DNA from: Cordylochernes scorpioides
Taxonomy: Eukaryota; Arthropoda; Arachnida; Pseudoscorpiones; Chernetidae
Length of the DNA: 64,000 nucleotides
NCBI GenBank assembly: GCA_030710605.1
Contig: CP092873.1
Coordinates: 819,900 to 883,899, forward strand
Direction of reading: 5' to 3'
Shown: in pieces, positions 1-64,000 of the stretch
Numbering within the stretch: position 1 is the stretch's first letter
Layout: each line of letters opens with the position of its first letter
The notes under the pieces: model-generated
Databases searched by the model: none
What the model saw: only the letters and a program-made list of their open reading frames with translations
What the model was told of the DNA's origin: nothing
Translations under genes and position numbers: made by a program

Positions 1-330
1 TGAAGAAAGTTGACAGGTTTTTCAGAATGAGGACTGGAATGAATCAGAATAAGGAAGAGATTGAATTCCACCCTATACATCTCGCACTATGTAAATATAT
101 AAAATAAATAATTTTATAATTCAGAATTGGTGAAAGGTTTTGATTTATTGTTTCCACAGAAATATGGTCGGTCAAGTCATCAATTCTGTGGAGGGCAATC
201 AATCAGTTGGGAGAGATGAAGTTCTCACTCCAGAGGCTCCGCTGGGGCCACTCCTTGGCTGTGCGCTATATCTCGGTGGAATATTCCGTTTGCTCTCCAA
301 ATTTGAATATATTTATAACAAAAAAAAAGG
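1..330 (+). other. weak exon-like stretches at window edge
   Basis: An open frame runs from the window edge (position 3) to a TAA at 105-107, about 34 codons of ordinary amino-acid composition. Position 91 could also be a GTAAAT splice donor. A polypyrimidine tract ending in CAG at 157-159 looks like a good 3' splice site. It is followed by about 140 bp of less AT-rich sequence open in two forward frames, one of them beginning MVGQVINSVEGNQ. Joining donor 91 to acceptor 160 gives an immediate stop, so these two pieces do not form one simple gene model. I do not recognise a family. This could be the 3' end of a host gene or chance. Confidence 0.2.
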
Positions 331-344
331 GAATAAAACAACAC

Positions 345-560
345 TTAAAGTTTCACCGCATAAGTTTCTTTTCTGTGAAAAATCAATATTTATTGCAAAG
401 AGAAATATTTACTATTTCTAACTTTTTTGGATGAAGTATGAAAGGGTGAAAATATGAAGAGTAATGGCGAACGGAAAAATAAAAGTGTCCAGGGATGGGA
501 ATCGAACCCACAACCTTGCGCTTACCGGGCAGATGCCATGTCCACTAGGCTACCCTGGAC
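345..560 (-). repeat. tRNA-derived SINE (SINE-A) copy
   Basis: Read on the minus strand, a tRNA-like head (487-560) has a 7-bp acceptor-type stem (GTCCAGG/CCTGGAC), a box-A-like TAGCCTAGTGG and a box B GGTTCGATTCC. The anticodon arm does not pair well, so this is a SINE head and not a tRNA gene. A body of about 140 bp follows. The same head and body recur at 19310-19539, and in inverted pairs at 36505-37010 and 42435-42770. A body-only copy lies at about 13215-13370. Confidence 0.7.
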
Positions 561-566
561 GTAAAA

Positions 567-685
567 GGCATATCCTGACCGCACTCACATGAAAATTTTA
601 GATGGCATAGCGCCATCTAGTGGAATAAAAATAAACTAAACGCTCTACCATCTAAAATGCTCATGTTAGTGCAGTCAGGGTTTTT
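567..685. repeat. foldback made of hammerhead-element ends
   Basis: The left half carries ATCCTGACCGCACTCACATG and the right half its imperfect reverse complement ending in CAGTCAGG. The terminal 30 bp or so can form a hairpin. The sequence matches the outer end (CATATCCTGACC) of the hammerhead-bearing element at 800-1003, so it appears to be two ends of that family joined head to head. The smaller hairpin TAGATGGC/GCCATCTA is also present. Confidence 0.5.
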
Positions 686-799
686 TTTTTTTGTTTTGTT
701 TTTAATATCAACAACTGACCTTTTTTTTATATATTTTTTAGAAATATATTTCTGCATATTTATTTTTTTCTTTTTTCAAATATGTATTTATTAAAAAAA

Positions 800-1003
800 A
801 GGAAGCATATCCTGACCACAAGCCCATGTAATATTTAGATGGCAGAACGCCATCTAGTGGAGCAAAAATAAACTAAACGTTTATTTAACTTGCTCCGTGA
901 TATTTGGCCAATCCAATTTCTTGATAAATCAAGAAAAACCATCCACGAACGCGTTTCGCGCTGTTGGCGCTCGTCAGCGTGGAGCAGACTGTACCACATC
1001 TCG
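800..1003 (-). mobile_element. hammerhead-bearing dispersed element, copy 1
   Basis: This repeat of about 200 bp also occurs at 40925-41085, 41713-41913, 42120-42305 and, more diverged, 7625-7790. Reading minus, it has: the hammerhead motif (942-983); a short palindrome TTCTTGAT/ATCAAGAA; an inverted repeat around AAACGTTTAGTTT; a hairpin TAGATGGCG/GCCATCTA; and the end GGTCAGGATATG. There is no ORF. On its ribozyme side it abuts a single 118-bp satellite unit (1004-1105). Type I hammerheads are known in Penelope-like elements and in retrozymes, and this could be a non-autonomous relative. Its mobility is inferred from copy number only. Confidence 0.7.
942..983 (-). ncRNA. type I hammerhead ribozyme, intact core
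   Basis: On the minus strand: stem I 5' arm TCCACG; core CTGACGA; stem II GCGC-CAACA-GCGC; core GAAA; a minimal stem III in which A-C pairs with G-U across two bases; then U at the cleavage position (GUU); then stem I 3' arm CGTGGA. Stem I pairs over 6 bp and stem II over 4 bp with the preferred G-C at 10.1/11.1. All conserved core nucleotides are present (the second position-7 base is the variable one). Self-cleavage is predicted 3' of the GUU. Animal type I hammerheads in retroelements often have such tiny stem III. No other reading explains the motif as well. Activity is untested. Confidence 0.8.
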
Positions 1004-1105
1004 TGTGTCTTCATTAAAGGTCACTGTAATATCTTTCAGAGTTATTGTCTCAATCCCGATATACTTGCTAAAAGGTATAACTTCCTTTAGTTTTATCCAT
1101 AAGTA
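1004..1105 (+). repeat. single unit of the 118-bp satellite
   Basis: Contains CTCGTGTGTCTTCATTAAAG, TCTTTCAGAGTTATTGTCTC and a diverged CCATAAGTATATA end, matching the unit arrayed at 23405-24480. It directly follows the hammerhead element. Confidence 0.7.
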
Positions 1106-1498
1106 TATATATATAGAGAATCTAACCTTTGAGGAAACTAACCAGATCGATAAAATCAATATATTGATTATATTTTATTCTCCAATATATAGTTATCTGA
1201 AGGTAATTAAATATCCATTTATAGGTTAGAAATAGAAAGATATAAATTAGTTAGAGGCCTAGATCTATTATCTTGATTGCAATCTAGGCTCGGATCAATT
1301 ATACAGAGATCGTTCCAGGATAATTTTTAGGTAATGATTTTTTTTGTATTATTCGAATATTAATGAATTTTATATTGTTCAACGTGTGTGTTATAATTCG
1401 TTTTAGATATTAAACAAATACTTTTCTATGAAATTTTATCTCTCCCCTGACTTATAATTTAATAATATTGTAACATAGTATTTATTAATTTTATTTAT

Positions 1499-1686
1499 GT
1501 AACAAAGTATTTATTAATTTTATTATTTTTTTATTAACAGAGTGGTCATTTTTATGTTTATATCTGGCGACTCTGTAAATTTCCCTCGTGGCTTATCTTT
1601 TGTTTACAATTCATAGTTTGTCCTTCCCTGAAGTAAATTGTTGTCTTCTCCTGAAGTTTTTGTCTTCCCTAATTATCCACGTGGCA
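1499..1686 (-). mobile_element. solo LTR (family S)
   Basis: On the minus strand it begins TGCCACGTGG and ends TTTGTTACA (TG...CA). It contains a TATA-like TATAAACATAAA and AATAAA-type signals. Related copies lie at 9074-9250 (same orientation) and 21845-22029 (opposite orientation), both with apparent 4-bp ATAT duplications. The first 29 bp or so of the plus-strand end are partly repeated just outside (1470-1498). No internal coding region is attached. Confidence 0.5.
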
Positions 1687-1876
1687 CTATATACAGGAAA
1701 TATGGGGTTAAGTTTCTTGTACCATTTTTATTTCTCTAACTAAACATTCCCTTCAACAGGAGCAACTAGTAATTTGATTTACGGTACAGCTAGATGGAGG
1801 TTAAACTTCTAGGTGATCCTGCTGAATGTGTGTATTGTTACAGAACAACCTGCTGGTTGATAATATGCTTAGTACC

Positions 1877-2113
1877 TGTAACGTCCTTGTATTTGTTGGT
1901 TGACGTTAATCAGCAAGAAGTACTTGGAAGTTTAAAAAGAAAAGACTTTATTTCTTTTAGGCCAACATCAGATATAGCATATTAATTATTAGACATAAGT
2001 TTACATGTGATATCTATTACCAACAAGTCAACAGGCTACTGCACAGAGTATCCTCAGTGATAAATATGTGCTCACTGATAATTTACTATATAGGCATGCC
2101 AGCTGCCGTTACA
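1877..2113 (-). repeat. 3' LTR of gypsy element 1
   Basis: Runs TGTAAC...GTTACA, 237 bp, identical to 6267-6503 except for one base. The purine-rich tract (reverse complement of TCTCCCCCTTTGAAG, 2114-2128) directly adjoins it, as expected for plus-strand priming. Confidence 0.95.
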
Positions 2114-3421
2114 TCTCCCCCTTTGAAGAAATTCGTTCTTCAAATCGTTTGGGTGACTTGATGATCCGCCCGGACCTTGTTGTAATGGGCAGGGTGCCGT
2201 TCTTGTGCTCCGCGTTCTGGTGATCACTCCTGGGTTCCTGGCCTGTGAATGGTCTTGGAGAAGTATTGAGTTCTTCGGGAACTTGAGCCTGTTCCTTATC
2301 ACCGCTCGGGCCAGGTCCTTCCGGTAGAGTTGACTTGGGGATCTCCGGGATTCTCCTTCGCTGTTGCTTTGGACTCTCCAGATTCGTATGTCGCATGAAG
2401 GAGCTGTTGCGGCGGTACTCACCAGTAGGTGTTTGCACTTTATATGATCTTGGAGCTACTTCTTGGGTAACTCTGGCAGGGATCCATTCACGGTGATGCT
2501 GTTTCAGCATTATCTTTTCACCTTCCTTGAAGCTTCGGGTTGTCTTTGCTGTCTTATCGTGGTGTGTTTTCTGCTTCTCCCGCTTATTTCTTAGGTTTTG
2601 TGTATGTCCCTTTTGGATTTCTGGTTCCAACTGATGAGTGCTAGTGGGAAGGAGGGTTCTGGTCCTGCGACTGAACAGACACTGAGCCGGTGAAGGAAGA
2701 CCATCTCTAGGAGTGTTGTAAAAGTTCAAAAGAGAGTGCTAGTTCCACTTCTTGTCCTGAATCCAAACACTTCCTGATGAGGTTCTTGGCTGTCTGTACC
2801 GCTCTCTCTGCTAATCCGTTTGATTTAGGATATAGAGGACTTGATGTCTGGTGGTCGAACAACCACTTCTTTTGAAAGTCTTTAAAGTCCCTGGACATAA
2901 AGTTTGGCCCATTATCAGTTTCCAGGAGTCTGGGAATTCCATGTACGCTAAACCATTTTTAAGAGATTCAATAGTTTCTGTAGAGTTCATTGTCTTCATT
3001 TCTTTGAAATCAATGAATCCAGAGTAGTTATCAGTTATAAACAGGTAATTTTTTCCTTTTATTGAGAAAATGTCAGCTGCGACTATCTCCCAAGGAAGAC
3101 TCGGTATCTCTTTTATGATCATTGGTTCTTTTGTCTTGTTCCTCTGATTTGCTTGGCAAGTCCTACAATTTTCTACTGTGTTGATGATATCTTGGGATAT
3201 GCCATGCCAGTATATTGAGTCTCGGGCCCTTCTCAAGCAGCTGTTTGTTCCTTGGTGTCCTTCGTGGATTAACTTGAGTATCTTTGCTTTCCACCTTAGG
3301 GGAATGAAGACTCTGCTACCTTTGAAGATTAGGTCTTCGTTTTTCGAGAGTTCATCTCTATATGGCCAGTATTTCTTGCAGCTTTCAGGGACTGCTGATT
3401 TGTAGTTTGGCCAGCCATATA
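2109..3421 (-). pseudogene. gypsy 1 integrase region, frameshifted
   Basis: Integrase part of the polyprotein, split over three frames. Frame 1 (2811-3236 and upstream) carries the end of the zinc-binding domain (C-x2-C in ENCRTCQ) and the first catalytic Asp (AADIF). After a one-base break near 2945, frame 2 (2707-2898 and just upstream) holds ETDNGPNF and SNGLAERAVQ, with the second Asp and the Glu. After another break near 2720, frame 3 (2109-2729) holds the basic C-terminal region, which runs into the purine tract. The order and motifs are normal for Ty3/gypsy integrase, so the breaks are small indels and not rearrangements. Confidence 0.85.
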
Positions 3422-6066
3422 AGATTAGGTTTTTTTAGTTCTTGTAGTTCTTGGTCCTCTTTTGTAAGAGCTTGCAGTTCCTCATAGCTTGACTTATTTG
3501 TCGGGGTGGTCATCAGTACTTCGAAGTTTTCTTCCAAGTAGGTGTCTTCATATGAGCAGTCTCTACTTAGTAGATCAGCTGTTAGCAGTTCTTTTCCTTT
3601 CTTGTATTTAATCCTGAGATCATATTGTTGTATCTGTAGAAAAATTCTCTGGAGCCTCGGGGGTGCTTTGCTTAACGGCTTCTTGAATATGGTTTCTAAA
3701 GGACGGTGGTCCGTCTCGACGTCAACAGTTTTGCCATAAGTGAGTTGATGGAATTTGTCGCATCCAAATTTGATGGCAAGTGCTTCCTTTTCTATCTGAG
3801 CGTAGTTCTGCTGAGTGGAGTTGAGAGCTGATGAAGCGTAGGCTATGGGCTTTCCGTTTTGTAATAGAACCGCTCCAAGGGCATATGAACTGGCGTCTAC
3901 TGAAAGTGTCAGATTTCCGTTGGGATTAAAGAATTTCAGAGTTGGTGCAGTTCTGAGCAAAGTCTTGATCTCTAAGAGATCACGATCGAGGGATTCGTCC
4001 CATAGCCAAGGTGTATCTTTTTTCAAAAGCAACCTCATGTTTTTGGTTTTCTCTGCAAGGTTAGGGATGAACCTGCTCAGGTATTGTACCATTCCTAAGA
4101 GACGTTGTAGTTCTTGCTTGTTGCTTGGCGACTTAATTTCTCCTATTGCACGCACTTTCTCAGGGTCAATTTTAATGCCTTCTGTCGTGACAATATGACC
4201 TAAAAATTGGACTTCTTGAAGTTGAAATTTGCATTTATCTCTATTCAGTTTGATTCCATTTTCTTTAAGCCTCTGTAGTACAGCTCTTGTTCTTATTTCC
4301 AGAGTCTGTGGATCCGGAGCATGGATCAGGATATCGTCCATTGAATTTTCTGTACCCTCAAGGTCTTGGAGTAAGTCTGCCATGATTTTCTGGAATATTT
4401 CTGGAGTAGTTTTAATTCCAAAGGGAACTCTCAAGAACATATATCTTCCCCACGGAGTGCTGAAGGTAAAGTAGCGTTGTGAGTTGGGGGCTACTTTGAT
4501 CTGCCAGTATCCTTTCTTCAGATCCAACTTTGTGAAGTATTTTGAACCATGCAGGTTTACTGCAATCTGATCAAAAGTCTGTAATAGGAAATGGCTTCTT
4601 AGAATTACTTTATTGATATCCGATGGGTCAATGCATATACGTATTTTTCCTTTCTTTTTTGCTATAACCATCTGACTGGAGATGGGGGTAGGGTAATTTA
4701 CTTTCTTTATAATCCCATTGTCTTCCATTTCCTCAAGTTCTTTCTTTACTCTTTCTTTAATAGATAGAGGAATAGGTCTGGGTGGTCTTACTTGCAGGTT
4801 CATGTCCGAAGTCTGAAACTTTGCCTCGTATTCATATACTTTCAAACATCCTATACCTTCGAATAATTCTTGGTATTCCTGTGTAATTTCTTGACAGGTG
4901 TTTACTCGCTTGACAAGACCTAAATTGGAACAGGTTTGTCTGCCTAGGATGGGACATGTGTTATCACTGGATATGATGAAACGTATGTAGGCAGTCATGT
5001 TTTTCACCATGCACATTGCTAGACTTTGTCCTTCGACAGGAATTCGATATCCTGAAAAAGAAATTAAACTTTTTACTGGAGACCTTTGGATTTCCAGATT
5101 TAATCTCCCTGCCAGGCTGAGTGGCAGCACGTTACACTGTGTACCTGTGTCTAGTTTCATGTTTACCTTTTTGCCTTTGATTTTTACTTCTTCATACCAA
5201 TCTTCGGTCAGGTTGGTGTTTTCAACTGACTGGATTACAAATACTTGAATCATTTCAGGTTCTGGTGACCCAACAATTTGTCTGAATTTGTATGAATTTG
5301 TGTTCTGGGATCTGCAAAGATTAGCAAAATGGTTGAGTTTCTTGCATTTGTTGCATCTCTTTTGATATGCCGGACATTGGTTGATTTTGTGGGATCTACC
5401 ACAATTTCTGCAGTTTTCTATTATTTTGTGACTTTGGTTAGTGGTATTTTCTTTCCTCGGCTCTTTTCTATCTTCCCACTTCTTACTGTTCATCTTTGTC
5501 ACAGCAACTTGTTTGTCTGAGTCGGATAGTACATGTTTCATTTGGTTTGTGGCATTTTCACATGCTATGCAAATTTGTGTGGCTTTTTCCAGATTAAGGT
5601 CAGCCTCACTAAGAAGTCTTTCTCTTATTTCATTGTTAATAATTCCTACAACTATTCGATCTTTAAGTAGTTCATCAGACATGACAGCATATTTGCAGTT
5701 TGCTATCTGTAATTTAATCCTAGTCAGAAAATCATTGAATGATTCATCTTCTTTCTGTTTCATCTGATTGAATTTGAATCTTTCAATTGTAGTGTTCAGC
5801 TTTGGAGAAAAATAGTTGTTGAACTTGTCTTTTACAATGCTCAGATTATTTTTATCTGCATTATTTAAGTTGAAAGATTTAAAAATATTTTGAGCCTCTC
5901 GTCCCATTGCAGCCATAAAGATAGCAACTTGTACCTCTGGTGCTTTACTACTTAATTGGGTAGCAATTTCATACCATTCAAAGCTTTCAAGCCAAGATTC
6001 CCAGCCCTCTTTGTTTAGTTCATTTAGGCCTATTTGTTTTGGAGGTCGAATAGCATTTTCCGCCAT
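3385..6066 (-). CDS. gypsy 1 Gag-protease-RT-RNase H polyprotein
   Basis: 893 codons. Gag occupies residues 1-260, with two CCHC zinc knuckles (219-231 CRNCGRSHKINQC; 238-251 CNKCKKLNHFANLC). The aspartic protease is at about 290-390 with the DTG triad at 306-308. Reverse transcriptase is at about 430-640 with FTKLDLKKGYW (motif A Asp 515). RNase H follows, starting around LSVDASSYALGAVL (721-735). The RT motif C reads SMDD where YxDD or FxDD is usual, a potentially damaging change. Gag and Pol share one frame with no Gag stop. The frame leaves the expected sequence at about 3430, in a 7-T run, and stops at 3385. The start at 6066 follows the leader about 190 bp inside the 5' LTR. Confidence 0.9.
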   Translation of the reverse strand: MAENAIRPPKQIGLNELNKEGWESWLESFEWYEIATQLSSKAPEVQVAIFMAAMGREAQNIFKSFNLNNADKNNLSIVKDKFNNYFSPKLNTTIERFKFNQMKQKEDESFNDFLTRIKLQIANCKYAVMSDELLKDRIVVGIINNEIRERLLSEADLNLEKATQICIACENATNQMKHVLSDSDKQVAVTKMNSKKWEDRKEPRKENTTNQSHKIIENCRNCGRSHKINQCPAYQKRCNKCKKLNHFANLCRSQNTNSYKFRQIVGSPEPEMIQVFVIQSVENTNLTEDWYEEVKIKGKKVNMKLDTGTQCNVLPLSLAGRLNLEIQRSPVKSLISFSGYRIPVEGQSLAMCMVKNMTAYIRFIISSDNTCPILGRQTCSNLGLVKRVNTCQEITQEYQELFEGIGCLKVYEYEAKFQTSDMNLQVRPPRPIPLSIKERVKKELEEMEDNGIIKKVNYPTPISSQMVIAKKKGKIRICIDPSDINKVILRSHFLLQTFDQIAVNLHGSKYFTKLDLKKGYWQIKVAPNSQRYFTFSTPWGRYMFLRVPFGIKTTPEIFQKIMADLLQDLEGTENSMDDILIHAPDPQTLEIRTRAVLQRLKENGIKLNRDKCKFQLQEVQFLGHIVTTEGIKIDPEKVRAIGEIKSPSNKQELQRLLGMVQYLSRFIPNLAEKTKNMRLLLKKDTPWLWDESLDRDLLEIKTLLRTAPTLKFFNPNGNLTLSVDASSYALGAVLLQNGKPIAYASSALNSTQQNYAQIEKEALAIKFGCDKFHQLTYGKTVDVETDHRPLETIFKKPLSKAPPRLQRIFLQIQQYDLRIKYKKGKELLTADLLSRDCSYEDTYLEENFEVLMTTPTNKSSYEELQALTKEDQELQELKKPNLIWLAKLQISSP

Positions 6067-6251
6067 GTTGTTGTTATTGTATTTTTTTTTCTAAAAATAC
6101 ACTTATTTCTTCTTGCTTGTAAATTAAATTATTTTTGTATATATTCTTATGCAATTTGAATTTTATTTGAACATGCAATTAGAGATGTTCTGAAATACTT
6201 TAAGAAATTGGAAATTAATAAATTGTTCTTACCACGTGGTGTTGTTTACAA

Positions 6252-6266
6252 GCGCCGCTGCCACCA
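6252..6266 (-). promoter_or_regulatory. primer binding site, tRNA-Leu type
   Basis: The minus-strand TGGTGGCAGCGGCGC immediately follows the 5' LTR. The first 12 bases match the complement of the 3' end (including CCA) of animal tRNA-Leu of the AAG/TAG type, as I know it. The last three do not. Confidence 0.7.
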
Positions 6267-6503
6267 TGTAACGTCCTTGTATTTGTTGGTTGACGTTAAT
6301 CAGCAAGAAGTACTTTGAAGTTTAAAAAGAAAAGACTTTATTTCTTTTAGGCCAACATCAGATATAGCATATTAATTATTAGACATAAGTTTACATGTGA
6401 TATCTATTACCAACAAGTCAACAGGCTACTGCACAGAGTATCCTCAGTGATAAATATGTGCTCACTGATAATTTACTATATAGGCATGCCAGCTGCCGTT
6501 ACA
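6267..6503 (-). repeat. 5' LTR of gypsy element 1
   Basis: 237 bp, TG...CA ends, followed by the GTACC duplication. One mismatch to the left LTR. Confidence 0.95.
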
Positions 6504-6509
6504 GTACCC

Positions 6510-7110
6510 ACTTCAGTGTTAAGTGAGCAACACTAAGTTGGTTTCTACTTTTTTTGAAGTTTAATTTGAATGTTTGCAGTTATGGCTTCATTAGGTTGTG
6601 TTAACCTAAAGTTAAATTAACATATTCAAAACTAAGGATTAAATTACACAACTGCCAACAATCAGTAACGTGGGTAGATATGTATTACCACCAAAGCTTT
6701 AGCCTTAGTGAAGACATTTTAAATTTTAGAAAAGTGGAAGACACTTGTATGCTCCGTTTAAAAGCTTGCATAGTTGCATTCAACAATTCTCCTTTACTAA
6801 ATTCCTAAGAAATATTGTACGTAAGCGTACGTGAATGTGTGTATTGGCATTTTAGCCTGAAAGCTAGAGGATTAAAAATGATACAAAAAACTGAACTCTG
6901 GATTGCTAATTGTTATTAATAAAATACATTTATATTTATTAATATTCATATAGAGGTGTTAATCATTTTAAAGTTTAAGAGAAAATTGCTATTAAGAAAT
7001 AAGAAGTGGAGGCTAGTGTTAAACATTTTTTATTTATTTTTGGAATCCTAATTTTTAGAAAATAATAACGAACATTTTCATTCGAATGCCCACTCTTCTT
7101 CACCGCTAGA
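6510..7110. other. AT-rich sequence, nothing recognised
   Basis: No ORF, tRNA or repeat shared with the rest of the window is visible here. TTAATATT-type low-complexity runs are present. Confidence 0.5.
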
Positions 7111-7150
7111 CAACAGACAATAAACAATGTTGTAGATCTATATCAATTTT

Positions 7151-7236
7151 TATAAAATAAAAGGATTTAAAAGCGCGAATATATAAGCGCGAAATAAAAG
7201 AAACATTCGCGCATTTAAATCCTTTTATTTTATATG
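7151..7236. repeat. short foldback around GCGCGAAT
   Basis: The left arm AAAAGGATTTAAAAGCGCGA and right arm TCGCGCATTTAAATCCTTTT are near-perfect complements with a loop of about 20 bp. The right side continues into TAGATGGCGCGC, a terminal motif seen on many repeats here. A single-arm relative is at 40090-40160. Confidence 0.6.
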
Positions 7237-7624
7237 TATAGATGGCGCGCTATTGCTTTGTGCTATATCAATTTGTAAATAGCAGAGATAATTATCATAG
7301 GTTTAACTATTTTTGTAAACATATTTATGATTATCATTCTAACCTGAAAGATTCATGTTCCTAATATATATTATTGTTTCTCTTTTTTTACTTTAAATAT
7401 TTTTTCTTGTATAATATGTTTATAACTGTTTCTGTTTGAAAAAAAAATGTAAATCGACGCAATTATCCCTAACCGGGATATCGCGTTTTGTGTGTTGGAA
7501 TAAAATAAAATAAACTTATTATTATTGTTATATCCCATTGTTAAGCATTCTCACGCAATTCTGGTTTCAACTACCCGTTTCATGATTTTTCAGGATGCCT
7601 TAATGACCAGTTTTTTGGTTGTTG

Positions 7625-7790
7625 AGGTACAGCTTACACCACGCTGATGAGAAATAACACGCGTACATGGTTAGCTTTTCTTGATTAATCAAGAATGGGT
7701 ACATGGTCAATTCTGGAATAATTAAAAATCAACGAATAGTTGATATTTATTCCGATAGATGGCGAAAGCCATCAACAACTTTCATTTTCA
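7625..7790 (+). mobile_element. diverged hammerhead-element copy, stem II lost
   Basis: The plus strand has GGTACAGCTTACACCACG followed by CTGATGA directly joined to GAAA, then CGCGTACATGG and TTCTTGATTAATCAAGAA. Compared with 942-983, the stem II hairpin is deleted and stem I is damaged, so it should be inactive. Downstream the same layout is kept with different sequence: an inverted repeat AATCAACGAATAGTTGATAT and a hairpin GATGGCGAAAGCCATC. Keeping the layout while the sequence diverges suggests structural constraint. Fragments of this sub-family recur at 11095-11255 and 59950-60000. Confidence 0.55.
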
Positions 7791-7799
7791 CGATAAGGA

Positions 7800-8430
7800 G
7801 ATGATTATTTTTTCTTCATTAAAAGAAGTTAGTGATGAACGCTCCAGGAGGTGATAAGCTACAGATAGTGGGTGGCCACATCGGCAGAAGGGGATGAAGC
7901 TTATATGCACAGTCATAACAAATTCGAGAATAACACAGTGTAACTTCCTAGAAGGGAAAAGAAGGATAACCTATTTACATAGCAAACAAAACACGTTACC
8001 AGTATAAAAGGTCCTAAATTTGAATTTTCTTTCGTATATTATAGATCTAACACTACTTTAATATTACTGTTCAGTGATAAAGACACACAAGAGAGATTTC
8101 TATACTGATATTATACCTTCATTTCCATATCCAATATTCTAAACCTTTCCTTTATAATTATAAAACATATATATTAGATGACATCCCTCCGTTTCAGTAT
8201 TAATAGAATAATTGACATCCCTCCCTTATATTTACAGTGTTCCAATCGATTTAAAATTCTTTTATTGTACTTATTATGAATCATGTATATATAGTCTATA
8301 TATATATATATTATTATTGATATTTGTGTGTATATATTTTAAATTTTAGCCCCAGAGTTGTAAATATTTTATATATCGCCGCGTGAAGGCATCACGTGAT
8401 CATCCAAAGCAGTTTAAAAACAAGAAACGT
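7800..8430. other. no gene; AT-rich
   Basis: Mostly unique-looking AT-rich DNA. The part at about 8010-8170 (AAGGTCCTAAATTTGAATTT) recurs inverted near 12230-12345. No coding signal. Confidence 0.4.
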
Positions 8431-8530
8431 TCTAATGAAGTTAGGCGTACAGCCTATTGAAATATTGGCATTTTATATTAAATAACATGTTTTTTTATTT
8501 TAGATCCAAAATATGTCATTTAATTAATAT

Positions 8531-8755
8531 ATTAGATAGTAAAAATGCATATATTGGATTGAATAAAATATTTATTTGCCAATATTTCGGCTGGCTGAAC
8601 ACCAACCTTTATCGAGGCATTACATTTTTGTATACACCTAGTATAGTAGTATATACAAAAATGTAATGCCTCGATAAAGGTTGGCGTTCAGCCAGCCGAA
8701 ATATTGGCAAATAAATCTTGTATTTAATCCAATATATGCATTTTTACTATCTAAT
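8531..8755. repeat. foldback element (family F)
   Basis: Near-perfect inverted repeat with arms of about 105 bp (ATTAGATAGTAAAAATGCAT ... ATGCATTTTTACTATCTAAT) around a loop of about 20 bp. The arms contain GGTTGGCGTTCAGCCAGCCG and ATTGGCAAATAAATC. Another full copy is at 18860-19084, a partial foldback is at 11705-11865 and single arms are at 26755-26870 and 35640-35790. No ORF. It behaves like a foldback MITE. Confidence 0.8.
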
Positions 8756-8804
8756 GATTTAAGTAGGGATTGCTCTATTTTCAAAACATATATATATATA
8801 TATA

Positions 8805-9068
8805 CACCCATACCTCGCTTTGCGTCGAGGTTACGTTCCAAAAAAAACACGACGCAAATTGAAACGACGTAAAGTGAAAATATCTGAAGGCGCAATCAAA
8901 AACAAAGGTGTTGCCATATTTTAGGGGAAAAAAATAAATAAAGACTCGAATCCAAAACAACGCAACTTCGAAAATCTAACGACGCGCAGTGAAAATCAGT
9001 AAAAATTAAGCAGCGACGCAACTTCGAAAAAAACGCAAAACGAAACGACGCATAGCGAGGTATTGGTG
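8805..9068. mobile_element. TA-flanked MITE (TIR CACCxATACCTCGC)
   Basis: 264 bp with terminal inverted repeats CACCCATACCTCGCTTTGCG and, from the other end, CACCAATACCTCGCTATGCG, each next to a TA dinucleotide. The interior repeats ACGACGCAAxTTCGAAA blocks. The TA target suits a non-autonomous Tc1/mariner/pogo derivative. A solo LTR abuts it on the right. Confidence 0.75.
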
Positions 9069-9073
9069 TATAT

Positions 9074-9250
9074 TGTAACAAAGTATTTATTATTTTATTA
9101 GCAGAGTATAATTTTATGTTTATATTTTGCAATACTCTGTACACTTCCCTCTTTTGCTTATCTTTTTTTTTATCACTCATAGTTTGTTCTTGCCTGAAAT
9201 AAATTGTTGTCTCATCCCGAAGTTGGTCTTCCCTAATTTTCCACGTGGCA
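9074..9250 (-). mobile_element. solo LTR (family S)
   Basis: 177 bp, minus-strand TGCCACGTGG...TTTGTTACAATA-type ends. Flanked by ATAT on both sides, a possible 4-bp duplication, although the flank is itself AT-repeat rich. Homologous to 1499-1686 and 21845-22029. Confidence 0.6.
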
Positions 9251-9474
9251 ATATATATATTAAGAAAACCGAACAATATTTTAACAGTAAAAAATTATAT
9301 ATTTTATATTTCTGAAAAGAGAGTGAACCTTCCTATAAATATTCAAAATATATAACAACAAGAGATAGCAATCGGAACTATACATAGGCGCCATTTATTT
9401 GAGGGGAAAACTTGTGTAATTCTTCAAAGCATTATCAATATTGCAGTTTATGGTGAATTGTAAAAATATAGAGT

Positions 9475-10345
9475 ACTATGCTAGTTGAGAATAATACGAT
9501 AGATGAGAGAAAGAAAGAAAGAATATAGAATACTACGTTAGATTAGAATATAGAAGAATACTACGTTAGATTAGAAAATAGAAGAATACTACGCTCTAGA
9601 TTAGAAAATAGAAGACTACTACGCTAGATTAGAATATAGAAGAATACTACGCTAGATTATAAAATAGAAGAATACTACGCTAGATTAGAAAATAGAAGAA
9701 TACTACGCTAGATTAGAATATAAAATACTACGCTAGTTTAGAATATAGAAGAATACTACGCTATATGATATTATAGAATACTACGCTAGATGATAATATA
9801 GAATACTACGCTAAATGATAATATAGAATACTACGCTAGATGATATTATAGAATACTACGCTAGATGATATTATAGAATACTACGCTAGATGATATTATA
9901 GAATACTACGCTAGATGATATTATAGAATACTACGCTAGATGATATTATAGAATACTACGCTAGATGATATTATAGAATACTACGCTAGATGCTAATATA
10001 GAATACTACGTCAGATGATATTATAGAATACTACGCTAGTTGATGATAAAGAATACAATAGATGAGAAAGAGAAAGAAAGAATATAGAATACTACGCTAG
10101 ATGTAAATATAGACGAATACTACGCTAGATGATATTATAGAATACTACGCTAGATAAAAAAATATAGACTACTACGATAAATTAGTATACAGAATACTAC
10201 GCTAAATTAGAATATAGAAGAATACTACACTAGATGATAATATAGAATACTACGCTAGATGATAATATAGAAGAATACTACGCTAGATTAGAATATAGAA
10301 GAATACTACGCTAGATTAGAATATAGAAGAATACTATGCTATATG
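9475..10345. repeat. minisatellite, 25- and 28-bp units
   Basis: About 30 tandem units. One type is GATGATATTATAGAATACTA plus CGCTA (25 bp); the other is a 28-bp form with ATTAGAATATAGAAGAATAC plus TACGCTAG. The 28-bp form dominates at both ends and the 25-bp form in the middle. An interrupted AGAGAAAGAAAGAA patch appears twice (about 9505 and 10070). Confidence 0.9.
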
Positions 10346-10734
10346 ATATATAGCCGTAAAAACATCAGATCCACATGTCTACCTTCCCCATCCATTCCTC
10401 CATCCATCCATTTGTCCCTCACTCTATTTGTCCATCTTACTTCATCCTTCATCGCCTATCACAGAAATTTCTCCATTAATTTCTATCCAGAGAAGCTCTC
10501 TGTGGCTCTCCTATCTAATCACCTAGAGCGGCCAATTTACCTCTTCCTCACTCCTATATCTATCAGACAGTATCATTACCAAGGTGGTTATACATCAGAA
10601 ATATACTAAATAATATATATTCCAGATATTTTATCAAGATATCATCTATTACGATGCACTAGCGCGCCATCTGTTATCAAATTACAAAACTATTTTAGAC
10701 GCGTAATTTTTCAATTATATGTAATTCTGCTGTC

Positions 10735-10995
10735 CTAAAAGCTTATGTCCATAGTTCATCTAAAATACCCTTTCGAAGAGTCAAGCATCAGTATCACTAT
10801 AAAAGGAAGTTCCAAAAATGCAATATAACAGCGGTATGGTAGATTAAACTGGCGAAACCGCTGGGAGGGTTCACCACTGATGAACCAGGCCCTCCCATTA
10901 ATTTTTCCATTGCAGTAAGGGCAGTAGAAATTGTTTAATTTTAAAAAAGAATATTACGCGTCTATAATAGTTTTGTAATTAAATATAATCTATAT
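10735..10995 (+). repeat. family K structured repeat, sense copy
   Basis: Core on the plus strand: GCGGT (10831), CTGGC-GAAA-CCGC (10849-10861), GGGAGGG (10863), CTGATGA (10877), CCAGGCCCTCCC, then GCAGTAAGGGCAGTAGAAAT and ACGCGTCTATAATAG. There is no ORF. Copies or parts recur at least a dozen times in both orientations. See the finding on its possible pseudoknot. Confidence 0.75.
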
Positions 10996-11094
10996 TTGAT
11001 TACCCAATATAGAAATAACATAATATAAACCTATTTGTATACTCTTTCATTCTTTTTATATCAATTCAAAGAAAAAGCATCTCCAAATCATGTA

Positions 11095-11255
11095 ACTAAA
11101 AGTTGCTGATGGCTTGCGCCATCTATCTGAATAAATATCAACTATTCATTGATTTTTAATTATTCCAGAATTGATTAAATTAATTTGAGAATAATTAAAA
11201 ATCAAAGAAGAGTTGATATTTATTCCGACAGTTGGCGGGAAACAACAACAACGAG
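11095..11255. repeat. foldback of hammerhead-element tail
   Basis: GTTGCTGATGGCTTGCGCCA and ATATCAACTATTCATTGATT are followed by an inverted version (AATCAAAGAAGAGTTGATAT). It is related to the 3' part of the element at 7625-7790. There is no hammerhead core in this copy. Confidence 0.5.
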
Positions 11256-11704
11256 TGTTTATAGGGGAAGAGTGACCTCTGGCGGTCGTTTTAGAAGAGT
11301 ATTTGAATTTATGAAATTATAATTTAAAATAAAATAATATTTTTATACAATATATATATATATATGTGGTACATAAATACATAGGTACAGTGTTATAGAC
11401 AAGATATAACACAGAATAAATAATTCACCAAACGAACCACGTATAATTAAGAGTGAGCAGAAGAAAAGGGAAATGTTTGCCAGAAGATTATGAGGAATTT
11501 GGAAGTTTCCCGTTACAGTAATCCCAAATTCCCTCTAGCTATAGACTATCTACAGTGAATGAATCAAGTTTGTATATGTTACCAACATTGTGTGTACATT
11601 TATGCTATCTTAACACCTAAATAATAATAAATTTACTTTTTTTTATTATAATTACCTAGTCATATGAGAGATAAAAAAAGTCATTTAATCATTATTATAT
11701 TGTA

Positions 11705-11865
11705 AGGCTGAACGCCAACCTTTATCAAGTCATTACATTTTTGCATGTTTGAGTTTGTGTATACAAAAATGTAATGTCTCGATAAAGGTTGGCGTTCAGC
11801 CAGCCGAAATATTGGCAAATAAATCTTGTATTTAATCTAATATATGCCTTTTTACTATTAATATA
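11705..11865. repeat. partial family F foldback
   Basis: A short left arm (CTGAACGCCAACCTTTATCA) and a complete right arm around GTATACAAAAATGTAATG. Same family as 8531-8755. It ends just before the mini-Helitron. Confidence 0.7.
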
Positions 11866-11873
11866 TACAGTTA

Positions 11874-12179
11874 TCAGAGTCATCAAGCAACAATTCTTAA
11901 TAATCAATTCTGTCACCGTTTGCTTTTGTGAATGGAATAAATACCCAAATATGGCCATTTCTCATAACCATCGGTGGTTCAGTGGTAGAATGCTCGCCTG
12001 CACGCGGGCGGCCCTGGTTCGATTCCCGGCCGATGCTTTTTTTTTTACAATTTTTAAAACTCATTTATATATTATACAAGAATGACATCCACGGCGCCAA
12101 TTTATAATTGTAACGAATAGTATCTAAATAAAGCATTTAATCGGGTAAAACCCGGGCGTTGCCCGGGTCATTCGGCTAG
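11874..12179 (+). mobile_element. mini-Helitron carrying a tRNA-Gly copy
   Basis: 306 bp that begins TCAGAGTCATCA after an A and ends in CTAG before a T. A perfect 7-bp hairpin CCCGGGC-GTT-GCCCGGG lies 8 nt before the CTAG. TC...CTRR ends, a 3' hairpin and A/T insertion are the marks of Helitrons. The copy at 48229-48569 (minus) shares the ends, the tRNA and much of the interior, but not the outside sequence. No Rep/helicase is present, so it is non-autonomous. Confidence 0.7.
11968..12036 (+). pseudogene. tRNA-Gly(GCC) pseudogene
   Basis: The cloverleaf matches animal tRNA-Gly-GCC: D arm GGTTCAGTGGTAGAA and T arm GGTTCGATTCC. One base is missing in the anticodon loop (CTGCAC where CTGCCAC is expected) and the first acceptor pair is lost. 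A T-run terminator follows. The other copy (48423-48493) has the full loop. Confidence 0.85.
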
Positions 12180-12660
12180 TCTAATATATATGTTTCATAA
12201 TTAAAAGGAAAGGTTTAGAATAATTGATATAGAAATGAAGGTATAATATATAGCAAGCTCTCTTGTCTCTAGCACTGAAGAGTAAGATTAAAGTAGTGTT
12301 AGATCTATAATATACGAAAGAAAATTCAAATATAGGACCTTTTATACTGGTAACGTTTTTTGTTTGCTATGCATATAGTTTCTCCTTCTTTTCCCTTCTA
12401 AGAAGTGATTATGGATTGCTCTATTTTCATAACATATAACTATATGATTTTATTACGTAGAAAGATAACAAGGAGTGTCAACGAGTTCGGTGTATGTCCA
12501 GGTATGATGTCAAGATACTGAGGAGATATTGATGGCTGCACCAAACGGCTGATGAAATCATCTGAAGGTAAAATATCTTCTGTTACATCACTTTACACAG
12601 TGTTGAAGCACGAATGCTTCTTATAATACAATATAATGCGGTATATGATTGTAGAACAAA
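12180..12660. other. AT-rich, no gene
   Basis: The first part repeats, inverted, sequence also present near 8010-8170 (GACCTTTTATACTGGTAACG). No coding or RNA signal. Confidence 0.4.
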
Positions 12661-12699
12661 GTTTGAAAATTATACCTGTTCAGAGAGAGAGAGAGAGAG

Positions 12700-12739
12700 A
12701 ACGCTTCACGATTTTGTGTGTCATCCTTTCGCAGGGGCC

Positions 12740-12779
<40 letters not shown>

Positions 12780-12793
12780 ACCGCCGAACAAGC
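12700..12793 (-). pseudogene. U6: U6 snRNA-like copy
   Basis: On the minus strand it matches U6 from near its 5' stem (GCTTGTTCGGCGGTACATAT) through the ATACAGAGAAGATTAGCATG region with the ACAGAGA box and AGC triad, to ATCGTGAAGCGTTC. Differences include GCGAAAGG for GCGCAAGG. The 3' end runs into CT repeats with no T-run terminator, and no TATA or PSE is evident upstream. I therefore favour a pseudogene, although the catalytic core is intact. It is flanked by GA/CT microsatellite on both sides. Confidence 0.85.
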
Positions 12794-13214
12794 GAGAGAG
12801 AGATTGATATTTGACTATTACCTGTTCTTACATAATAGTTAAAATTCTAGCTGTTTTGCGTAATGTTCTTTTGTTTGTAAAATTAATTAATTTTACCGCG
12901 TGCCAAGTATGTAAATTTTGGATAGCTTTGTTAAATAAAATCAGTGTGTTTGTAACTACGCCCGTGTGTGGGATTCCTTTATAGAATAACTCTCCCTTTG
13001 TGATTCAACGAGTGATCGCCTCAACTCAAAACAATTACAGTTCTCAGAAGGTAGCGGAGACCCTTGGTACTATTTGTAAGCAGAAGAGCGCCTCCAGCCA
13101 AGGTTAAACAATACCGCTATAGCTACTTTACATCTAAAAGTGAAATGGGTAAAACAGGAAGATAGGGGAACCATTATTTGTATAAAATAATATATGGTTT
13201 AATGATATATATTA

Positions 13215-13370
13215 AAGTAGAACGGCATTTGAAAATTATACCGCATGTGTTTCTTTTGAACGAAAATTCGAAATTTATTTTAAGGAAAAATAACGATTAT
13301 TTCTAACCTTAGGGATGAAGTATGAAAGGAATTGTGCAGAGTAATGATAAACGTGAAAATAAAGTTTTCT
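13215..13370 (-). repeat. SINE-A body fragment
   Basis: Contains CCGCATGTGTTTCTTTTGAA, TAACGATTATTTCTAACCTT and GGGATGAAGTATGAAAGGA, as in the copy at 19310-19539, but without the tRNA-like head. Confidence 0.65.
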
Positions 13371-13379
13371 TTTACACAC

Positions 13380-13695
13380 ACATATATATATATTGCTTAT
13401 CCTTAGTACACGTGGTACAGGTCAGGGTAATCATGATGGGTAGAAGTAGGTCACTGCTTTTACTGTAAATGTACCACATGTCTACACATGTGAAAAGCAG
13501 TTCGACTTTGCACTTACAAATGTTCCAGAGCCCCATTTGGTTACTTGCACTCACTGGTGGGGTTGGACTTTTGCAAGAATCGGGGGCCATTGGAGTATTT
13601 TTTTTAAATCAGAAAAAAAGTGCCCAATGCGGGAATCGAACCCGGGTCGTAGCGGTCGAAAACCAACGGTTTAAACCATCCTCCCATCGACCCTC
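13380..13695 (-). repeat. second tRNA-related SINE (SINE-B)
   Basis: Minus strand: a tRNA-like head with box B GGGTTCGATTCCCG and 3' TTGGGCAC, then about 240 bp including ACATGTGTAGACATGTGGTA and CCTGTACCACGTGTACTA. The copy at 19905-20215 matches over the whole length in the opposite orientation. Anticodon arm pairing is poor, so I do not call a tRNA. Confidence 0.65.
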
Positions 13696-13823
13696 CTATA
13701 CAAACTTGAATGATTAGAGTTATATGTTATCTAAATAGAGTTTTGATAATTGTGAAATAAACTGCAGTGGAGTTTCGTGTGTAGGAAAGATTAGCAATCA
13801 ACTTTATAAAGTGGAGTTAATTT

Positions 13824-13923
13824 NNNNNNNNNNNNNNNNNNNNNNNNNNNNNNNNNNNNNNNNNNNNNNNNNNNNNNNNNNNNNNNNNNNNNNNNNNNNN
13901 NNNNNNNNNNNNNNNNNNNNNNN
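13824..13923. other. assembly gap (100 N)
   Basis: Exactly 100 N, a conventional gap of unknown size. The right edge lies inside a family K foldback, which probably caused the break. Confidence 0.99.
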
Positions 13924-14290
13924 TCTCTTTAAAGTTTTACACAAATAAATTTATTGGCAATGCGCTTCTTTTAAATATCATCAAATATTATCTCTACAGA
14001 CCTTACTGCAATGATATGAGTTATTGAATGAGAGGGCTTGGCTCATCAGTAGTGAACCCTCTCAGCAGTTTCGCCAAATTGATCTCTAGACCGCTCTACT
14101 ATTGTATTGGATTGGTTTGGAAAATTCACTACTGATGAGCCATGCCCTCTCATTCAATAGCTTATATCATTGCAGTGAGGTCTGTAGAGATAATATTTGA
14201 TGATATTTAAAAGAAGCGCATTTCCAGTAAATTTATATGTGTAAAACTTTAACGATAGATGGCAATTAAATTTAATCTACTAATATATAT
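13924..14290. repeat. family K foldback (GAGAGGG subtype)
   Basis: Two family K arms face each other (TCATTGCAGTGAGGTCTGTA on the right; its complement on the left). The left arm, read minus, has GCGGT, TTGGC-GAAA, GAGAGGG, CTGATGA and GCCAAG-CCCTCTC. The right arm keeps CTGATGAGCCATGCCCTCTC. Both arms end in TAGATGGC-type or TTTACACA-type termini. A relative is at 58985-59270. Confidence 0.75.
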
Positions 14291-14317
14291 AGATAAAGAA
14301 CTCTTCCTGAATTGAAA

Positions 14318-14526
14318 TTAGACGAAAAACATGGTGAAGGAAGACGAGTTTCTTTTATTGACGAATAGGTGCAAGCTTTCGGGTAAAAACCCTTCAACAG
14401 GCGAGCGTGACTTATATGAACAGTTCTTATAAGTCGCGCTCGCCTGTCGAAGGGTTTTTACCCGAAAGCTTGCACCTATTCGTCAATAAAAGAAACTCCT
14501 CTTCCTTCACCATGTTTTTCGTCTAA
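14318..14526. repeat. foldback element, about 97-bp arms
   Basis: A near-perfect palindrome from TTAGACGAAAAACATGG to CCATGTTTTTCGTCTAA with a short loop at about 14415-14430. Arms include GGTGCAAGCTTTCGGGTAAA. No homologue elsewhere in the window except the general motif GGTGTAACAACCCTTCG near 54355. Confidence 0.8.
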
Positions 14527-14734
14527 CTACTAATATATATTTGTTATGATTCTTTTTGAAATAAAACATTTTTCTTCCAAATGGCGTGGAAAATGCTATA
14601 GAGGTTCTAAACCAGGAGGGAGACAAATAGAGACAGCTATAAACTTGTAGCGTTGATGCTAAACCACATAAAAAGGATGAATTCCTTAGATAGATTTGAC
14701 TGTAAATAGTATGGAAAATGAACCAATTTATAAC

Positions 14735-14870
14735 CATATAAGCAATATGGTTGATTAAACAGGTGAAACCGCTGGGAGGGGTTTACCACTGATGAGTCAC
14801 GCCCTCCTAATCTTTTTTTTTTATCGCAGCAAGAACAATAGGAAGAGATTGAGATTGAATCTTCTTTATT
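14735..14870 (+). repeat. family K copy, degenerate
   Basis: Has GGTGAAACCGCTGGGAGGGG, CTGATGAGTCACGCC and GCAGCAAGAACAATAGGAAG. The GCGGT arm is lost and the first helix is damaged. Confidence 0.6.
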
Positions 14871-14984
14871 GCAGCGCTCATATATGATTATATAAGGCTA
14901 AATACATAAATATGAGTAAATATATGAATAAATAAATTTAAATATATAAAATAATTGACAAAGATACATATATACAGAAATATA

Positions 14985-15345
14985 TACAAGGTCTTTATTG
15001 GTGTCGCCAACCGCGGGAACGACTCCGCCACCGGTGGAATACGAGAGTTATTTCCCACAGAGTGGGCAGGTCGATGTGATGGCTGGTGTTACCCACCTCA
15101 AGATCAAGATGGTACTTGTAGATGGTAGCCTTCGCCACACTTGTTATCTTCATTCCCTCGGGATGGAGGCCGACGCCGAAGAGCCAGGCCTGCAGATCCA
15201 GGGGCATTTCGCAGGAGGCGAACACCTCCCGGAGCAGGGGTCGCATGGAACGGCAACTCCAATATCTGTGGGTCAGCGACCTGTCGCTGGACCCACAGGC
15301 GGCACAGTTGGCACGCCTCGAGGCAGGATGGTCAGGACAATAGGA
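14985..15345 (-). pseudogene. LINE ORF2 C-terminal remnant
   Basis: Minus-strand frame with a Cys/His segment C-P-D-H...C-A-A-C...THRYWSC, similar to the zinc finger that ends many non-LTR reverse transcriptases, followed by about 75 residues ending WRSRSRGWRHQ. It is much richer in GC than its surroundings. A second, shorter 3' piece with the same GATAACGCCAACCGCGGGAA-like end is at 16667-16790. The RT itself is absent, as expected from 5' truncation. Confidence 0.6.
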
Positions 15346-15959
15346 AGAAAGAGAGTGAATTTGTTTCATTTGAAACATAAAAATATAAATTTCGTTATGA
15401 ATAGTTTCCGTATATATCCCCGAGTACAGTTGTAAATATGCAACATGTAATAAATATGTAAATAGGAAGATATGACCAGCGAGATCCTTGACTCCACGTT
15501 TAATCAGCTCCAGTACTGTAAAAGGTTTTTCCGGAGATCTTTCCAGTATTTCCATTAAGCTGTCAGACATAATAGGATTGGAAAATCGCCATTTTTCTCT
15601 TTCCAAAACTTTCTCTTGTTTCTCAAGATGATTTGATCGATTCTGACGGTTTTTAAATTCTTCTTTGTGTGGGAATTCTGAATCATTCCTTACCTCTCTT
15701 TTATATACTTTTACCTAAATCATATATAAAGGTATATAATACTTATTGGTGGACAAAATTAAACAGAATAGATTCTTTCTTAAGTATATCTTCATACATA
15801 GCTCATCTTATATGATTAATATTAATATTTAAATGTAATTATCTCTAAATAATATAGATTTATCGAACAAATGTGAAAATATAACAAAACTTAAGAAAGT
15901 TGAAGACTTTGTTATTGCCGGTCGTCTGTTTTTTTTTTTAAGGAAACAGAGTCAATTTT

Positions 15960-16325
15960 TGTTTACACTTGGTTATCTCGTGTGTCTTCAATAAAGGTCA
16001 CTGTAATACCTTTCAGAGTTATTGTCTGAATCCCGATATACATGCTAAAAGCTACAACTTCCTTAAGTTTTGTCCATGAGTGTATATTGGTTATCTCGTT
16101 TGTCTTCAATAAAGGTCACTGTAATACCTTTCAGAGTTATTGTCTCAATACCGATATACATGCCGAAAGGTACAACTTCCTTAAGTTTTGTCCATGAGTG
16201 TATATTGTTTATCTCGTGTGTCTTCAATAAAGGTCAATGTAATATCTTTCAGAGTTATTGTCTGAATCTCGATATACATGCTGAAAGGTACAACTTCCTT
16301 AATATATGCATATGAGTGTATATTT
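15960..16325 (+). repeat. 118-bp satellite, about 3 units
   Basis: Three head-to-tail units with GTTATCTCGTGTGTCTTCAA, CAGAGTTATTGTCTGAATCC and TTTTGTCCATGAGTGTATAT. Upstream sequence (GCCGGTCGTCTGTTTTTTTT) is shared with the array at 21440, so the two may be parts of one element family. Confidence 0.85.
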
Positions 16326-16666
16326 TAAATACGTGCTTCTGTTAACTTCGGCATTAAACACATGATTCTATTCTTTGTTCTAATTTCTAAGTCACCTGTG
16401 AAAACTGATTTTGTTATCAATTCACTAAGGTATTTTACCACATTTCCCTGTAGTTTTATAACTATTTATCCAGATAATTCTTGTAATAGCATTGAATATG
16501 TGTTCAAGTGAAGACTTATAAAAATTAAAAAGACGTATATACAGTATATTAGTAGGAATAGCTAAATATGAATAATTAAGGATAAAAATAATGATGAATA
16601 TATAAATGGGAATTAAATGATACAAATTTATAAAATAATTGATAAATGTACACAAGGTTGTATACA

Positions 16667-16790
16667 ATGTATTTTTATTGATAACGCCAACCGCGGGAAA
16701 GACTCCGCCACCGGTGGACTGCGAGAGTTCTTTCCCACAGAGTGGGCAGGTCTAGATGATGGCTGGTGTTACCCACCTCAAAACACCAAT
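16667..16790 (-). repeat. LINE 3' end fragment
   Basis: Matches 14998-15095 (CGCCAACCGCGGGAAAGACT, CTTTCCCACAGAGTGGGCAG). It is the terminal part only, as from severe 5' truncation. Confidence 0.6.
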
Positions 16791-16929
16791 GAGAAACTCA
16801 AAAATATATTTAAAATTTTCATTATCCTCAATGTATTATTTAAATTGGAAAATATTTCCATACAGAAAATATATGTGACGGTGATTGGAATCTATGTGGC
16901 GGGGGTTGGAATCTATGTGACAGAGAAAT

Positions 16930-17520
16930 AGCACTAACCAACTGCCAAATAGGAATAATCGCTGGGAAAGGATCAAATTATCGGCTGCCAAAATGGAAAT
17001 TTTATGGGATATCGGCTGATATTTTAAAATGTCGTCTGTCATATATTGATAATCGAATTGTCCAATCAACGGTCATTCTCATAGTGGCGGCCGTTTATGC
17101 AAATTTGGGAAGGTTGTAAATTATGTAGATGGCTCAGTCCATAAACTGTCCGCATTATGGGTTTGTCCCGTTTATTGCGGTCATTGAATAAATTCGGTCA
17201 TCGATAGAACGTTCACCCTCCGCCCAGACTGGATCACTTCACACACTTCAATCGTTTTTAGTACCATCTTTAGTACCATATTCCCATTGCCCATGATTAT
17301 AGTTAAGTTTTAATAGTTCAAGAGTTTATTGAATTTAGTTTGATGTGTGTCTCGAGATGATATCATTCAACCTGCGCGTATCTAAGATGTTTATATTTTC
17401 ATAAATCTTTCTTTGATTCTCTCTCTTATTCTGTATTTGACCTTATATAATCTTATATGGACATTGTAATAAACCAGTTTCAATCTCAATCAATTTCTCT
17501 TATAATATATTTATCATAAT
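16930..17520. other. no gene recognised
   Basis: Unique AT-rich to mixed sequence. No ORF with family motifs, tRNA or tandem repeat. Confidence 0.4.
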
Positions 17521-17530
17521 ATCACATATA

Positions 17531-18842
17531 CACAGTCTAGCCATAAATTCTGTTACAAACAATTTTATAAATTAAATGATTAAGAACAAAAACTAATGGA
17601 ATATAAATACATATTTTATTAGACAATTGGATATAGATTTTAAATATATACAAGCATTCAAAATGTTCTCCCTTATTTTTGACACAGGATCTCAAACGTT
17701 CGGGCCACTGATCTATGGTGGCACGCACCTTTTCTAAGGGTATTTCTTTCATTGCTCTCACCAATGCTGATTTCAATTTATCCAAATTATGATATCTTTT
17801 ATAGCACACCTTCTCCTCTAAATATGCCCACAAACTGTAATCAAGGGGGTTTAAATCGGGGCTTCCAGAGGGCCATTCATTGGCCTTTATGAACTCCGGA
17901 ACATTCGTCTCCAACCATTGTTGAGTTGATTTAGCCTTGTGAGCAGGAGCTGAATCTTGTTGAAATATCCAATGTTCTCCATTAAACATTTTTGTATTCA
18001 GAGGCTTTACTATTTGTTACAAAATGTCTTATTTATAGTTTTTAGCTGTATTTTTTACCCCTTTGGCACAAAAGTGGAGATCTGTTACACCTTGGTAGCT
18101 AACTCCCCACCAAACCATGACAGAAGAAGGATGGTGACTTTTTCAAGTCTTCTGACTTTCAAAGAAGCTTCTAGAGAGCTACGAGCATATATCCTATCAT
18201 TCTGACGATTAATCTTTTCCTCGACAGTGAAAAATTTCTCGTCTGTGAAAAGGATTCTCTCATGCCACCGACCATCATGCTGCGCCAACAACATTTTTGA
18301 TCTAACCCTTCTAATATCTCTAAGAGGAGGGGTTATCAAATGACCTGTGCGTCGTTTGAAAGCTCTCAGTCCAAAGTCTTCGTTGATTATCCTTGAAACT
18401 ATCTTGGAGCTAAATTTATCTGCTTTGCTAAGATCTTTTGTTTGCAGTGTGGATTTCGACGAATTCTTTCGCGAATGGCTTTTATAGCTGCTTGCGTTCG
18501 TTGCATGCGAGGTCGACCAGATCTTTCAAGGTCATCAATAGTGCAAGCCTTGTTGAACCTTTCAATGATTCGATAAACAAATTGACGCGTAATATTCAAA
18601 TTTTGTAAAAGTTTAAAAAGGGTGAAAGATTTTGGCCTACCTTGTGTAAGGCTATTACAACTATAGGGTTTTCTTTAATACCCAAACCCATTATCAAAAA
18701 ACAAATATATTTCGATTTTTTTTTCTGTGCACGTGTGCACGAGATATTCAAATAACAACAACTGTATTTTGAATACTTAACGCGGTCAAATTAATTTTTA
18801 TCACTGATTTGGTTTTCTAACAATATTTATGGCTAGACTAAG
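17531..18842 (-). mobile_element. DD37D mariner-type transposon
   Basis: A 1312-bp element flanked by TA on each side (17529-17530, 18843-18844). The terminal repeats read CACAGTCTAGCCATAAAT and CTTAGTCTAGCCATAAAT. It holds one transposase pseudogene on the minus strand. Length, TA target and the catalytic spacing fit the maT/DD37D mariner group. Confidence 0.9.
17537..18668 (-). pseudogene. mariner (DD37D) transposase, frameshifted
   Basis: Almost full length but split by small indels. The N-terminal helix-turn-helix part begins near 18668 and continues at 18399-18599 (FVYRIIERFNKACTI, ERSGRPR). The middle (18085-18339) has the first catalytic Asp in ILFTDEKFFTVEE. A short stretch in another frame (about 18000-18115) holds VMVWWGVSYQG and has an in-frame TAA. 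The C-terminal part (17537-17989) has WIFQQDSAPAHK and GSPDLNPLDYSLW. Counting from QQD to PLD gives 37 residues between the last two Asp. At least three frame breaks and one stop make it inactive. Confidence 0.9.
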
Positions 18843-18859
18843 TATATATATTTATAGTT

Positions 18860-19084
18860 ATTAGATAATAAAAATGCATATAATGGAATTAATAAAAGAT
18901 TTATTTGCTAATATTTCGGTTGGCTGAACGCCAACCTTTATCGAGGCATTATATTTTTGTATACACCTAGTATAGTAGTGTATATAAAAATGTAATGCCT
19001 CGATGAAGGTTGGCGTTCAGCCTGTCTAAATATTGGCAAAATAAATATTTTATTAAATCCATTATATGCATTTTTATATCTGAT
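18860..19084. repeat. family F foldback copy
   Basis: Same arms as 8531-8755 (TTAGATAATAAAAATGCATA...TATGCATTTTTATATCTGAT). It lies 17 bp from the mariner end. Confidence 0.8.
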
Positions 19085-19309
19085 GAATTAAATGTGGATT
19101 TCTCTATTTTCAAAACAAAATATATAGTTATAGGTTTAAAAATATTAGTTACACGATTAGGAAATGCCTTTTTCTTTTAAATTTATCCATCTGATCCAAG
19201 TGCATATTCACTTTTGTATTATTTTTGACTTTTTCTTTATACATCATCTAAGATTTTTTTGCCAAATGGTCGTAACAATATACAAAAATACTCATGCAAG
19301 AATATCTTT

Positions 19310-19539
19310 GTTGTAGAATGACATTTGAAAATTATTCCGCATGTGTTTCTTTTGAACGAAAAATCTAAATTTATTTTAAGGAGAAATAACAATTATTTCT
19401 AACCTTAGGGATGAAGTATGAAAGGATGAATTGTGAAGAGTAATGATAAATGGAAAAACAAAAGTGTCCAGGGATGGGAATCGAACCCTCAGTGTTCCGC
19501 TTACTGGGCAGATGCCATGTCCACTAGGCTACCCTGGAA
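19310..19539 (-). repeat. SINE-A copy with tRNA-like head
   Basis: Head at 19466-19539 (minus), with GTTCGATTCCCATCCCTGGA and TAGCCTAGTGGACATGGCAT. Body at 19310-19465. The first acceptor bases have decayed (TTCCAGG). Confidence 0.7.
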
Positions 19540-19904
19540 TTGTTAATCAAATTCAATGATTCTACAGTAGACGGCAATATTTTGATAAATTCCGAGTTTC
19601 TCGGCGTATTCTGCTGTTTCAAAGTTGTGGAACGTTGAACCACGTGACTGGATGATAGCGCATGCGTGGATTTAGTCGATAATTTAACTGGCTAAAACGA
19701 CAAGCTTATTAGACTGAAGGATCGGCTGGCGTCAGCAGAAGATCTAGCGAACAGAAACTCCACAGAGTAACTGATAGAAGGTGCTGAGACATGATATGCA
19801 AATAAGTGAGATTGAAAAAATATATCTTTAAATTAAACTGATAAGAGAAAAAGCGAAGAAAATATAATCAAAATTGATGTGTTTTCTCTTATGGTGTCTG
19901 AACT

Positions 19905-20215
19905 CATATTCACTGGGGGTAGGTGGAAGGATGGTCTAAACCGTTGGTTTTCGACCGCTACGACCCGGGTTCGATTCCCGCATTGGGCACTTTTTTTTCT
20001 GATTAAAAAAAAATCCACCAATGGCCCCAGAATTTTGAAAAAGTTCAACCATACCAGCAAGTGCAAGTAACCAAACAGGGCTCTGACACATTTGTAAGTG
20101 CAAAGTCGAATTGCTTTTCACATGTGTAGACATGTGTACTTACAGTAAAAATAGTCGCTTACTTCTACCCACCATGTTTATCATGACCTGTACCACGTGT
20201 ACTAGGGATAATAAA
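19905..20215 (+). repeat. SINE-B copy
   Basis: Head GATGGTCTAAACCGTTGG...GGGTTCGATTCCCG, 3' TTGGGCAC, a T-run, then the long body ending CCTGTACCACGTGTACTA. Opposite orientation to 13380-13695. Confidence 0.65.
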
Positions 20216-20739
20216 AAACCTCTATACTTTATAGTACAATCTAGTACAAATTGTATATAGCTTCTTCGCAAGATATTCACTACTTAAATAAAACCTTTAG
20301 CCAAATCGAATTCCTTGTTTTTAACAAAGTTCTGTGAGTAGTATTCACTTTCAATTAGGAAGATGAAAAAGATTGAGATAAAAAGTTTTTCAAAATTCCT
20401 ATAAGAGTAGAAATAGTTAAATATATAATATTTAGAATTATATATATATGAGAAGATACATTTAAATATATTATAAATACATTTTAATTCTTTAATTTTG
20501 TTATTGCCACCACTTTTCAATGACTTCCTGCCATTTTTTAAAAGAGGATATTACAGGAGATTTCAGCAAGGAGTTACTGAAACGTCATGCTAATAAAGAA
20601 CTACAATAATAAATATTATTTTTCAATAAAATCCTAACTATAAAATTGTTTTTATAAGGATTTATCAAAATTTAAATCACCATCTATCGATAAAATATAT
20701 AAATATTATTTTTTCCAATGTGTTTCTTTTGATTTATAT

Positions 20740-20900
20740 TAGCAAATATTATCTCTAAAGACCTTACATAATTATTTGATGAATAAGCTTATCACATCAG
20801 TGGATTATTCACCACTGATGAGCCAAGCCTTCTCATCAAATAATTTTTATCATTGCATTAAAGTATATGTCATAATATATGCTCTTCCAGGAATAATAAA
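20740..20900. repeat. family K foldback remnant
   Basis: TTCACCACTGATGAGCCAAG and its partial inverse TTATCACATCAGTGG face each other. The GAAA half is lost. Confidence 0.5.
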
Positions 20901-20904
20901 GTAA

Positions 20905-21430
20905 ACCTACAGTCAACGAGAGAGCGACGTCGATAGAAGGCAACTAAGTTACGGCCATTTTGAACCACTGGCCACATTCCGGAGGGGGCTTTTCTTGGAA
21001 CCCTCAGGACTATTTTTGGACAGTTGGGGGGTGGTGTGCGACAAAAACGGTCGTTCAGCGGTGGTAACCTCGCGCTACCTCTCTCTCGCTGGTTGCCTGG
21101 AATTCCTTTTCCAAACTTGTGGTTTCCTTATTTCTCTCTCCCCACATTATTATCATATTGCCACATTGAAAGTCGACAGGATCATATCACAGAAGAGTCG
21201 ACAGGATCATATCACATATATATAGAGAGAGATAGAATGTTTGATAATAAATATCATAGTAAACACATATCCATATTGTCACGCCAGATTGCGGTTTTTC
21301 ATGTTCGACAATATCGTTTTACTACTTGCACACATTTCATACACACTCATTGACAAAACTTAAGGAGGTAGAATGTCTTTGATGTCGCCGGTTGTCTGTT
21401 TTTTTTTTGTTTTTATGAAGACAGAAGCAA
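20905..21430. other. GC-richer unclassified stretch
   Basis: At 20920-21180 it is clearly less AT-rich than the surroundings, with open frames on the plus strand but no recognisable motif. A direct duplication GTCGACAGGATCATATCACA occurs at 21172 and 21197. Probably a decayed element of unknown type. Confidence 0.3.
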
Positions 21431-21439
21431 TTCTGTTCA

Positions 21440-21650
21440 CACATGGTTATCTCGCGTGTCTTCAATAAAGGTCACTGTAATATCTTTCAGAGTTATTGTC
21501 TTAATCCCGATATACATGCTAAAAGGTAAAACTTCCTTAAGTTTTGTCCATGAGTGTATCTTTCAGAGTTATTGTCTAAATACCGATATACATGCTAAAA
21601 GTTACAACTTCCTTAAGTTTTGTCCATGAGTGTATATATAGTCAATAGTC
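21440..21650 (+). repeat. 118-bp satellite, about 1.7 units
   Basis: One full unit, then one lacking the 42-bp CTCGTGTGTCTTCAATAAAG block, giving a 76-bp spacing. Confidence 0.8.
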
Positions 21651-21844
21651 AAAATGAAATATTTTATAATCAAATACACCCATTTTTCAACCTATTTCAT
21701 TCATTTTTGCATACATATATTTAAAATGTAAGAATATATGAATGGAAACTAGATGATGATATAAATTTATAAATATATTTACAATCAATGTGGTCAATTT
21801 TTAATATTCCATAATCACTGAATTATTTATTACTTTTAACATAT

Positions 21845-22029
21845 TGCCACGTGGAAAATTAGAGAAGACCAACTTCGGGATGAGACAGCAATTTATTTCA
21901 GACAAGAACAAACTATGAATGGTAAACAAAAAATAAGCCACGAAGGAAATTTACAGAGTAGCAAAATATAAACATAAAAATGACCACTCTGTTAATAAAA
22001 ATAATAAAATTAATAAATACTTTGTTACA
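21845..22029 (+). mobile_element. solo LTR (family S)
   Basis: 185 bp, TGCCACGTGG...CTTTGTTACA, with ATAT immediately before and after. It contains TATAAACATAAAAATG and AATAAA motifs in the order expected for an LTR. Best-defined copy of the family. Confidence 0.65.
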
Positions 22030-22336
22030 ATATTGTGCATTATGACCTTGTCTGGAGGAGAACTCTCTCAAGGTGGGGAAGCCTCCCTTGCTAAAGAAAT
22101 TTGTACATATACAGCTATATATATTTCCCTACATTTTATCTACCCTTTATTTATTCCTTTATTATATATTATCCTTTATTTGTTCTTCAAATCAAAGACA
22201 CTTCGGCCAATAAATCTTTTTATTATCTCGACGTTTCGACAAAAATCTTTTGTCCTCGTCAGAAGTGAACAAAATTTGATCCTTTATTTGTTCTTAATTT
22301 CTTTTGTGTAATATAATTGATTAGAATACTCAATTA

Positions 22337-22610
22337 CACCTATCCCCCAATTTACACGGTAGATACGTTCCTGAGAAAAACGTGTAAATCGGGGGATAGG
22401 TGTACACAGAAATAAAAATAGAATGCATTGACAGGTTAAAATATGTAGTCAGCACATAAGCTCGAGATTCCTCGTGAGATGTGTACACGGCGCATGTGTT
22501 CAATCACAGTAGCATTTAGTATAGTGCGATAAAAACAAAATACTTATTTGGAAAACCGTGTAAAAGCGAATACGTGTAAAACAAGTACCGTGTAAATCGG
22601 GGGATAGGTG
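22337..22610. mobile_element. TA-flanked MITE (TIR CACCTATCCCCC)
   Basis: 274 bp. The terminal repeats are CACCTATCCCCCAATTTACA (left) and, inverted, CACCTATCCCCCGATTTACA (right), with TA at both ends. A third inverted copy of the terminal motif at about 22380-22402 makes the left 66 bp a hairpin by itself. No ORF. Fits a Tc1/mariner/pogo-derived MITE. Confidence 0.8.
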
Positions 22611-22619
22611 TATATTGTT

Positions 22620-23400
22620 TTAAAATGTCAAAATCTATAGCATTTCTGAAGACCTCTACACCCACACAAATATTTCACTCTATCTCTCTACGTGGATTGG
22701 AATATTTTCAATTAAATATAAAAGTTAATCCTTCTTATAAATAAGAAAAACTAAAGTTTAAGCCACTTACTTCATCAGCGTTTTATAGGGAACTTTATCT
22801 CTCAGTTATTTTTCCCTTTTAATAAATGTCTTCCAGGGAAAGGAGAGAAAGAAAGGAGGGTAATAAAGTCTTAAATTGAAGGTCATTTCTCTACATTTAT
22901 CTAATAAAATACCGTTTGTGAAAATTAATTGAAAAGTTCTGTACCATCTTTTTTTCTCAACGGGAAAATCTTTATTGTAACATTATTATTTTTTATTGTT
23001 TAGAATGAAGTGTGTTATTATATCTTTGTTTTTATAGATTTATACGTTATACCATACTTTGGAAGCAAAGTTTTACCATTTGTAGTTTTGTAGAGAATCG
23101 TTGTTGTTGTCGTATCCAATGCTTTTCATTGGAAAATGGGTACCGTTGCCACGTTAGTTACCTTGGAAATGAATCAGATTATGGTCGAATATTCCAAGGG
23201 TCCTGGAGGGACCGCAGGGAGTTATGGTCGGACTTCTCCCCTCCTGTAGAGAAATAGAAATGGTATATTGAAACGTGAATAGTTGAATATATTGTACAGT
23301 GATAACATTCTCTTACTAATAAATAAATTTAGGTATTGAGTAAAAATACAGTATAAGACCCCCAGAGAAAATTATATTTTAAAAAATATTTTTAATCTCT
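22620..23400. other. AT-rich, no gene
   Basis: No coding or repeat signal apart from a GTTGTTGTTGTCGTATCCAA phrase (about 23101) resembling the repeat at 24485 and 25240. Confidence 0.4.
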
Positions 23401-23404
23401 AGTT

Positions 23405-24480
23405 TTCGAGCACGAATCCCGATATACATGCTAAAAGGTACAACTTCCTTAAGTTTTGTCTATGATTGTATATTGGTTATCTCGTGTGTCTTCAATAAAG
23501 GTCACTGTAATATCTTTCAGAGTTATTGTCTCAATCCCGATATACATGGTAAAAGTCACAACTTCCTTAAGTTTTGTCCATGAGTGTATATTGGTTATCT
23601 CGTGTGTCTTCAATAAAGGTCACTGTAATATCTTTCAGAGTTATTGTCTGAATCCCGATATACATGCTAAAAGGTACAACTTCCTTAAGTTTTGTCCATG
23701 AGTGTATATTGGTTATCTCGTGTGTCTTCAATAAAGGTCACTGTAATATCTTTCAGAGTTATTGTCTCAATCCCGATATACATGCTAAAAGGTACAACTT
23801 CCTTAAGTTTTGTCCATGAATGTATATTGGTTATCTCGTTTGTCTTCAATAAAGGTCACTGTAATATCTTTCACAGTTATTGTCTCAATCCCGATATACA
23901 TGCTAAAAGGTACAACTTCCTTAAGTTTTGTCCATGAATGTATATTGGTTATCTCGTTTGTCTTAAATAAAGGTCACTGTAATATCTTTCAGAGTTATTG
24001 TCTGAATCCCGATATACATGTTAAAAGGTACAACTTTCATAAGTTTTGTCCATGAGTCTATATTGGTTATCTCGTGTGTCTTCAATAAAGGTCACTGTAA
24101 TATCTTTCAGAGTTATTGTCTCAATCCCGATATACATGCTAAAAGGTACAACTTCCTTAAGTTTTGTCCATGAGTGTATATTGGTTATCTCGTGTGTCTT
24201 CAATAAAGGTCACTGTAATATCTTTCAGAGTTATTGTCTGAATCCCGATATACATGCTGAAAGGTACAACTTCCTTTAGTTTTGTCCATGAGTGTATATT
24301 GGTTATCTCGTGTGTCTTCAATAAAGGTCACTGTAATATCTTTCAGAGTTATTGTCTGAATCCCGATATACATGCTAAAAGTCACAACTTCCTTAATGTT
24401 TTTCCATGAATGTATATTAGATGTCTGAATATCGATATATTAGTTAAAAGGTACAACTTCCTTAAGTCCTTCCATGAATG
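23405..24480 (+). repeat. 118-bp satellite array, about 9 units
   Basis: Units repeat at 118-bp spacing (for example, equivalent ATG codons at 23692, 23810, 24046). Unit phrases: TTGGTTATCTCGTGTGTCTT, CAATAAAGGTCACTGTAATA, CAATCCCGATATACATGCTA, AGGTACAACTTCCTTAAGTT. The last units decay. The open frames here are a by-product of a unit with few stops. Confidence 0.95.
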
Positions 24481-24484
24481 TAAA

Positions 24485-24580
24485 TGTATGTTGTTGTTGT
24501 CGTGTCCAATGAAGAGCCTCAGATGTCTCCATACATCTCTATCACAGCAATCGCAATATCCACTATCTTGGGTGCGTGAA
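24485..24580 (+). repeat. isolated 115-bp repeat unit
   Basis: GTCGTGTCCAATGAAGAGCC and CATACATCTCTATCACAGCA match the array at 25240-25790. Confidence 0.7.
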
Positions 24581-24589
24581 GCTGTGTAA

Positions 24590-25235
24590 ATTTTAATAAC
24601 ATTTAATTAAAACACGTGCCATGACACGATGGCAGGTACCTGGCTTACCTAACCTAATAAGAGAGTGATTACCCTAATTAATCAATTTAAATTAATTCCC
24701 AATTAATATAGAACACATAAGACCGTGGCGTATAATAGAACCATTGACAAAATTAATGACTTCCCTGGTAGGGTCATTAAGGTAAGCACAATTTCTTCTC
24801 ACCCACAACATCTAACGGCTAATTGAGACCCTTCGAAATCTATTAATTCGTCCAAACGACGCCTTTTGATTAAGTACCTCTCATTAATTAGTGGCCCTCA
24901 ACTATATTCCCACTGAAGATTTACGCCTGTTTGAAAAAGGATATTGCGAAAAGTGTTTTTCCCCGATATATCAAAAAGTGAATAAAATGCGTATAGATAG
25001 TAAATATTTTTCTATTTAACATATAAATCAAGAACTCTCTTTGTTTTTTTAATAGTATATTTGTCTCTATCTATAAATCAGTTTTATGGTTTAACTTAAA
25101 GGTTTTAGGTTATTTTGGTGTTTGTGTTTGATTTTGAGAATTTATTTTTCATTCTTATCGTTTGTATTTTCGACAAATTATGAAGATGGAGGCTTTTTTT
25201 GGAGGCAATATATATATTTTTCGTTTTATTTAATT
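24590..25235. other. AT-rich, no gene
   Basis: No recognisable element between the two blocks of the 115-bp repeat. Confidence 0.4.
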
Positions 25236-25239
25236 GAAT

Positions 25240-25790
25240 ATTTTAGTTGTTGATGTTGTTATGTTCAATGAAGAGCCTCAGATGTCTCCGTGTATATCTT
25301 TCACAGAAATGTTCTCTATCTTGGGTTGGAAAACTGTTGTTCTGGGTCCATGCCAATTTTCTGTTGTTGTTGTGTCCAATGAAGAACCTCAGATATCTCC
25401 ATACATCTCTATCACAGCAATGTTCTCTATCTTGGGCGTGTAAAGCTGCTGTTCTGGGTCCATGTCAATTTTCTGTTGCTGTTGTCGTGTTCAATGAAGA
25501 ACCTCAGAGGTCTCTGTAAATCTCTATCACAGAAATGTTCTCTATCTTGGGTGTGTAAAGCTGCTTTTCTAGGTCCATGTCAATTTTCTGTTGTTGTTGT
25601 CGTGTCCAATGAAGAGCCTAAAATGTCTCCATACATCCTTATCATAGCAGTCGCAATGTTCTCTATCTTGGGTGTGTAAAGCTGCTGTTCTGGATCCATG
25701 TCAATTTTCTGTTGTTGTCGTGTCCAATGAAGAGCTTCAGATGTCTCCATACATCTCTATCACAGCAATGTCCTCTATCTTGAGTAGAGT
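25240..25790 (+). repeat. tandem repeat, about 115-bp units, 5 copies
   Basis: Each unit contains GTGTCCAATGAAGAGCCTCA, TCTATCACAGCAATGTTCTC and TTCTGGGTCCATGTCAATTT. Units start near 25247, 25362, 25476, 25593 and 25708. Confidence 0.85.
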
Positions 25791-25994
25791 ATTTTAGTAT
25801 TTCCTAATAATAAATAAAGATACTCATCGCTTTTACCTTTAGCCTCTTCTTAGAAATGATATACCGCGCGATTCCTCCTGCTGTAATATCCTACTATATT
25901 TCAGTATAAGCTGGATTTTACCTCTTCAATTTTGTACTTTGTAGTTACTATAGATACTTATTCGTCTTTCTTATCTCTGAGGTAGAATGCGTTT

Positions 25995-26245
25995 ATCTTT
26001 GTTATTAAGACTGGGAGCACTACTCAGTAGCAGGACACTCTGACTTAGCTCCAATATGAAATGACCGCCTCTGAAACGAGAAACTGACGTCATGTGCAGC
26101 CGCTCCTAACATGGAGTACATTCTATATCCCTGGAGCCTTTACAGGGTACTATCAGCCGGGCCAGATGAACCCAGGTTTTTTAGTGAGCTTGTTACCACT
26201 CCCCTCCTCCTTTTTCATCCGGGCTTGGGGTCGGCAAAGGCGGAT
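25995..26245 (-). repeat. dispersed repeat D copy
   Basis: Contains GGGAGCACTACTCAGTAGCA, AGCCGCTCCTAACATGGAGT and TTTTTCATCCGGGCTTGGGG. Opposite-orientation copies are at 38340-38670, 44185-44430 and 56390-56740. No ORF or tRNA-like head recognised; unclassified. Confidence 0.65.
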
Positions 26246-26549
26246 TTACTCTAGATACTCTAATGGTAAAGATCTATATGTGTGTGGTGTCCGAGCATTC
26301 TTCGTGAAGATATTAAGCAAAATTGAGTTATTCGATAGAACCCATTGTTGGATTGAAAACTGCGCTATAAAATATTCTCACAGAATTTCTTTGGAAAGAG
26401 ATCAGGGGACAAAGAGAGAAACTGTCATCTCAACGCCTACACACTCCATTCCTATTCTCCTACTTGTTATAAGAGGATTGTGTGACTTTGTAGCGATGTT
26501 TTCTCACATTAGATACATTCATATATATATATATATATATATACCCCTC

Positions 26550-26700
26550 CTAGCGGTTTCACCAAATTAAACTGGCTAAACCGCTGGGAGGGTTCACCAC
26601 TGATGAGCCAGGCCCTCCCATCAATTTTTCCATTGCAGTAAGGGCAGTATAAATTGTTTAATTTCAAAAAGATTCTTACGAGTCTAAAATAGTTTCGAAT
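26550..26700 (+). repeat. family K copy with facing arm
   Basis: CCTAGCGGTTTCACCAAATT faces CTGGCTAAACCGCTGGGAGG, so AGCGGTTT/AAACCGCT closes a hairpin. Downstream are CTGATGAGCCAGGCCCTCCC and GCAGTAAGGGCAGTATAAAT. The usual GAAA is TAAA here. Confidence 0.7.
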
Positions 26701-26754
26701 TTTAATAGCTATTTTTATATATATTGTTCTGAAAATAGAGCAATCCATACTTAA

Positions 26755-26870
26755 ATCATTAGATAATAAAAATAAATATATTGGATTGAATGAGAGATTT
26801 ATTTGCAAATATTTCCGTTGGCTAAACGCCAACCTTTATCAAGCTATTACATTTTTGAATAAATAAACTC
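26755..26870 (-). repeat. family F single arm
   Basis: TTAGATAATAAAAATAAATA, ATTTGCAAATATTTCCGTTG and AACGCCAACCTTTATCAAGC match one arm of 8531-8755. It is followed by a short hairpin AGTGTTATAATCGACTATAA. Confidence 0.65.
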
Positions 26871-27149
26871 AGCGCCGCATAGTGTTATAATCGACTATAA
26901 CACTATGCCACTATGCGGCTTCCACAGGCTTCAATATACGAAAAACAAGAAAATTAAACTTTAATATGCTTAAATCGAAAAAAGGTTTTGTACAGGGTTT
27001 TGTTGCAACGTTACAGATGAATGTTGTTGATGAATGTCAAGTGTCACAATGAAGAGAAATGGGTCCTTACAATATCACTGTTGCATATCCTTCCTTCATC
27101 CATCAAATCTATGTAACTTCCGCCATCAAATAATAAACTCTCTACCGTT

Positions 27150-27689
27150 CAACTTAACGCCATGTATTGACCGTCTCCGGACAAATTAGCGGACTAAGGT
27201 CGGTGACAAACCCACTACATCAGCTTTGGTGAATTAATAACACCCACCTACAGACAATGTTATAATTTAATTGAATTAATAAAAACATATATCTCTTTTC
27301 GGGTGCCCGAGCCGGACGAGGTCGGCGCGCTCTCGCTGCGTGCCAGAAAAGGCATATTTCCTGATGACGCAATATATAGACACGGGATTTTCTATAATAA
27401 TTTTCACCATATCTCCCAACTAAATATAGACTCCTTAAAAATAGTATTTATGCATAATGCATATCAAAATAATATAATCAAAATAAACGTCAGAATCTGA
27501 CGCAATCTATTGACCGTCGCCGCAACTAGCGGCCTCGGTTCGGTGACAAAGCCACAACACCAGCTTTGGTAAACTGAGAAGCGTCCACCTAGAGACCATG
27601 GTTTCGGGCTAATGGCCCTCGTCAGTCTAGGGCGGTCTTTATTCCATGAGATCCACACGGGATCTAATGGAATCCTCACAATCTACCAA
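27150..27689. repeat. GC-rich repeat E, interrupted by copia
   Basis: Two blocks (27155-27255 and 27490-27689) share CTATTGACCGTCGCCGCAA, CCACAACACCAGCTTTGG and CCACCTAGAGACCATGG with the large foldback at 57224-57557 and, more weakly, 49640-49880. The right flank of the copia element (32385-32480) is the continuation, so copia inserted into this repeat. Confidence 0.7.
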
Positions 27690-27694
27690 AGAGG

Positions 27695-27940
27695 TGTTGG
27701 GAGAATCTTAATAAATTGCTCTCTATTAAAACTTAAAACTTCTTTATTGAAGGCACAAATAACAATGACAATAATAAAACTAAATACTCTTACACCTTAA
27801 CGTCTCCTCAAATACTATCTCCCTCACTTACTCAAAGAAAGACACATATTTATATACATACAACACCACAGAATAAATTAGTTCACAGATTAATTAAATC
27901 ATAGAATGAAAATGAATATTTTAAATAATAAACATCAACA
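27695..27940 (-). repeat. 3' LTR of copia element
   Basis: TGTTGGGAGAATC...AACATCAACA, 246 bp. The purine tract is the reverse complement of AATCTCCCCTTC at 27941-27952. Confidence 0.95.
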
Positions 27941-27972
27941 AATCTCCCCTTCAAATTTTCAATTTTCATTCC

Positions 27973-29598
27973 TCAAAAAATAACTCCACCACTTATGCAG
28001 TTTTTAAGCTTGACAGCATCCACAGTCTTGATGAGAGGGTCCGCTTTCATTTCTTCTGAAGGGATATGCAAAACTTCAATTTCTTCATCTTCTACAATTT
28101 GTCTTATGAAGTGACACTTTCTATTCAAGTACTTCGTACTTGCTTTCATATTTTTTGACTTAATCATAGATATGGCATTCTGGCTGTCACAATAAACAGT
28201 AATTTGATCTTTCAAACTAATCTTCATTTCTCTAATGATGTTACGTGTCCAAATTAATTCTTTAATTCCTTCAGATAAGGCTTCTAATTCACTCTCTGCA
28301 GTTGACAAGGCAACAGATCTTTGTTTATTACTCTTCCAATTAAGTAAGTTGTTTCCCATTTCTATAACAAAACCAGTATACGATCTCGCATCAGCTGTTC
28401 TGTCCCAACTCGCATCAGTATAAGTCACAATACTTGGATCTCCCCTTGAGTAAATCAATTCATAATTCATAGTTCCCTTCAAATATCTTAATATTTTCTT
28501 CAATCCATTCATGTGAACCTCTCTAGGATCTTTATTAAATCTACTCATATTGCTTATAGCATAACATATGTCCGGTCTTGTTCTAGTTGCTATGTAAATT
28601 AACTTTCCAACAATTTCTTGATAGTATTTTTGATCAATCGATTTACTATTTTCAAATATATCATAATTTGTAGAAATGCATAACGGAGTTTTCGAAGGAT
28701 TGCAATCACGCAAATTATAGGCTTCCAATATTTCTTCAATATATTTCTTTTGATTTATAAAAATGCTATCATCCCTATACTCAAATTCCATTCCAAGAAA
28801 GTTTTTTGCAGCTCCTAAATCCGTGATATCTATCTCTCTTTTTATCTTTTTCCAAATATTTTCCTCAAAATCGTCACCAGATCCTACACTTAGTATGTCA
28901 TCTACATGAATTCCCAGATATAAGAAATGATTTTTAAAATTGCAATAATATAAACATGGATCATTCGCAGATTGTTTCATTCCGGCATTGGTTAATAATT
29001 CATCTAATTTCTTATTCCACATTCTACTCGCTTGTTTTAGGCCATAAATACTTTTCATCAGATAACAAATCTTATTGTTTCCCTTTTCAAATCCAGGAGG
29101 TTGAAGCATAAAAATTTCCTCCTCTAAATCACCATATAAAAAAGCTGTTTGAACGTACTTTTGCTGAGGAATAACTTTTTTCATTGCAGCTATTTTTATT
29201 AGAATTCTTATGGTCTCAGGTCTTATTGTTGGAGAATATATTTCGTGGTAATCACTACCCAGTATTTGATCATATCCTGTAGCTAGTAGCCTCGCTTTGA
29301 AGTTTTTAATTGATCCATCACTATTTTTCTTAATTGAAAAAATCCACTTACTTTTGATCAATTTTTTATCTTTAGGCTTATCTATTAATCTCCAAACTTT
29401 TAAATTAGTAATCCTTTGCATCTCATCTTCCATGGCTTTAATCCATTGCTCTCTATTATCAGAATTAAGTGCTTCTTGGTAATCCCTTGGACATTTAATC
29501 TCATAAGTTCTATCAGAAACATTTTCCTTATTCTTTTTCAGTCTTAATCTTTCAGATCTCCTCACACCCTTTTTTATAAGTTCTTCTTCCTCGGTTTC
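27973..29598 (-). pseudogene. copia reverse transcriptase and RNase H
   Basis: Open for more than 530 codons to the natural stop at 27973, in the same frame as the integrase but separated by a TGA at 29599-29601. Counting from 29565: RT core from about residue 55, the motif A region near 137-144 reads KYVQTAFL where the family has DV(K/Q)TAFL, so the catalytic Asp is replaced by Tyr. SIYGLKQASRMW is at 172-183, HVDDIL (motif C) at 220-225, and RNase H follows with YTDASW and LSTAESE. The lost motif A Asp should abolish RT activity even without the stops. Confidence 0.9.
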
Positions 29599-31032
29599 TC
29601 ACAGACGAAGATCTCGTTCTTCTCTCATTTCTCTCGTCATTCCTGGTTCTGGTCCTCTTATGCGTGGAGTAATTATTTCATCAGGAGGTATTTCATCTAT
29701 TTCACTCAAATCTATATCATTATCATCTTGAGTAAAATGCTCATCATCGATGTTAAAGTTTTCTACTCGGTCTTCTCTATTACCACCAGAGTCTTCATTC
29801 CTGTGAGAAATCAAATTTTGGTCTTCTCTACTAAAAAAGAAAAGTTCATTTTCATCAAGATTTCTACCACTATTATTCATTAAATAATATCCTAACTTAG
29901 CTTCATTAAATTTAACATCTGATACTTCATGAATTTCATCCATTTCTGGTAAATATATTCTATAGCCTTTTCTTATCATACTATAGCCCATCATGATCCC
30001 TTTATGAGCTTTTGGTTCCATCTTCTTTCTCTTTTCTTTTCTAATATGAACATAAGCTTCGCTTCCGAACCTTTTTAAGTAAACAATGTTTGGTTTCCAT
30101 CCCTTGTATATCTCGAAAGGAGTTGTATTCATTTCTTTGATTTTTATTCTATTATTTATATGAACAGCCACTTTAACACTTTCACTCCAAAATTTTAAAG
30201 GTAATTTAGAATCAATTAGCATGGTTCTTGCCAACTCAACTATGGTTCTATTAAATCTTTCGGCTTTTCCATTACTTTCAGGAGTATAAGCTGTGGTGAA
30301 TTCTTGTTTGATGCCCTTACTAGATAACCATCGCCTCAAATAATTTGAAATATACTCTCCACCATTATCATTTCGAATTCTCTTCAATTTCTTTCCAGTC
30401 TGTCTTTATTCTTGCATAATCAAGTTTATTATGGAATCTGCTGTTTGAGATTTATTAGCAATTGGTATAACGAAAGTAAAATTACTATAGTCATCTACAA
30501 TAGTGATGAAATACTTATATCCAAATGAATCATTCAAAGGTCCAACTATGTCGGTATGCCATAGATCCAAAATATCTTCAGATTGTTTATATTGAATACT
30601 TTTGTAAGATTTTCTATGTAATTTTCCCAATGTACAAGATTCGCAATTCCCTTTGTTATTATGTAAATTTTTCAATCCTAATACAGTTGAATTATCATAC
30701 ATTTCTTTCAATTTCTGAAAATTTACATGAGCAAGTCTTTGATGCCATAGCATATCATCTACTTCTGCTTTTCTAGCGATTTCCATATTTAGGATTCCTT
30801 CAACTTCAAATTTATTACCATTTCTCCTTGCCTCATATAAAATCTCACCATCTTTACCTATTACCTCAGCTTTATATTTACCAAATAATACACCAAAATC
30901 ATGATCCACAATTTTTGCAACTGATAATAAACTTTCTCTCAAATCAGGCACATGCAAAACATTTTCAAATTTTATGAATCCCTCATTTACATTCGACTTC
31001 ATTCTTATAGCTCCAATTCCTGATGATTCCAT
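29599..31032 (-). pseudogene. copia integrase, stop-interrupted
   Basis: One frame broken by a TAA at 30406-30408. The first part (30406-31032) has the pre-integrase region and the HHCC zinc motif (WHQRLAH at about 96-102, CESC at 130-133), then the first catalytic Asp in LWHTDIVGP. The second part (29599-30387) has RNDNGGEY (second Asp) and PESNGKAERFNRT (Glu), then the long acidic linker before RT. Motif spacing is normal, so the stop is a point change. Confidence 0.92.
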
Positions 31033-31082
31033 TATTGCACCTTTCTTAGCTGTCTCTATTATTCTTTCCTCCTCTTTATATT

Positions 31083-32063
31083 CTATAAATAATTATTTCT
31101 TACTAACCATATGGCTAGAGGCTCCAGAATCCATTGTCCATCTTTTTTTTCATCCCCTTGATCTTCCTCTTCGTAATTGTCTTCATTTGTTTCCATCACA
31201 TGACTTGTAGACTCTCTATAATTTTTCTTGTTTATTACTCTCTTAGGCCCATTATAATTATGCTCTGCATGCTCTTCACTTCTATTCTTTCTACATATTG
31301 CCGATTTATGACCAAATCCTCCACATTTAAAACATTTGATTTTGTTTCTACACTCTCTAGAAATATGTCCCATCATTCCACATTTATAACATTTAATAAA
31401 TTTTCTTCTTTCCGTCCAGCCTTCTTTAGCTTTTGATGCAATTTCTGTTTGCCGTTTTTCTTCTTTTCTATGTTTTAATTTTTCTTCTGTTTCCTTCAGG
31501 ATTTGTCTTATTGTGTTCATATTATTTTGCCTGTCAGATTTTATAATTTTTATGTCAAAATCAAATTCAACTCTCAAACCTTCCAAAAAGAAGCAAATTA
31601 ATTCTCTATCTCTTATTTCATCTCCTGCTTGAATGCTTCTGCTCTTTATAATCATTGCTCTATTTAAGTAATCATCAACCGTTTCATCTTCCTTCATTTT
31701 TAATTTTGACAATTCTATTCTATTTTTCATCTGCAAGTCTTCATTTTTTGATGCCATTTCTTCCCCAATTATATTCCATAATCTCTTGGCACTTTTTTCG
31801 CTCGAGTATTTTAGCACTTGAGTGTCATTCATTGTTCTGTTCATCAAATTTCTTGCAATGGCATTGTCATCATCCCAGTCTTCCCAGATTTTCACTTTTT
31901 CTTCAAATTTTTTATCTGTTTCTATTGGCCTTTCAACTTCTTCTCCTTCTATAATTCGTCTCCATAATTTTAATCCTCTTAATTCACTTCCAATTCTATT
32001 TGCCCAGATCAAGTAGTTTTTGTCAGATAATTTTTCTATTGGAGATAAGTTAAAATTTTGCAT
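31083..32063 (-). CDS. copia Gag
   Basis: 326 codons beginning 75 bp inside the 5' LTR. An N-terminal Gag domain (YLIWANRIGSELRGLKLWRR) is followed by UBN2-like helices and two CCHC knuckles, CYKCGMMGHISREC and CFKCGGFGHKSAIC. The protease active site DSGASSHMV lies just downstream in the +1 frame (about 31110-31135), so Gag and Pol are offset by a break at a T-run (31143-31150). That frame meets a TAA at 31093-31095. In intact copia elements Gag and Pol are usually one frame, so this is probably an indel. Confidence 0.92.
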   Translation of the reverse strand: MQNFNLSPIEKLSDKNYLIWANRIGSELRGLKLWRRIIEGEEVERPIETDKKFEEKVKIWEDWDDDNAIARNLMNRTMNDTQVLKYSSEKSAKRLWNIIGEEMASKNEDLQMKNRIELSKLKMKEDETVDDYLNRAMIIKSRSIQAGDEIRDRELICFFLEGLRVEFDFDIKIIKSDRQNNMNTIRQILKETEEKLKHRKEEKRQTEIASKAKEGWTERRKFIKCYKCGMMGHISRECRNKIKCFKCGGFGHKSAICRKNRSEEHAEHNYNGPKRVINKKNYRESTSHVMETNEDNYEEEDQGDEKKDGQWILEPLAIWLVRNNYL

Positions 32064-32120
32064 CTTTTCTTTTTTCTAAAAATTATTCAATTAATCTTGA
32101 TTTGCATCAATTTAAGTCAA

Positions 32121-32136
32121 CCACTCTCTGCTACCA
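32121..32136 (-). promoter_or_regulatory. primer binding site, initiator tRNA-Met type
   Basis: Minus strand TGGTAGCAGAGAGTGG, two bases inside the 5' LTR. The first 11 bases equal the complement of the animal initiator tRNA-Met 3' end including CCA. Confidence 0.8.
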
Positions 32137-32138
32137 AT

Positions 32139-32384
32139 TGTTGGGAGAATCTTAATAAATTGCTCTCTATTAAAACTTAAAACTTCTTTATTGAAGGCAC
32201 AAATAACAATGACAATAATAAAACTAAATAGTCTTATACCTTAACGTCTCCTCAAATACTATCTCCCTCACTTACTCAAAGAAATACACATATTTATATA
32301 CATACAACACCACAGAATAAATTAGTTCACAGATTAATTAAATCATAGAATGAAAATGAATATTTTAAATAATAAACATCAACA
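32139..32384 (-). repeat. 5' LTR of copia element
   Basis: 246 bp, followed by the AGAGG duplication. Differs from the other LTR at three positions by eye. Confidence 0.95.
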
Positions 32385-32489
32385 AGAGGTGCTTTGCTGG
32401 CAATGTGGCTGGGCCAAATCTATGGCTAGAACATAGATGGAGAAGCGCCCATTGCTTCTATGGATTAATTTCCTCCCGACAAATTTTCC

Positions 32490-33475
32490 ATCTAGATATA
32501 TATATCCTTATATCTATAAAAATGAAATCCAAAATCGATGTTTGTTATCGCGTTGCGCAAAATCTACAGAATAAATCATTATGAAATTTCGCATGTAGGT
32601 AACTGAAGATTTCGTTTAAAATATAGGCTATTCAAAAAACTAAAAAGGTTAATGTGCTTTTTTTAAATAATAAAAAACAAAAAAGCGTTAGTTCCAGCCT
32701 TTTACCGCTTGGGCGCAGCACTGGTCGCGACGATAAATGAATTTGATTGGTTAATAATTAACACGTGGTTTGTTTACACGATGAATGTTAGTTTGTTCAC
32801 ATGATGAATGTTTTTAAAAGGTAAGATTATCCAATCGCCGTGAAACTTTAGGAAGTTATTTACTATACTACTGGGAAGGTTTCTGGCTTGAATTTGGTTT
32901 GAAATAAATATTCTTTGCAATTTTATTTGCAAATTTTCTACTTTCACTCGCAAGCAGCGCCTCTAGCGGAATCTGGTGAAATTATATTTATAAATTGTAA
33001 CAATGCTTAGAATGTGTTCCAAGTATAATAAATTTAATTTGAGAATTTAGTAATATAATATTCCAATGACGTAAAAAAAACTTGGAATTTTTCAATATTA
33101 ATATATATTTAAAGAAAATATTGTAACGTTTTTTTGTGTTAAATGTTAAAATGTAATGTTAAAATATATTTTTATATTGTTAATTTAATTTGTTCTTGTT
33201 TTATAATAGTGAAGATGCAAATTACATTGTTGCTGTTGTTTATTATAGTTTGTTTATATAAAAAACTTACATTGTATGTGATGATGATGATAACAAAAAT
33301 GAATTTTTAAATTAATATATATAATTCATTTAGAAAAAAGAAATAATTAATTATCAAAAATGCACAAAAGTGGCAATATCTTATTTAAAATATAATAAAT
33401 GTTTTCAAAAAATTATGTGTTTCAAAATTATATTTAAACGCGTATAACAATTATTATATTTATATACGTTTATAA
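32490..33475. other. AT-rich, no gene
   Basis: About 1 kb without recognisable element, ORF motif or tandem repeat. Confidence 0.45.
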
Positions 33476-33479
33476 ATCA

Positions 33480-33840
33480 ATATATAGGTGGATTGGATGT
33501 TTTCTAAAATCGTTTTAACAAATGTTCGTTAGGCAAACTTTTACTCGGATAAAAACCGGGCGAAGCCGGGTACATTCGCTAAATACAGTTATTTACAAAT
33601 CTCCGTTTGTGGCAAGATACTATTCCTTCAACTTCAAATTACCGAGTGGACCAATTAATATTGATTTATTTTTCAACTTATCGAGTATTTTTTCAAGGGA
33701 CCGGGAAAATTTTCAAATTATCGAGAGTATAGACAATGTGTAGATTCGGTAGGGATTGGATGTTTTCTAGAATCGTTTTGACAAATGTTTGTTAGGCAAA
33801 CTTTTACTCGGGTAAAAATCAGGCGAAGCCGGGAACATAT
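33480..33840 (+). repeat. tandem Helitron-like 3' ends
   Basis: Contains GGATAAAAACCGGGCGAAGC-type ends: ...CCGGGTACATTCGCTAA (33551-33582) and a second, decayed, GGCGAAGCCGGGAACA (about 33820). They are about 250 bp apart and embedded in a repeated unit (TTGGATGTTTTCTAGAATCG). The same two-copy unit recurs at 36030-36390. A GC-rich hairpin 8 nt or so before CTAA fits Helitron termini. Confidence 0.6.
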
Positions 33841-34039
33841 ATATATGTTTGTCGGCTATGCACGCCCTCAATATGTAACTAATCTCGCTGAAATTTGAAA
33901 AGGACAGAGTTAAATCTGAAATAGTTTTTTTTTGTCACGCACTTCAACCAAGAAAAATTATAGTACTGAGCAACAATATTTTTTTAGTTAGAAATGATAA
34001 TGACAATATTGCTGTATCATGCTTGATTGACATAAACAA

Positions 34040-34430
34040 AATTCTTTAGGGAAATATTCACTAAAGCAGTCCACGGGCGGAGCCAGATAATAATATTTAG
34101 TTGGCAGGAACAAAATTCTACCGCGAAACATTCACTCGAGTAGAAGGCACACGAAGCCAGGTCATCTCTACATATAAAATATCGTTTCTCGGCGTTTCTC
34201 TAGATATTTTCATTTATATATATCTTATTAAAATTCTATTCAGTAGAGAAAGTGGATATGTTTGCTCGAAAAATATATTTTCTATATTATATAAATATAT
34301 AATGTAACGAATATTATTATCATTATTATCATAATATTCTGTGTGTTCCGAAATATTATTATCAATAATATTCGTTAGGCAAACTTTCACTCGGATAAAA
34401 CCCGGGCGAAGCCGGGTACACATTCGCTAG
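34040..34430 (+). mobile_element. Helitron-like 3' terminus
   Basis: The 3' end TAAAACCCGGGCGAAGCCGG...CATTCGCTAG at 34397-34430 is followed by T. Decayed relatives occur just upstream (CACGGGCGGAGCCAG about 34073; CACACGAAGCCAGG about 34148). The 5' end could not be placed. Confidence 0.5.
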
Positions 34431-34439
34431 TATATATAT

Positions 34440-35310
34440 ATATATATATCTGAATTTGTCAAAACTGGTGTTGTGTCATTATTATCTCTAGTAAAGTTTT
34501 TCTCTATTGATGAAAAGTGCATCGTTCTGATGCAGAATTAAAGGGAGAGATACCTCTTTCAGAACACACTCACATATATATATGGAATAGAATTTCACAG
34601 ACTGGCAAAACGGCGATGGATGTATGAAAACTTCCCAAGATGTATAAACTGGGGAATTTCTCTCCAGAATTATATAATCAAAGAGGTCTCCACTAAAGTC
34701 TGGACTCCCCGGGGACATTCCGCTACATGCAGCAGTCCGAGCTGTCCTAATCGAATTTGCATAACCCACTGCAATCAGCTAATTTAGTCCGGCACTACTG
34801 GGACATAGTGGCGCTCTGCATTTCGTCTATTTGGAGAATGTGTCTCTATATTTAACATAAACATATATATGTATGTTATATAAAAATATTATTTGATTTA
34901 AAATTATATATCATAGATTCAAATATTTTGTTAAATCGACCGCCAGAGGTTACGCTTTGCATTTAAAAACTCGTTGTTGTCCTTTCCCGATGGCCGGCTC
35001 AAAACCTTTGTACATTATGTAAATAAGCTTTTCATTTTTTTATTCTTACGCCTTAAGCCAGGCAGTACTTTTACCAAATTATGTTCCTTTATATATTCCT
35101 CAGCTCAAATAAAGAAATCTCTGATCTTCAATATTATTATTATTCTTCTTTCAAGATTGTTAACCACGACTGCATTACCATAATCCTCAACATGATCTAA
35201 ATTCAAGCAGAAAATCTTTATTCATTTTTATTTATAACATATGTTATTTTGTATTTGTTGAGGGGAATAAAGCACTTTCTCTCTCTCTTTTATTCATTTA
35301 TTTATACGTA
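34440..35310. other. mixed sequence, no gene
   Basis: The segment 34900-35190 (CGACCGCCAGAGGTTACGCT; TACGCCTTAAGCCAGGCAGT) recurs at 47440-47730, so it is part of another dispersed repeat. Nothing else recognised. Confidence 0.5.
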
Positions 35311-35319
35311 AATATATAT

Positions 35320-35579
35320 TGTCGCGGAGATAAATAAAGCAAGGGCAAGTTTGGGGATAATTAATTTTTTATAAGGAGTATATGGAGCATAAGGAGTATA
35401 GGGAGAGAGAGTTTTGTACAACTTACCCCCAGTTAAGGTTAATCCTGAATGAACGGCGTTAGCCACCGTCCCGTTTTCCTTATTTATAGATCAGCCTCCC
35501 AGCAGCCCCCACACCGGTGGTCCCCCCCGGGGTCCAGGGATGATTGACAGTTGTCCCATCTGGATGGAGCTACTTGACA
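35320..35579. mobile_element. possible solo LTR (GC-rich)
   Basis: TGTCGCGGAGATAAATAAAG at the left and GGAGCTACTTGACA at the right (TG...CA), with ATAT on both sides. GC-rich compared with its surroundings. No second copy is in the window, so the call rests on the ends alone. Confidence 0.35.
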
Positions 35580-36029
35580 ATATTTTGAAGATTGAGCAAT
35601 TCATAATTAAAATATTTTTGAAAATAGAGAAATCTAAAAATAAATCTTTAATTAAAAAGGCATATATTGGATCGAAAAATCATTTATTTTACCAATATTT
35701 CAGTTGGCTGAACGCCAACCTTTTATCATAATTAACATTATAATTTAAAAATATGCATATATTGGATTTATAGGTATTTTATTGTTCCAATATTTCAAAG
35801 GACAACTCGCCTTTCTTTAGAGAGGATGTTTGTGTTTTATACTGAAACATATGAGCATGCGTACATTACTCTCCTTCTACAATGCCAATGAAAGAATGTG
35901 GGATGCGCCAAAAATAGCCTTCCTGTGTGGAGAGGACTTTGTGAGGTATCAAAACTGCCTTTCTGTTCAAACACAGCAACATGTGAACGCGTACAGCTAG
36001 GTGGATCAGAGTATCAAACATAAAGTTAT

Positions 36030-36390
36030 ATTGATAAGTATAGATTCAGTAGGTATTGGATGTGTGCTAGAATCGTTTTAACCAATGTTCGTTAGGTAAT
36101 CTTTTACTTGGATAAAAACCGGGCGAAGCCGGGTACATTCGCTAAATACAGTTATTCACAAATATTCGTTTGTGGAAAGATACTATTCCTTCAATTTCAA
36201 ATTGATCTTATTCAACTTATCGAGTATTTTTTCAAGGGACCGGGAAAAAATTTCAAATAATCGAGAGTATAGACAAGTATAGATTCAGTAGGGACTGGAT
36301 GTTTTCTAGAATCGTTTTAACAAATGTTCGTTAGGCAATCTTTTACGCTGGTAAAAACCGGGCGAAGCCGGGTACATTCGATAGTTATCA
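36030..36390 (+). repeat. tandem Helitron-like 3' ends, second locus
   Basis: Two ends of the type ACCGGGCGAAGCCGGGTACA (36117 and 36357), about 240 bp apart. Closely similar to 33480-33840 including the intervening unit (TTTTTTCAAGGGACCGGGAA). Confidence 0.6.
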
Positions 36391-36504
36391 ATAAAGGTCA
36401 CGCCCCCCATCAAAGTAGATGCTAAAAGCTAAGCGTATAAAGCACCTAGGGCTAGGTTTCTTAGTTCACATCCCATAGATACTCTATTGGTTCTATTAAA
36501 TTAT

Positions 36505-37010
36505 AAGATTTATAATACAATATAATGCGGCTTATGAATGTAAAACGACATTTGAAAATTATCCCGCATGTGTTTCTTTTGAACGAAAAATCGAAATTTA
36601 TTTTTAAGGAGAAATTAACGATTATTTCTAACCTTAGAGATGAAGTATGAAAGGATGAATTATGAAGAGTAATGATAAATGGAAAAATAAAAGTATCCAG
36701 GGATGGGAATCGAACCCACAGTGTTCCGATTACCGGGCAGATGCCATGTCCACTAGGCTGCCCTGGGCATGACATCTGCCCGGTAAGCGAAACACTATGG
36801 GTTCGATTCCCATCCCTGGACACATTTATTTTTCCATTTATCATTACTCTTCATAATTCATCCTTTTATACCTCATCTCTTTTGTTAGAAATAATCGCTA
36901 ACCTTAACGTTAACCGCTAACCTTAAAAGTAAATTTCGATTTTTTGTTTAGAAGAAAAACATGCGGGATAATTTTCAAATGTCGTTCTATAAGACTTTGT
37001 GATACAACTT
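36505..37010. repeat. SINE-A inverted pair (foldback)
   Basis: Two SINE-A copies meet head to head at their tRNA-like 5' ends around 36768. The minus copy (36505-36768) and plus copy (36768-37010) share AATTATCCCGCATGTGTTTC and the box B. The overlap keeps CATCTGCCCGGTAA in both orientations. Confidence 0.8.
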
Positions 37011-37364
37011 GAGATGTATATAAAATAAAACAAGAAACCCCGGAATCTGTTCTGTTTATAAACAAAATAATTTGTACCTAATTTTGGTGCCATTAAGAGA
37101 TTAAGATGAGACCTTGGAACAACCCAAGATTAACTCCTACATATTGTGGTATATATAATCTCTATTAGACTGTTTTAAAATCCCCGGTATGCAATTAATA
37201 TGCAGTTAATTACTGGGATCCCCTATTTGCATACATAGGTTGGATGCAAATTCAACCATTGAGATGTAATTATACATTGTTGGTAATAGCTTTCGATATA
37301 CCCTCATATTATCTCATATCCTTTTGATGATGGTTAATTATTCGCAATGATTCATTGATATACA

Positions 37365-38025
37365 CTCATAGACAAAACTTAAGGAAGTTGTACCTTCCAA
37401 CATGTATATCGGGATTCAGACAATAACTCTGAAAGATACACTCATAGACAAAACTTAAGGAAGTTGTACCTTTTAGCATGTATATCGGGATTCAGTCAAT
37501 AACTCTGAAAGATACATTCATAGACAAAACTTAAGGAAGTTGTATCTTTTAGCATGCATATTGGGATTCAGACAATGATTCTGAAAGATACACTCATAGA
37601 TAAAACTTAAGGAAGTTGTATATATTTATCATGAATATCGGGATTCAGACAATAACTCTGAAAGATACACTCATAGACAAAACTTAAGGAAGTTGTACCT
37701 TTCAGCATGTATATCGGGATTCAGACACTAACTCTGAAATATACTCTCATGGACAGAACTTAAGAAAGTTGTACCTTTTAGCATGTATATCGGGATTCAG
37801 ACAATAACTCTGAAGGATACACTCATGGACAAAACTTAAGGAAGTTGTACCTTTTAGCATGTATATCGGGATTCATACAATAACTCTAAAAGATACACTA
37901 ATCGACAAAACTTAAGGAAGATGTACCTTTTAACATGTATATCGGGATTCAGACAATAACTGTGAAAGATACACTCATGGACAAAACTAAAGGAAGTTGT
38001 ACCTTTTAACATGTATATCGGTCAA
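37365..38025 (-). repeat. 76-bp form of the satellite, about 9 units
   Basis: Minus orientation of the 118-bp family, but every unit lacks the 42-bp block with CTCGTGTGTCTTCAATAAAG, giving a period of about 76 bp (ACAATAACTCTGAAAGATAC; ACAAAACTTAAGGAAGTTGT). Confidence 0.95.
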
Positions 38026-38339
38026 GATGCATGTATATAAAGACAAGTCCTTTTATCATTGCAGTAAGGGCATTAAAATGTAAAAATAGTATGAAATTAT
38101 GATATAAATATACATTCATGAATTAGTGACAATGGTTCATATATAGGCTGTATTTGTACCCGTTGAAAGACATCTTACCTGAAAGCTTGTACAACCGCCC
38201 TCTTATAAAAGAACCACTTCTCCCTGACTTGTGTTACTTCTATATCAAATAGGGGGATTATAATTGTCTTAATTATAACTATTTTGCATATTATCTTTAT
38301 TATGCATTTACCTCAAGTACAATTAAATTTTAGAATCAA

Positions 38340-38670
38340 CAACAAGTCTCCAAGTGTCTTCTTTTATTACCAAAACTCCGCCTTTGCCGGTCCCAAGCCT
38401 AGATGAAAAAGGAAGAGGGGGAGCAGTAACAAGCTCACTAAAAAACCTGGGCTCAGCTGGCAATGCTGATCGTACCCTGTTAGGGCTTCTAATCCAGGAA
38501 TACAGGATGAGCAGTGTTTGCACTCCATGTTAGGAGCGGCTGCACATGGTGTCTGTTCCTCATGTCAGAGGCGGCCATTTCTTTTGGAGCTAAGTCAGCG
38601 GCCTGCCACTGAGTAGTGCTCCCAGTCTTAATGACAAAGGTAGACGCATTCTACTTCACCCAGTCATGAT
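38340..38670 (+). repeat. dispersed repeat D copy
   Basis: TTGCCGGTCCCAAGCCTAGA, CTCCATGTTAGGAGCGGCTG and GACGCATTCTACTTCACCCA. Opposite orientation to 25995-26245. Confidence 0.65.
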
Positions 38671-38699
38671 GGTTGTCAAACATGTTGGTGTTTTTGGGG

Positions 38700-39195
38700 G
38701 TAAAAAATATAAAATGTTACTTATATATATTTTTAATGTTATCTTTATGCATAGAAACTACAAAAGTAAAATTTAAGAATTAAGAAGAAATACAAAAAAA
38801 GAATCAAGAAAGCACTAACTCAGTTGCCAATTGTTAATCATCATATGCTAGCTAATGTTATCATCATCAATTTATATTTATTCATATATCTATATAATTT
38901 ATTTACATAGAGAAAAATTCTTTGAATTTATATATCTAACAAAACAGACACCATCAAAGTCACAACTTGATACCCTAATATGATTGAGTGGAGATAAGAA
39001 AGAAGAAGATTACCAACACTTCGAATTTTCAAGTATAACTTCTACAGGGATATCAAATGAATCTTAGCTGTTCAATAGATTTAATATATAAGTAATATTT
39101 ACATTACTCCAAATAACAACTATTTAACATATATGACTTAATTTTACAATTGAATACAAATTAGAAGAAAACTAAAGGTTCAAGGTATTAAGACC
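38700..39195. other. AT-rich, no gene
   Basis: The only shared phrase is GATTGAGTGGAGATAAGAAA, which also follows repeat D at 56720, so repeat D may extend to about 39010. Confidence 0.4.
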
Positions 39196-39204
39196 AAATA
39201 AATA

Positions 39205-39970
39205 AATAGTGTGACGTTTCGGTAACAGCGTTGTTACTTAATTCATTCAGTACTTTTGTCTGAAGATGATAACAAAACTGTTACCGAAACGTCATACACT
39301 ATTTATTTGTATTTGGTCTTATTACCTTGTGTTTATAATCTATAATCCAAATTGTGCCTTATCATTCAGTACTTTTGTCTGAAGATGATAACAACGCTGT
39401 TACCGAAACATCACACACTATTTATTTATTTGTATTTGGTCTTATTACCTTGTGTTTATAATCTATAATCCAAATTGTGCCTTATCATTCAGTACTTTTG
39501 TCTGAAGATGATAACAACGCTGTTACCGAAACATCACACACTATTTATTTATTTGTATTTGGTCTTATTACCTTGTGTTTATAATCTATAATCTAAATTG
39601 TGCCTTATCATTCAGTACTTTTGTCTGAAGATGATAACGCTGTTACCGAAACGTGATACACTATTTATTTATTTGGATTTGGTCTTATTACCTTGTGTTT
39701 ATAATCTATAATCCAAATTGTGCCTTATCATTCAGTACTTTTGTCTGAAGATGATAACGCTGTTACCGAAACATCACACACTATTTATTTATTTGGATTT
39801 GGTCTTATTACCTTGTGTTTATAATCTATAATCTAAATTGTGCCTTATCATTCAGTACTTTTGTCTGAAGATAACAACGCTGTTACCGGAACGTCACCCA
39901 CTATTGATTTATTTAGATTTGGTCTTATTACCTTGTATTTATAATCTATAATCCTAATTGTTCCCTATCA
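39205..39970 (+). repeat. tandem repeat, about 122-bp units, 6 copies
   Basis: Units contain TGTCTGAAGATGATAACAAC, GCTGTTACCGAAACGTCACA, TTGGTCTTATTACCTTGTGT and ATCCAAATTGTGCCTTATCA. The first unit also has an inverted piece (GACGTTTCGGTAACAGCGTT) that can pair with the next. Confidence 0.9.
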
Positions 39971-40139
39971 AAACAAAAAGTTCTATTATGGACAAATTGG
40001 TAATAAAGGAAGACACTTATCCTTAAGACTTCTTGTTGATTCTGATTGTTGATCAAAGGATTATAACCTTACAATTAAATTTTTCCACAAAGCAATAACG
40101 CGCCATCTATACATATAAAATGAAAGGATTTAAAAGCAC

Positions 40140-40400
40140 GAATGTTTCTTTTATACATAATACAAACTTCTACTGCCCTTACTGCGTTGAAAAATATATT
40201 GGGAGGGCTTGGCTCATCAGTGGTGAACCCTCCCAGCGGTTTCGCCAATTTTATCCACCAGACCGCTTCTCAGAGCTCTAATACTGTATTGGACGATTCT
40301 GCTTATATACGCAGCACTGAAGGATGGAATCTCAGAAATGGTTTTCAAGATAACTATGGACATAAGGTTATAGGACAGTAGAATTACATTCAAATATTTG
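40140..40400 (-). repeat. family K copy, well preserved
   Basis: Minus strand: AGCGGT...AATTGGC-GAAA-CCGCT, GGGAGGG, CTGATGAGCCAAGCCCTCCC, then CAGTAAGGGCAGTAGAAGTT. All three proposed helices are intact in this copy. Confidence 0.75.
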
Positions 40401-40479
40401 CATCGAGTAATGCTCTTCCGAAAACAATGAATACAAGGCCAGTTAAGCATATATTTACACAATTAACATTTTTGAAAGT

Positions 40480-40920
40480 TTTATGTATATCATGGTAGAT
40501 TTATGCTACTGTGGAGGTAGTTTAAGATTATTTAAGGTAGAGTCTACAGTTTCCTCTATCGACAACTATACCGCTGGGATTCTGGGCCATTCATCCACCA
40601 TTTTGTTGGGGATGTTTTTGTCTGCGGGGAAATGGATGTTTCCACCAGACGATCACAAAAAAGTTTAATGATGGGCCAAAGTGGGAAATCAGGGTTCCAC
40701 ACACTTTTTTACTGTCGACCTCTTACGTAACCTTTAGTTACTTCTTTTCATCCCAGAATATATATACGCTTCTTCTGCTTCCTGTGTTTCTTCGGTGTGG
40801 GATTTAATTCCTATCAAATTAGTGAGGTATATTGCTTTGTTACAGTAATTAGAAATATTTGTCATAGAAAGAGCATATATACTGGCTGTCAACTAAACTT
40901 CACATAAATCTTTATTAAAA
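40480..40920. other. unclassified, no gene
   Basis: Slightly GC-richer sequence at 40550-40760 with no recognised motif. Confidence 0.3.
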
Positions 40921-40924
40921 ATAA

Positions 40925-41085
40925 AAAGGCCAATCCTGACCAAGAGCACATGTTCTTTTCAGAAGGCAGAGCGCTATCTGGTGGAACAGAAATCAACTAA
41001 ACATTGATTTAACCTGTTCCCTGATATTTAGCCAACCCAATTTCTTTATAAATCAAGAAAAGCCATCCACGAACGCGTTTCGCGC
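40925..41085 (-). mobile_element. hammerhead element, copy 3, truncated in ribozyme
   Basis: Matches 800-962 and then breaks at 41085, in the middle of stem II (minus GCGC-GAAA-CGCGTTCGTGGA retained; CTGACGA and the other half of stem II gone). From 41086 the sequence is the 3' part of family K. Truncation exactly inside the ribozyme is notable. Confidence 0.65.
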
Positions 41086-41345
41086 TTCAAAATTCGAAAC
41101 TATCATAGACGCGTATTATTCTTTTTAAAAATAATCAATTTCTACTGTTCTTACTGCAATAAAAAAATTAATAGGAGGGCCTGGCTCATCAGTGTTGAAC
41201 CCTCCCATATCTACCATAACGCTGTTATATTGCATTTTTCGATCTTTCTTTTATAGTGATACTGATGCTAGACTCTTGGTATACTAGAATAACTATTTTT
41301 AAAAATAATCATACGCGTCTATAATAGTTTCGAATTTTATATAAT
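41086..41345 (-). repeat. family K copies, partial
   Basis: Minus strand has CTGATGAGCCAGGCCCTCCT but the GAAA half is deleted (ATATGGGAGGGTTCAACACT). A second 3' piece (ACGCGTCTATAATAGTTTCG) faces it at 41311-41332. Confidence 0.6.
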
Positions 41346-41712
41346 ATATAGACTTTTTTAATTAAAGATATATTTATAGATTGGTATATTTTCAGAACAA
41401 ACTTACCTGTCTCATTTAGATAAGATGTATACCTGTGGTATCTGTATCAATGAAGGTAAAGAGGGAACAATTTCTCTTCCTATCCTCTGCATCCACAATA
41501 ATGGCGTTACAATCCCCTAACGACACAGCTACGAGCTAACGAAGCATCGACAAAGCTCCAAATTATATCAGTATTGAATAACTCTATCCGGCATAGTAAC
41601 TGGCAACAATTGCCTTGATCATTATTTCTCAGCAAGAAACCTCCACACACATGTATATGAAAAAATAATTAAAAAATAAAAATATCAGGTGTTGATATTA
41701 AAAATTAAAAAA

Positions 41713-41913
41713 AGGCATATCCTGACCAGGAACACATGTGCTTTACAGAAGGCAGAACGCCATCTGGTGGAACAGAAATCAACTAAACATTGATTTAGCC
41801 TGTTCCCTGATATTTAACCAACCCAATTTCTTGAGAAATCTAGAATAGCCATCCAAGAACGCGCTTCGTGCTGTTGGCGCTCGTTAGCGTGGTGTAGGCT
41901 GTACCACTGCGAT
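41713..41913 (-). mobile_element. hammerhead element, copy 2
   Basis: Full-length match to 800-1003. The ribozyme region (41852-41893) reads CTAACGA for CTGACGA and GAAG for GAAA, two changes at invariant core positions, so it should not cleave. It does not adjoin a 118-bp unit. Confidence 0.7.
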
Positions 41914-42119
41914 CAAAAATAGTTTTGGTCCCAGAGGCTTCTTGAGAAACCAAGAAATATTTATAGAGAGAGAGAGAGATTGGAGACAATTCTACAGGTT
42001 CCTTTTTGGTCTATAGCTGGACAACAATCACATCGATTCTGTGGGAAAGAATTCTCATGGTTTATCATTATATAGCGGAAGTCTCTTTCTTCCAGAGAGA
42101 GCCACCATTGAAGAAATTA

Positions 42120-42305
42120 TAAATAACGCTGACCAGGGTCAACAGCCTGAAAATCAATCGTGGTTGGCTTTTCTTGATTAATCAAGAAAATAAGTTGGCC
42201 AAATATCATGGAACAAGTTAAATCAATGTTTAGTTGATTTCTGTTCTACTAGATGGCGCTCTGCCATCTAAAAGGTTGATGTGAATATGATAAGGATATG
42301 CATTT
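42120..42305 (+). mobile_element. hammerhead element, copy 4, ribozyme decayed
   Basis: Plus orientation: CGTGGTTGGCTTTTCTTGAT, AAGTTGGCCAAATATCATGG, CTAGATGGCGCTCTGCCATC, GATAAGGATATGC. The core is replaced by GCCTGAAAATCAAT upstream of the stem I 3' arm. Confidence 0.6.
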
Positions 42306-42434
42306 TTGATTTATATATGATCCGGAATCCGGGTTACCTCAAAGAAAGAGGGAGAGGTGTGTCATCCTGAAGTTTATCTTTCCTAATTTGCACGTGGTAA
42401 TATGACAATTAAATTTATAAATATACAATAATTC

Positions 42435-42770
42435 ATAATATAATGCGGCTTATGATTGTAGAACGACATTTGACAATTATTCCGCATGTGTTTCTTTTGA
42501 ACTAAAAATCAATATTTATCTCAAGGAGAAATAACGATTATTTCTAACCTTAGGGATGAAGGATGAATTGTGAAGAGTAATGATAAACGGAAATTCCCAT
42601 TCCTGGACACTTTTATTTTTCCTTTCATCATTACTCTTCACAATTCATCCTTTCATACTTCATCCCTAAGATTAGAAATAATCGTTATTTCTCCTTAAAA
42701 TAAATTTCGATTTTTTAGTTCAAAAGAAACACATGCGGGATAATTTTCAAATGTCGTTATACAATGATTG
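42435..42770. repeat. SINE-A inverted pair, heads mostly deleted
   Basis: Two SINE-A bodies face each other around 42590-42605, where only TTCCCATTCCTGGACAC of a head remains. Compare 36505-37010, where the heads are complete. Confidence 0.75.
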
Positions 42771-42829
42771 GTTATATGAAATATGATGTTTATAGGATTA
42801 TTGATTATTGTAGGTGATCGTGTATTGAT

Positions 42830-43090
42830 AATATTGTTTTGGCAGAGTATGCAAATAGGGTAGAAGGAAATGGTTGACAAGATTCTAACATCATCCTGGG
42901 ATTTATCTCCAGACATGTAGATCCATATTCCGCTAATCCTTTCCGAATCCAACCCTTCGATCATTTCTAAATCAGTTTGGGGACACTCAAGGACAGACCT
43001 GGCGTCAATTAGTCTCCCCATAATTAACAGACGAGCATTAAGGTCAATTTGCGGACGGCCATCGTCTGCGACCACCATCAATGGCGCCAT
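42830..43090 (-). CDS. hypothetical ORF / possible 5' exon
   Basis: The minus strand starts ATG at 43090 in a good Kozak context (AAGATGG). About 85 codons follow that are outside any repeat I can recognise and are clearly less AT-rich than the neighbourhood (MAPLMVVADDGRPQIDLNAR...). The frame continues to 42695 only because it runs into SINE-A, so the true product would have to splice before then. No family is recognised. A CCAG/GTCTGT-like donor occurs within it. It is the best candidate for host coding sequence in the window, but unproven. Confidence 0.3.
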
Positions 43091-43094
43091 CTTG

Positions 43095-43925
43095 CCTTAA
43101 ATTCCATTTTTCTTTTGGTTAGATTTATATCCTTTTTTTTTTACTTTCTTTATTTCCTTTCTACTAAAATTTGTATCGATAATTAATATTCGAAAATCAT
43201 TTATTTTTAAATTTATTATCTCAATTATTTTCTCTAATTATAGCGTTAATTAATTATATTTTTATTGTATCTATAAAGAAAAGTGACAAACGGAAAACAA
43301 TGCGATTACAAAGCTAACAATGATTCTCTTTGTATAAGACTAAAAATAAAGTAGTCAAACAAGACACAAAATACGGATTTTTAAAGCTAAACAAATAATT
43401 GTTTTTTATCCCCAACATCGATTTTATAATTAACTTTTGATAAATTGCATTAAAACAATGGAGTAAACTACTCAAAGAAAGATTAGTTTATATTAAACTT
43501 TGAAAAATGAGAATTAATTAAAAATTAAAAACTATTTAAGCTATATATATTGTAACCATATAGATTAATATATTGTAGCGTAGTTTATGTTAATTATATA
43601 ATTTTAAGTGTTTTAGAATTGTCAATTGTCATTATAATTTTAAGTGGTTTAGAATTGTCATTGTTGCTATATAATATTCAGATTTTTTAATTTCAGGGTA
43701 TACCGTTCGGTATTAATAAAGTTCCTTTATACTTATCCCTCCTTATGACTATTTTTAAACGCGACAAGATTGATTAGAAATATTTCCAAGTTTTAAATAT
43801 TCTATTATTTTTTAAGAGAGAGAAAAGAGATTTGTTTTCGTGAATTGATAAAATAATTTATTTTTCATTATAAAAATAGAGGTCTAAATTATTTATAGAT
43901 TGTATTCTACGTTTTTAAAACAGCC
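43095..43925. other. AT-rich, no gene
   Basis: Low-complexity AT-rich DNA. If the ORF at 42830-43090 is a first exon, this would be its upstream region. No TATA or CpG-rich promoter is evident. Confidence 0.35.
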
Positions 43926-43929
43926 TGAG

Positions 43930-44080
43930 ACAATAATAGAACGGTATGGAGATTAAACTGGCAACACCGCTGGGAGGGTTCCCTACTGATGAGCAACGCC
44001 TTCCCATTAATTTTTATCACACACAATGCAAAAGGGCAGTAGAAAATTGTTTTATTTGAAAAGATATCTACGCACTATAA
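43930..44080 (+). repeat. family K copy, degenerate
   Basis: ACGGT, CTGGCAACACCGCTGGGAGG, CTGATGAGCAACGCC. GAAA is lost (AACA). Confidence 0.6.
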
Positions 44081-44184
44081 CAAATGTCGCGCTAAGGCAT
44101 CAAGGCCCTTGGCGAGCTAATATACATGGATTGTAACAAGGCTCTTGGTCTTGTTTCTTTGGCTTATTTGATATCTGAAGTTTA

Positions 44185-44430
44185 TTCAAAAAACCTGGGC
44201 TCAGCTGACCCGGCTGATAGTACCCTGTAAGGGCTCCTAATCCAGGGATACAGGATGAGCAGCGTCTGTACTCCATGTTAGGATCGGCTGCACATGGCGT
44301 CTGTTCCTCATGTCAAAAACGACCATTTCTTTTAGAGATAAGTCAGTGGCCTTCCACTGAGTAGTGCTCCCAGTCTTAATGACAAAGACAGACGCATTCT
44401 ACTTCACCCAGTGTGGAGATAAGAAAGAAG
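44185..44430 (+). repeat. dispersed repeat D copy
   Basis: ACTCCATGTTAGGATCGGCT and AGACGCATTCTACTTCACCC, ending AGTGTGGAGATAAGAAAGAA. Confidence 0.65.
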
Positions 44431-45016
44431 AAGAAGATGATTACAACAAGATCAAGACTATCTACGCCTTGAAGGAAGATATTTAAAGTTGTTTCAACGA
44501 TATTCTGTCACCTTCATACAAATATATTGATGAGGCTGAAGAGGGGATGTAAAGCTCATTTTATTGAGAGGCTGCAGTACATTGTCCTGGTGGGCTATGG
44601 TCACCATGGCCCGTTCCAGGGCTGGGTTTGTGGTCCGGTCCCGGAGGGTTGTTGGGGTCCGATTCTCGTCGGTGTAGCCGTTGGAAGGGTTATATCTGTG
44701 ACAGGACATCTTTCGTTCGCCGGGCAAGGAAAAAAAGAAAACAAAAGTAATAAATAGCACGAAGGTCAAACGATAACTGGCACGTTGTTTTATTAAAGCA
44801 TTCCGCGAAAACGGTGGTCCGTGGTCAAATACAACTTGTACCTGTTATCTCTGTGGTGCCGTTTCTCTGATAAATAAATAAATAAATAATAAAAAAAAAT
44901 AAAAAAAACGAATTTTAAATTAATTTTGCAACGTCACGTGTATTTCCGGTCGGTTGCTTGTTGACACACAACACCACCCCCCCCTCTTATCTTAGACTCG
45001 GTCCCTCGAGTCGCCG

Positions 45017-46500
45017 TTATCTCTCTAAAAATTCCTTAAGTCTCGACACGTGTGCTAACGTGCTCTGGCGCCTACTATTTTCGTTGCGTCCGTCCTGTGG
45101 TCGTAACCTATATGTCGTTTCCTTGATTCTATCCGTTATTACGTACGGTCCTACGTATTTCGGTAGAAATTTCTCCGTTTTCCCTGGTTTCCTGCGAGAC
45201 GACTCTAGTAGTACCAGGTCGCCCACTTCAAACTTCCGGAAGCGTTCACGGTTCGCAAGGTCATACTGACACTTCGTCATCATTGTCCGGTCTCGGTAGT
45301 TTTCGTCGGCAATTTCCTTTAATCTCTCGTTTTCTAAGATGCGGTTGGTCACGTATTCGTCGTAGGTTTTTACTGGCTCGTCGACGGTTGGTAGTCCTAC
45401 GTCTAGGGACGTCCTCGGTTCTACGCCAAATATCAACTTATGCGGTGTCACCTGTGTCGACGACTGAATGGACGAGTTATACGCAAAAGTCGCCGTTTTT
45501 ACGAATCTCGGCCATTCGGCGTGATCGTCCTCGAGATAAACTCTGATGCCGTTTTTTATGACGCCGTTGAGTTTTTCGCATAAGCCATTTGTTTGCGGGT
45601 GTGCCACGGAAGCCATAATATGTTTAATACCGTACAACCGTGTAAAGTCTCTAAAAGTACTCGAATCGAAAGATTTGCCTTGATCGGATATTATGCATTT
45701 CGGAGTACCAAAAACGTAGAGCAGATTGTCTAAGAGTGCGTTGCATGTGGTTTCCGCCTTTGTGTCTTTTACCGGGATTGCGAGTGCGTATTTGCTAAAA
45801 TGGTCTACGATCGTTAGAATGTGTTCGTAGCCCTCTACCGATTTTTTGAAAGGACCTTGGTGGTCTATTCCCACTCGTTCCCAGATGTCTGTTGCCGGTG
45901 GTAACGGTTCTAGCGGGGCTGCGGGTTTGAACCTCTGTGGTTTGAAGGCCTGGCACACTTTGCACGACCGAACGTATTTCCGCACGTCTTCTTCCAGACC
46001 TTTCCAGTAGAACCGTTGCTTAATACGGTGGACCGTCTTCGCTACCCCCATGTGTCCTGCCTCGGGTATATCGTGCGCTGTTTTCATTATTTCAGATACG
46101 CATTGCTTTGGTGCTACGACCAACCATTGGTTACCTTGTGTTGCATGGTTCTTTTTATAAAGGATCCCGTTTATTTTTTTATATTCGTCCCGTGTTTTAG
46201 CGTCTGGTAGTTTCCCGGTAATATCGCGGCAAAACGTGTCTTCCTTTTGTCCGTTTTCGTCGATCCGTACTGTGCATGCCATTAAATCGTTGAAGTTGTC
46301 TTCGACGTTCGTATCGTTTTTGTGGAACGGGTTGCGTGAGAGTGCGTCCGGTGCAACGTTCTTCCTCCCTGCGCGGTGGACTATTTCAAAGTCGTGCTCC
46401 CTGTGTTTCAACCCCCATCTAGTAAGTCTTGAGCACGGGTCACGTACGTTAGCTAGCCACGTTAACGCGCTATGGTCGGTTACGACTTTGAATTCTCTCC
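45017..46500 (-). CDS. gypsy 2 integrase (and RNase H end)
   Basis: 464 codons from the first Met (46411), and the frame stays open upstream into the RNase H end (VVTDHSALTWLANV). Zinc domain HDIPEAGHMG...CKVCQ; catalytic Asp in GIDHQGPF, Asp in ISDQGKSFD, Glu in NGLCEKLN; then a C-terminal domain with GDLVLLESSRR and PKYVGPYVI. It ends at the natural stop 45017, about 30 bp before the purine tract. The largest intact catalytic domain in the element. Confidence 0.9.
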
Positions 46501-47262
46501 CGAGCCCAGACTATTGCTAAACACTCTAGTTCTGAGATACCATATTTACTCTCGTGTTTCGATGTCGTTCTCGACAAGTAGTGGATCGGGTGCAAAAACC
46601 CGTCATTGTCCGGTTGCATTAGCACCGCGCCTAATCCCACGATTGATGCGTCCGTGTGTATTTCTATTCTAGCGTCTGGGTTGAAGTGTGCTAGAATTGG
46701 CTCCTCAGTCAATTTTTTTTTAAGGTTTCGAAAGCTTCTATTTCGGCCGGACCTATCACGAATCTCTTATCTTTTTCCGTTAAACACGTCAGCGGTTTGC
46801 TTATCTTTGAAAAGTTTTTTTATGAAACGGCGATAATAGCCGCAAAGTCCCAGAAACGAACGAACCTGCTTGACATTTTTCGGAATCGGAAATTCCTTAA
46901 CCGCCTCGATCTTATCAGTAGCCGGTTCTACGCCGTTTTCCGATACCACGTGTCCCAAAATTGGTAACTTTTGGTAGGCGAATCTACATTTTGATGGCTT
47001 AAGGGATAAGCCTGCCCCGCGGAAACATTCTAGAACATTTGTTAACCGCTCGTTGTGTTCACGTATGTCTCTTCCGTACACGATGACGTCATCTAGATAA
47101 ACCATACACTCGGACCATTTCAATTCAGCTAACAGTGTATCCATGATTCTTTCGAAATGACCAGGTGCCCCGGTTAAACCAAAGGGTAACACTTGAAACT
47201 CGTACAACCCGTTACCCGTCGTGAACGCTGTAATTGGTTTGCTCGTTTCAACAAAAGTTTAC
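46470..47262 (-). pseudogene. gypsy 2 RT and RNase H, frameshifted
   Basis: RT piece (46767-47207 and just upstream) with FQVLPFGLTGAPG and CMVYLDDVIVYG (intact YLDD), thumb region FLGLCGYYRRF. Breaks follow at a 7-T run (46815-46821) and a 9-T run (46713-46721). The RNase H piece (46470-46712) has IHTDASIVGLGAVL. A third break near 46498 leads into the integrase frame. The upstream RT fingers are missing. Confidence 0.88.
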
Positions 47263-47439
47263 ACTTGATATAAATTGATTTTAATCTCCTGGATAATGGA
47301 ATAATGCTACCGGTTTCTGGAGATGTGTTTCTTTTATCTTTATTAACGTAATCTCAAACTTTCGGGCATCTCTGCCCTATATTTATATATATGTTATATT
47401 TAAAATATTATTTTATTTAGAGGGTTATATTTCATAGAT

Positions 47440-47730
47440 TCAAATACTCTGCTAAATCGACCGCCAGAGTTCACGCTTCCCCTATAGTTGTTGTTGTTTC
47501 CCGATGGCCGGCTCATATCTTTTTTGTACATTATGTAAATAAGTTTATATTTTTATTCTTACGCCTTAAGGCAGGCAGTAATTTTATCAAATTATGTTTT
47601 CTATATTCCATAAGCTCAATTAAAGCTATTTCTGATCTTCACACTTTTATTATTATATTTTCTAGATTTTAACAACGACTGCATTAACATAGTATAATCC
47701 TCAAGGTGATCAAAAATCTTCAGAAATCTC
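47440..47730. repeat. dispersed repeat shared with 34900-35190
   Basis: CTAAATCGACCGCCAGAGTT, TTTCCCGATGGCCGGCTCAT and TTACGCCTTAAGGCAGGCAG match the earlier locus in the same orientation. Type unknown. Confidence 0.6.
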
Positions 47731-47993
47731 ATTATTTTTCTTTATAACATATATATACAGTATACTCTCGTTATAACGCCACCATCCGGATTTTGCAAAA
47801 AAGCGGCGTAAGGCGAGGGTGGCGTTGTATCGAACACGTTTAAAATGTGAAATTTAAAGATACAATAAATTATTTATAACAATTAATAATAACAACTTAT
47901 ATTTAAGTCAATATATAGAGTGCAAAACCGGCATTAATTGATTAATATGATAAATAGAAAGCATTAATTTATAATTTATTCATTAAAAAGTAA

Positions 47994-48125
47994 TTACATT
48001 TTCTTGAAGAAGTCTGTGATCACAACTTGTGTTTTCTCTCCCTCACTTATGCCATAGACACGGTGTAACAAATCCGCAGATAGATTGACGTCGTCAGATG
48101 TTGCTCTCTTGGAGTGCTCAAGAAA
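47994..48125 (-). pseudogene. Tigger transposase C-terminal end
   Basis: Minus frame of about 43 codons ending in a TAA at 47994-47996, with TSDDVNLSADLLHRVYGIS and VITDFFKK, the tail typical of Tigger proteins. It breaks off at about 48126, where family K sequence begins. Confidence 0.6.
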
Positions 48126-48228
48126 CAACAATAGTGATACTGATACTAGACTCTTGGAATGGGTATTTAGATTAACTATGGACAGAAGCTTTGAGGTTAG
48201 TAGAATTTTACATACAATTATAAATATA

Positions 48229-48569
48229 CTAGCCGAATGACCCGGGCAACGCCCGTGTTTTACCCGATTGAATGTTTTTATTCAAATACTATTTGTTACA
48301 ATTATCATATTAGTTACGTATTGTGGACGTGTATAGTTGACAAACATACATACACTGACTTTTATATATATATATAGGGATAATAATATAAATGATTTTA
48401 AAAATTGTAAAAAAGAAAAAAATGCATCGGCCGGGAATCGAACCCAGGCCGCCCGCGTGGCAGGTGAGCATTCTACCACTGAACCACCGATGCTTATAAG
48501 AAATGGCCCTATTTGGGTATTTATTCCATTCACAAAAGCAAACGATGACAGAATTGTTGATGACTCTGA
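48229..48569 (-). mobile_element. mini-Helitron carrying tRNA-Gly, second copy
   Basis: 341 bp, minus strand TCAGAGTCATCA (after A) to CTAG (before T), with the terminal hairpin around CCCGGGCAACGCCCG. Same architecture as 11874-12179, but a TATA-rich insert lies between tRNA and 3' end. Nested in the split Tigger. Confidence 0.7.
48423..48493 (-). tRNA. tRNA-Gly(GCC)
   Basis: Acceptor GCATCGG/CCGATGC perfect, D arm GGTTCAGTGGTAGAA, anticodon loop CTGCCAC (anticodon GCC), T arm GGTTCGATTCC and a T-run terminator. The anticodon stem has one A-C mismatch (CTCAC/GCGGG), so it may be a slightly decayed gene. Embedded in the mini-Helitron. Confidence 0.85.
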
Positions 48570-48705
48570 TACTTGTATTTATAATTATGTTAGCATAATG
48601 AATTAGTCAGTATTCCCATGGTCTCCAGCGAAGAGGTGTGAATTGACATTTTGAAAATATACATAATTATAAAGATAGAAGCTTCTATAGAAATAAATAA
48701 AATAA

Positions 48706-48778
48706 GCCGAAATAGCTCAGTTAGGAGGGCGTTAGACTGAATATCTAAAGGTCCTTGGTTCGATCCCGGGTTTCGGCA
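48706..48778 (+). tRNA. tRNA-Phe(GAA)
   Basis: 73 nt: acceptor GCCGAAA/TTTCGGC, box A TAGCTCAGTTAGG, anticodon arm TTAGA-CTGAATA-TCTAA with anticodon GAA, box B GGTTCGATCCC, discriminator A, then a T7 terminator. No intron. Base 37 is T where eukaryotic tRNA-Phe has G, and the T stem has two G-T pairs. Probably functional or very recent. Confidence 0.92.
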
Positions 48779-48869
48779 TCTTTTTTTAATTTTTAAATTT
48801 CATCCGTGACAGAGGCCAGGAAAGACGGTCGTGACGATATATTATTTATAAATATATAATATAATATAT

Positions 48870-49520
48870 AATATTTCTATCGCAGTAAGGGCAGTAAAAA
48901 TTGTTTAACTTTCAAAAGAATCATACGCTTCTATAATATATATACGTTTCCAATTTTCATAACAGATGGCGCGCAAATGCTTTTTATGTAATAAGGTGCT
49001 ATCATTGGATAGCTCAGAATCTTGAATTCCAAGTTAAATGTTTTGTTCTCGTTTTTCACCAGTTTTTAGAATTATTTTATCCGATCGTTAATATGACCTT
49101 ATCATAGACTTCTGAATATTTAATTCCATATTTTCCATCTGATTTTGTTTTCAAATGAATCATAAATTGCGTAAAACAGATGGCGAGTTAATTCATAATG
49201 TTCATATTAAGTCTAAATGAACTTTACTTGTTGTTTGCGGAAGAGCAGCGCTCGAAGCATGTTTAGGAATTTATAAATATTTGTATTTCTACTGTACTTA
49301 AGCTTATGTTCATAGTTGTTCAAAATCCCTTTTCCAATAGTTTATCTTCAGTATTACTATAAAATAAAAACAGGAAAATACAAAAATTAATCGGGATGTT
49401 AGATTAAACTGACAAAACCGCCAAGTAGATTCACAAATGATGAACCAGGCCCCCCATCATTTTTATCATTGCGGTAGATATACTAGAAATTTAGTTGTTT
49501 TTAAATGATCATAGGCATCA
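48870..49520. repeat. family K pieces in both orientations
   Basis: GCAGTAAGGGCAGTAAAAAT with ATACGCTTCTATAATA at about 48880-48945, and a degenerate core (GACAAAACCGCC, ATGATGAACCAGGCC) at about 49400-49480. Confidence 0.5.
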
Positions 49521-49639
49521 TAAATAGTTGAAATTTCCTACAAATGAATATATTTTATTATTTTAGGTCCATACGATTTGTTAATTTGTTCCTTGATATG
49601 ATTTGAGAAGTTTATGGATGGAAACATTTCTAGGCGAAG

Positions 49640-49880
49640 CTGACCTAAAATATATAAAGGCCCCTCCTCTCTCTCCCGTCAACATAGATACAATAACTTT
49701 GCTATATATCTATCAACCATTTTATTCAATCTAGCAGTTTCTGGTGGGGGTCAATGCCACAATAACATCTTTGTAAAATTCAGAATGTCACCAGGAGACC
49801 ATGGTTTGGTTTATGGCTCTCGGCAGTCTAGGTAGAGCTTTGATTTCATGTTATCCGCAAGGGATGCGTAGAATTTATCC
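49640..49880. repeat. repeat E relative
   Basis: GAGACCATGGTTTGGTTTAT, CTCGGCAGTCTAGG and CAAGGGATGCG parallel 27590-27670. Confidence 0.5.
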
Positions 49881-50104
49881 AAAAAGTTATTCAGCGCTCT
49901 CAAAGTGGTTAGTTAATTCTATGGGGGAGATATATATATATAAATTTGTCACTTAACCGAGAGAGAGAGAGTCTGCAAGGTTGATGAGGCATTCAATCAA
50001 TAGAGGCATAGTTCTGGCGTCTATTTTGATGCAAAATGCGACGTTTATTTTTTGCTAAATCTAGTATATGGTTGAGGGTCACCCAGAGTTCGAAAATGGC
50101 ACTG

Positions 50105-50220
50105 AATTTAATGAACCTTTCAACGTCATATAATCAAGGAAGGGCATGGTACATCAGTGGGGAATCCTCCCATCGGTTTAGCCAGTTCAAGCTCCAGACC
50201 GTTCAACTATTGTTATAGAT
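50105..50220 (-). repeat. family K copy, diverged
   Basis: Minus: ACGGTCTGGAGC, CTGGCTAAACCGATGGGAGG, CACTGATGTACCATGCCCTT. Confidence 0.55.
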
Positions 50221-50382
50221 GGATTCTATCATAGTTTGATTCTGTTGAAGAATACTGGATATATTTTGGGGCTAAGCTGATACTGTTATTTTCTTTTCTT
50301 TTTAAAGTTATAATTGTTTCTGTAACTCTATTTATGTGATTACTTGGTGTTTATTGATTTTTTTCAGCAAGGATGGTTTATA

Positions 50383-50504
50383 GCATTTAATGTGTTGTTG
50401 TTGTTGTTGTTTCTTAACCCCTTGTGTAAAGATTACACAAATTCCATGAGTTCATGATATCATGATCATGATACAGAGGGGTAAGCATGGGAGGCATTTA
50501 ATGT
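50383..50504 (-). mobile_element. short 5'-truncated LINE insertion with TSD
   Basis: The direct repeat GCATTTAATGT at 50383-50393 and 50494-50504 encloses 100 bp that, read minus, end GGTTAAGAAAC followed by (AAC)n. An 11-bp duplication plus microsatellite tail is the hallmark of target-primed retroposition. Confidence 0.75.
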
Positions 50505-50559
50505 AATCATTTTATATCATTCAGAGTCCATGCATCACCAGACCAGGTCATGAATATTT

Positions 50560-50890
50560 TCGCAAAGGGTTTCCACGCCACCCAGGAGGTACCTGCTCAG
50601 CGCGTTAGCCTTTGTTTATAGTGGCGCTTCGCCTCCGTAGAAGCCCTATTCCACTCTTCTGGCACAACCAGAGCATCCAACTCGCTCTCGGCCGAGCTGA
50701 TGGTCCAGGCCCTGCCAGGAACTGGTCTGCCGATGCTATGGACTCCGTCTCAAAGATCAAAGAGTCGGGGGAGAGGAAGACAAAGCCTCAATATCTGAGG
50801 AAACAAGTAAATTCGGACAGAGTCTCAAAGCAGACCCGCCTCCACCTCAATTCCCAACCGACTGGCCCATTGTTGGACCGTTGGAAACGA
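50560..50890. other. GC-rich unclassified block
   Basis: Much less AT-rich than its neighbourhood and open for 109 codons on the plus strand, but I see no domain. It may be an internal piece of a LINE or other element. Boundaries match no repeat in this window. Confidence 0.35.
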
Positions 50891-51415
50891 AATTTTTATA
50901 GCGTCCTAAAAATTCAATATATTAATATTTATATGAAATAAAAAATAATATGTACCTTTTTAAATTATATATTATCTGTTTGAGATATATTTAAAATAAT
51001 CTCCATCATTTTGAATTCAATATAAAATAGAATTTGGAACAATAAGATTATGACTAAATTTTTTACTTCAAAATAACCTCAAAAATAATAAAAGAAATAT
51101 TATTCAAACATTTGTTATTTATATAAAATGCTTTGAAGCTTCGAATATGTATATTTTAAAACATATAAAATGATGAAATGCGGAAAAAAATTGATCAAAT
51201 TAAGACGTTTGCTCTCTCTCATTTTGCATTATCAAATATCAGTTGTCTTTCATACTTCACTATGAATATGCCTTATAGAGGAATGCAAGTAAAATTTATT
51301 GTCTATTCTCGATTTGAGACTGAGCTATGGGACTCGAAATTTCTGTTCCTAAACACAGTTAGGTCTTATTCCAGTGATCACCATAATCCTCATATCGCTG
51401 ATATACACTGGTCCG

Positions 51416-52110
51416 CAAAATTAAAGGAACAACATATTTTTCATTTATCTCAAATTTTATTGAACATATATCAATGAAATTTTATAGACAAATTTATTAT
51501 TCCATTATTGATTAGAATACCCGAAATCAAAGAATTCTAACCCATATTTTATGCAAATTAGCCGCTCAAACAATGATCTTCTTGCAGTCCGTGCATAAAT
51601 ATCTTGGATATTGTTGTTAATATGGGGTGTGATCGCCTTTAACTGATAGACAGGCTCTACATCGGTGACCCATACTAAGAATTAGGGAGTTTATCAGCTC
51701 CTGTGGAATCAACGCCCACTCTTGTGTTAAGGCTGTTTCTAGCTCATGAGTGTTTCTAGGAGGGGGTTGGAGGGATTAGATCCGCCGTCTTAGGCTGTCC
51801 CATACATGCTCAATGGGATTTAGGTCTGGGGATCGAGCTGGCCAATTCATCCGAGCAATTGCATGGTTTTGGAGAAAAGTGTTGACCACACCAGCCCTAT
51901 GTGGACGGGCATTATCATACATTAGAAGAACGTTTTCTCCCATTTCCAATGCATGAGGCATCACATATGCTGCCAAGATCTCGTCCCGATACCTCTGTCC
52001 AGTCAGGGTTCCTTGCCAAAAAATATGGAGTGCTGTGCGACCGCCCAAGAAGATTCCAGCCCAGACCATAAAACCTTGGCTTCTGTAGGGATCCCTTTCA
52101 ACCATATTCC
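51416..52110 (-). pseudogene. Tc1 transposase, C-terminal half
   Basis: Minus strand: GFMVWAGIFLGG, MYDNARPHRAGVV (second Asp) and SPDLNPIEHVWDSLRRRI (Glu), with 34 residues between Asp and Glu (DD34E, Tc1). A TAA at 51776 interrupts the frame, after which ITALTQEWALIPQE-type sequence continues. The left end is a Tc1 terminus CACTGGTCCGCAAAATTAAA next to TA (51414-51415). The N-terminal half and the right terminus are absent. At about 52110 it passes into Tigger sequence in the same orientation. Confidence 0.88.
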
Positions 52111-52737
52111 AGTAGAGTTGCAGCACAGTAGAACAGTGATTCGTTGCTTCATCCTTTTACTAGTTTTCATCTTTGTGAGCAAGTGTTCGGTCAGGAATGA
52201 GCTGAAAAAAATAATCCTGTTTCGTCTGCATTGTATATGTTGGTTGGGTCATATCCGGAGTTGGCCAGCATACTGTTCAAATTTGTAAGGTGGTCATCAA
52301 TGATAGCTGGAGAAATCGATGCGCCTTCCCCACAGAGCCGTCGTTACGAAATATGGAATCTCCCTTTAAATCGCTGCAGCCACCCACTGCTGTACGTGAA
52401 CTTTTCTGGTACGTCCAACTGCTCGCCAAGTTTTTTTGCCTTTTCTCTTAGGAGGTCATCAGTAATAATAATGAGTAATAATAATATTATTGGCACGCTT
52501 TTGGGTAAACCAGTTGAAGAGAGCGTCTTCCAAGTCACTATATTTCCCGACTCTTTGTCTCTTTGAAGAACCAACAGTATAATTTTCCCACTTCTCAGCC
52601 TGAGTGAGAATATCACGGGCAGTTGTTCGTGGAAGTGAGAGACGCTCTCCAATCTCATTCTTCGACATTCTTGCCAACTGGCATATCTCCTTCTTTTCAA
52701 TGGTGATCGACTCCAGTTTACACTTTTGGGAACTCAT
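52110..52737 (-). pseudogene. Tigger transposase, N-terminal half
   Basis: Minus strand from ATG at 52737: a psq-type helix-turn-helix (SKNEIGERLSLPRTTARDIL), then a frame break at a TAATAATAAT microsatellite (about 52480), then the CENP-B-type domain (LREKAKKLGEQL, GWLQRFKGRFHIS). Next come SMLANSGYDPTNIYNADETG with the first catalytic Asp, a break at an A-run (about 52205), and RITVLLCCNSTG-like sequence. It then fuses with Tc1. Confidence 0.8.
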
Positions 52738-53084
52738 GATACGACAATAAGGTTGTTGTGTTGACGTTAGCAAGGATGAAGCGACTGTGTATCTCCCAGG
52801 CACAAGCAGGAAAAGGGTCTGCTGGCTGTTCACACAATCTGTTGTGTCAACAGCAGGCAAAGTCCGGTGCCGAGGGGAAGTGGGGGATGAGGGACGTTGT
52901 GAGCGGCGCTATAACGAGTGGTTTTTGCTACTTGGGATACTAAAAATCAGCGGCGGAAGGCGAACAGCGAGGGAGTGGCGTTATATCGAGAAAAATACAT
53001 TGATGTCGATTGGGACAAAACGAAAAAGCGGCGTAAGGCGAGGGTGGCGTTATATCGAGTGGCGTTATAACGAGAGTAGACTAT

Positions 53085-53655
53085 ATATATTTTTTTTCCA
53101 GAATAAAGATGCTAATTGTAATAAGTTTGTTTTTCGTTGTTTTATATAACTCTATAATTTATAAATATCAATCAATTTATAATTTATAATCAATATAAGT
53201 TGTGTTTACTGTTATATTTACCTGTTATGTGTATTTTAGGAATTCAAATTGTTGAGTACGACGTCAACAATAACGATATTATACATGTCGATTGAAGATT
53301 GTGTGTTAGATCCTTCATCTGTTTAGAATGGCAGCTGGGGGTTTACGTATTTGTATATTGTTGCACCAGGCTGAGGTTAAAGCCTGTTGAGCCTTTAGAA
53401 AATGATCTTTCCATTTTTCTGTACCAATATAGATAGCCATTTTGAGATATTTGTGAATTCTTCATGGATTGATGGGTACAATAATAAAAATCATTTGTTT
53501 TGTAATAGGATTTAGGAAATTTTCAAGTTCGACGCGTTGTAACAAATAAATCATGGTATATAGAAAATATTGAATCGATATTGTAAGGATATGGAGAAAT
53601 GTCTTATAGATGGTCCGTCTTTTTGTGATTTTCCATATAAAAGTTATTTTTAGGC
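53085..53655. other. no gene recognised
   Basis: AT-rich. 53530-53660 (GATATTGTAAGGATATGGAG; AAATGTCTTATAGATGGTCC) recurs at 54790-54880, both next to the satellite, and seems to be part of that repeat's surroundings. Confidence 0.5.
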
Positions 53656-53659
53656 AATA

Positions 53660-54045
53660 TTTTATGTATACACTCATAGACAAAACTTAAGAGAGGAATT
53701 TGTATCTATTAATATGTATATTGGGATTCAGACAATAACTCTGAAAGATACACTCATGGACAAAACTTAAGGAAGTTGTACCTATTAACATGTATATCGG
53801 GATTCAGACAATAACTCTGAAAGATACACTCATGGACAAAACTTAAGGAATTTGTACCTATTAACATGTATATCGGGATTTAGACAATAACTCTGAAAGA
53901 TGCATTCATGGACAAAATTTAAGGAGGTTGTACCTATTAACATGTATATCGGTATTTAGATAATAACTATGAAAGATACATTCATGGAAAAAACATAGGG
54001 AAGCTGTACCTATTAACATGTATATCGGGATTGAGACAATAAATC
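53660..54045 (-). repeat. 76-bp form of the satellite, about 5 units
   Basis: Units of ACTCATGGACAAAACTTAAG and GGGATTCAGACAATAACTCT at about 76 bp. It ends against a hammerhead-element tail (CACTAGATGGCATTCTGCCA). Confidence 0.9.
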
Positions 54046-54894
54046 TTCACTAGATGGCATTCTGCCATCTAAAAAAGCTTATATGACCTTTCAAGATTTT
54101 TTTGTTTTGTTTTCAAAGTAATGTGTATATAAAATCAGTTTTTGTTTGGTAAATACTTTGGTTGGGAAATAAGCTGTTTTTTCCTCCTCACCTGTGGCTG
54201 ACCTTACGTCACCTATTTATTACAGGGATTTCTATAGTACACAATTCTGATGTATACCATATTACAATGTTAATAATGCAAGTATAATCCATTCGGTAAA
54301 ATTATAAATAAAATTCGATGAGGAAAGAATTTATTTTTAAATAACGACGATTTCGGGTGTAACAACCCTTCGTCAAGTGTAAGTTCAGTATCGTAGTTAT
54401 ATCTTAATATAAAGATATAACGCGTTATATATATGTAGGATGATTGCTGCGTGATGTGTTGGTGTGGCTTGTGGAAAGGCCGCTGATAAAATTATAAATA
54501 GAAAAGAAGCAACGGTTGAAGTAACGGCCGTTGGAGCTAGCCTAGATGTTTACCGCGTGAGTGCCAGATCAAGTGTCGGAAGCGCCAGTCGCTAGCAAGT
54601 TCCGGATGACGCCCGCGCATGCGTAGTGACGTGTTCTCCCAACACGTGCTTGCCGAGGCATAGTGGGGCCGCCATTTTTCTGCCCGTATGTGTTTTGAAG
54701 CTTTGTCTCAGTTAGCTGAAGCAAAGTGCGGTCGTCACATATATATACAATAAATGGAAACACTGAGGCACGAATGTTTATTTTATATGTAAAATATTGA
54801 ATCGATATTGTAAGGATATGGAGAAATGTCTTATAGATGGTCCTTCTTATTGTAGTTTTACATATAACAATTATTTTTATCATTAAAAAAATCA

Positions 54895-54985
54895 AGTATA
54901 CACTCATAAACAAAACTTAAGGAAGTTGTACCTATTAGCAGGTATATTGGGATTCAGACAATAACTCTGAAAGATATAAACGAAC
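54895..54985 (-). repeat. single 76-bp satellite unit
   Basis: ACACTCATAAACAAAACTTA and GACAATAACTCTGAAAGATA. Preceded by the same 90 bp that flank the array at 53660. Confidence 0.8.
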
Positions 54986-54989
54986 ATCT

Positions 54990-55205
54990 ATTGTCCTTAC
55001 TGAGACGAATACCATTTATAAGATTCCACATTTCAGTGTAGCTATATAAACAGAATTGTCCAATACAGTTTTTGAGCTTTGTGAATAGGTCTGATAGATT
55101 GAATTGGCGAAACAGCTGGGAGGGTTCATTACTGATGAGCCAAGTCCCTTCCCTTTTTTTGTCATCGCAGTAAGGATAGTAGAAGTTTGCTTTATGTATA
55201 TAAGA
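54990..55205 (+). repeat. family K copy (TTGGC subtype)
   Basis: GAATTGGCGAAACAGCTGGG, GGGTTCATTACTGATGAGCC, AAGTCCCTTCCC, GCAGTAAGGATAGTAGAAGT. Confidence 0.65.
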
Positions 55206-55238
55206 CACATTCGTACTTTAGTGTTTTCATTTACTGTA

Positions 55239-55467
55239 GATATACCTGTCGAACACTCCTCACTTTCTTACTGCTACTCTTTTTGTGTTGTTTTTTTTTT
55301 TGCTTCCCTCTTTCTCTTTCTTTTTTTTTTCTTTTTCTTCTGTCTATATCGTTGTTTCCTTTGTCTCATTTCTTTGTTCTTATGCATACCTCTGTTGAAT
55401 CCTGTATAGGGTCAGTGACCCTAAATAAAGGCTTTTTGTTGTTGTTGTTGTTGATATACCTGTCGAA
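55239..55467 (+). mobile_element. 5'-truncated LINE/SINE insertion, 15-bp TSD
   Basis: A perfect direct repeat GATATACCTGTCGAA at 55239-55253 and 55453-55467 encloses 199 bp ending GACCCTAAATAAAGGC-type sequence and (TTG)n. An AATAAA sits 20 bp from the tail. The same 3' end, inverted, is at 57760-57830 (GGACCCTAATAAAAGACTTT). Confidence 0.85.
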
Positions 55468-55569
55468 GACCTGTTACGCTAGAAAGATTGTTTTGTCTTT
55501 ATTAAAAAGAAAGTCTTACCTCAGCGAAACTTGTCTTTTATTTGAATTACAATGTTTGTGCATTGTGTG

Positions 55570-56385
55570 TAGGTAGGTAAAATATTTTATTGAACTTCAG
55601 ATTATTTGATTGTGGATTTCTAGTGAGTATCAATGAATAACTAACAGAGGCGATAGACCATGCAGTCCATCAGCTTTCCTGTTGACATTTTACTTTCGTT
55701 CTGGTACAACAATAAGGTAGTGGGCAGGCGTGAGATGGCATCCCAACCGCCGTGGAAACGCAGCCTTGGTGATCTCTCTATCTGATCTTAAACAGATAGA
55801 AAATTGTGTGTGTTAATAGAGATAAATAAAATCAAATTTGGTGCATAATACATTCCCATTATTGACGACTGTAAATTTCGCTATTTCTCCAATAAGCCTC
55901 TATCTATGGAATATAATGATTGATTTAGATATAAGGAGATAAATCTGGTTGGTGTATTCAATTAGAATGAAAAATTAGGAATCCACCAATCAATGAAGAA
56001 CCTATTAAATCTAGGCGTGAGATGCTAAATGGAGGTTAAGATAATTGGGAATATTGGTTTCCTCTTCTCACAGAACTCCAATTACAAAACTTACATTTTT
56101 CACACTAGTGGCTGTAAACTGTCTTCTTTTTTTATATTAAACTTTCAAATTTTTCGAGAGAAATCATTTTTCATTTCCGAGATCGGTAAAAAAATGTTTT
56201 TCTAATTAATTACTGATGCTATTGGTTATCGTATTTAATTTGAATATGTTGAACTCAATGTTTGTGAAATAAACAACGAATTTTGATTCATTCTTTCAGT
56301 TCCAAGGAAGCATTGAAATTTTATTGCATTCTTAAAAACAATTCTGTGACGTATAATAAACCATAATGGGGTTATATACTTCCTG
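55570..56385. other. AT-rich, no gene
   Basis: No recognisable element or coding motif. Confidence 0.4.
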
Positions 56386-56389
56386 AATT

Positions 56390-56740
56390 TCAGTATGACT
56401 GAAGCATCGCTTTTGCCGGTCCCAATCCCGGATGAAAAAGGAAGAGGAGCAGTAACATGCTCGCTATAAACCTGGACTCTACTGGCCTGGCTGATAGTAC
56501 CCTGTAAGGACAACAGGTATACAGGATGAGTTTGTACTCCATGTTAGGAGCGGCTGTAGATGGCATCTGTTCCTCATGTCAGAGATAGCCATTTCATTTC
56601 GAAGCTAAGTCAGTGGCCTGCTACTGAGTAGTGCTCCCACAGTCTTAATGACAAACTCAAACGTATTCTACTACACCCAATCATTATGGAGCTATACAAG
56701 CTTGATATCCTAATATGATTGAGTGGAGATAAGAAAGAAG
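56390..56740 (+). repeat. dispersed repeat D copy
   Basis: TTGCCGGTCCCAATCCCGGA, TCCATGTTAGGAGCGGCTGT, AGTGGAGATAAGAAAGAAGA. Confidence 0.65.
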
Positions 56741-56864
56741 AAGAAGTATGGCTGAATCATGTTTCTAATGCAATAGAGCGCCATATATATAAGAAATAAA
56801 ATTATAAAAAATAATGTTTATTTTTACAAACACACACACACACAAAACAAAATAAAAACTTACG

Positions 56865-57150
56865 CTATTATTACTGCGGTGAAAAACAGTGCTAAGGCTC
56901 GGCTCATCAGTGGTGAACCCTCCCAGCGGTTTCTCCAATCCAATCTACCTGACCGCTTTTGAATGCTCTAATACTGTACTGGGCGATAAAAGCTTATGTC
57001 CATAGTTTTCTAAAATACCATATTTAAGATTCAGTTATTCATTTCAGCATATAAAAGCAGAATGATCCAATACAGTATTAGATCTCTAAGAAGCGGTCTG
57101 GTAGATTAAATTGACGAAACCGCTGGGAAGGTTCACCACTGATAAAAAAA
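56865..57150. repeat. two facing family K copies
   Basis: A minus copy (56865-56990; CTGATGAGCCGAGCC) faces a plus copy (57050-57140; AGCGGT, TTGACGAAACCGCTGGGAAG) cut off at CTGATAAAA. Confidence 0.65.
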
Positions 57151-57223
57151 AACATGAAAGGAGAAAATATTTTTATATATATTTATCAAATTATAGATGG
57201 AGATTTTGCCTGGAGGAAATTGA

Positions 57224-57557
57224 TCTAAAGAGACAAGGGTCGCCTCTCCCGTCAAAATAGACGTCTAAACCAGACGCCATCTATTGACCGTCGCCGCAAA
57301 CTAGCGGCCTCAGGTCGGTGACAATGCCACAACACCAGCTTTGGCAAACTGAGAAGCGTCCACCTAGAGACCATCGTTGGCGCCATTATGGCCATTAGCC
57401 TGAAACCGTGGTCTCTAGGTGGACACTTTTCAGTTTGCCAAAGCTGGTGTTGTGGCTTTGTCACCGACCCGAGGCCGCTAGTTGCGGCGACGGTCAATAG
57501 ATGGCGTCTGGTATAGACGTCTATTTTTACGGGAGAGGCGACCCTTGGCTCTTTAGA
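57224..57557. repeat. large foldback of repeat E, about 150-bp arms
   Basis: A nearly perfect inverted repeat from TCTAAAGAGACAAGGGTCGC to GCGACCCTTGGCTCTTTAGA around a loop of about 30 bp. The arms hold CCATCTATTGACCGTCGCCG and ACACCAGCTTTGGCAAACTG. It is much GC-richer than the window. No ORF. Confidence 0.85.
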
Positions 57558-57676
57558 TTTATTAAAATATAATTCTATTTCTCAGCCCTCATCTATCAGT
57601 ATAGTGTTTGAGTAATATATCTTGGCCTAGGAAAACTTTTGCCATCTTAACCCAACCTACCTCATTTTATAAATGT

Positions 57677-57883
57677 TGATCAATATCAATAGAGGCTATA
57701 TAACGGAACATGATTTATTATTTTGACGTTACAAACATTGTATAATTATCTGCATAAATGACAATAAACAACAACAACAAACAACAACAAAAAGTCTTTT
57801 ATTAGGGTCCATTGCCCTGTATGGATTGGTCATACAACAACAAAATAATACAGTAATATTTTCTCCTTTTCCCCATGTGCACA
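57677..57883 (-). repeat. duplicated segment A, copy 1 (contains LINE tail)
   Basis: 207 bp identical to 58671-58877. It includes, in minus orientation, a LINE 3' end with (TTG)n tail (about 57758-57830). Confidence 0.9.
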
Positions 57884-58249
57884 TGCGTCTTTGTTTGAAA
57901 AGGGATTTATTTACACATCTGTTCTAAAACTTTCCTCACTACCTCTTTTGTGTATGAATCTATTTACAATTGATCTGTAGAAATTATAGAGTTCTATTGC
58001 TATATTTTTCTTTTCTGAAATAGTTCTCAGCGTCTGCAGTGAGTTGCTAAATCTCCAGAAGGTGTTTTTAAGTTTTTCCTCAAAATGACAATAAACATAC
58101 CAGAAAGAATATATACAGAGTTATACATTATATTTGAGTGACTAAAATTAAGTCTTTTTCTATATCATATTGGTTATTAAAACAAACACCATAGGTTGTA
58201 TATGGCGTATTTAGTAACAAATCCTTTTTGTATCAATTGTTTAATTATT

Positions 58250-58389
58250 AAAGACTGTCTCGATCAAAAACGAAGTTCAAATTGATTTTTTTAACATGTG
58301 AATATCATTATTTTGTAAATAGGTGTCAACAAGGGACAGTCTAATATAAGCTATATAAAAAGTCCAAACAACTATTTAATTATGATGAT
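58250..58389. repeat. duplicated segment B, copy 1
   Basis: 140 bp identical to 58535-58674; begins AAAGACTGTCTCGATCAAAA and contains a GACTGTC...GACAGTC inverted pair at its ends. Confidence 0.9.
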
Positions 58390-58534
58390 TTAGCACGCCA
58401 TCTATCATGAAAATTCGAAACTATTATAGACACGATGTGGGAAAATAGTACAAATGTGATATTAGTAAATTAAATTTAATTGACATCTATCGTTAAAATT
58501 TATTTGTGTAAAATTTTTACGATAGATGGCAAAT

Positions 58535-58877
58535 AAAGACTGTCTCGATCAAAAACGAAGTTCAAATTGATTTTTTTAACATGTGAATATCATTATTTTG
58601 TAAATAGGTGTCAACAAGGGACAGTCTAATATAAGCTATATAAAAAGTCCAAACAACTATTTAATTATGATGATCAATATCAATAGAGGCTATATAACGG
58701 AACATGATTTATTATTTTGACGTTACAAACATTGTATAATTATCTGCATAAATGACAATAAACAACAACAACAAACAACAACAAAAAGTCTTTTATTAGG
58801 GTCCATTGCCCTGTATGGATTGGTCATACAACAACAAAATAATACAGTAATATTTTCTCCTTTTCCCCATGTGCACA
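58535..58877. repeat. fused second copies of segments B and A
   Basis: B (58535-58674) joins A (58671-58877) at the 4-bp microhomology TGAT. The whole block interrupts a short sequence, ATTTTTACGATAGATGGCAA, which is present on both sides (58513 and 58880). Confidence 0.9.
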
Positions 58878-58984
58878 AAATTTTTACGATAGATGGCAAA
58901 TAAATTTAATTTACTAATATATATTGGTTATGAAAACATATTTTGCGGTAGAGCTTTGCTCGATGCAATACCTTGAAATTATAT

Positions 58985-59270
58985 GTATGTACCTCTACAG
59001 ACCTATAAGCTTATGTCCATAGTTCACTAAACACCCCTAAGCTGCTTTCCATAGTAAATACAGGGTATATTCCAAACCAATCCAATACAATAGTAGAGCG
59101 GTCTAGAGATTAATTTGGCGAAACCGCTGAGAGGGTTTACTACTGATGAGCCAAGCTCTCTCATTCAATAACTCATATCATTGCAGTAAGGTCTGTAGAG
59201 ATAATATTCGATGATATTTAAAAGAAACGCATTGCCAGTAAATTTATTTGTGTAAAATGTGATATTATAG
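58985..59270 (+). repeat. family K copy (GAGAGGG subtype)
   Basis: GAGCGGTCTAGAGATTAATT, TTGGCGAAACCGCTGAGAGG, CTACTGATGAGCCAAGCTCT, then GCAGTAAGGTCTGTAGAGAT. Closest to 13924-14290. Confidence 0.75.
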
Positions 59271-59329
59271 ACGCGTATGATTCTTTTAAAAATAAAACAA
59301 ATTCTACTGCCCTTACTGTAATGGAAAAA

Positions 59330-59740
59330 CTATATAATTAACAGGCTTCTATCTAAATTACATAGTGTCCCGAGCACAAACACGCTATACCGATTAAAGC
59401 TAAACGCTTCGAGGCAAAAAGATGGAATTCCCAAGACATCCAAGTTTATCACCTTCATAAATTGAAAGCGTCAATGCATCGCTAGCTTCAACTTTGACCT
59501 TTATAGAATTTCTTGATTATTAAAATAAAGAAATGTTGACTTAGGGAATAGGTCATTTGGATACCTATTAGTTTACAACAGCAATTTGGAATTTTAACTG
59601 GTTCCTTTGGGTTAGGAAATGTCTTTACATAATATATAATGGAATATACATGTTCTCATGATATGCGCTAACAATATATATGAGTTTTTTCAAACAAATA
59701 ATATGAATAAATAGTACCAAACTGAATTGTCATGCATTAG
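59330..59740. other. AT-rich, no gene
   Basis: Nothing recognised. Confidence 0.4.
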
Positions 59741-59744
59741 CGCG

Positions 59745-60000
59745 CCATCTGTTATCAAAATACGAAAATATTTTAGACGCGTATGATTCTTTTAAAGATA
59801 AAACAATTTCTACTGCCCTTACTGCAATGTAAAAATTAATGGGAGGGCCTGGGTCATTAGTGGTGAACCCTCCCAGCGGTTTCGCCAGTTTAATCTATAT
59901 ATTGAATTGTACTGGGATCAAATGGATACATTAAGACATCTGATTGTGAAACTAAAAGTTGCTGATGGCTTGCGCCATCTATTGGAATAAATATCAACTA
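59745..60000 (-). repeat. family K copy and hammerhead-element tail
   Basis: 59745-59905 (minus: CTGGCGAAACCGCTGGGAGG, CCACTAATGACCCAGGCC). Then 59945-60000 GTTGCTGATGGCTTGCGCCA, the tail found at 11095. Confidence 0.65.
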
Positions 60001-60039
60001 CTCTTTGATTTTTTAAATTTATTTTATTGAACTTTTCAG

Positions 60040-61170
60040 AAGTCAGATAGGTGAGCTTCACAGATTCTGCTTATACTGGACAAAAGTCGAACACTGTTTT
60101 GCTATTAGTGAAAATGTTGCTTATAGATACCTGTCCTATTTTACCTACATTTGCTTCTCGTATTCTGTTCAAACTGGATTAAAGTAGAACACTGTTCAAT
60201 TGTTATTGAAATTGAAGATTTATTTGAACTGTCTTGAATCCACATACATGTGATTTACAGATTCTGTTCATACTGGACAAAAGCTTAACATTGTTTTGCT
60301 ATTATTGAAATTGTTGCTTATAGATACCTGTCCTATTTTACATACATTTTCTTCTCGTATTCTGTTCAAAAACTGGATAAAAGTCGAACACTGCTTGAAT
60401 GTTATTGAAATTGATGCATCGATATACCTATCCAGGGAACATTCATGTTTTCTCCATAGATTCTGTTTATACTACAAAAAATCTCTATATTTTCTGGCTG
60501 CTATTGAAATTGAAGTTTCTAGTTAGCTGCCTGGTAACATACATGTGCTTTACAGATTCTGTTCATACTGTACAAATGTCGAACACTGTTTGAATTTTAT
60601 TGAAATTGTTGTTTATAGATACCTGTCCTATTTACATACATTTGTTTCACAGATTCTGTTCATACTGGACAAAAGTCGAACACTCTTTGAATGTTACTGA
60701 ATTTAAAGATTTCATTGAACTCTCTTGGGGTCAGATACATGTGCTTTACAGATTCTGTTCATACTGGACAAAAGCCAAACACGGTTTAGCTATTATTGAA
60801 ATTGTTGTTTATAGATACCTATCCTATTTACATACATTTGCTTTACAGATTCTGTTCATTCTGGATAAAAGTCAAACACCATTTTGATATTATTGAAATT
60901 TCTAGATACATTCCCAGAAGATACATGCCCAGAAAACATTCATATTCTTCACAGATTCTATTTATACTGCAAAAAGGCCTAATATTATTTTGCTTTTATT
61001 GAAATTGAAGTTTCTAGATACTTGTTTGGTCATATACATTTCTTTCACAGATTATGTTCATACTGCAAAAGAAGACAAACATTATTTTGCTGTTAATGAA
61101 ATCATTGTTTTAATGGAATTGACTGGCGCTACATGTGGGTATCCTTATTACTAAAAGTTATGTTCATGGT
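60040..61170 (+). repeat. tandem repeat, about 98-bp units, 11-12 copies
   Basis: Degenerate units with CAGATTCTGTTCATACTGGA, CAAAAGTCGAACACTGTTT, ATTATTGAAATTGTTG and ATAGATACCTGTCCTATTT. Units start at about 60060, 60158, 60257, 60357, 60457, 60553, 60650, 60747, 60845, 60950 and 61048. Older than the neighbouring minisatellite, judging by divergence. Confidence 0.88.
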
Positions 61171-61274
61171 GCAAGCGCAATGTCATCTTCTTACTCTTCA
61201 TACACAGAGAACATGATCCGGCCATCCTTGCAGCCCTCTATATGGCAGACATTAATCCAGAAGAGGACATCCAT

Positions 61275-62996
61275 ACGGACAAGACATATCAGTTGGCCGG
61301 TATTGTGATCAGGGTGTATGGACCGATCTGATCCATGGACAAGACACCACCACCACCTCAGTTGGCCGGTATTGTGATCAGGGTGAACGGACCGATCTGT
61401 TCCATGGACAAGACACCACCACCACAACCTCCTTTGGCCGGTATTGTGATCAGGGTGCACGGACCGATCTGATCTGCTCCATGGACAAGACACCACCACC
61501 ACCTCGGTTGGCCGATATTGTGATCAGGGTGTATGGACCGATCTGATCTGTTCTATGGACAAGACACCACCACCACCTCGGTTGGCCGGTATTGTGATTA
61601 GGGTGCATGGACTGATCTGATCTGCTCCATGGACAAGACACCTCAGTTGGCCGGTATTATGATCAGGGTGCATGGACCGATCTGATATGCTCCATGGACA
61701 AGACACCTCAGTTGGCCGGTATTGTGATCAGGGTGCATGGACCGATTTGATCTGCTCCATGGACAAGACACCACCACCAATTAAGTTGGCCGGTATTGTG
61801 ATCAGGGTGCATGGACCGATCTGATATGCTCCATGGACAAGACACCACCACCAATTAAGTTGGCCGGTATTGTGATCAGGGTGCATGGACCGATCTGATC
61901 TGTTTCATGGACAAGACACCACCACCACCTCAGTTGGCCGGTATTGTGATCAGGGTGCATGGACCCATCTGATCTGCTCCATGGACAAGACACCACCACC
62001 TCAGTTGGCCGGTATTGTGATCAGGGTCCATGGACCGATCTGTTCTGTTCCATGGACAAGACACCACCACCACCTCAGTTGGCCGGTATTGTGATCAGGG
62101 TGTACGGACCGATCTGATCTGCTCCATGGACAAGACACCACCACCACCTCAGTTGGCCGGTATTGTGATCAGGGTGCATGAACCAATCTGTTCCATGGAC
62201 AAGACACCACCACCACCTCAGTTGGCCGGTATTGTGATCAGGGTGTACGGACCGATCTGATCTGCTCCATGGACAAGACACCACCACCACCTCAGTTGGC
62301 CGGTATTGTGATCAGGGTGCATGGACCAATCTGTTCCATGGACAAGACACCACCACCTCAGTTGGCCGGTATTGTGATCAGGGTGCATGGACCAATCTGT
62401 TCCATGGACAAGACACCACCACCACCTCAGTTGGCCGGTATTGTGATCAGGGTGTACGGACCGATCTGATCTGCTCCATGGACAAGACACCACCACCACC
62501 TCAGTTGGCCGGTATTGTGATCAGGGTGCATGGACCGATCTGATCTGCTCCATGGACAAGACACCACCTCAGTTGGCCGGTATTGTGATCAGGGGTGCAT
62601 GGACCAATCTGTTCCATGGACAAGACACCACCACCACCTCAGTTGGCCGGTATTGTGATCAGGGTGTACGGACCGATCTGATCTGCTCCATGGACAAGAC
62701 ACCACCACCACCTCAGTTGGCCGGTATTGTGATCAGGGTGCATGGACCGATCTGATCTGCTCCATGGACAAGACACCACCTCAGTTGGCCGGTATTGTGA
62801 TCAGGGTGCATGGACCAATCTGTTCCATAGACAAGACACCACCACCACCTCAGTTGGCCGGTATTGTGATCAGGGTGTACGGACCGATCTGATCTGCTCC
62901 ATGGACAAGACACCACCACCACCTCAGTTGGCCGGTATTGTGATCAGAGGGCATGGACCGATCTGATCTGCTCCATGGACAATACACCACCACAGA
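61275..62996. repeat. GC-rich minisatellite, 63-77-bp units, about 24 copies
   Basis: Units contain GTTGGCCGGTATTGTGATCA, GGGTGCATGGACCGATCTGA, TCTGCTCCATGGACAAGACA and (CCA)3-4. Long units have an extra GATCTGAT and short ones do not. In the second half long and short units alternate in a partly regular order. Units of 63 bp keep a frame, so peptides of repeated MDKTPPPPQLAGIVIRVHGP appear, but long units shift it. Confidence 0.95.
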
Positions 62997-63004
62997 GAAC
63001 ATAA

Positions 63005-63500
63005 AAAAAGCGAAACATGTTTTCTCCGTTATTTAAATCGAAAGTTTCTATAGACAGGTTACATAGAGGTTATGAACACATGCTCTGCGGTAGCCAACTA
63101 ACATCTCACATTGTGTGCTCCCACATTGTGTGTTGGAGTGTAATTAATATGGGTAGGGATTTGTGGTCCACAAGAAATTATTTTTTAAAGCTGAGGCAAT
63201 TAATCTTCCTGCCATATTTCTGCTCGAGCCTTTTTTTCCCGGAATTAATGACCGAAACAAAATTGCTTGGAGATTTTTGCTGCTTTAATCCCATTCTTTT
63301 TTTTTTTAAGTTTTATTATATTTTATAAACCACCAAACATTAAAATTGATTATTCAGATTTGGGTTCATTTTTAAAGAAATTGATGGGATTTCTCATACA
63401 CAAATCCCTTCGCCTTCTCTATAGAAAAATTCCAATGTATTCAACGTGGAACAAAAAAAGAAGAAGGTAATTAAAGAGCTTGTTGATTTTTGTTCTGAAT
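63005..63500. other. no gene recognised
   Basis: AT-rich. A small duplication CACATTGTGTG at 63109 and 63123. Confidence 0.4.
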
Positions 63501-63504
63501 AATA

Positions 63505-64000
63505 CTGATGGACAGAACTTAAGGAAGTTGTGCCTTTAGCATGTATATCGGGATTCAGACAATAACTCTGAAAGATATTACAGTGACCTTTATTGAAGAC
63601 ACACGAGATAACCAATTTACACCCATGGACAAAACTTAAAGAAGTTGTACCTATCAGCATGTGTATCGGGATTCAGACAATAACTCTGAAAGATATTACA
63701 GTGACCTTTATTGAAGACACACAAGATAACCAAAATATACACTCATGTGGACAAAACTTAAGGAAGTTGTACCTTTTATAATTTATTATCGGTATTTACA
63801 CAATAATTCCAAAATATATTACAGTGAACTTTATGAAGACCCACGAGATAACCAATATACACCCATGGACAAAACTTAAAGAAGTTGTACCTATCAGCAT
63901 GTGTATCGGGATTATGACAATAACTCTGTAAGATATTACAATGACCTTTATTGAAGACACACGAGATAACCAATATACACCCATGGACAAAACTTAAAGA
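63505..64000 (-). repeat. 118-bp satellite array, continues past window
   Basis: About 4 units with the 42-bp block present (TTATTGAAGACACACGAGAT), minus orientation, running off the right edge. Confidence 0.92.

Follow-up and report, generated by a model that had tools for sequence, protein, structure and literature searches.

The window analysed here, 64,000 nucleotides from the genome of the pseudoscorpion Cordylochernes scorpioides (C11:819900-883899; assembly of 2.62 Gb), contains on its minus strand, at 942-983, what was originally predicted to be an intact type I hammerhead ribozyme within a short dispersed element. The locus raises the questions of whether the motif is genuine, what carries it and how the carrier was inserted. 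The motif reads TCCACG / CTGACGA / GCGC CAACA GCGC / GAAA / CGCG / T / T / CGTGGA, and all of the parts described in the original prediction are present: the core (CUGANGA, GAAA, UH and the G-C pair at the base of stem II) is perfect, stem I comprises 6 bp (TCCACG/CGTGGA), stem II comprises 4 bp, and the cleavage site is GUU. Helix III has two pairs plus an A-U pair, formed by the palindrome ACGCGU with zero loop nucleotides. No internal loop was seen in stem I, leaving the hammerhead without the canonical loop 1-loop 2 contacts and placing it with the minimal type.

A covariance search of the minus strand went against the prediction. The Rfam model RF00163 (Hammerhead_1) aligns full-length to 942-983 with 19.7 bits (E 0.055 in 601 bases), below its gathering score of 34 bits, and the motif is not in the gathering-level Rfam list for the window; a permissive scan of the whole window registered the place only as Hammerhead_HH9 (18.8 bits, E 7.3). 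The covariance model alone therefore cannot carry the hammerhead claim. A strict descriptor, comprising the core, stem II with a G-C closing pair, helix III, UH and stem I, was applied also. It returned two sites in the whole window, 942-983 (-) and 27588-27631 (-), and none in 350 simulated windows (150 of Markov order 1 and 200 of order 2). The motif at 942-983 is accordingly confirmed as a real type I hammerhead, with self-cleavage predicted from its sequence. The second site represents a family, denoted F2, that is unrelated to the family of 942-983, and its hammerhead is not recognised by Rfam.

The term intact, as applied in the original prediction, holds for the core and the stems, but not for helix III, which with no loop cannot be closed within one molecule; only a dimer could form it. 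The single 42-mer of the window copy (copy A; Table 1) is folded by RNAfold, at -14.7 kcal/mol, into a structure that is not a hammerhead. When two strands are modelled as joined via ACGCGU, the double hammerhead of 942-983 reaches -32.3 versus a two-strand minimum of -36.3, while for F2 the double hammerhead is itself the minimum (-35.6). The monomer fold and the shortfall of the double hammerhead from the minimum were both counted against the explanation preferred below. Dimers of such minimal hammerheads have reportedly been studied by Lunse and others. Minimal type I hammerheads of Penelope-like elements (PLEs) without helix III nucleotides may, according to the available text of PMC7761336, cleave as dimers, and the hammerhead at 942-983, being of this type, would be expected to act in the same manner.

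Table 1. Coordinates of hammerheads, retrozyme copies and associated features in the window.
Feature	Position	Strand	Remarks
Minimal type I hammerhead	942..983	-	predicted cut between 948 and 947; helix III palindrome ACGCGT at 954-949
Copy A, truncated retrozyme monomer	797..997	-	BLAST: unit 301 to 143 of the 350-bp unit, at 805-997
Hairpin 1 of retrozyme RNA	917..936	-	TTTCTTGATTTATCAAGAAA
Hairpin 2	859..896	-	compensatory changes on both sides among copies A-D
Hairpin 3	837..855	-	AGATGGCGTTCTGCCATCT
Head-to-head pair E+F	561..718	.	E 568-642 (-) ends near short site; F 641 to ~718 (+) passes short site
Copy G, 338-bp family	7533..7820	+	stem II and GAAA deleted
Head-to-head pair, 338-bp family	11069..11237	.	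11069-11173 (-), 11189-11237 (+)
3' piece, 338-bp family	19147..19226	+	
PLE fragment	22183..22277	-	own hammerhead-like motif (from 22232)
F2 hammerhead	27588..27631	-	stem I CCTAGA/TCTAGG; stem II GGGC/GCCC; palindromic helix III ACCAUGGU; GUC site
Copy C	40906..41087	-	truncated inside stem II
Copy B, long tail	41660..41958	-	hammerhead core mutated
Copy D	42126..42269	+	core mutated; second pair of stem II is G-C in place of C-G (both sides changed)
Tail fragment J	54047..54097	+	beside 76-bp satellite array
Head-to-head pair of F2 pieces	57222..57559	.	
3' piece I, 338-bp family	59906..60013	-	
Satellite arrays (118/76 bp)	998-1110, 15969-16324, 21449-21640, 23415-24489, 37360-38021, 53668-54046, 63508-64000		

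The carrier was examined across the genome with the pattern CTGANGA-N6..30-CGAAACGCGTH, which gave 20,782 and 20,988 matches, a total of 41,770, versus 3 + 2 = 5 for the same pattern reversed. Among the 102 matches for which the DNA was read, 85 have a stem I of at least 4 bp together with a fully paired 4-bp stem II, and stem II exists in two main compensated forms, GGGC/GCCC (41) and GCGC/GCGC (40). Further copies were thus found in abundance, and they include the tandem copies for which a search had been suggested. Spacing between hammerheads is 338 bp in arrays L068 and L071, 347-350 bp in L074 and 349-352 bp in L069, L070, L072, L073 and L082, with one hammerhead per unit; L068 has five hammerheads at 338-bp spacing, and L069 has seven, two on one side and five on the other, at 350-bp spacing within each arm. 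Complete copies consist of head-to-tail units of 338-352 bp, which leave no room for the PLE frame of reverse transcriptase and GIY-YIG endonuclease, and they are non-LTR retrozymes in the sense used in the available text of PMC7229834. The matches and arrays support the proposal that the family is non-autonomous and retrozyme-like, its minimal type I hammerhead being of the Penelope type. At L075:1049-1490, partial units of 114 bp (unit 278 to 54) form a local array, apparently a secondary tandem of the hammerhead part. None of 37 viral contigs with core-pattern matches forms a hammerhead by the strict descriptor, and two element probes gave no match to the viral contigs.

Within the window, nhmmer placed 10 pieces of the 350-bp family (U350) and its 338-bp sister family (U338) above the inclusion threshold. 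The original description of a short element of about 200 bp is correct in that the dispersed element is real, but the approximately 200 bp are a cut-down piece of the 350-bp unit: copy A covers some 200 of the 350 bp, its 5' end abutting, and being cut at, a 113-bp satellite unit that starts at 998, and its hmm alignment continues at the other end to a T-run near the short-tail site. Three other views of the element were rejected. An element measuring some 205 bp whose 5' end is fixed at GTGGTACAG does not fit, because the tandem unit is about 145 bases longer and copies B and G enter these bases; the 3' extension of pieces B and F is not an oddity of two copies, since it lies between the two end sites described below; and the 118-bp satellite at 998-1110 is not part of the retrozyme, other copies being without it. 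Protein coding after the cut was also considered and is not supported, copies B and C having stops a short way past the cut; beside this stands a stop-free stretch of 100 codons in the L070 units. The longest stop-free stretch in the window fragment is 53 codons, and its GC content is 0.433.

The motif at 942-983 itself is, rather probably, a dead relic, whatever the family does. Copy A is truncated and has no second intact hammerhead of its own family in the window, where the other four copies with a hammerhead part (B, C, D and G) are mutated or cut, and the monomer fold is not that of a hammerhead. Set against this are the perfect core and stems and the 30-nt sequence from core to site, which is found unchanged at other places among the matches listed.

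The retrozyme RNA can be drawn with three further hairpins downstream of the cut (Table 1). When four window copies are compared, pairing holds in 93.2% of 147 cells of the proposed helices, and four pairs have changed on both sides, a figure reached in 8 of 500 shuffles. In both families the short 3' site lies inside a hairpin with a closing stem of GGTCAGG/CCTGATC or GATAAGG/CCTTATC; across 43 pieces with long tails, 286 of the 301 cells of this stem are paired, and the stem has both-sided changes between the U350 and U338 families.

The manner of insertion was then approached through the ends of the pieces, using 70 merged stretches (202,980 bases) that cover the first 100 matches listed (the first 7.6 Mb of contig C1) and the window; the sample was chosen by motif, comes mostly from one chromosome end and includes some duplicated loci. 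After pieces shorter than 61 bp and those running off the end of a stretch were set aside, 144 remained, their positions being counted from the ribozyme cut and their alignment ends subject to an error of several bases in T-rich sequence. In this sample of listed matches plus window, 125 of the 144 pieces have their 3' end at either of two sites separated by about 50 nt. For U350, 36 of 72 ends fall at 141-170 and 25 at 191-210, with 11 elsewhere; the corresponding figures for U338 are 41 of 72 at 141-160, 23 at 191-210 and 8 elsewhere. The 5' ends are scattered over the unit, with a maximum of 6 of 72 in any 10-bp bin.

Pieces within 40 bp of each other were grouped, five groups cut by stretch ends and two short single pieces being dropped. 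The listed matches and window then comprise 63 single pieces, 32 plain head-to-head pairs, two convergent pairs, one same-strand pair of two families and four composites, so that plain pairs of the same family are divergent in 32 cases versus convergent in two. The outer ends of the 32 divergent pairs are short plus long in 23, short plus short in two and long plus long in one, with an unclassed end in six. One arm is thus short and the other long in 23 of the 26 fully classed pairs (P about 4e-5), and likewise in all six classed head-to-head pairs within composites, giving 29 of 32 classed pairs overall. Composites also hold four convergent neighbours, each between the two retrozyme families. 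Of the single pieces, 40 have a short end, 14 a long end and nine some other end. Loci L038 and L039 look like duplicates, and L083, one of the two short-plus-short pairs, has the same flank at either end and appears to be a rearranged copy of L067+L072; when L039 and L083 are left out, the short-plus-long count is 22 of 24.

Direct repeats of at least 10 nt bracket 20 of the 32 divergent insertions, versus 27 of 200 mismatched combinations. For repeats of at least 8 nt the figures are 24 of 32 and 59 of 200, the latter being raised because the targets are AT-rich and such flanks inflate chance repeats. Clear examples of these AT-rich outer repeats are AGTTATAGATACTAT (L050), TTACTTATGTGT (L057), ATATACGTGTAT (L110) and AGTTATAAACAT (L111). 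Single-orientation pieces have repeats of at least 10 nt in 15 of 62 cases, versus 2 of 200. These data bear on the idea that self-priming on an antisense transcript, a route proposed for bdelloid Penelope elements, and not priming from both target strands, produces the head-to-head pairs. Self-priming on an antisense template is suggested in the available text of PMC3846280 and would also yield the head-to-head order, but alone it explains neither the short and long arms of the classed pairs nor the direct repeats outside both arms, and it is considered rather unlikely here.

The same genome supplied a PLE for comparison. At L070:792-2520, a retrozyme array is inserted in a PLE, between the PLE frame and a hammerhead-like motif. 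This PLE has two minus-strand frames, overlapping in different phases, which to the eye resemble Penelope reverse transcriptase and endonuclease, and another frame begins across the hammerhead-like motif, as in the Anolis PLE. Searched against Pfam, the first piece matches RVT_1 with 23.5 bits, under the cut-off, and a shortened second piece gave a chance-level match only. For the full second piece, the protein collection contains four homologues, all from C. scorpioides; GIY-YIG (PF01541) is present in two of them. When the genome was searched with this piece, 141 of 38,885 candidates were scored and 281 matches resulted; of the 141 PLE matches listed, 13 lie in open frames of 808-813 aa, and tandem spacing is about 2,755 bp. 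The motif CTGACGA..GAAACGT(C/T)GAG occurs in 19 of 19 PLE loci (L113-L131), and is termed hammerhead-like because stem II in it is shifted out of register relative to the canonical core. A match at 22232 in the window, which might have been dismissed as chance, belongs to a fragment of a PLE.

The PLE shows the same pattern of ends as the retrozymes, the comparison covering one PLE lineage. Of 26 alignments to L113-L131, three were dropped (two cut by a locus end, and one that starts at +5 and ends at +84), and the 23 that span the cut end at +49..55 in 14 cases and at +83..90 in nine. The four head-to-head loci, L118, L121, L129 and L131, each have one end type on each arm (4/4). A first, noisier sample of 16 pieces had five ends at 47-51, seven at 78-91 and others at 13, 30, 60 and 168, with four head-to-head pairs, three with one of each end and one with 30/78. 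PLE pairs less than 8 kb apart are divergent in 12 cases, convergent in none and tandem in four, among the 141 matches listed. The short site of the PLE is also enclosed by a hairpin, with the stem CTGGCC/GGCCAG.

With LINE-type insertion, a single fixed 3' end would be expected. A rival reading takes the element for an ordinary non-LTR retrozyme of animals, with a LINE-type reverse transcriptase copying its circles and later rearrangement producing the head-to-head pairs; it would fit the published animal retrozymes (PMC7229834, available text) in unit size, tandem arrays and hammerhead, and at least one pair, L083, does look rearranged. It is nevertheless very unlikely in view of the two fixed 3' ends, usually one per arm, the excess of divergent over convergent same-family pairs, and the occurrence of the same pattern in the PLE of this genome. 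That the pieces are instead 5'-truncated ends (pLTR plus tail) of a PLE itself, with no separate element, is just as improbable, for although hammerhead class, end type and 5' truncation are all alike, the head-to-tail units have no room for a PLE frame between hammerheads and the PLE that was read has a different hammerhead-like motif and the much longer tandem spacing given above (one lineage); the retrozyme may still descend from the pLTR of another PLE.

The published signature of Penelope insertion, as given in the available part of PMC11167929, comprises a pair of adjacent start sites, a tail that only PLEs have, and cutting and extension of both target strands. In PMC3846280, as far as its available text goes, inverted pLTRs are mostly head-to-head with a 31-bp tail on one, target duplications are of 8-10 bp, and a host gene was inserted in trans between pLTRs. 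Since the ends and pairs of the retrozymes match the PLE pattern, and this is the published signature, Penelope proteins most likely insert the retrozymes of C. scorpioides. We consider it highly probable that the window copy derives by truncation from a non-LTR retrozyme and that the family moves by a cycle of insertion by PLE machinery. We infer transcription, cleavage, circles, catalysis by the PLE and two-ended priming, in the following order. Tandem copies would be transcribed, and the minimal hammerhead would cut each unit when two units pair via the palindromic helix III, possibly with the help of protein, yielding RNA of unit length, from which circles may be made by host ligation. The PLE reverse transcriptase-endonuclease would then take this RNA as template at a staggered break in AT-rich DNA and copy from both broken ends, starting about 155 or about 205 nt after the ribozyme cut, with one broken end usually using the short site and the other the long site. 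Copying might sometimes proceed several times round the template, giving several units per arm, and the two copies would finally be joined head-to-head at a variable point.

Several observations count against insertion by the PLE. The retrozyme sites lie about 155 and 205 nt from the cut versus about 50 and 87 nt in the PLE, and in an unsystematic look no sequence was seen to be shared between retrozyme and PLE sites. In the available text of PMC11167929, the hammerhead of the Anolis PLE is dispensable for insertion in vitro, which was likewise counted against the preferred explanation, and cleavage by the hammerhead occurred only with protein present. The lack of cross-mobilisation between two PLE types in a rotifer, reported in the part of PMC3846280 available, suggests that a matching PLE may be needed.

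As regards known systems, PLEs are named as a strong candidate for moving retrozymes by Cervera and de la Pena (2020; PMC7229834), a candidacy that in the available portions of this paper and of PMC7761336 rests on both having type I hammerheads, on tandem copies and on co-existence. The elements described here resemble animal non-LTR retrozymes (PMC7229834) in their tandem units, there of ~170-400 nt, with one type I hammerhead each, in paired RNA and in a GC content below 50%, here measured in the window fragment; mussel retrozymes, too, are without most loop 1-loop 2 contacts in that text. They differ in that the hammerhead is loop-less and palindromic, a type that the same text assigns to PLEs and Terminons, and in that many copies in the sample are truncated pieces, single or head-to-head, whose 3' ends fall at two fixed sites. 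With PLEs (PMC11167929 and PMC3846280, available text) they share the minimal hammerhead, two start sites with an optional tail, tandem units, head-to-head copies with a tail on one, and short target duplications; unlike PLEs, the retrozyme unit has no PLE frame and its start sites lie further downstream of the cut.

A second comparison is with SINEs. SINEs use the reverse transcriptase of a partner LINE. The retrozymes would similarly be small parasites of another element's enzyme, and show 5' truncation; unlike SINEs, the partner would be a PLE, and the likeness is in the pattern of ends and the hairpin, with no shared sequence seen. The notion that retrozymes are the SINEs of Penelope elements, with circular RNA, two-ended copying from different fixed sites and arms produced by rolling-circle copying, is offered tentatively and seems slightly doubtful. 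If it is true, retrozyme arrays would directly record target-primed reverse transcription that is two-ended, asymmetric and of the rolling-circle kind. As to which enzyme spreads animal retrozymes, copies with the PLE signature beside PLEs with long open frames in the same genome make the proposed link to PLEs testable. The rule of one short and one long arm across head-to-head pairs constrains the poorly known insertion of PLEs. No structural evidence of this kind for retrozymes was found in the available text of the open-licence literature searched.

Other features of the window were noted in passing. Places with F2 sequence are 27588-27631, 49731-49865, 57222-57559 and L081:1933. The stretch CGCCATCTA(G/T)TG(G/A) is kept in otherwise unlike hammerhead families (611-623, 848-860, 57275-57287 and others) and may resemble a CTCF site, as may CCACTAGATGGCGC. 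A 120-bp tandem at 39243-39970 was rejected as a hammerhead carrier, with no Rfam match and its first unit in an inverted repeat. Twister-P1-like sites occur at 38369-38423 (+, 28.2 bits), 26198-26252 (-, 28.2 bits) and 56381-56448 (+, 21.9 bits), the gathering score being 67.2; in the first, as read in the alignment, the stretch GGUCCCAAGCC is kept. Truncated twisters in RTE retrotransposons are described in the available text of PMC7761336. The dispersed satellite has a 118-bp unit and a shortened form of 76 bp, in arrays of 1 to about 9 units. A tRNA-Thr(GGT) gene at 485-560 (-) has the 3' end of retrozyme piece E directly upstream (485-568). A gypsy-type element lies at 2109-6090, and a copia element at 27973-32075 has a pol (frame 27976-29598) whose best protein hits include three annotated C. 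scorpioides proteins, at 94, 91 and 92% identity.
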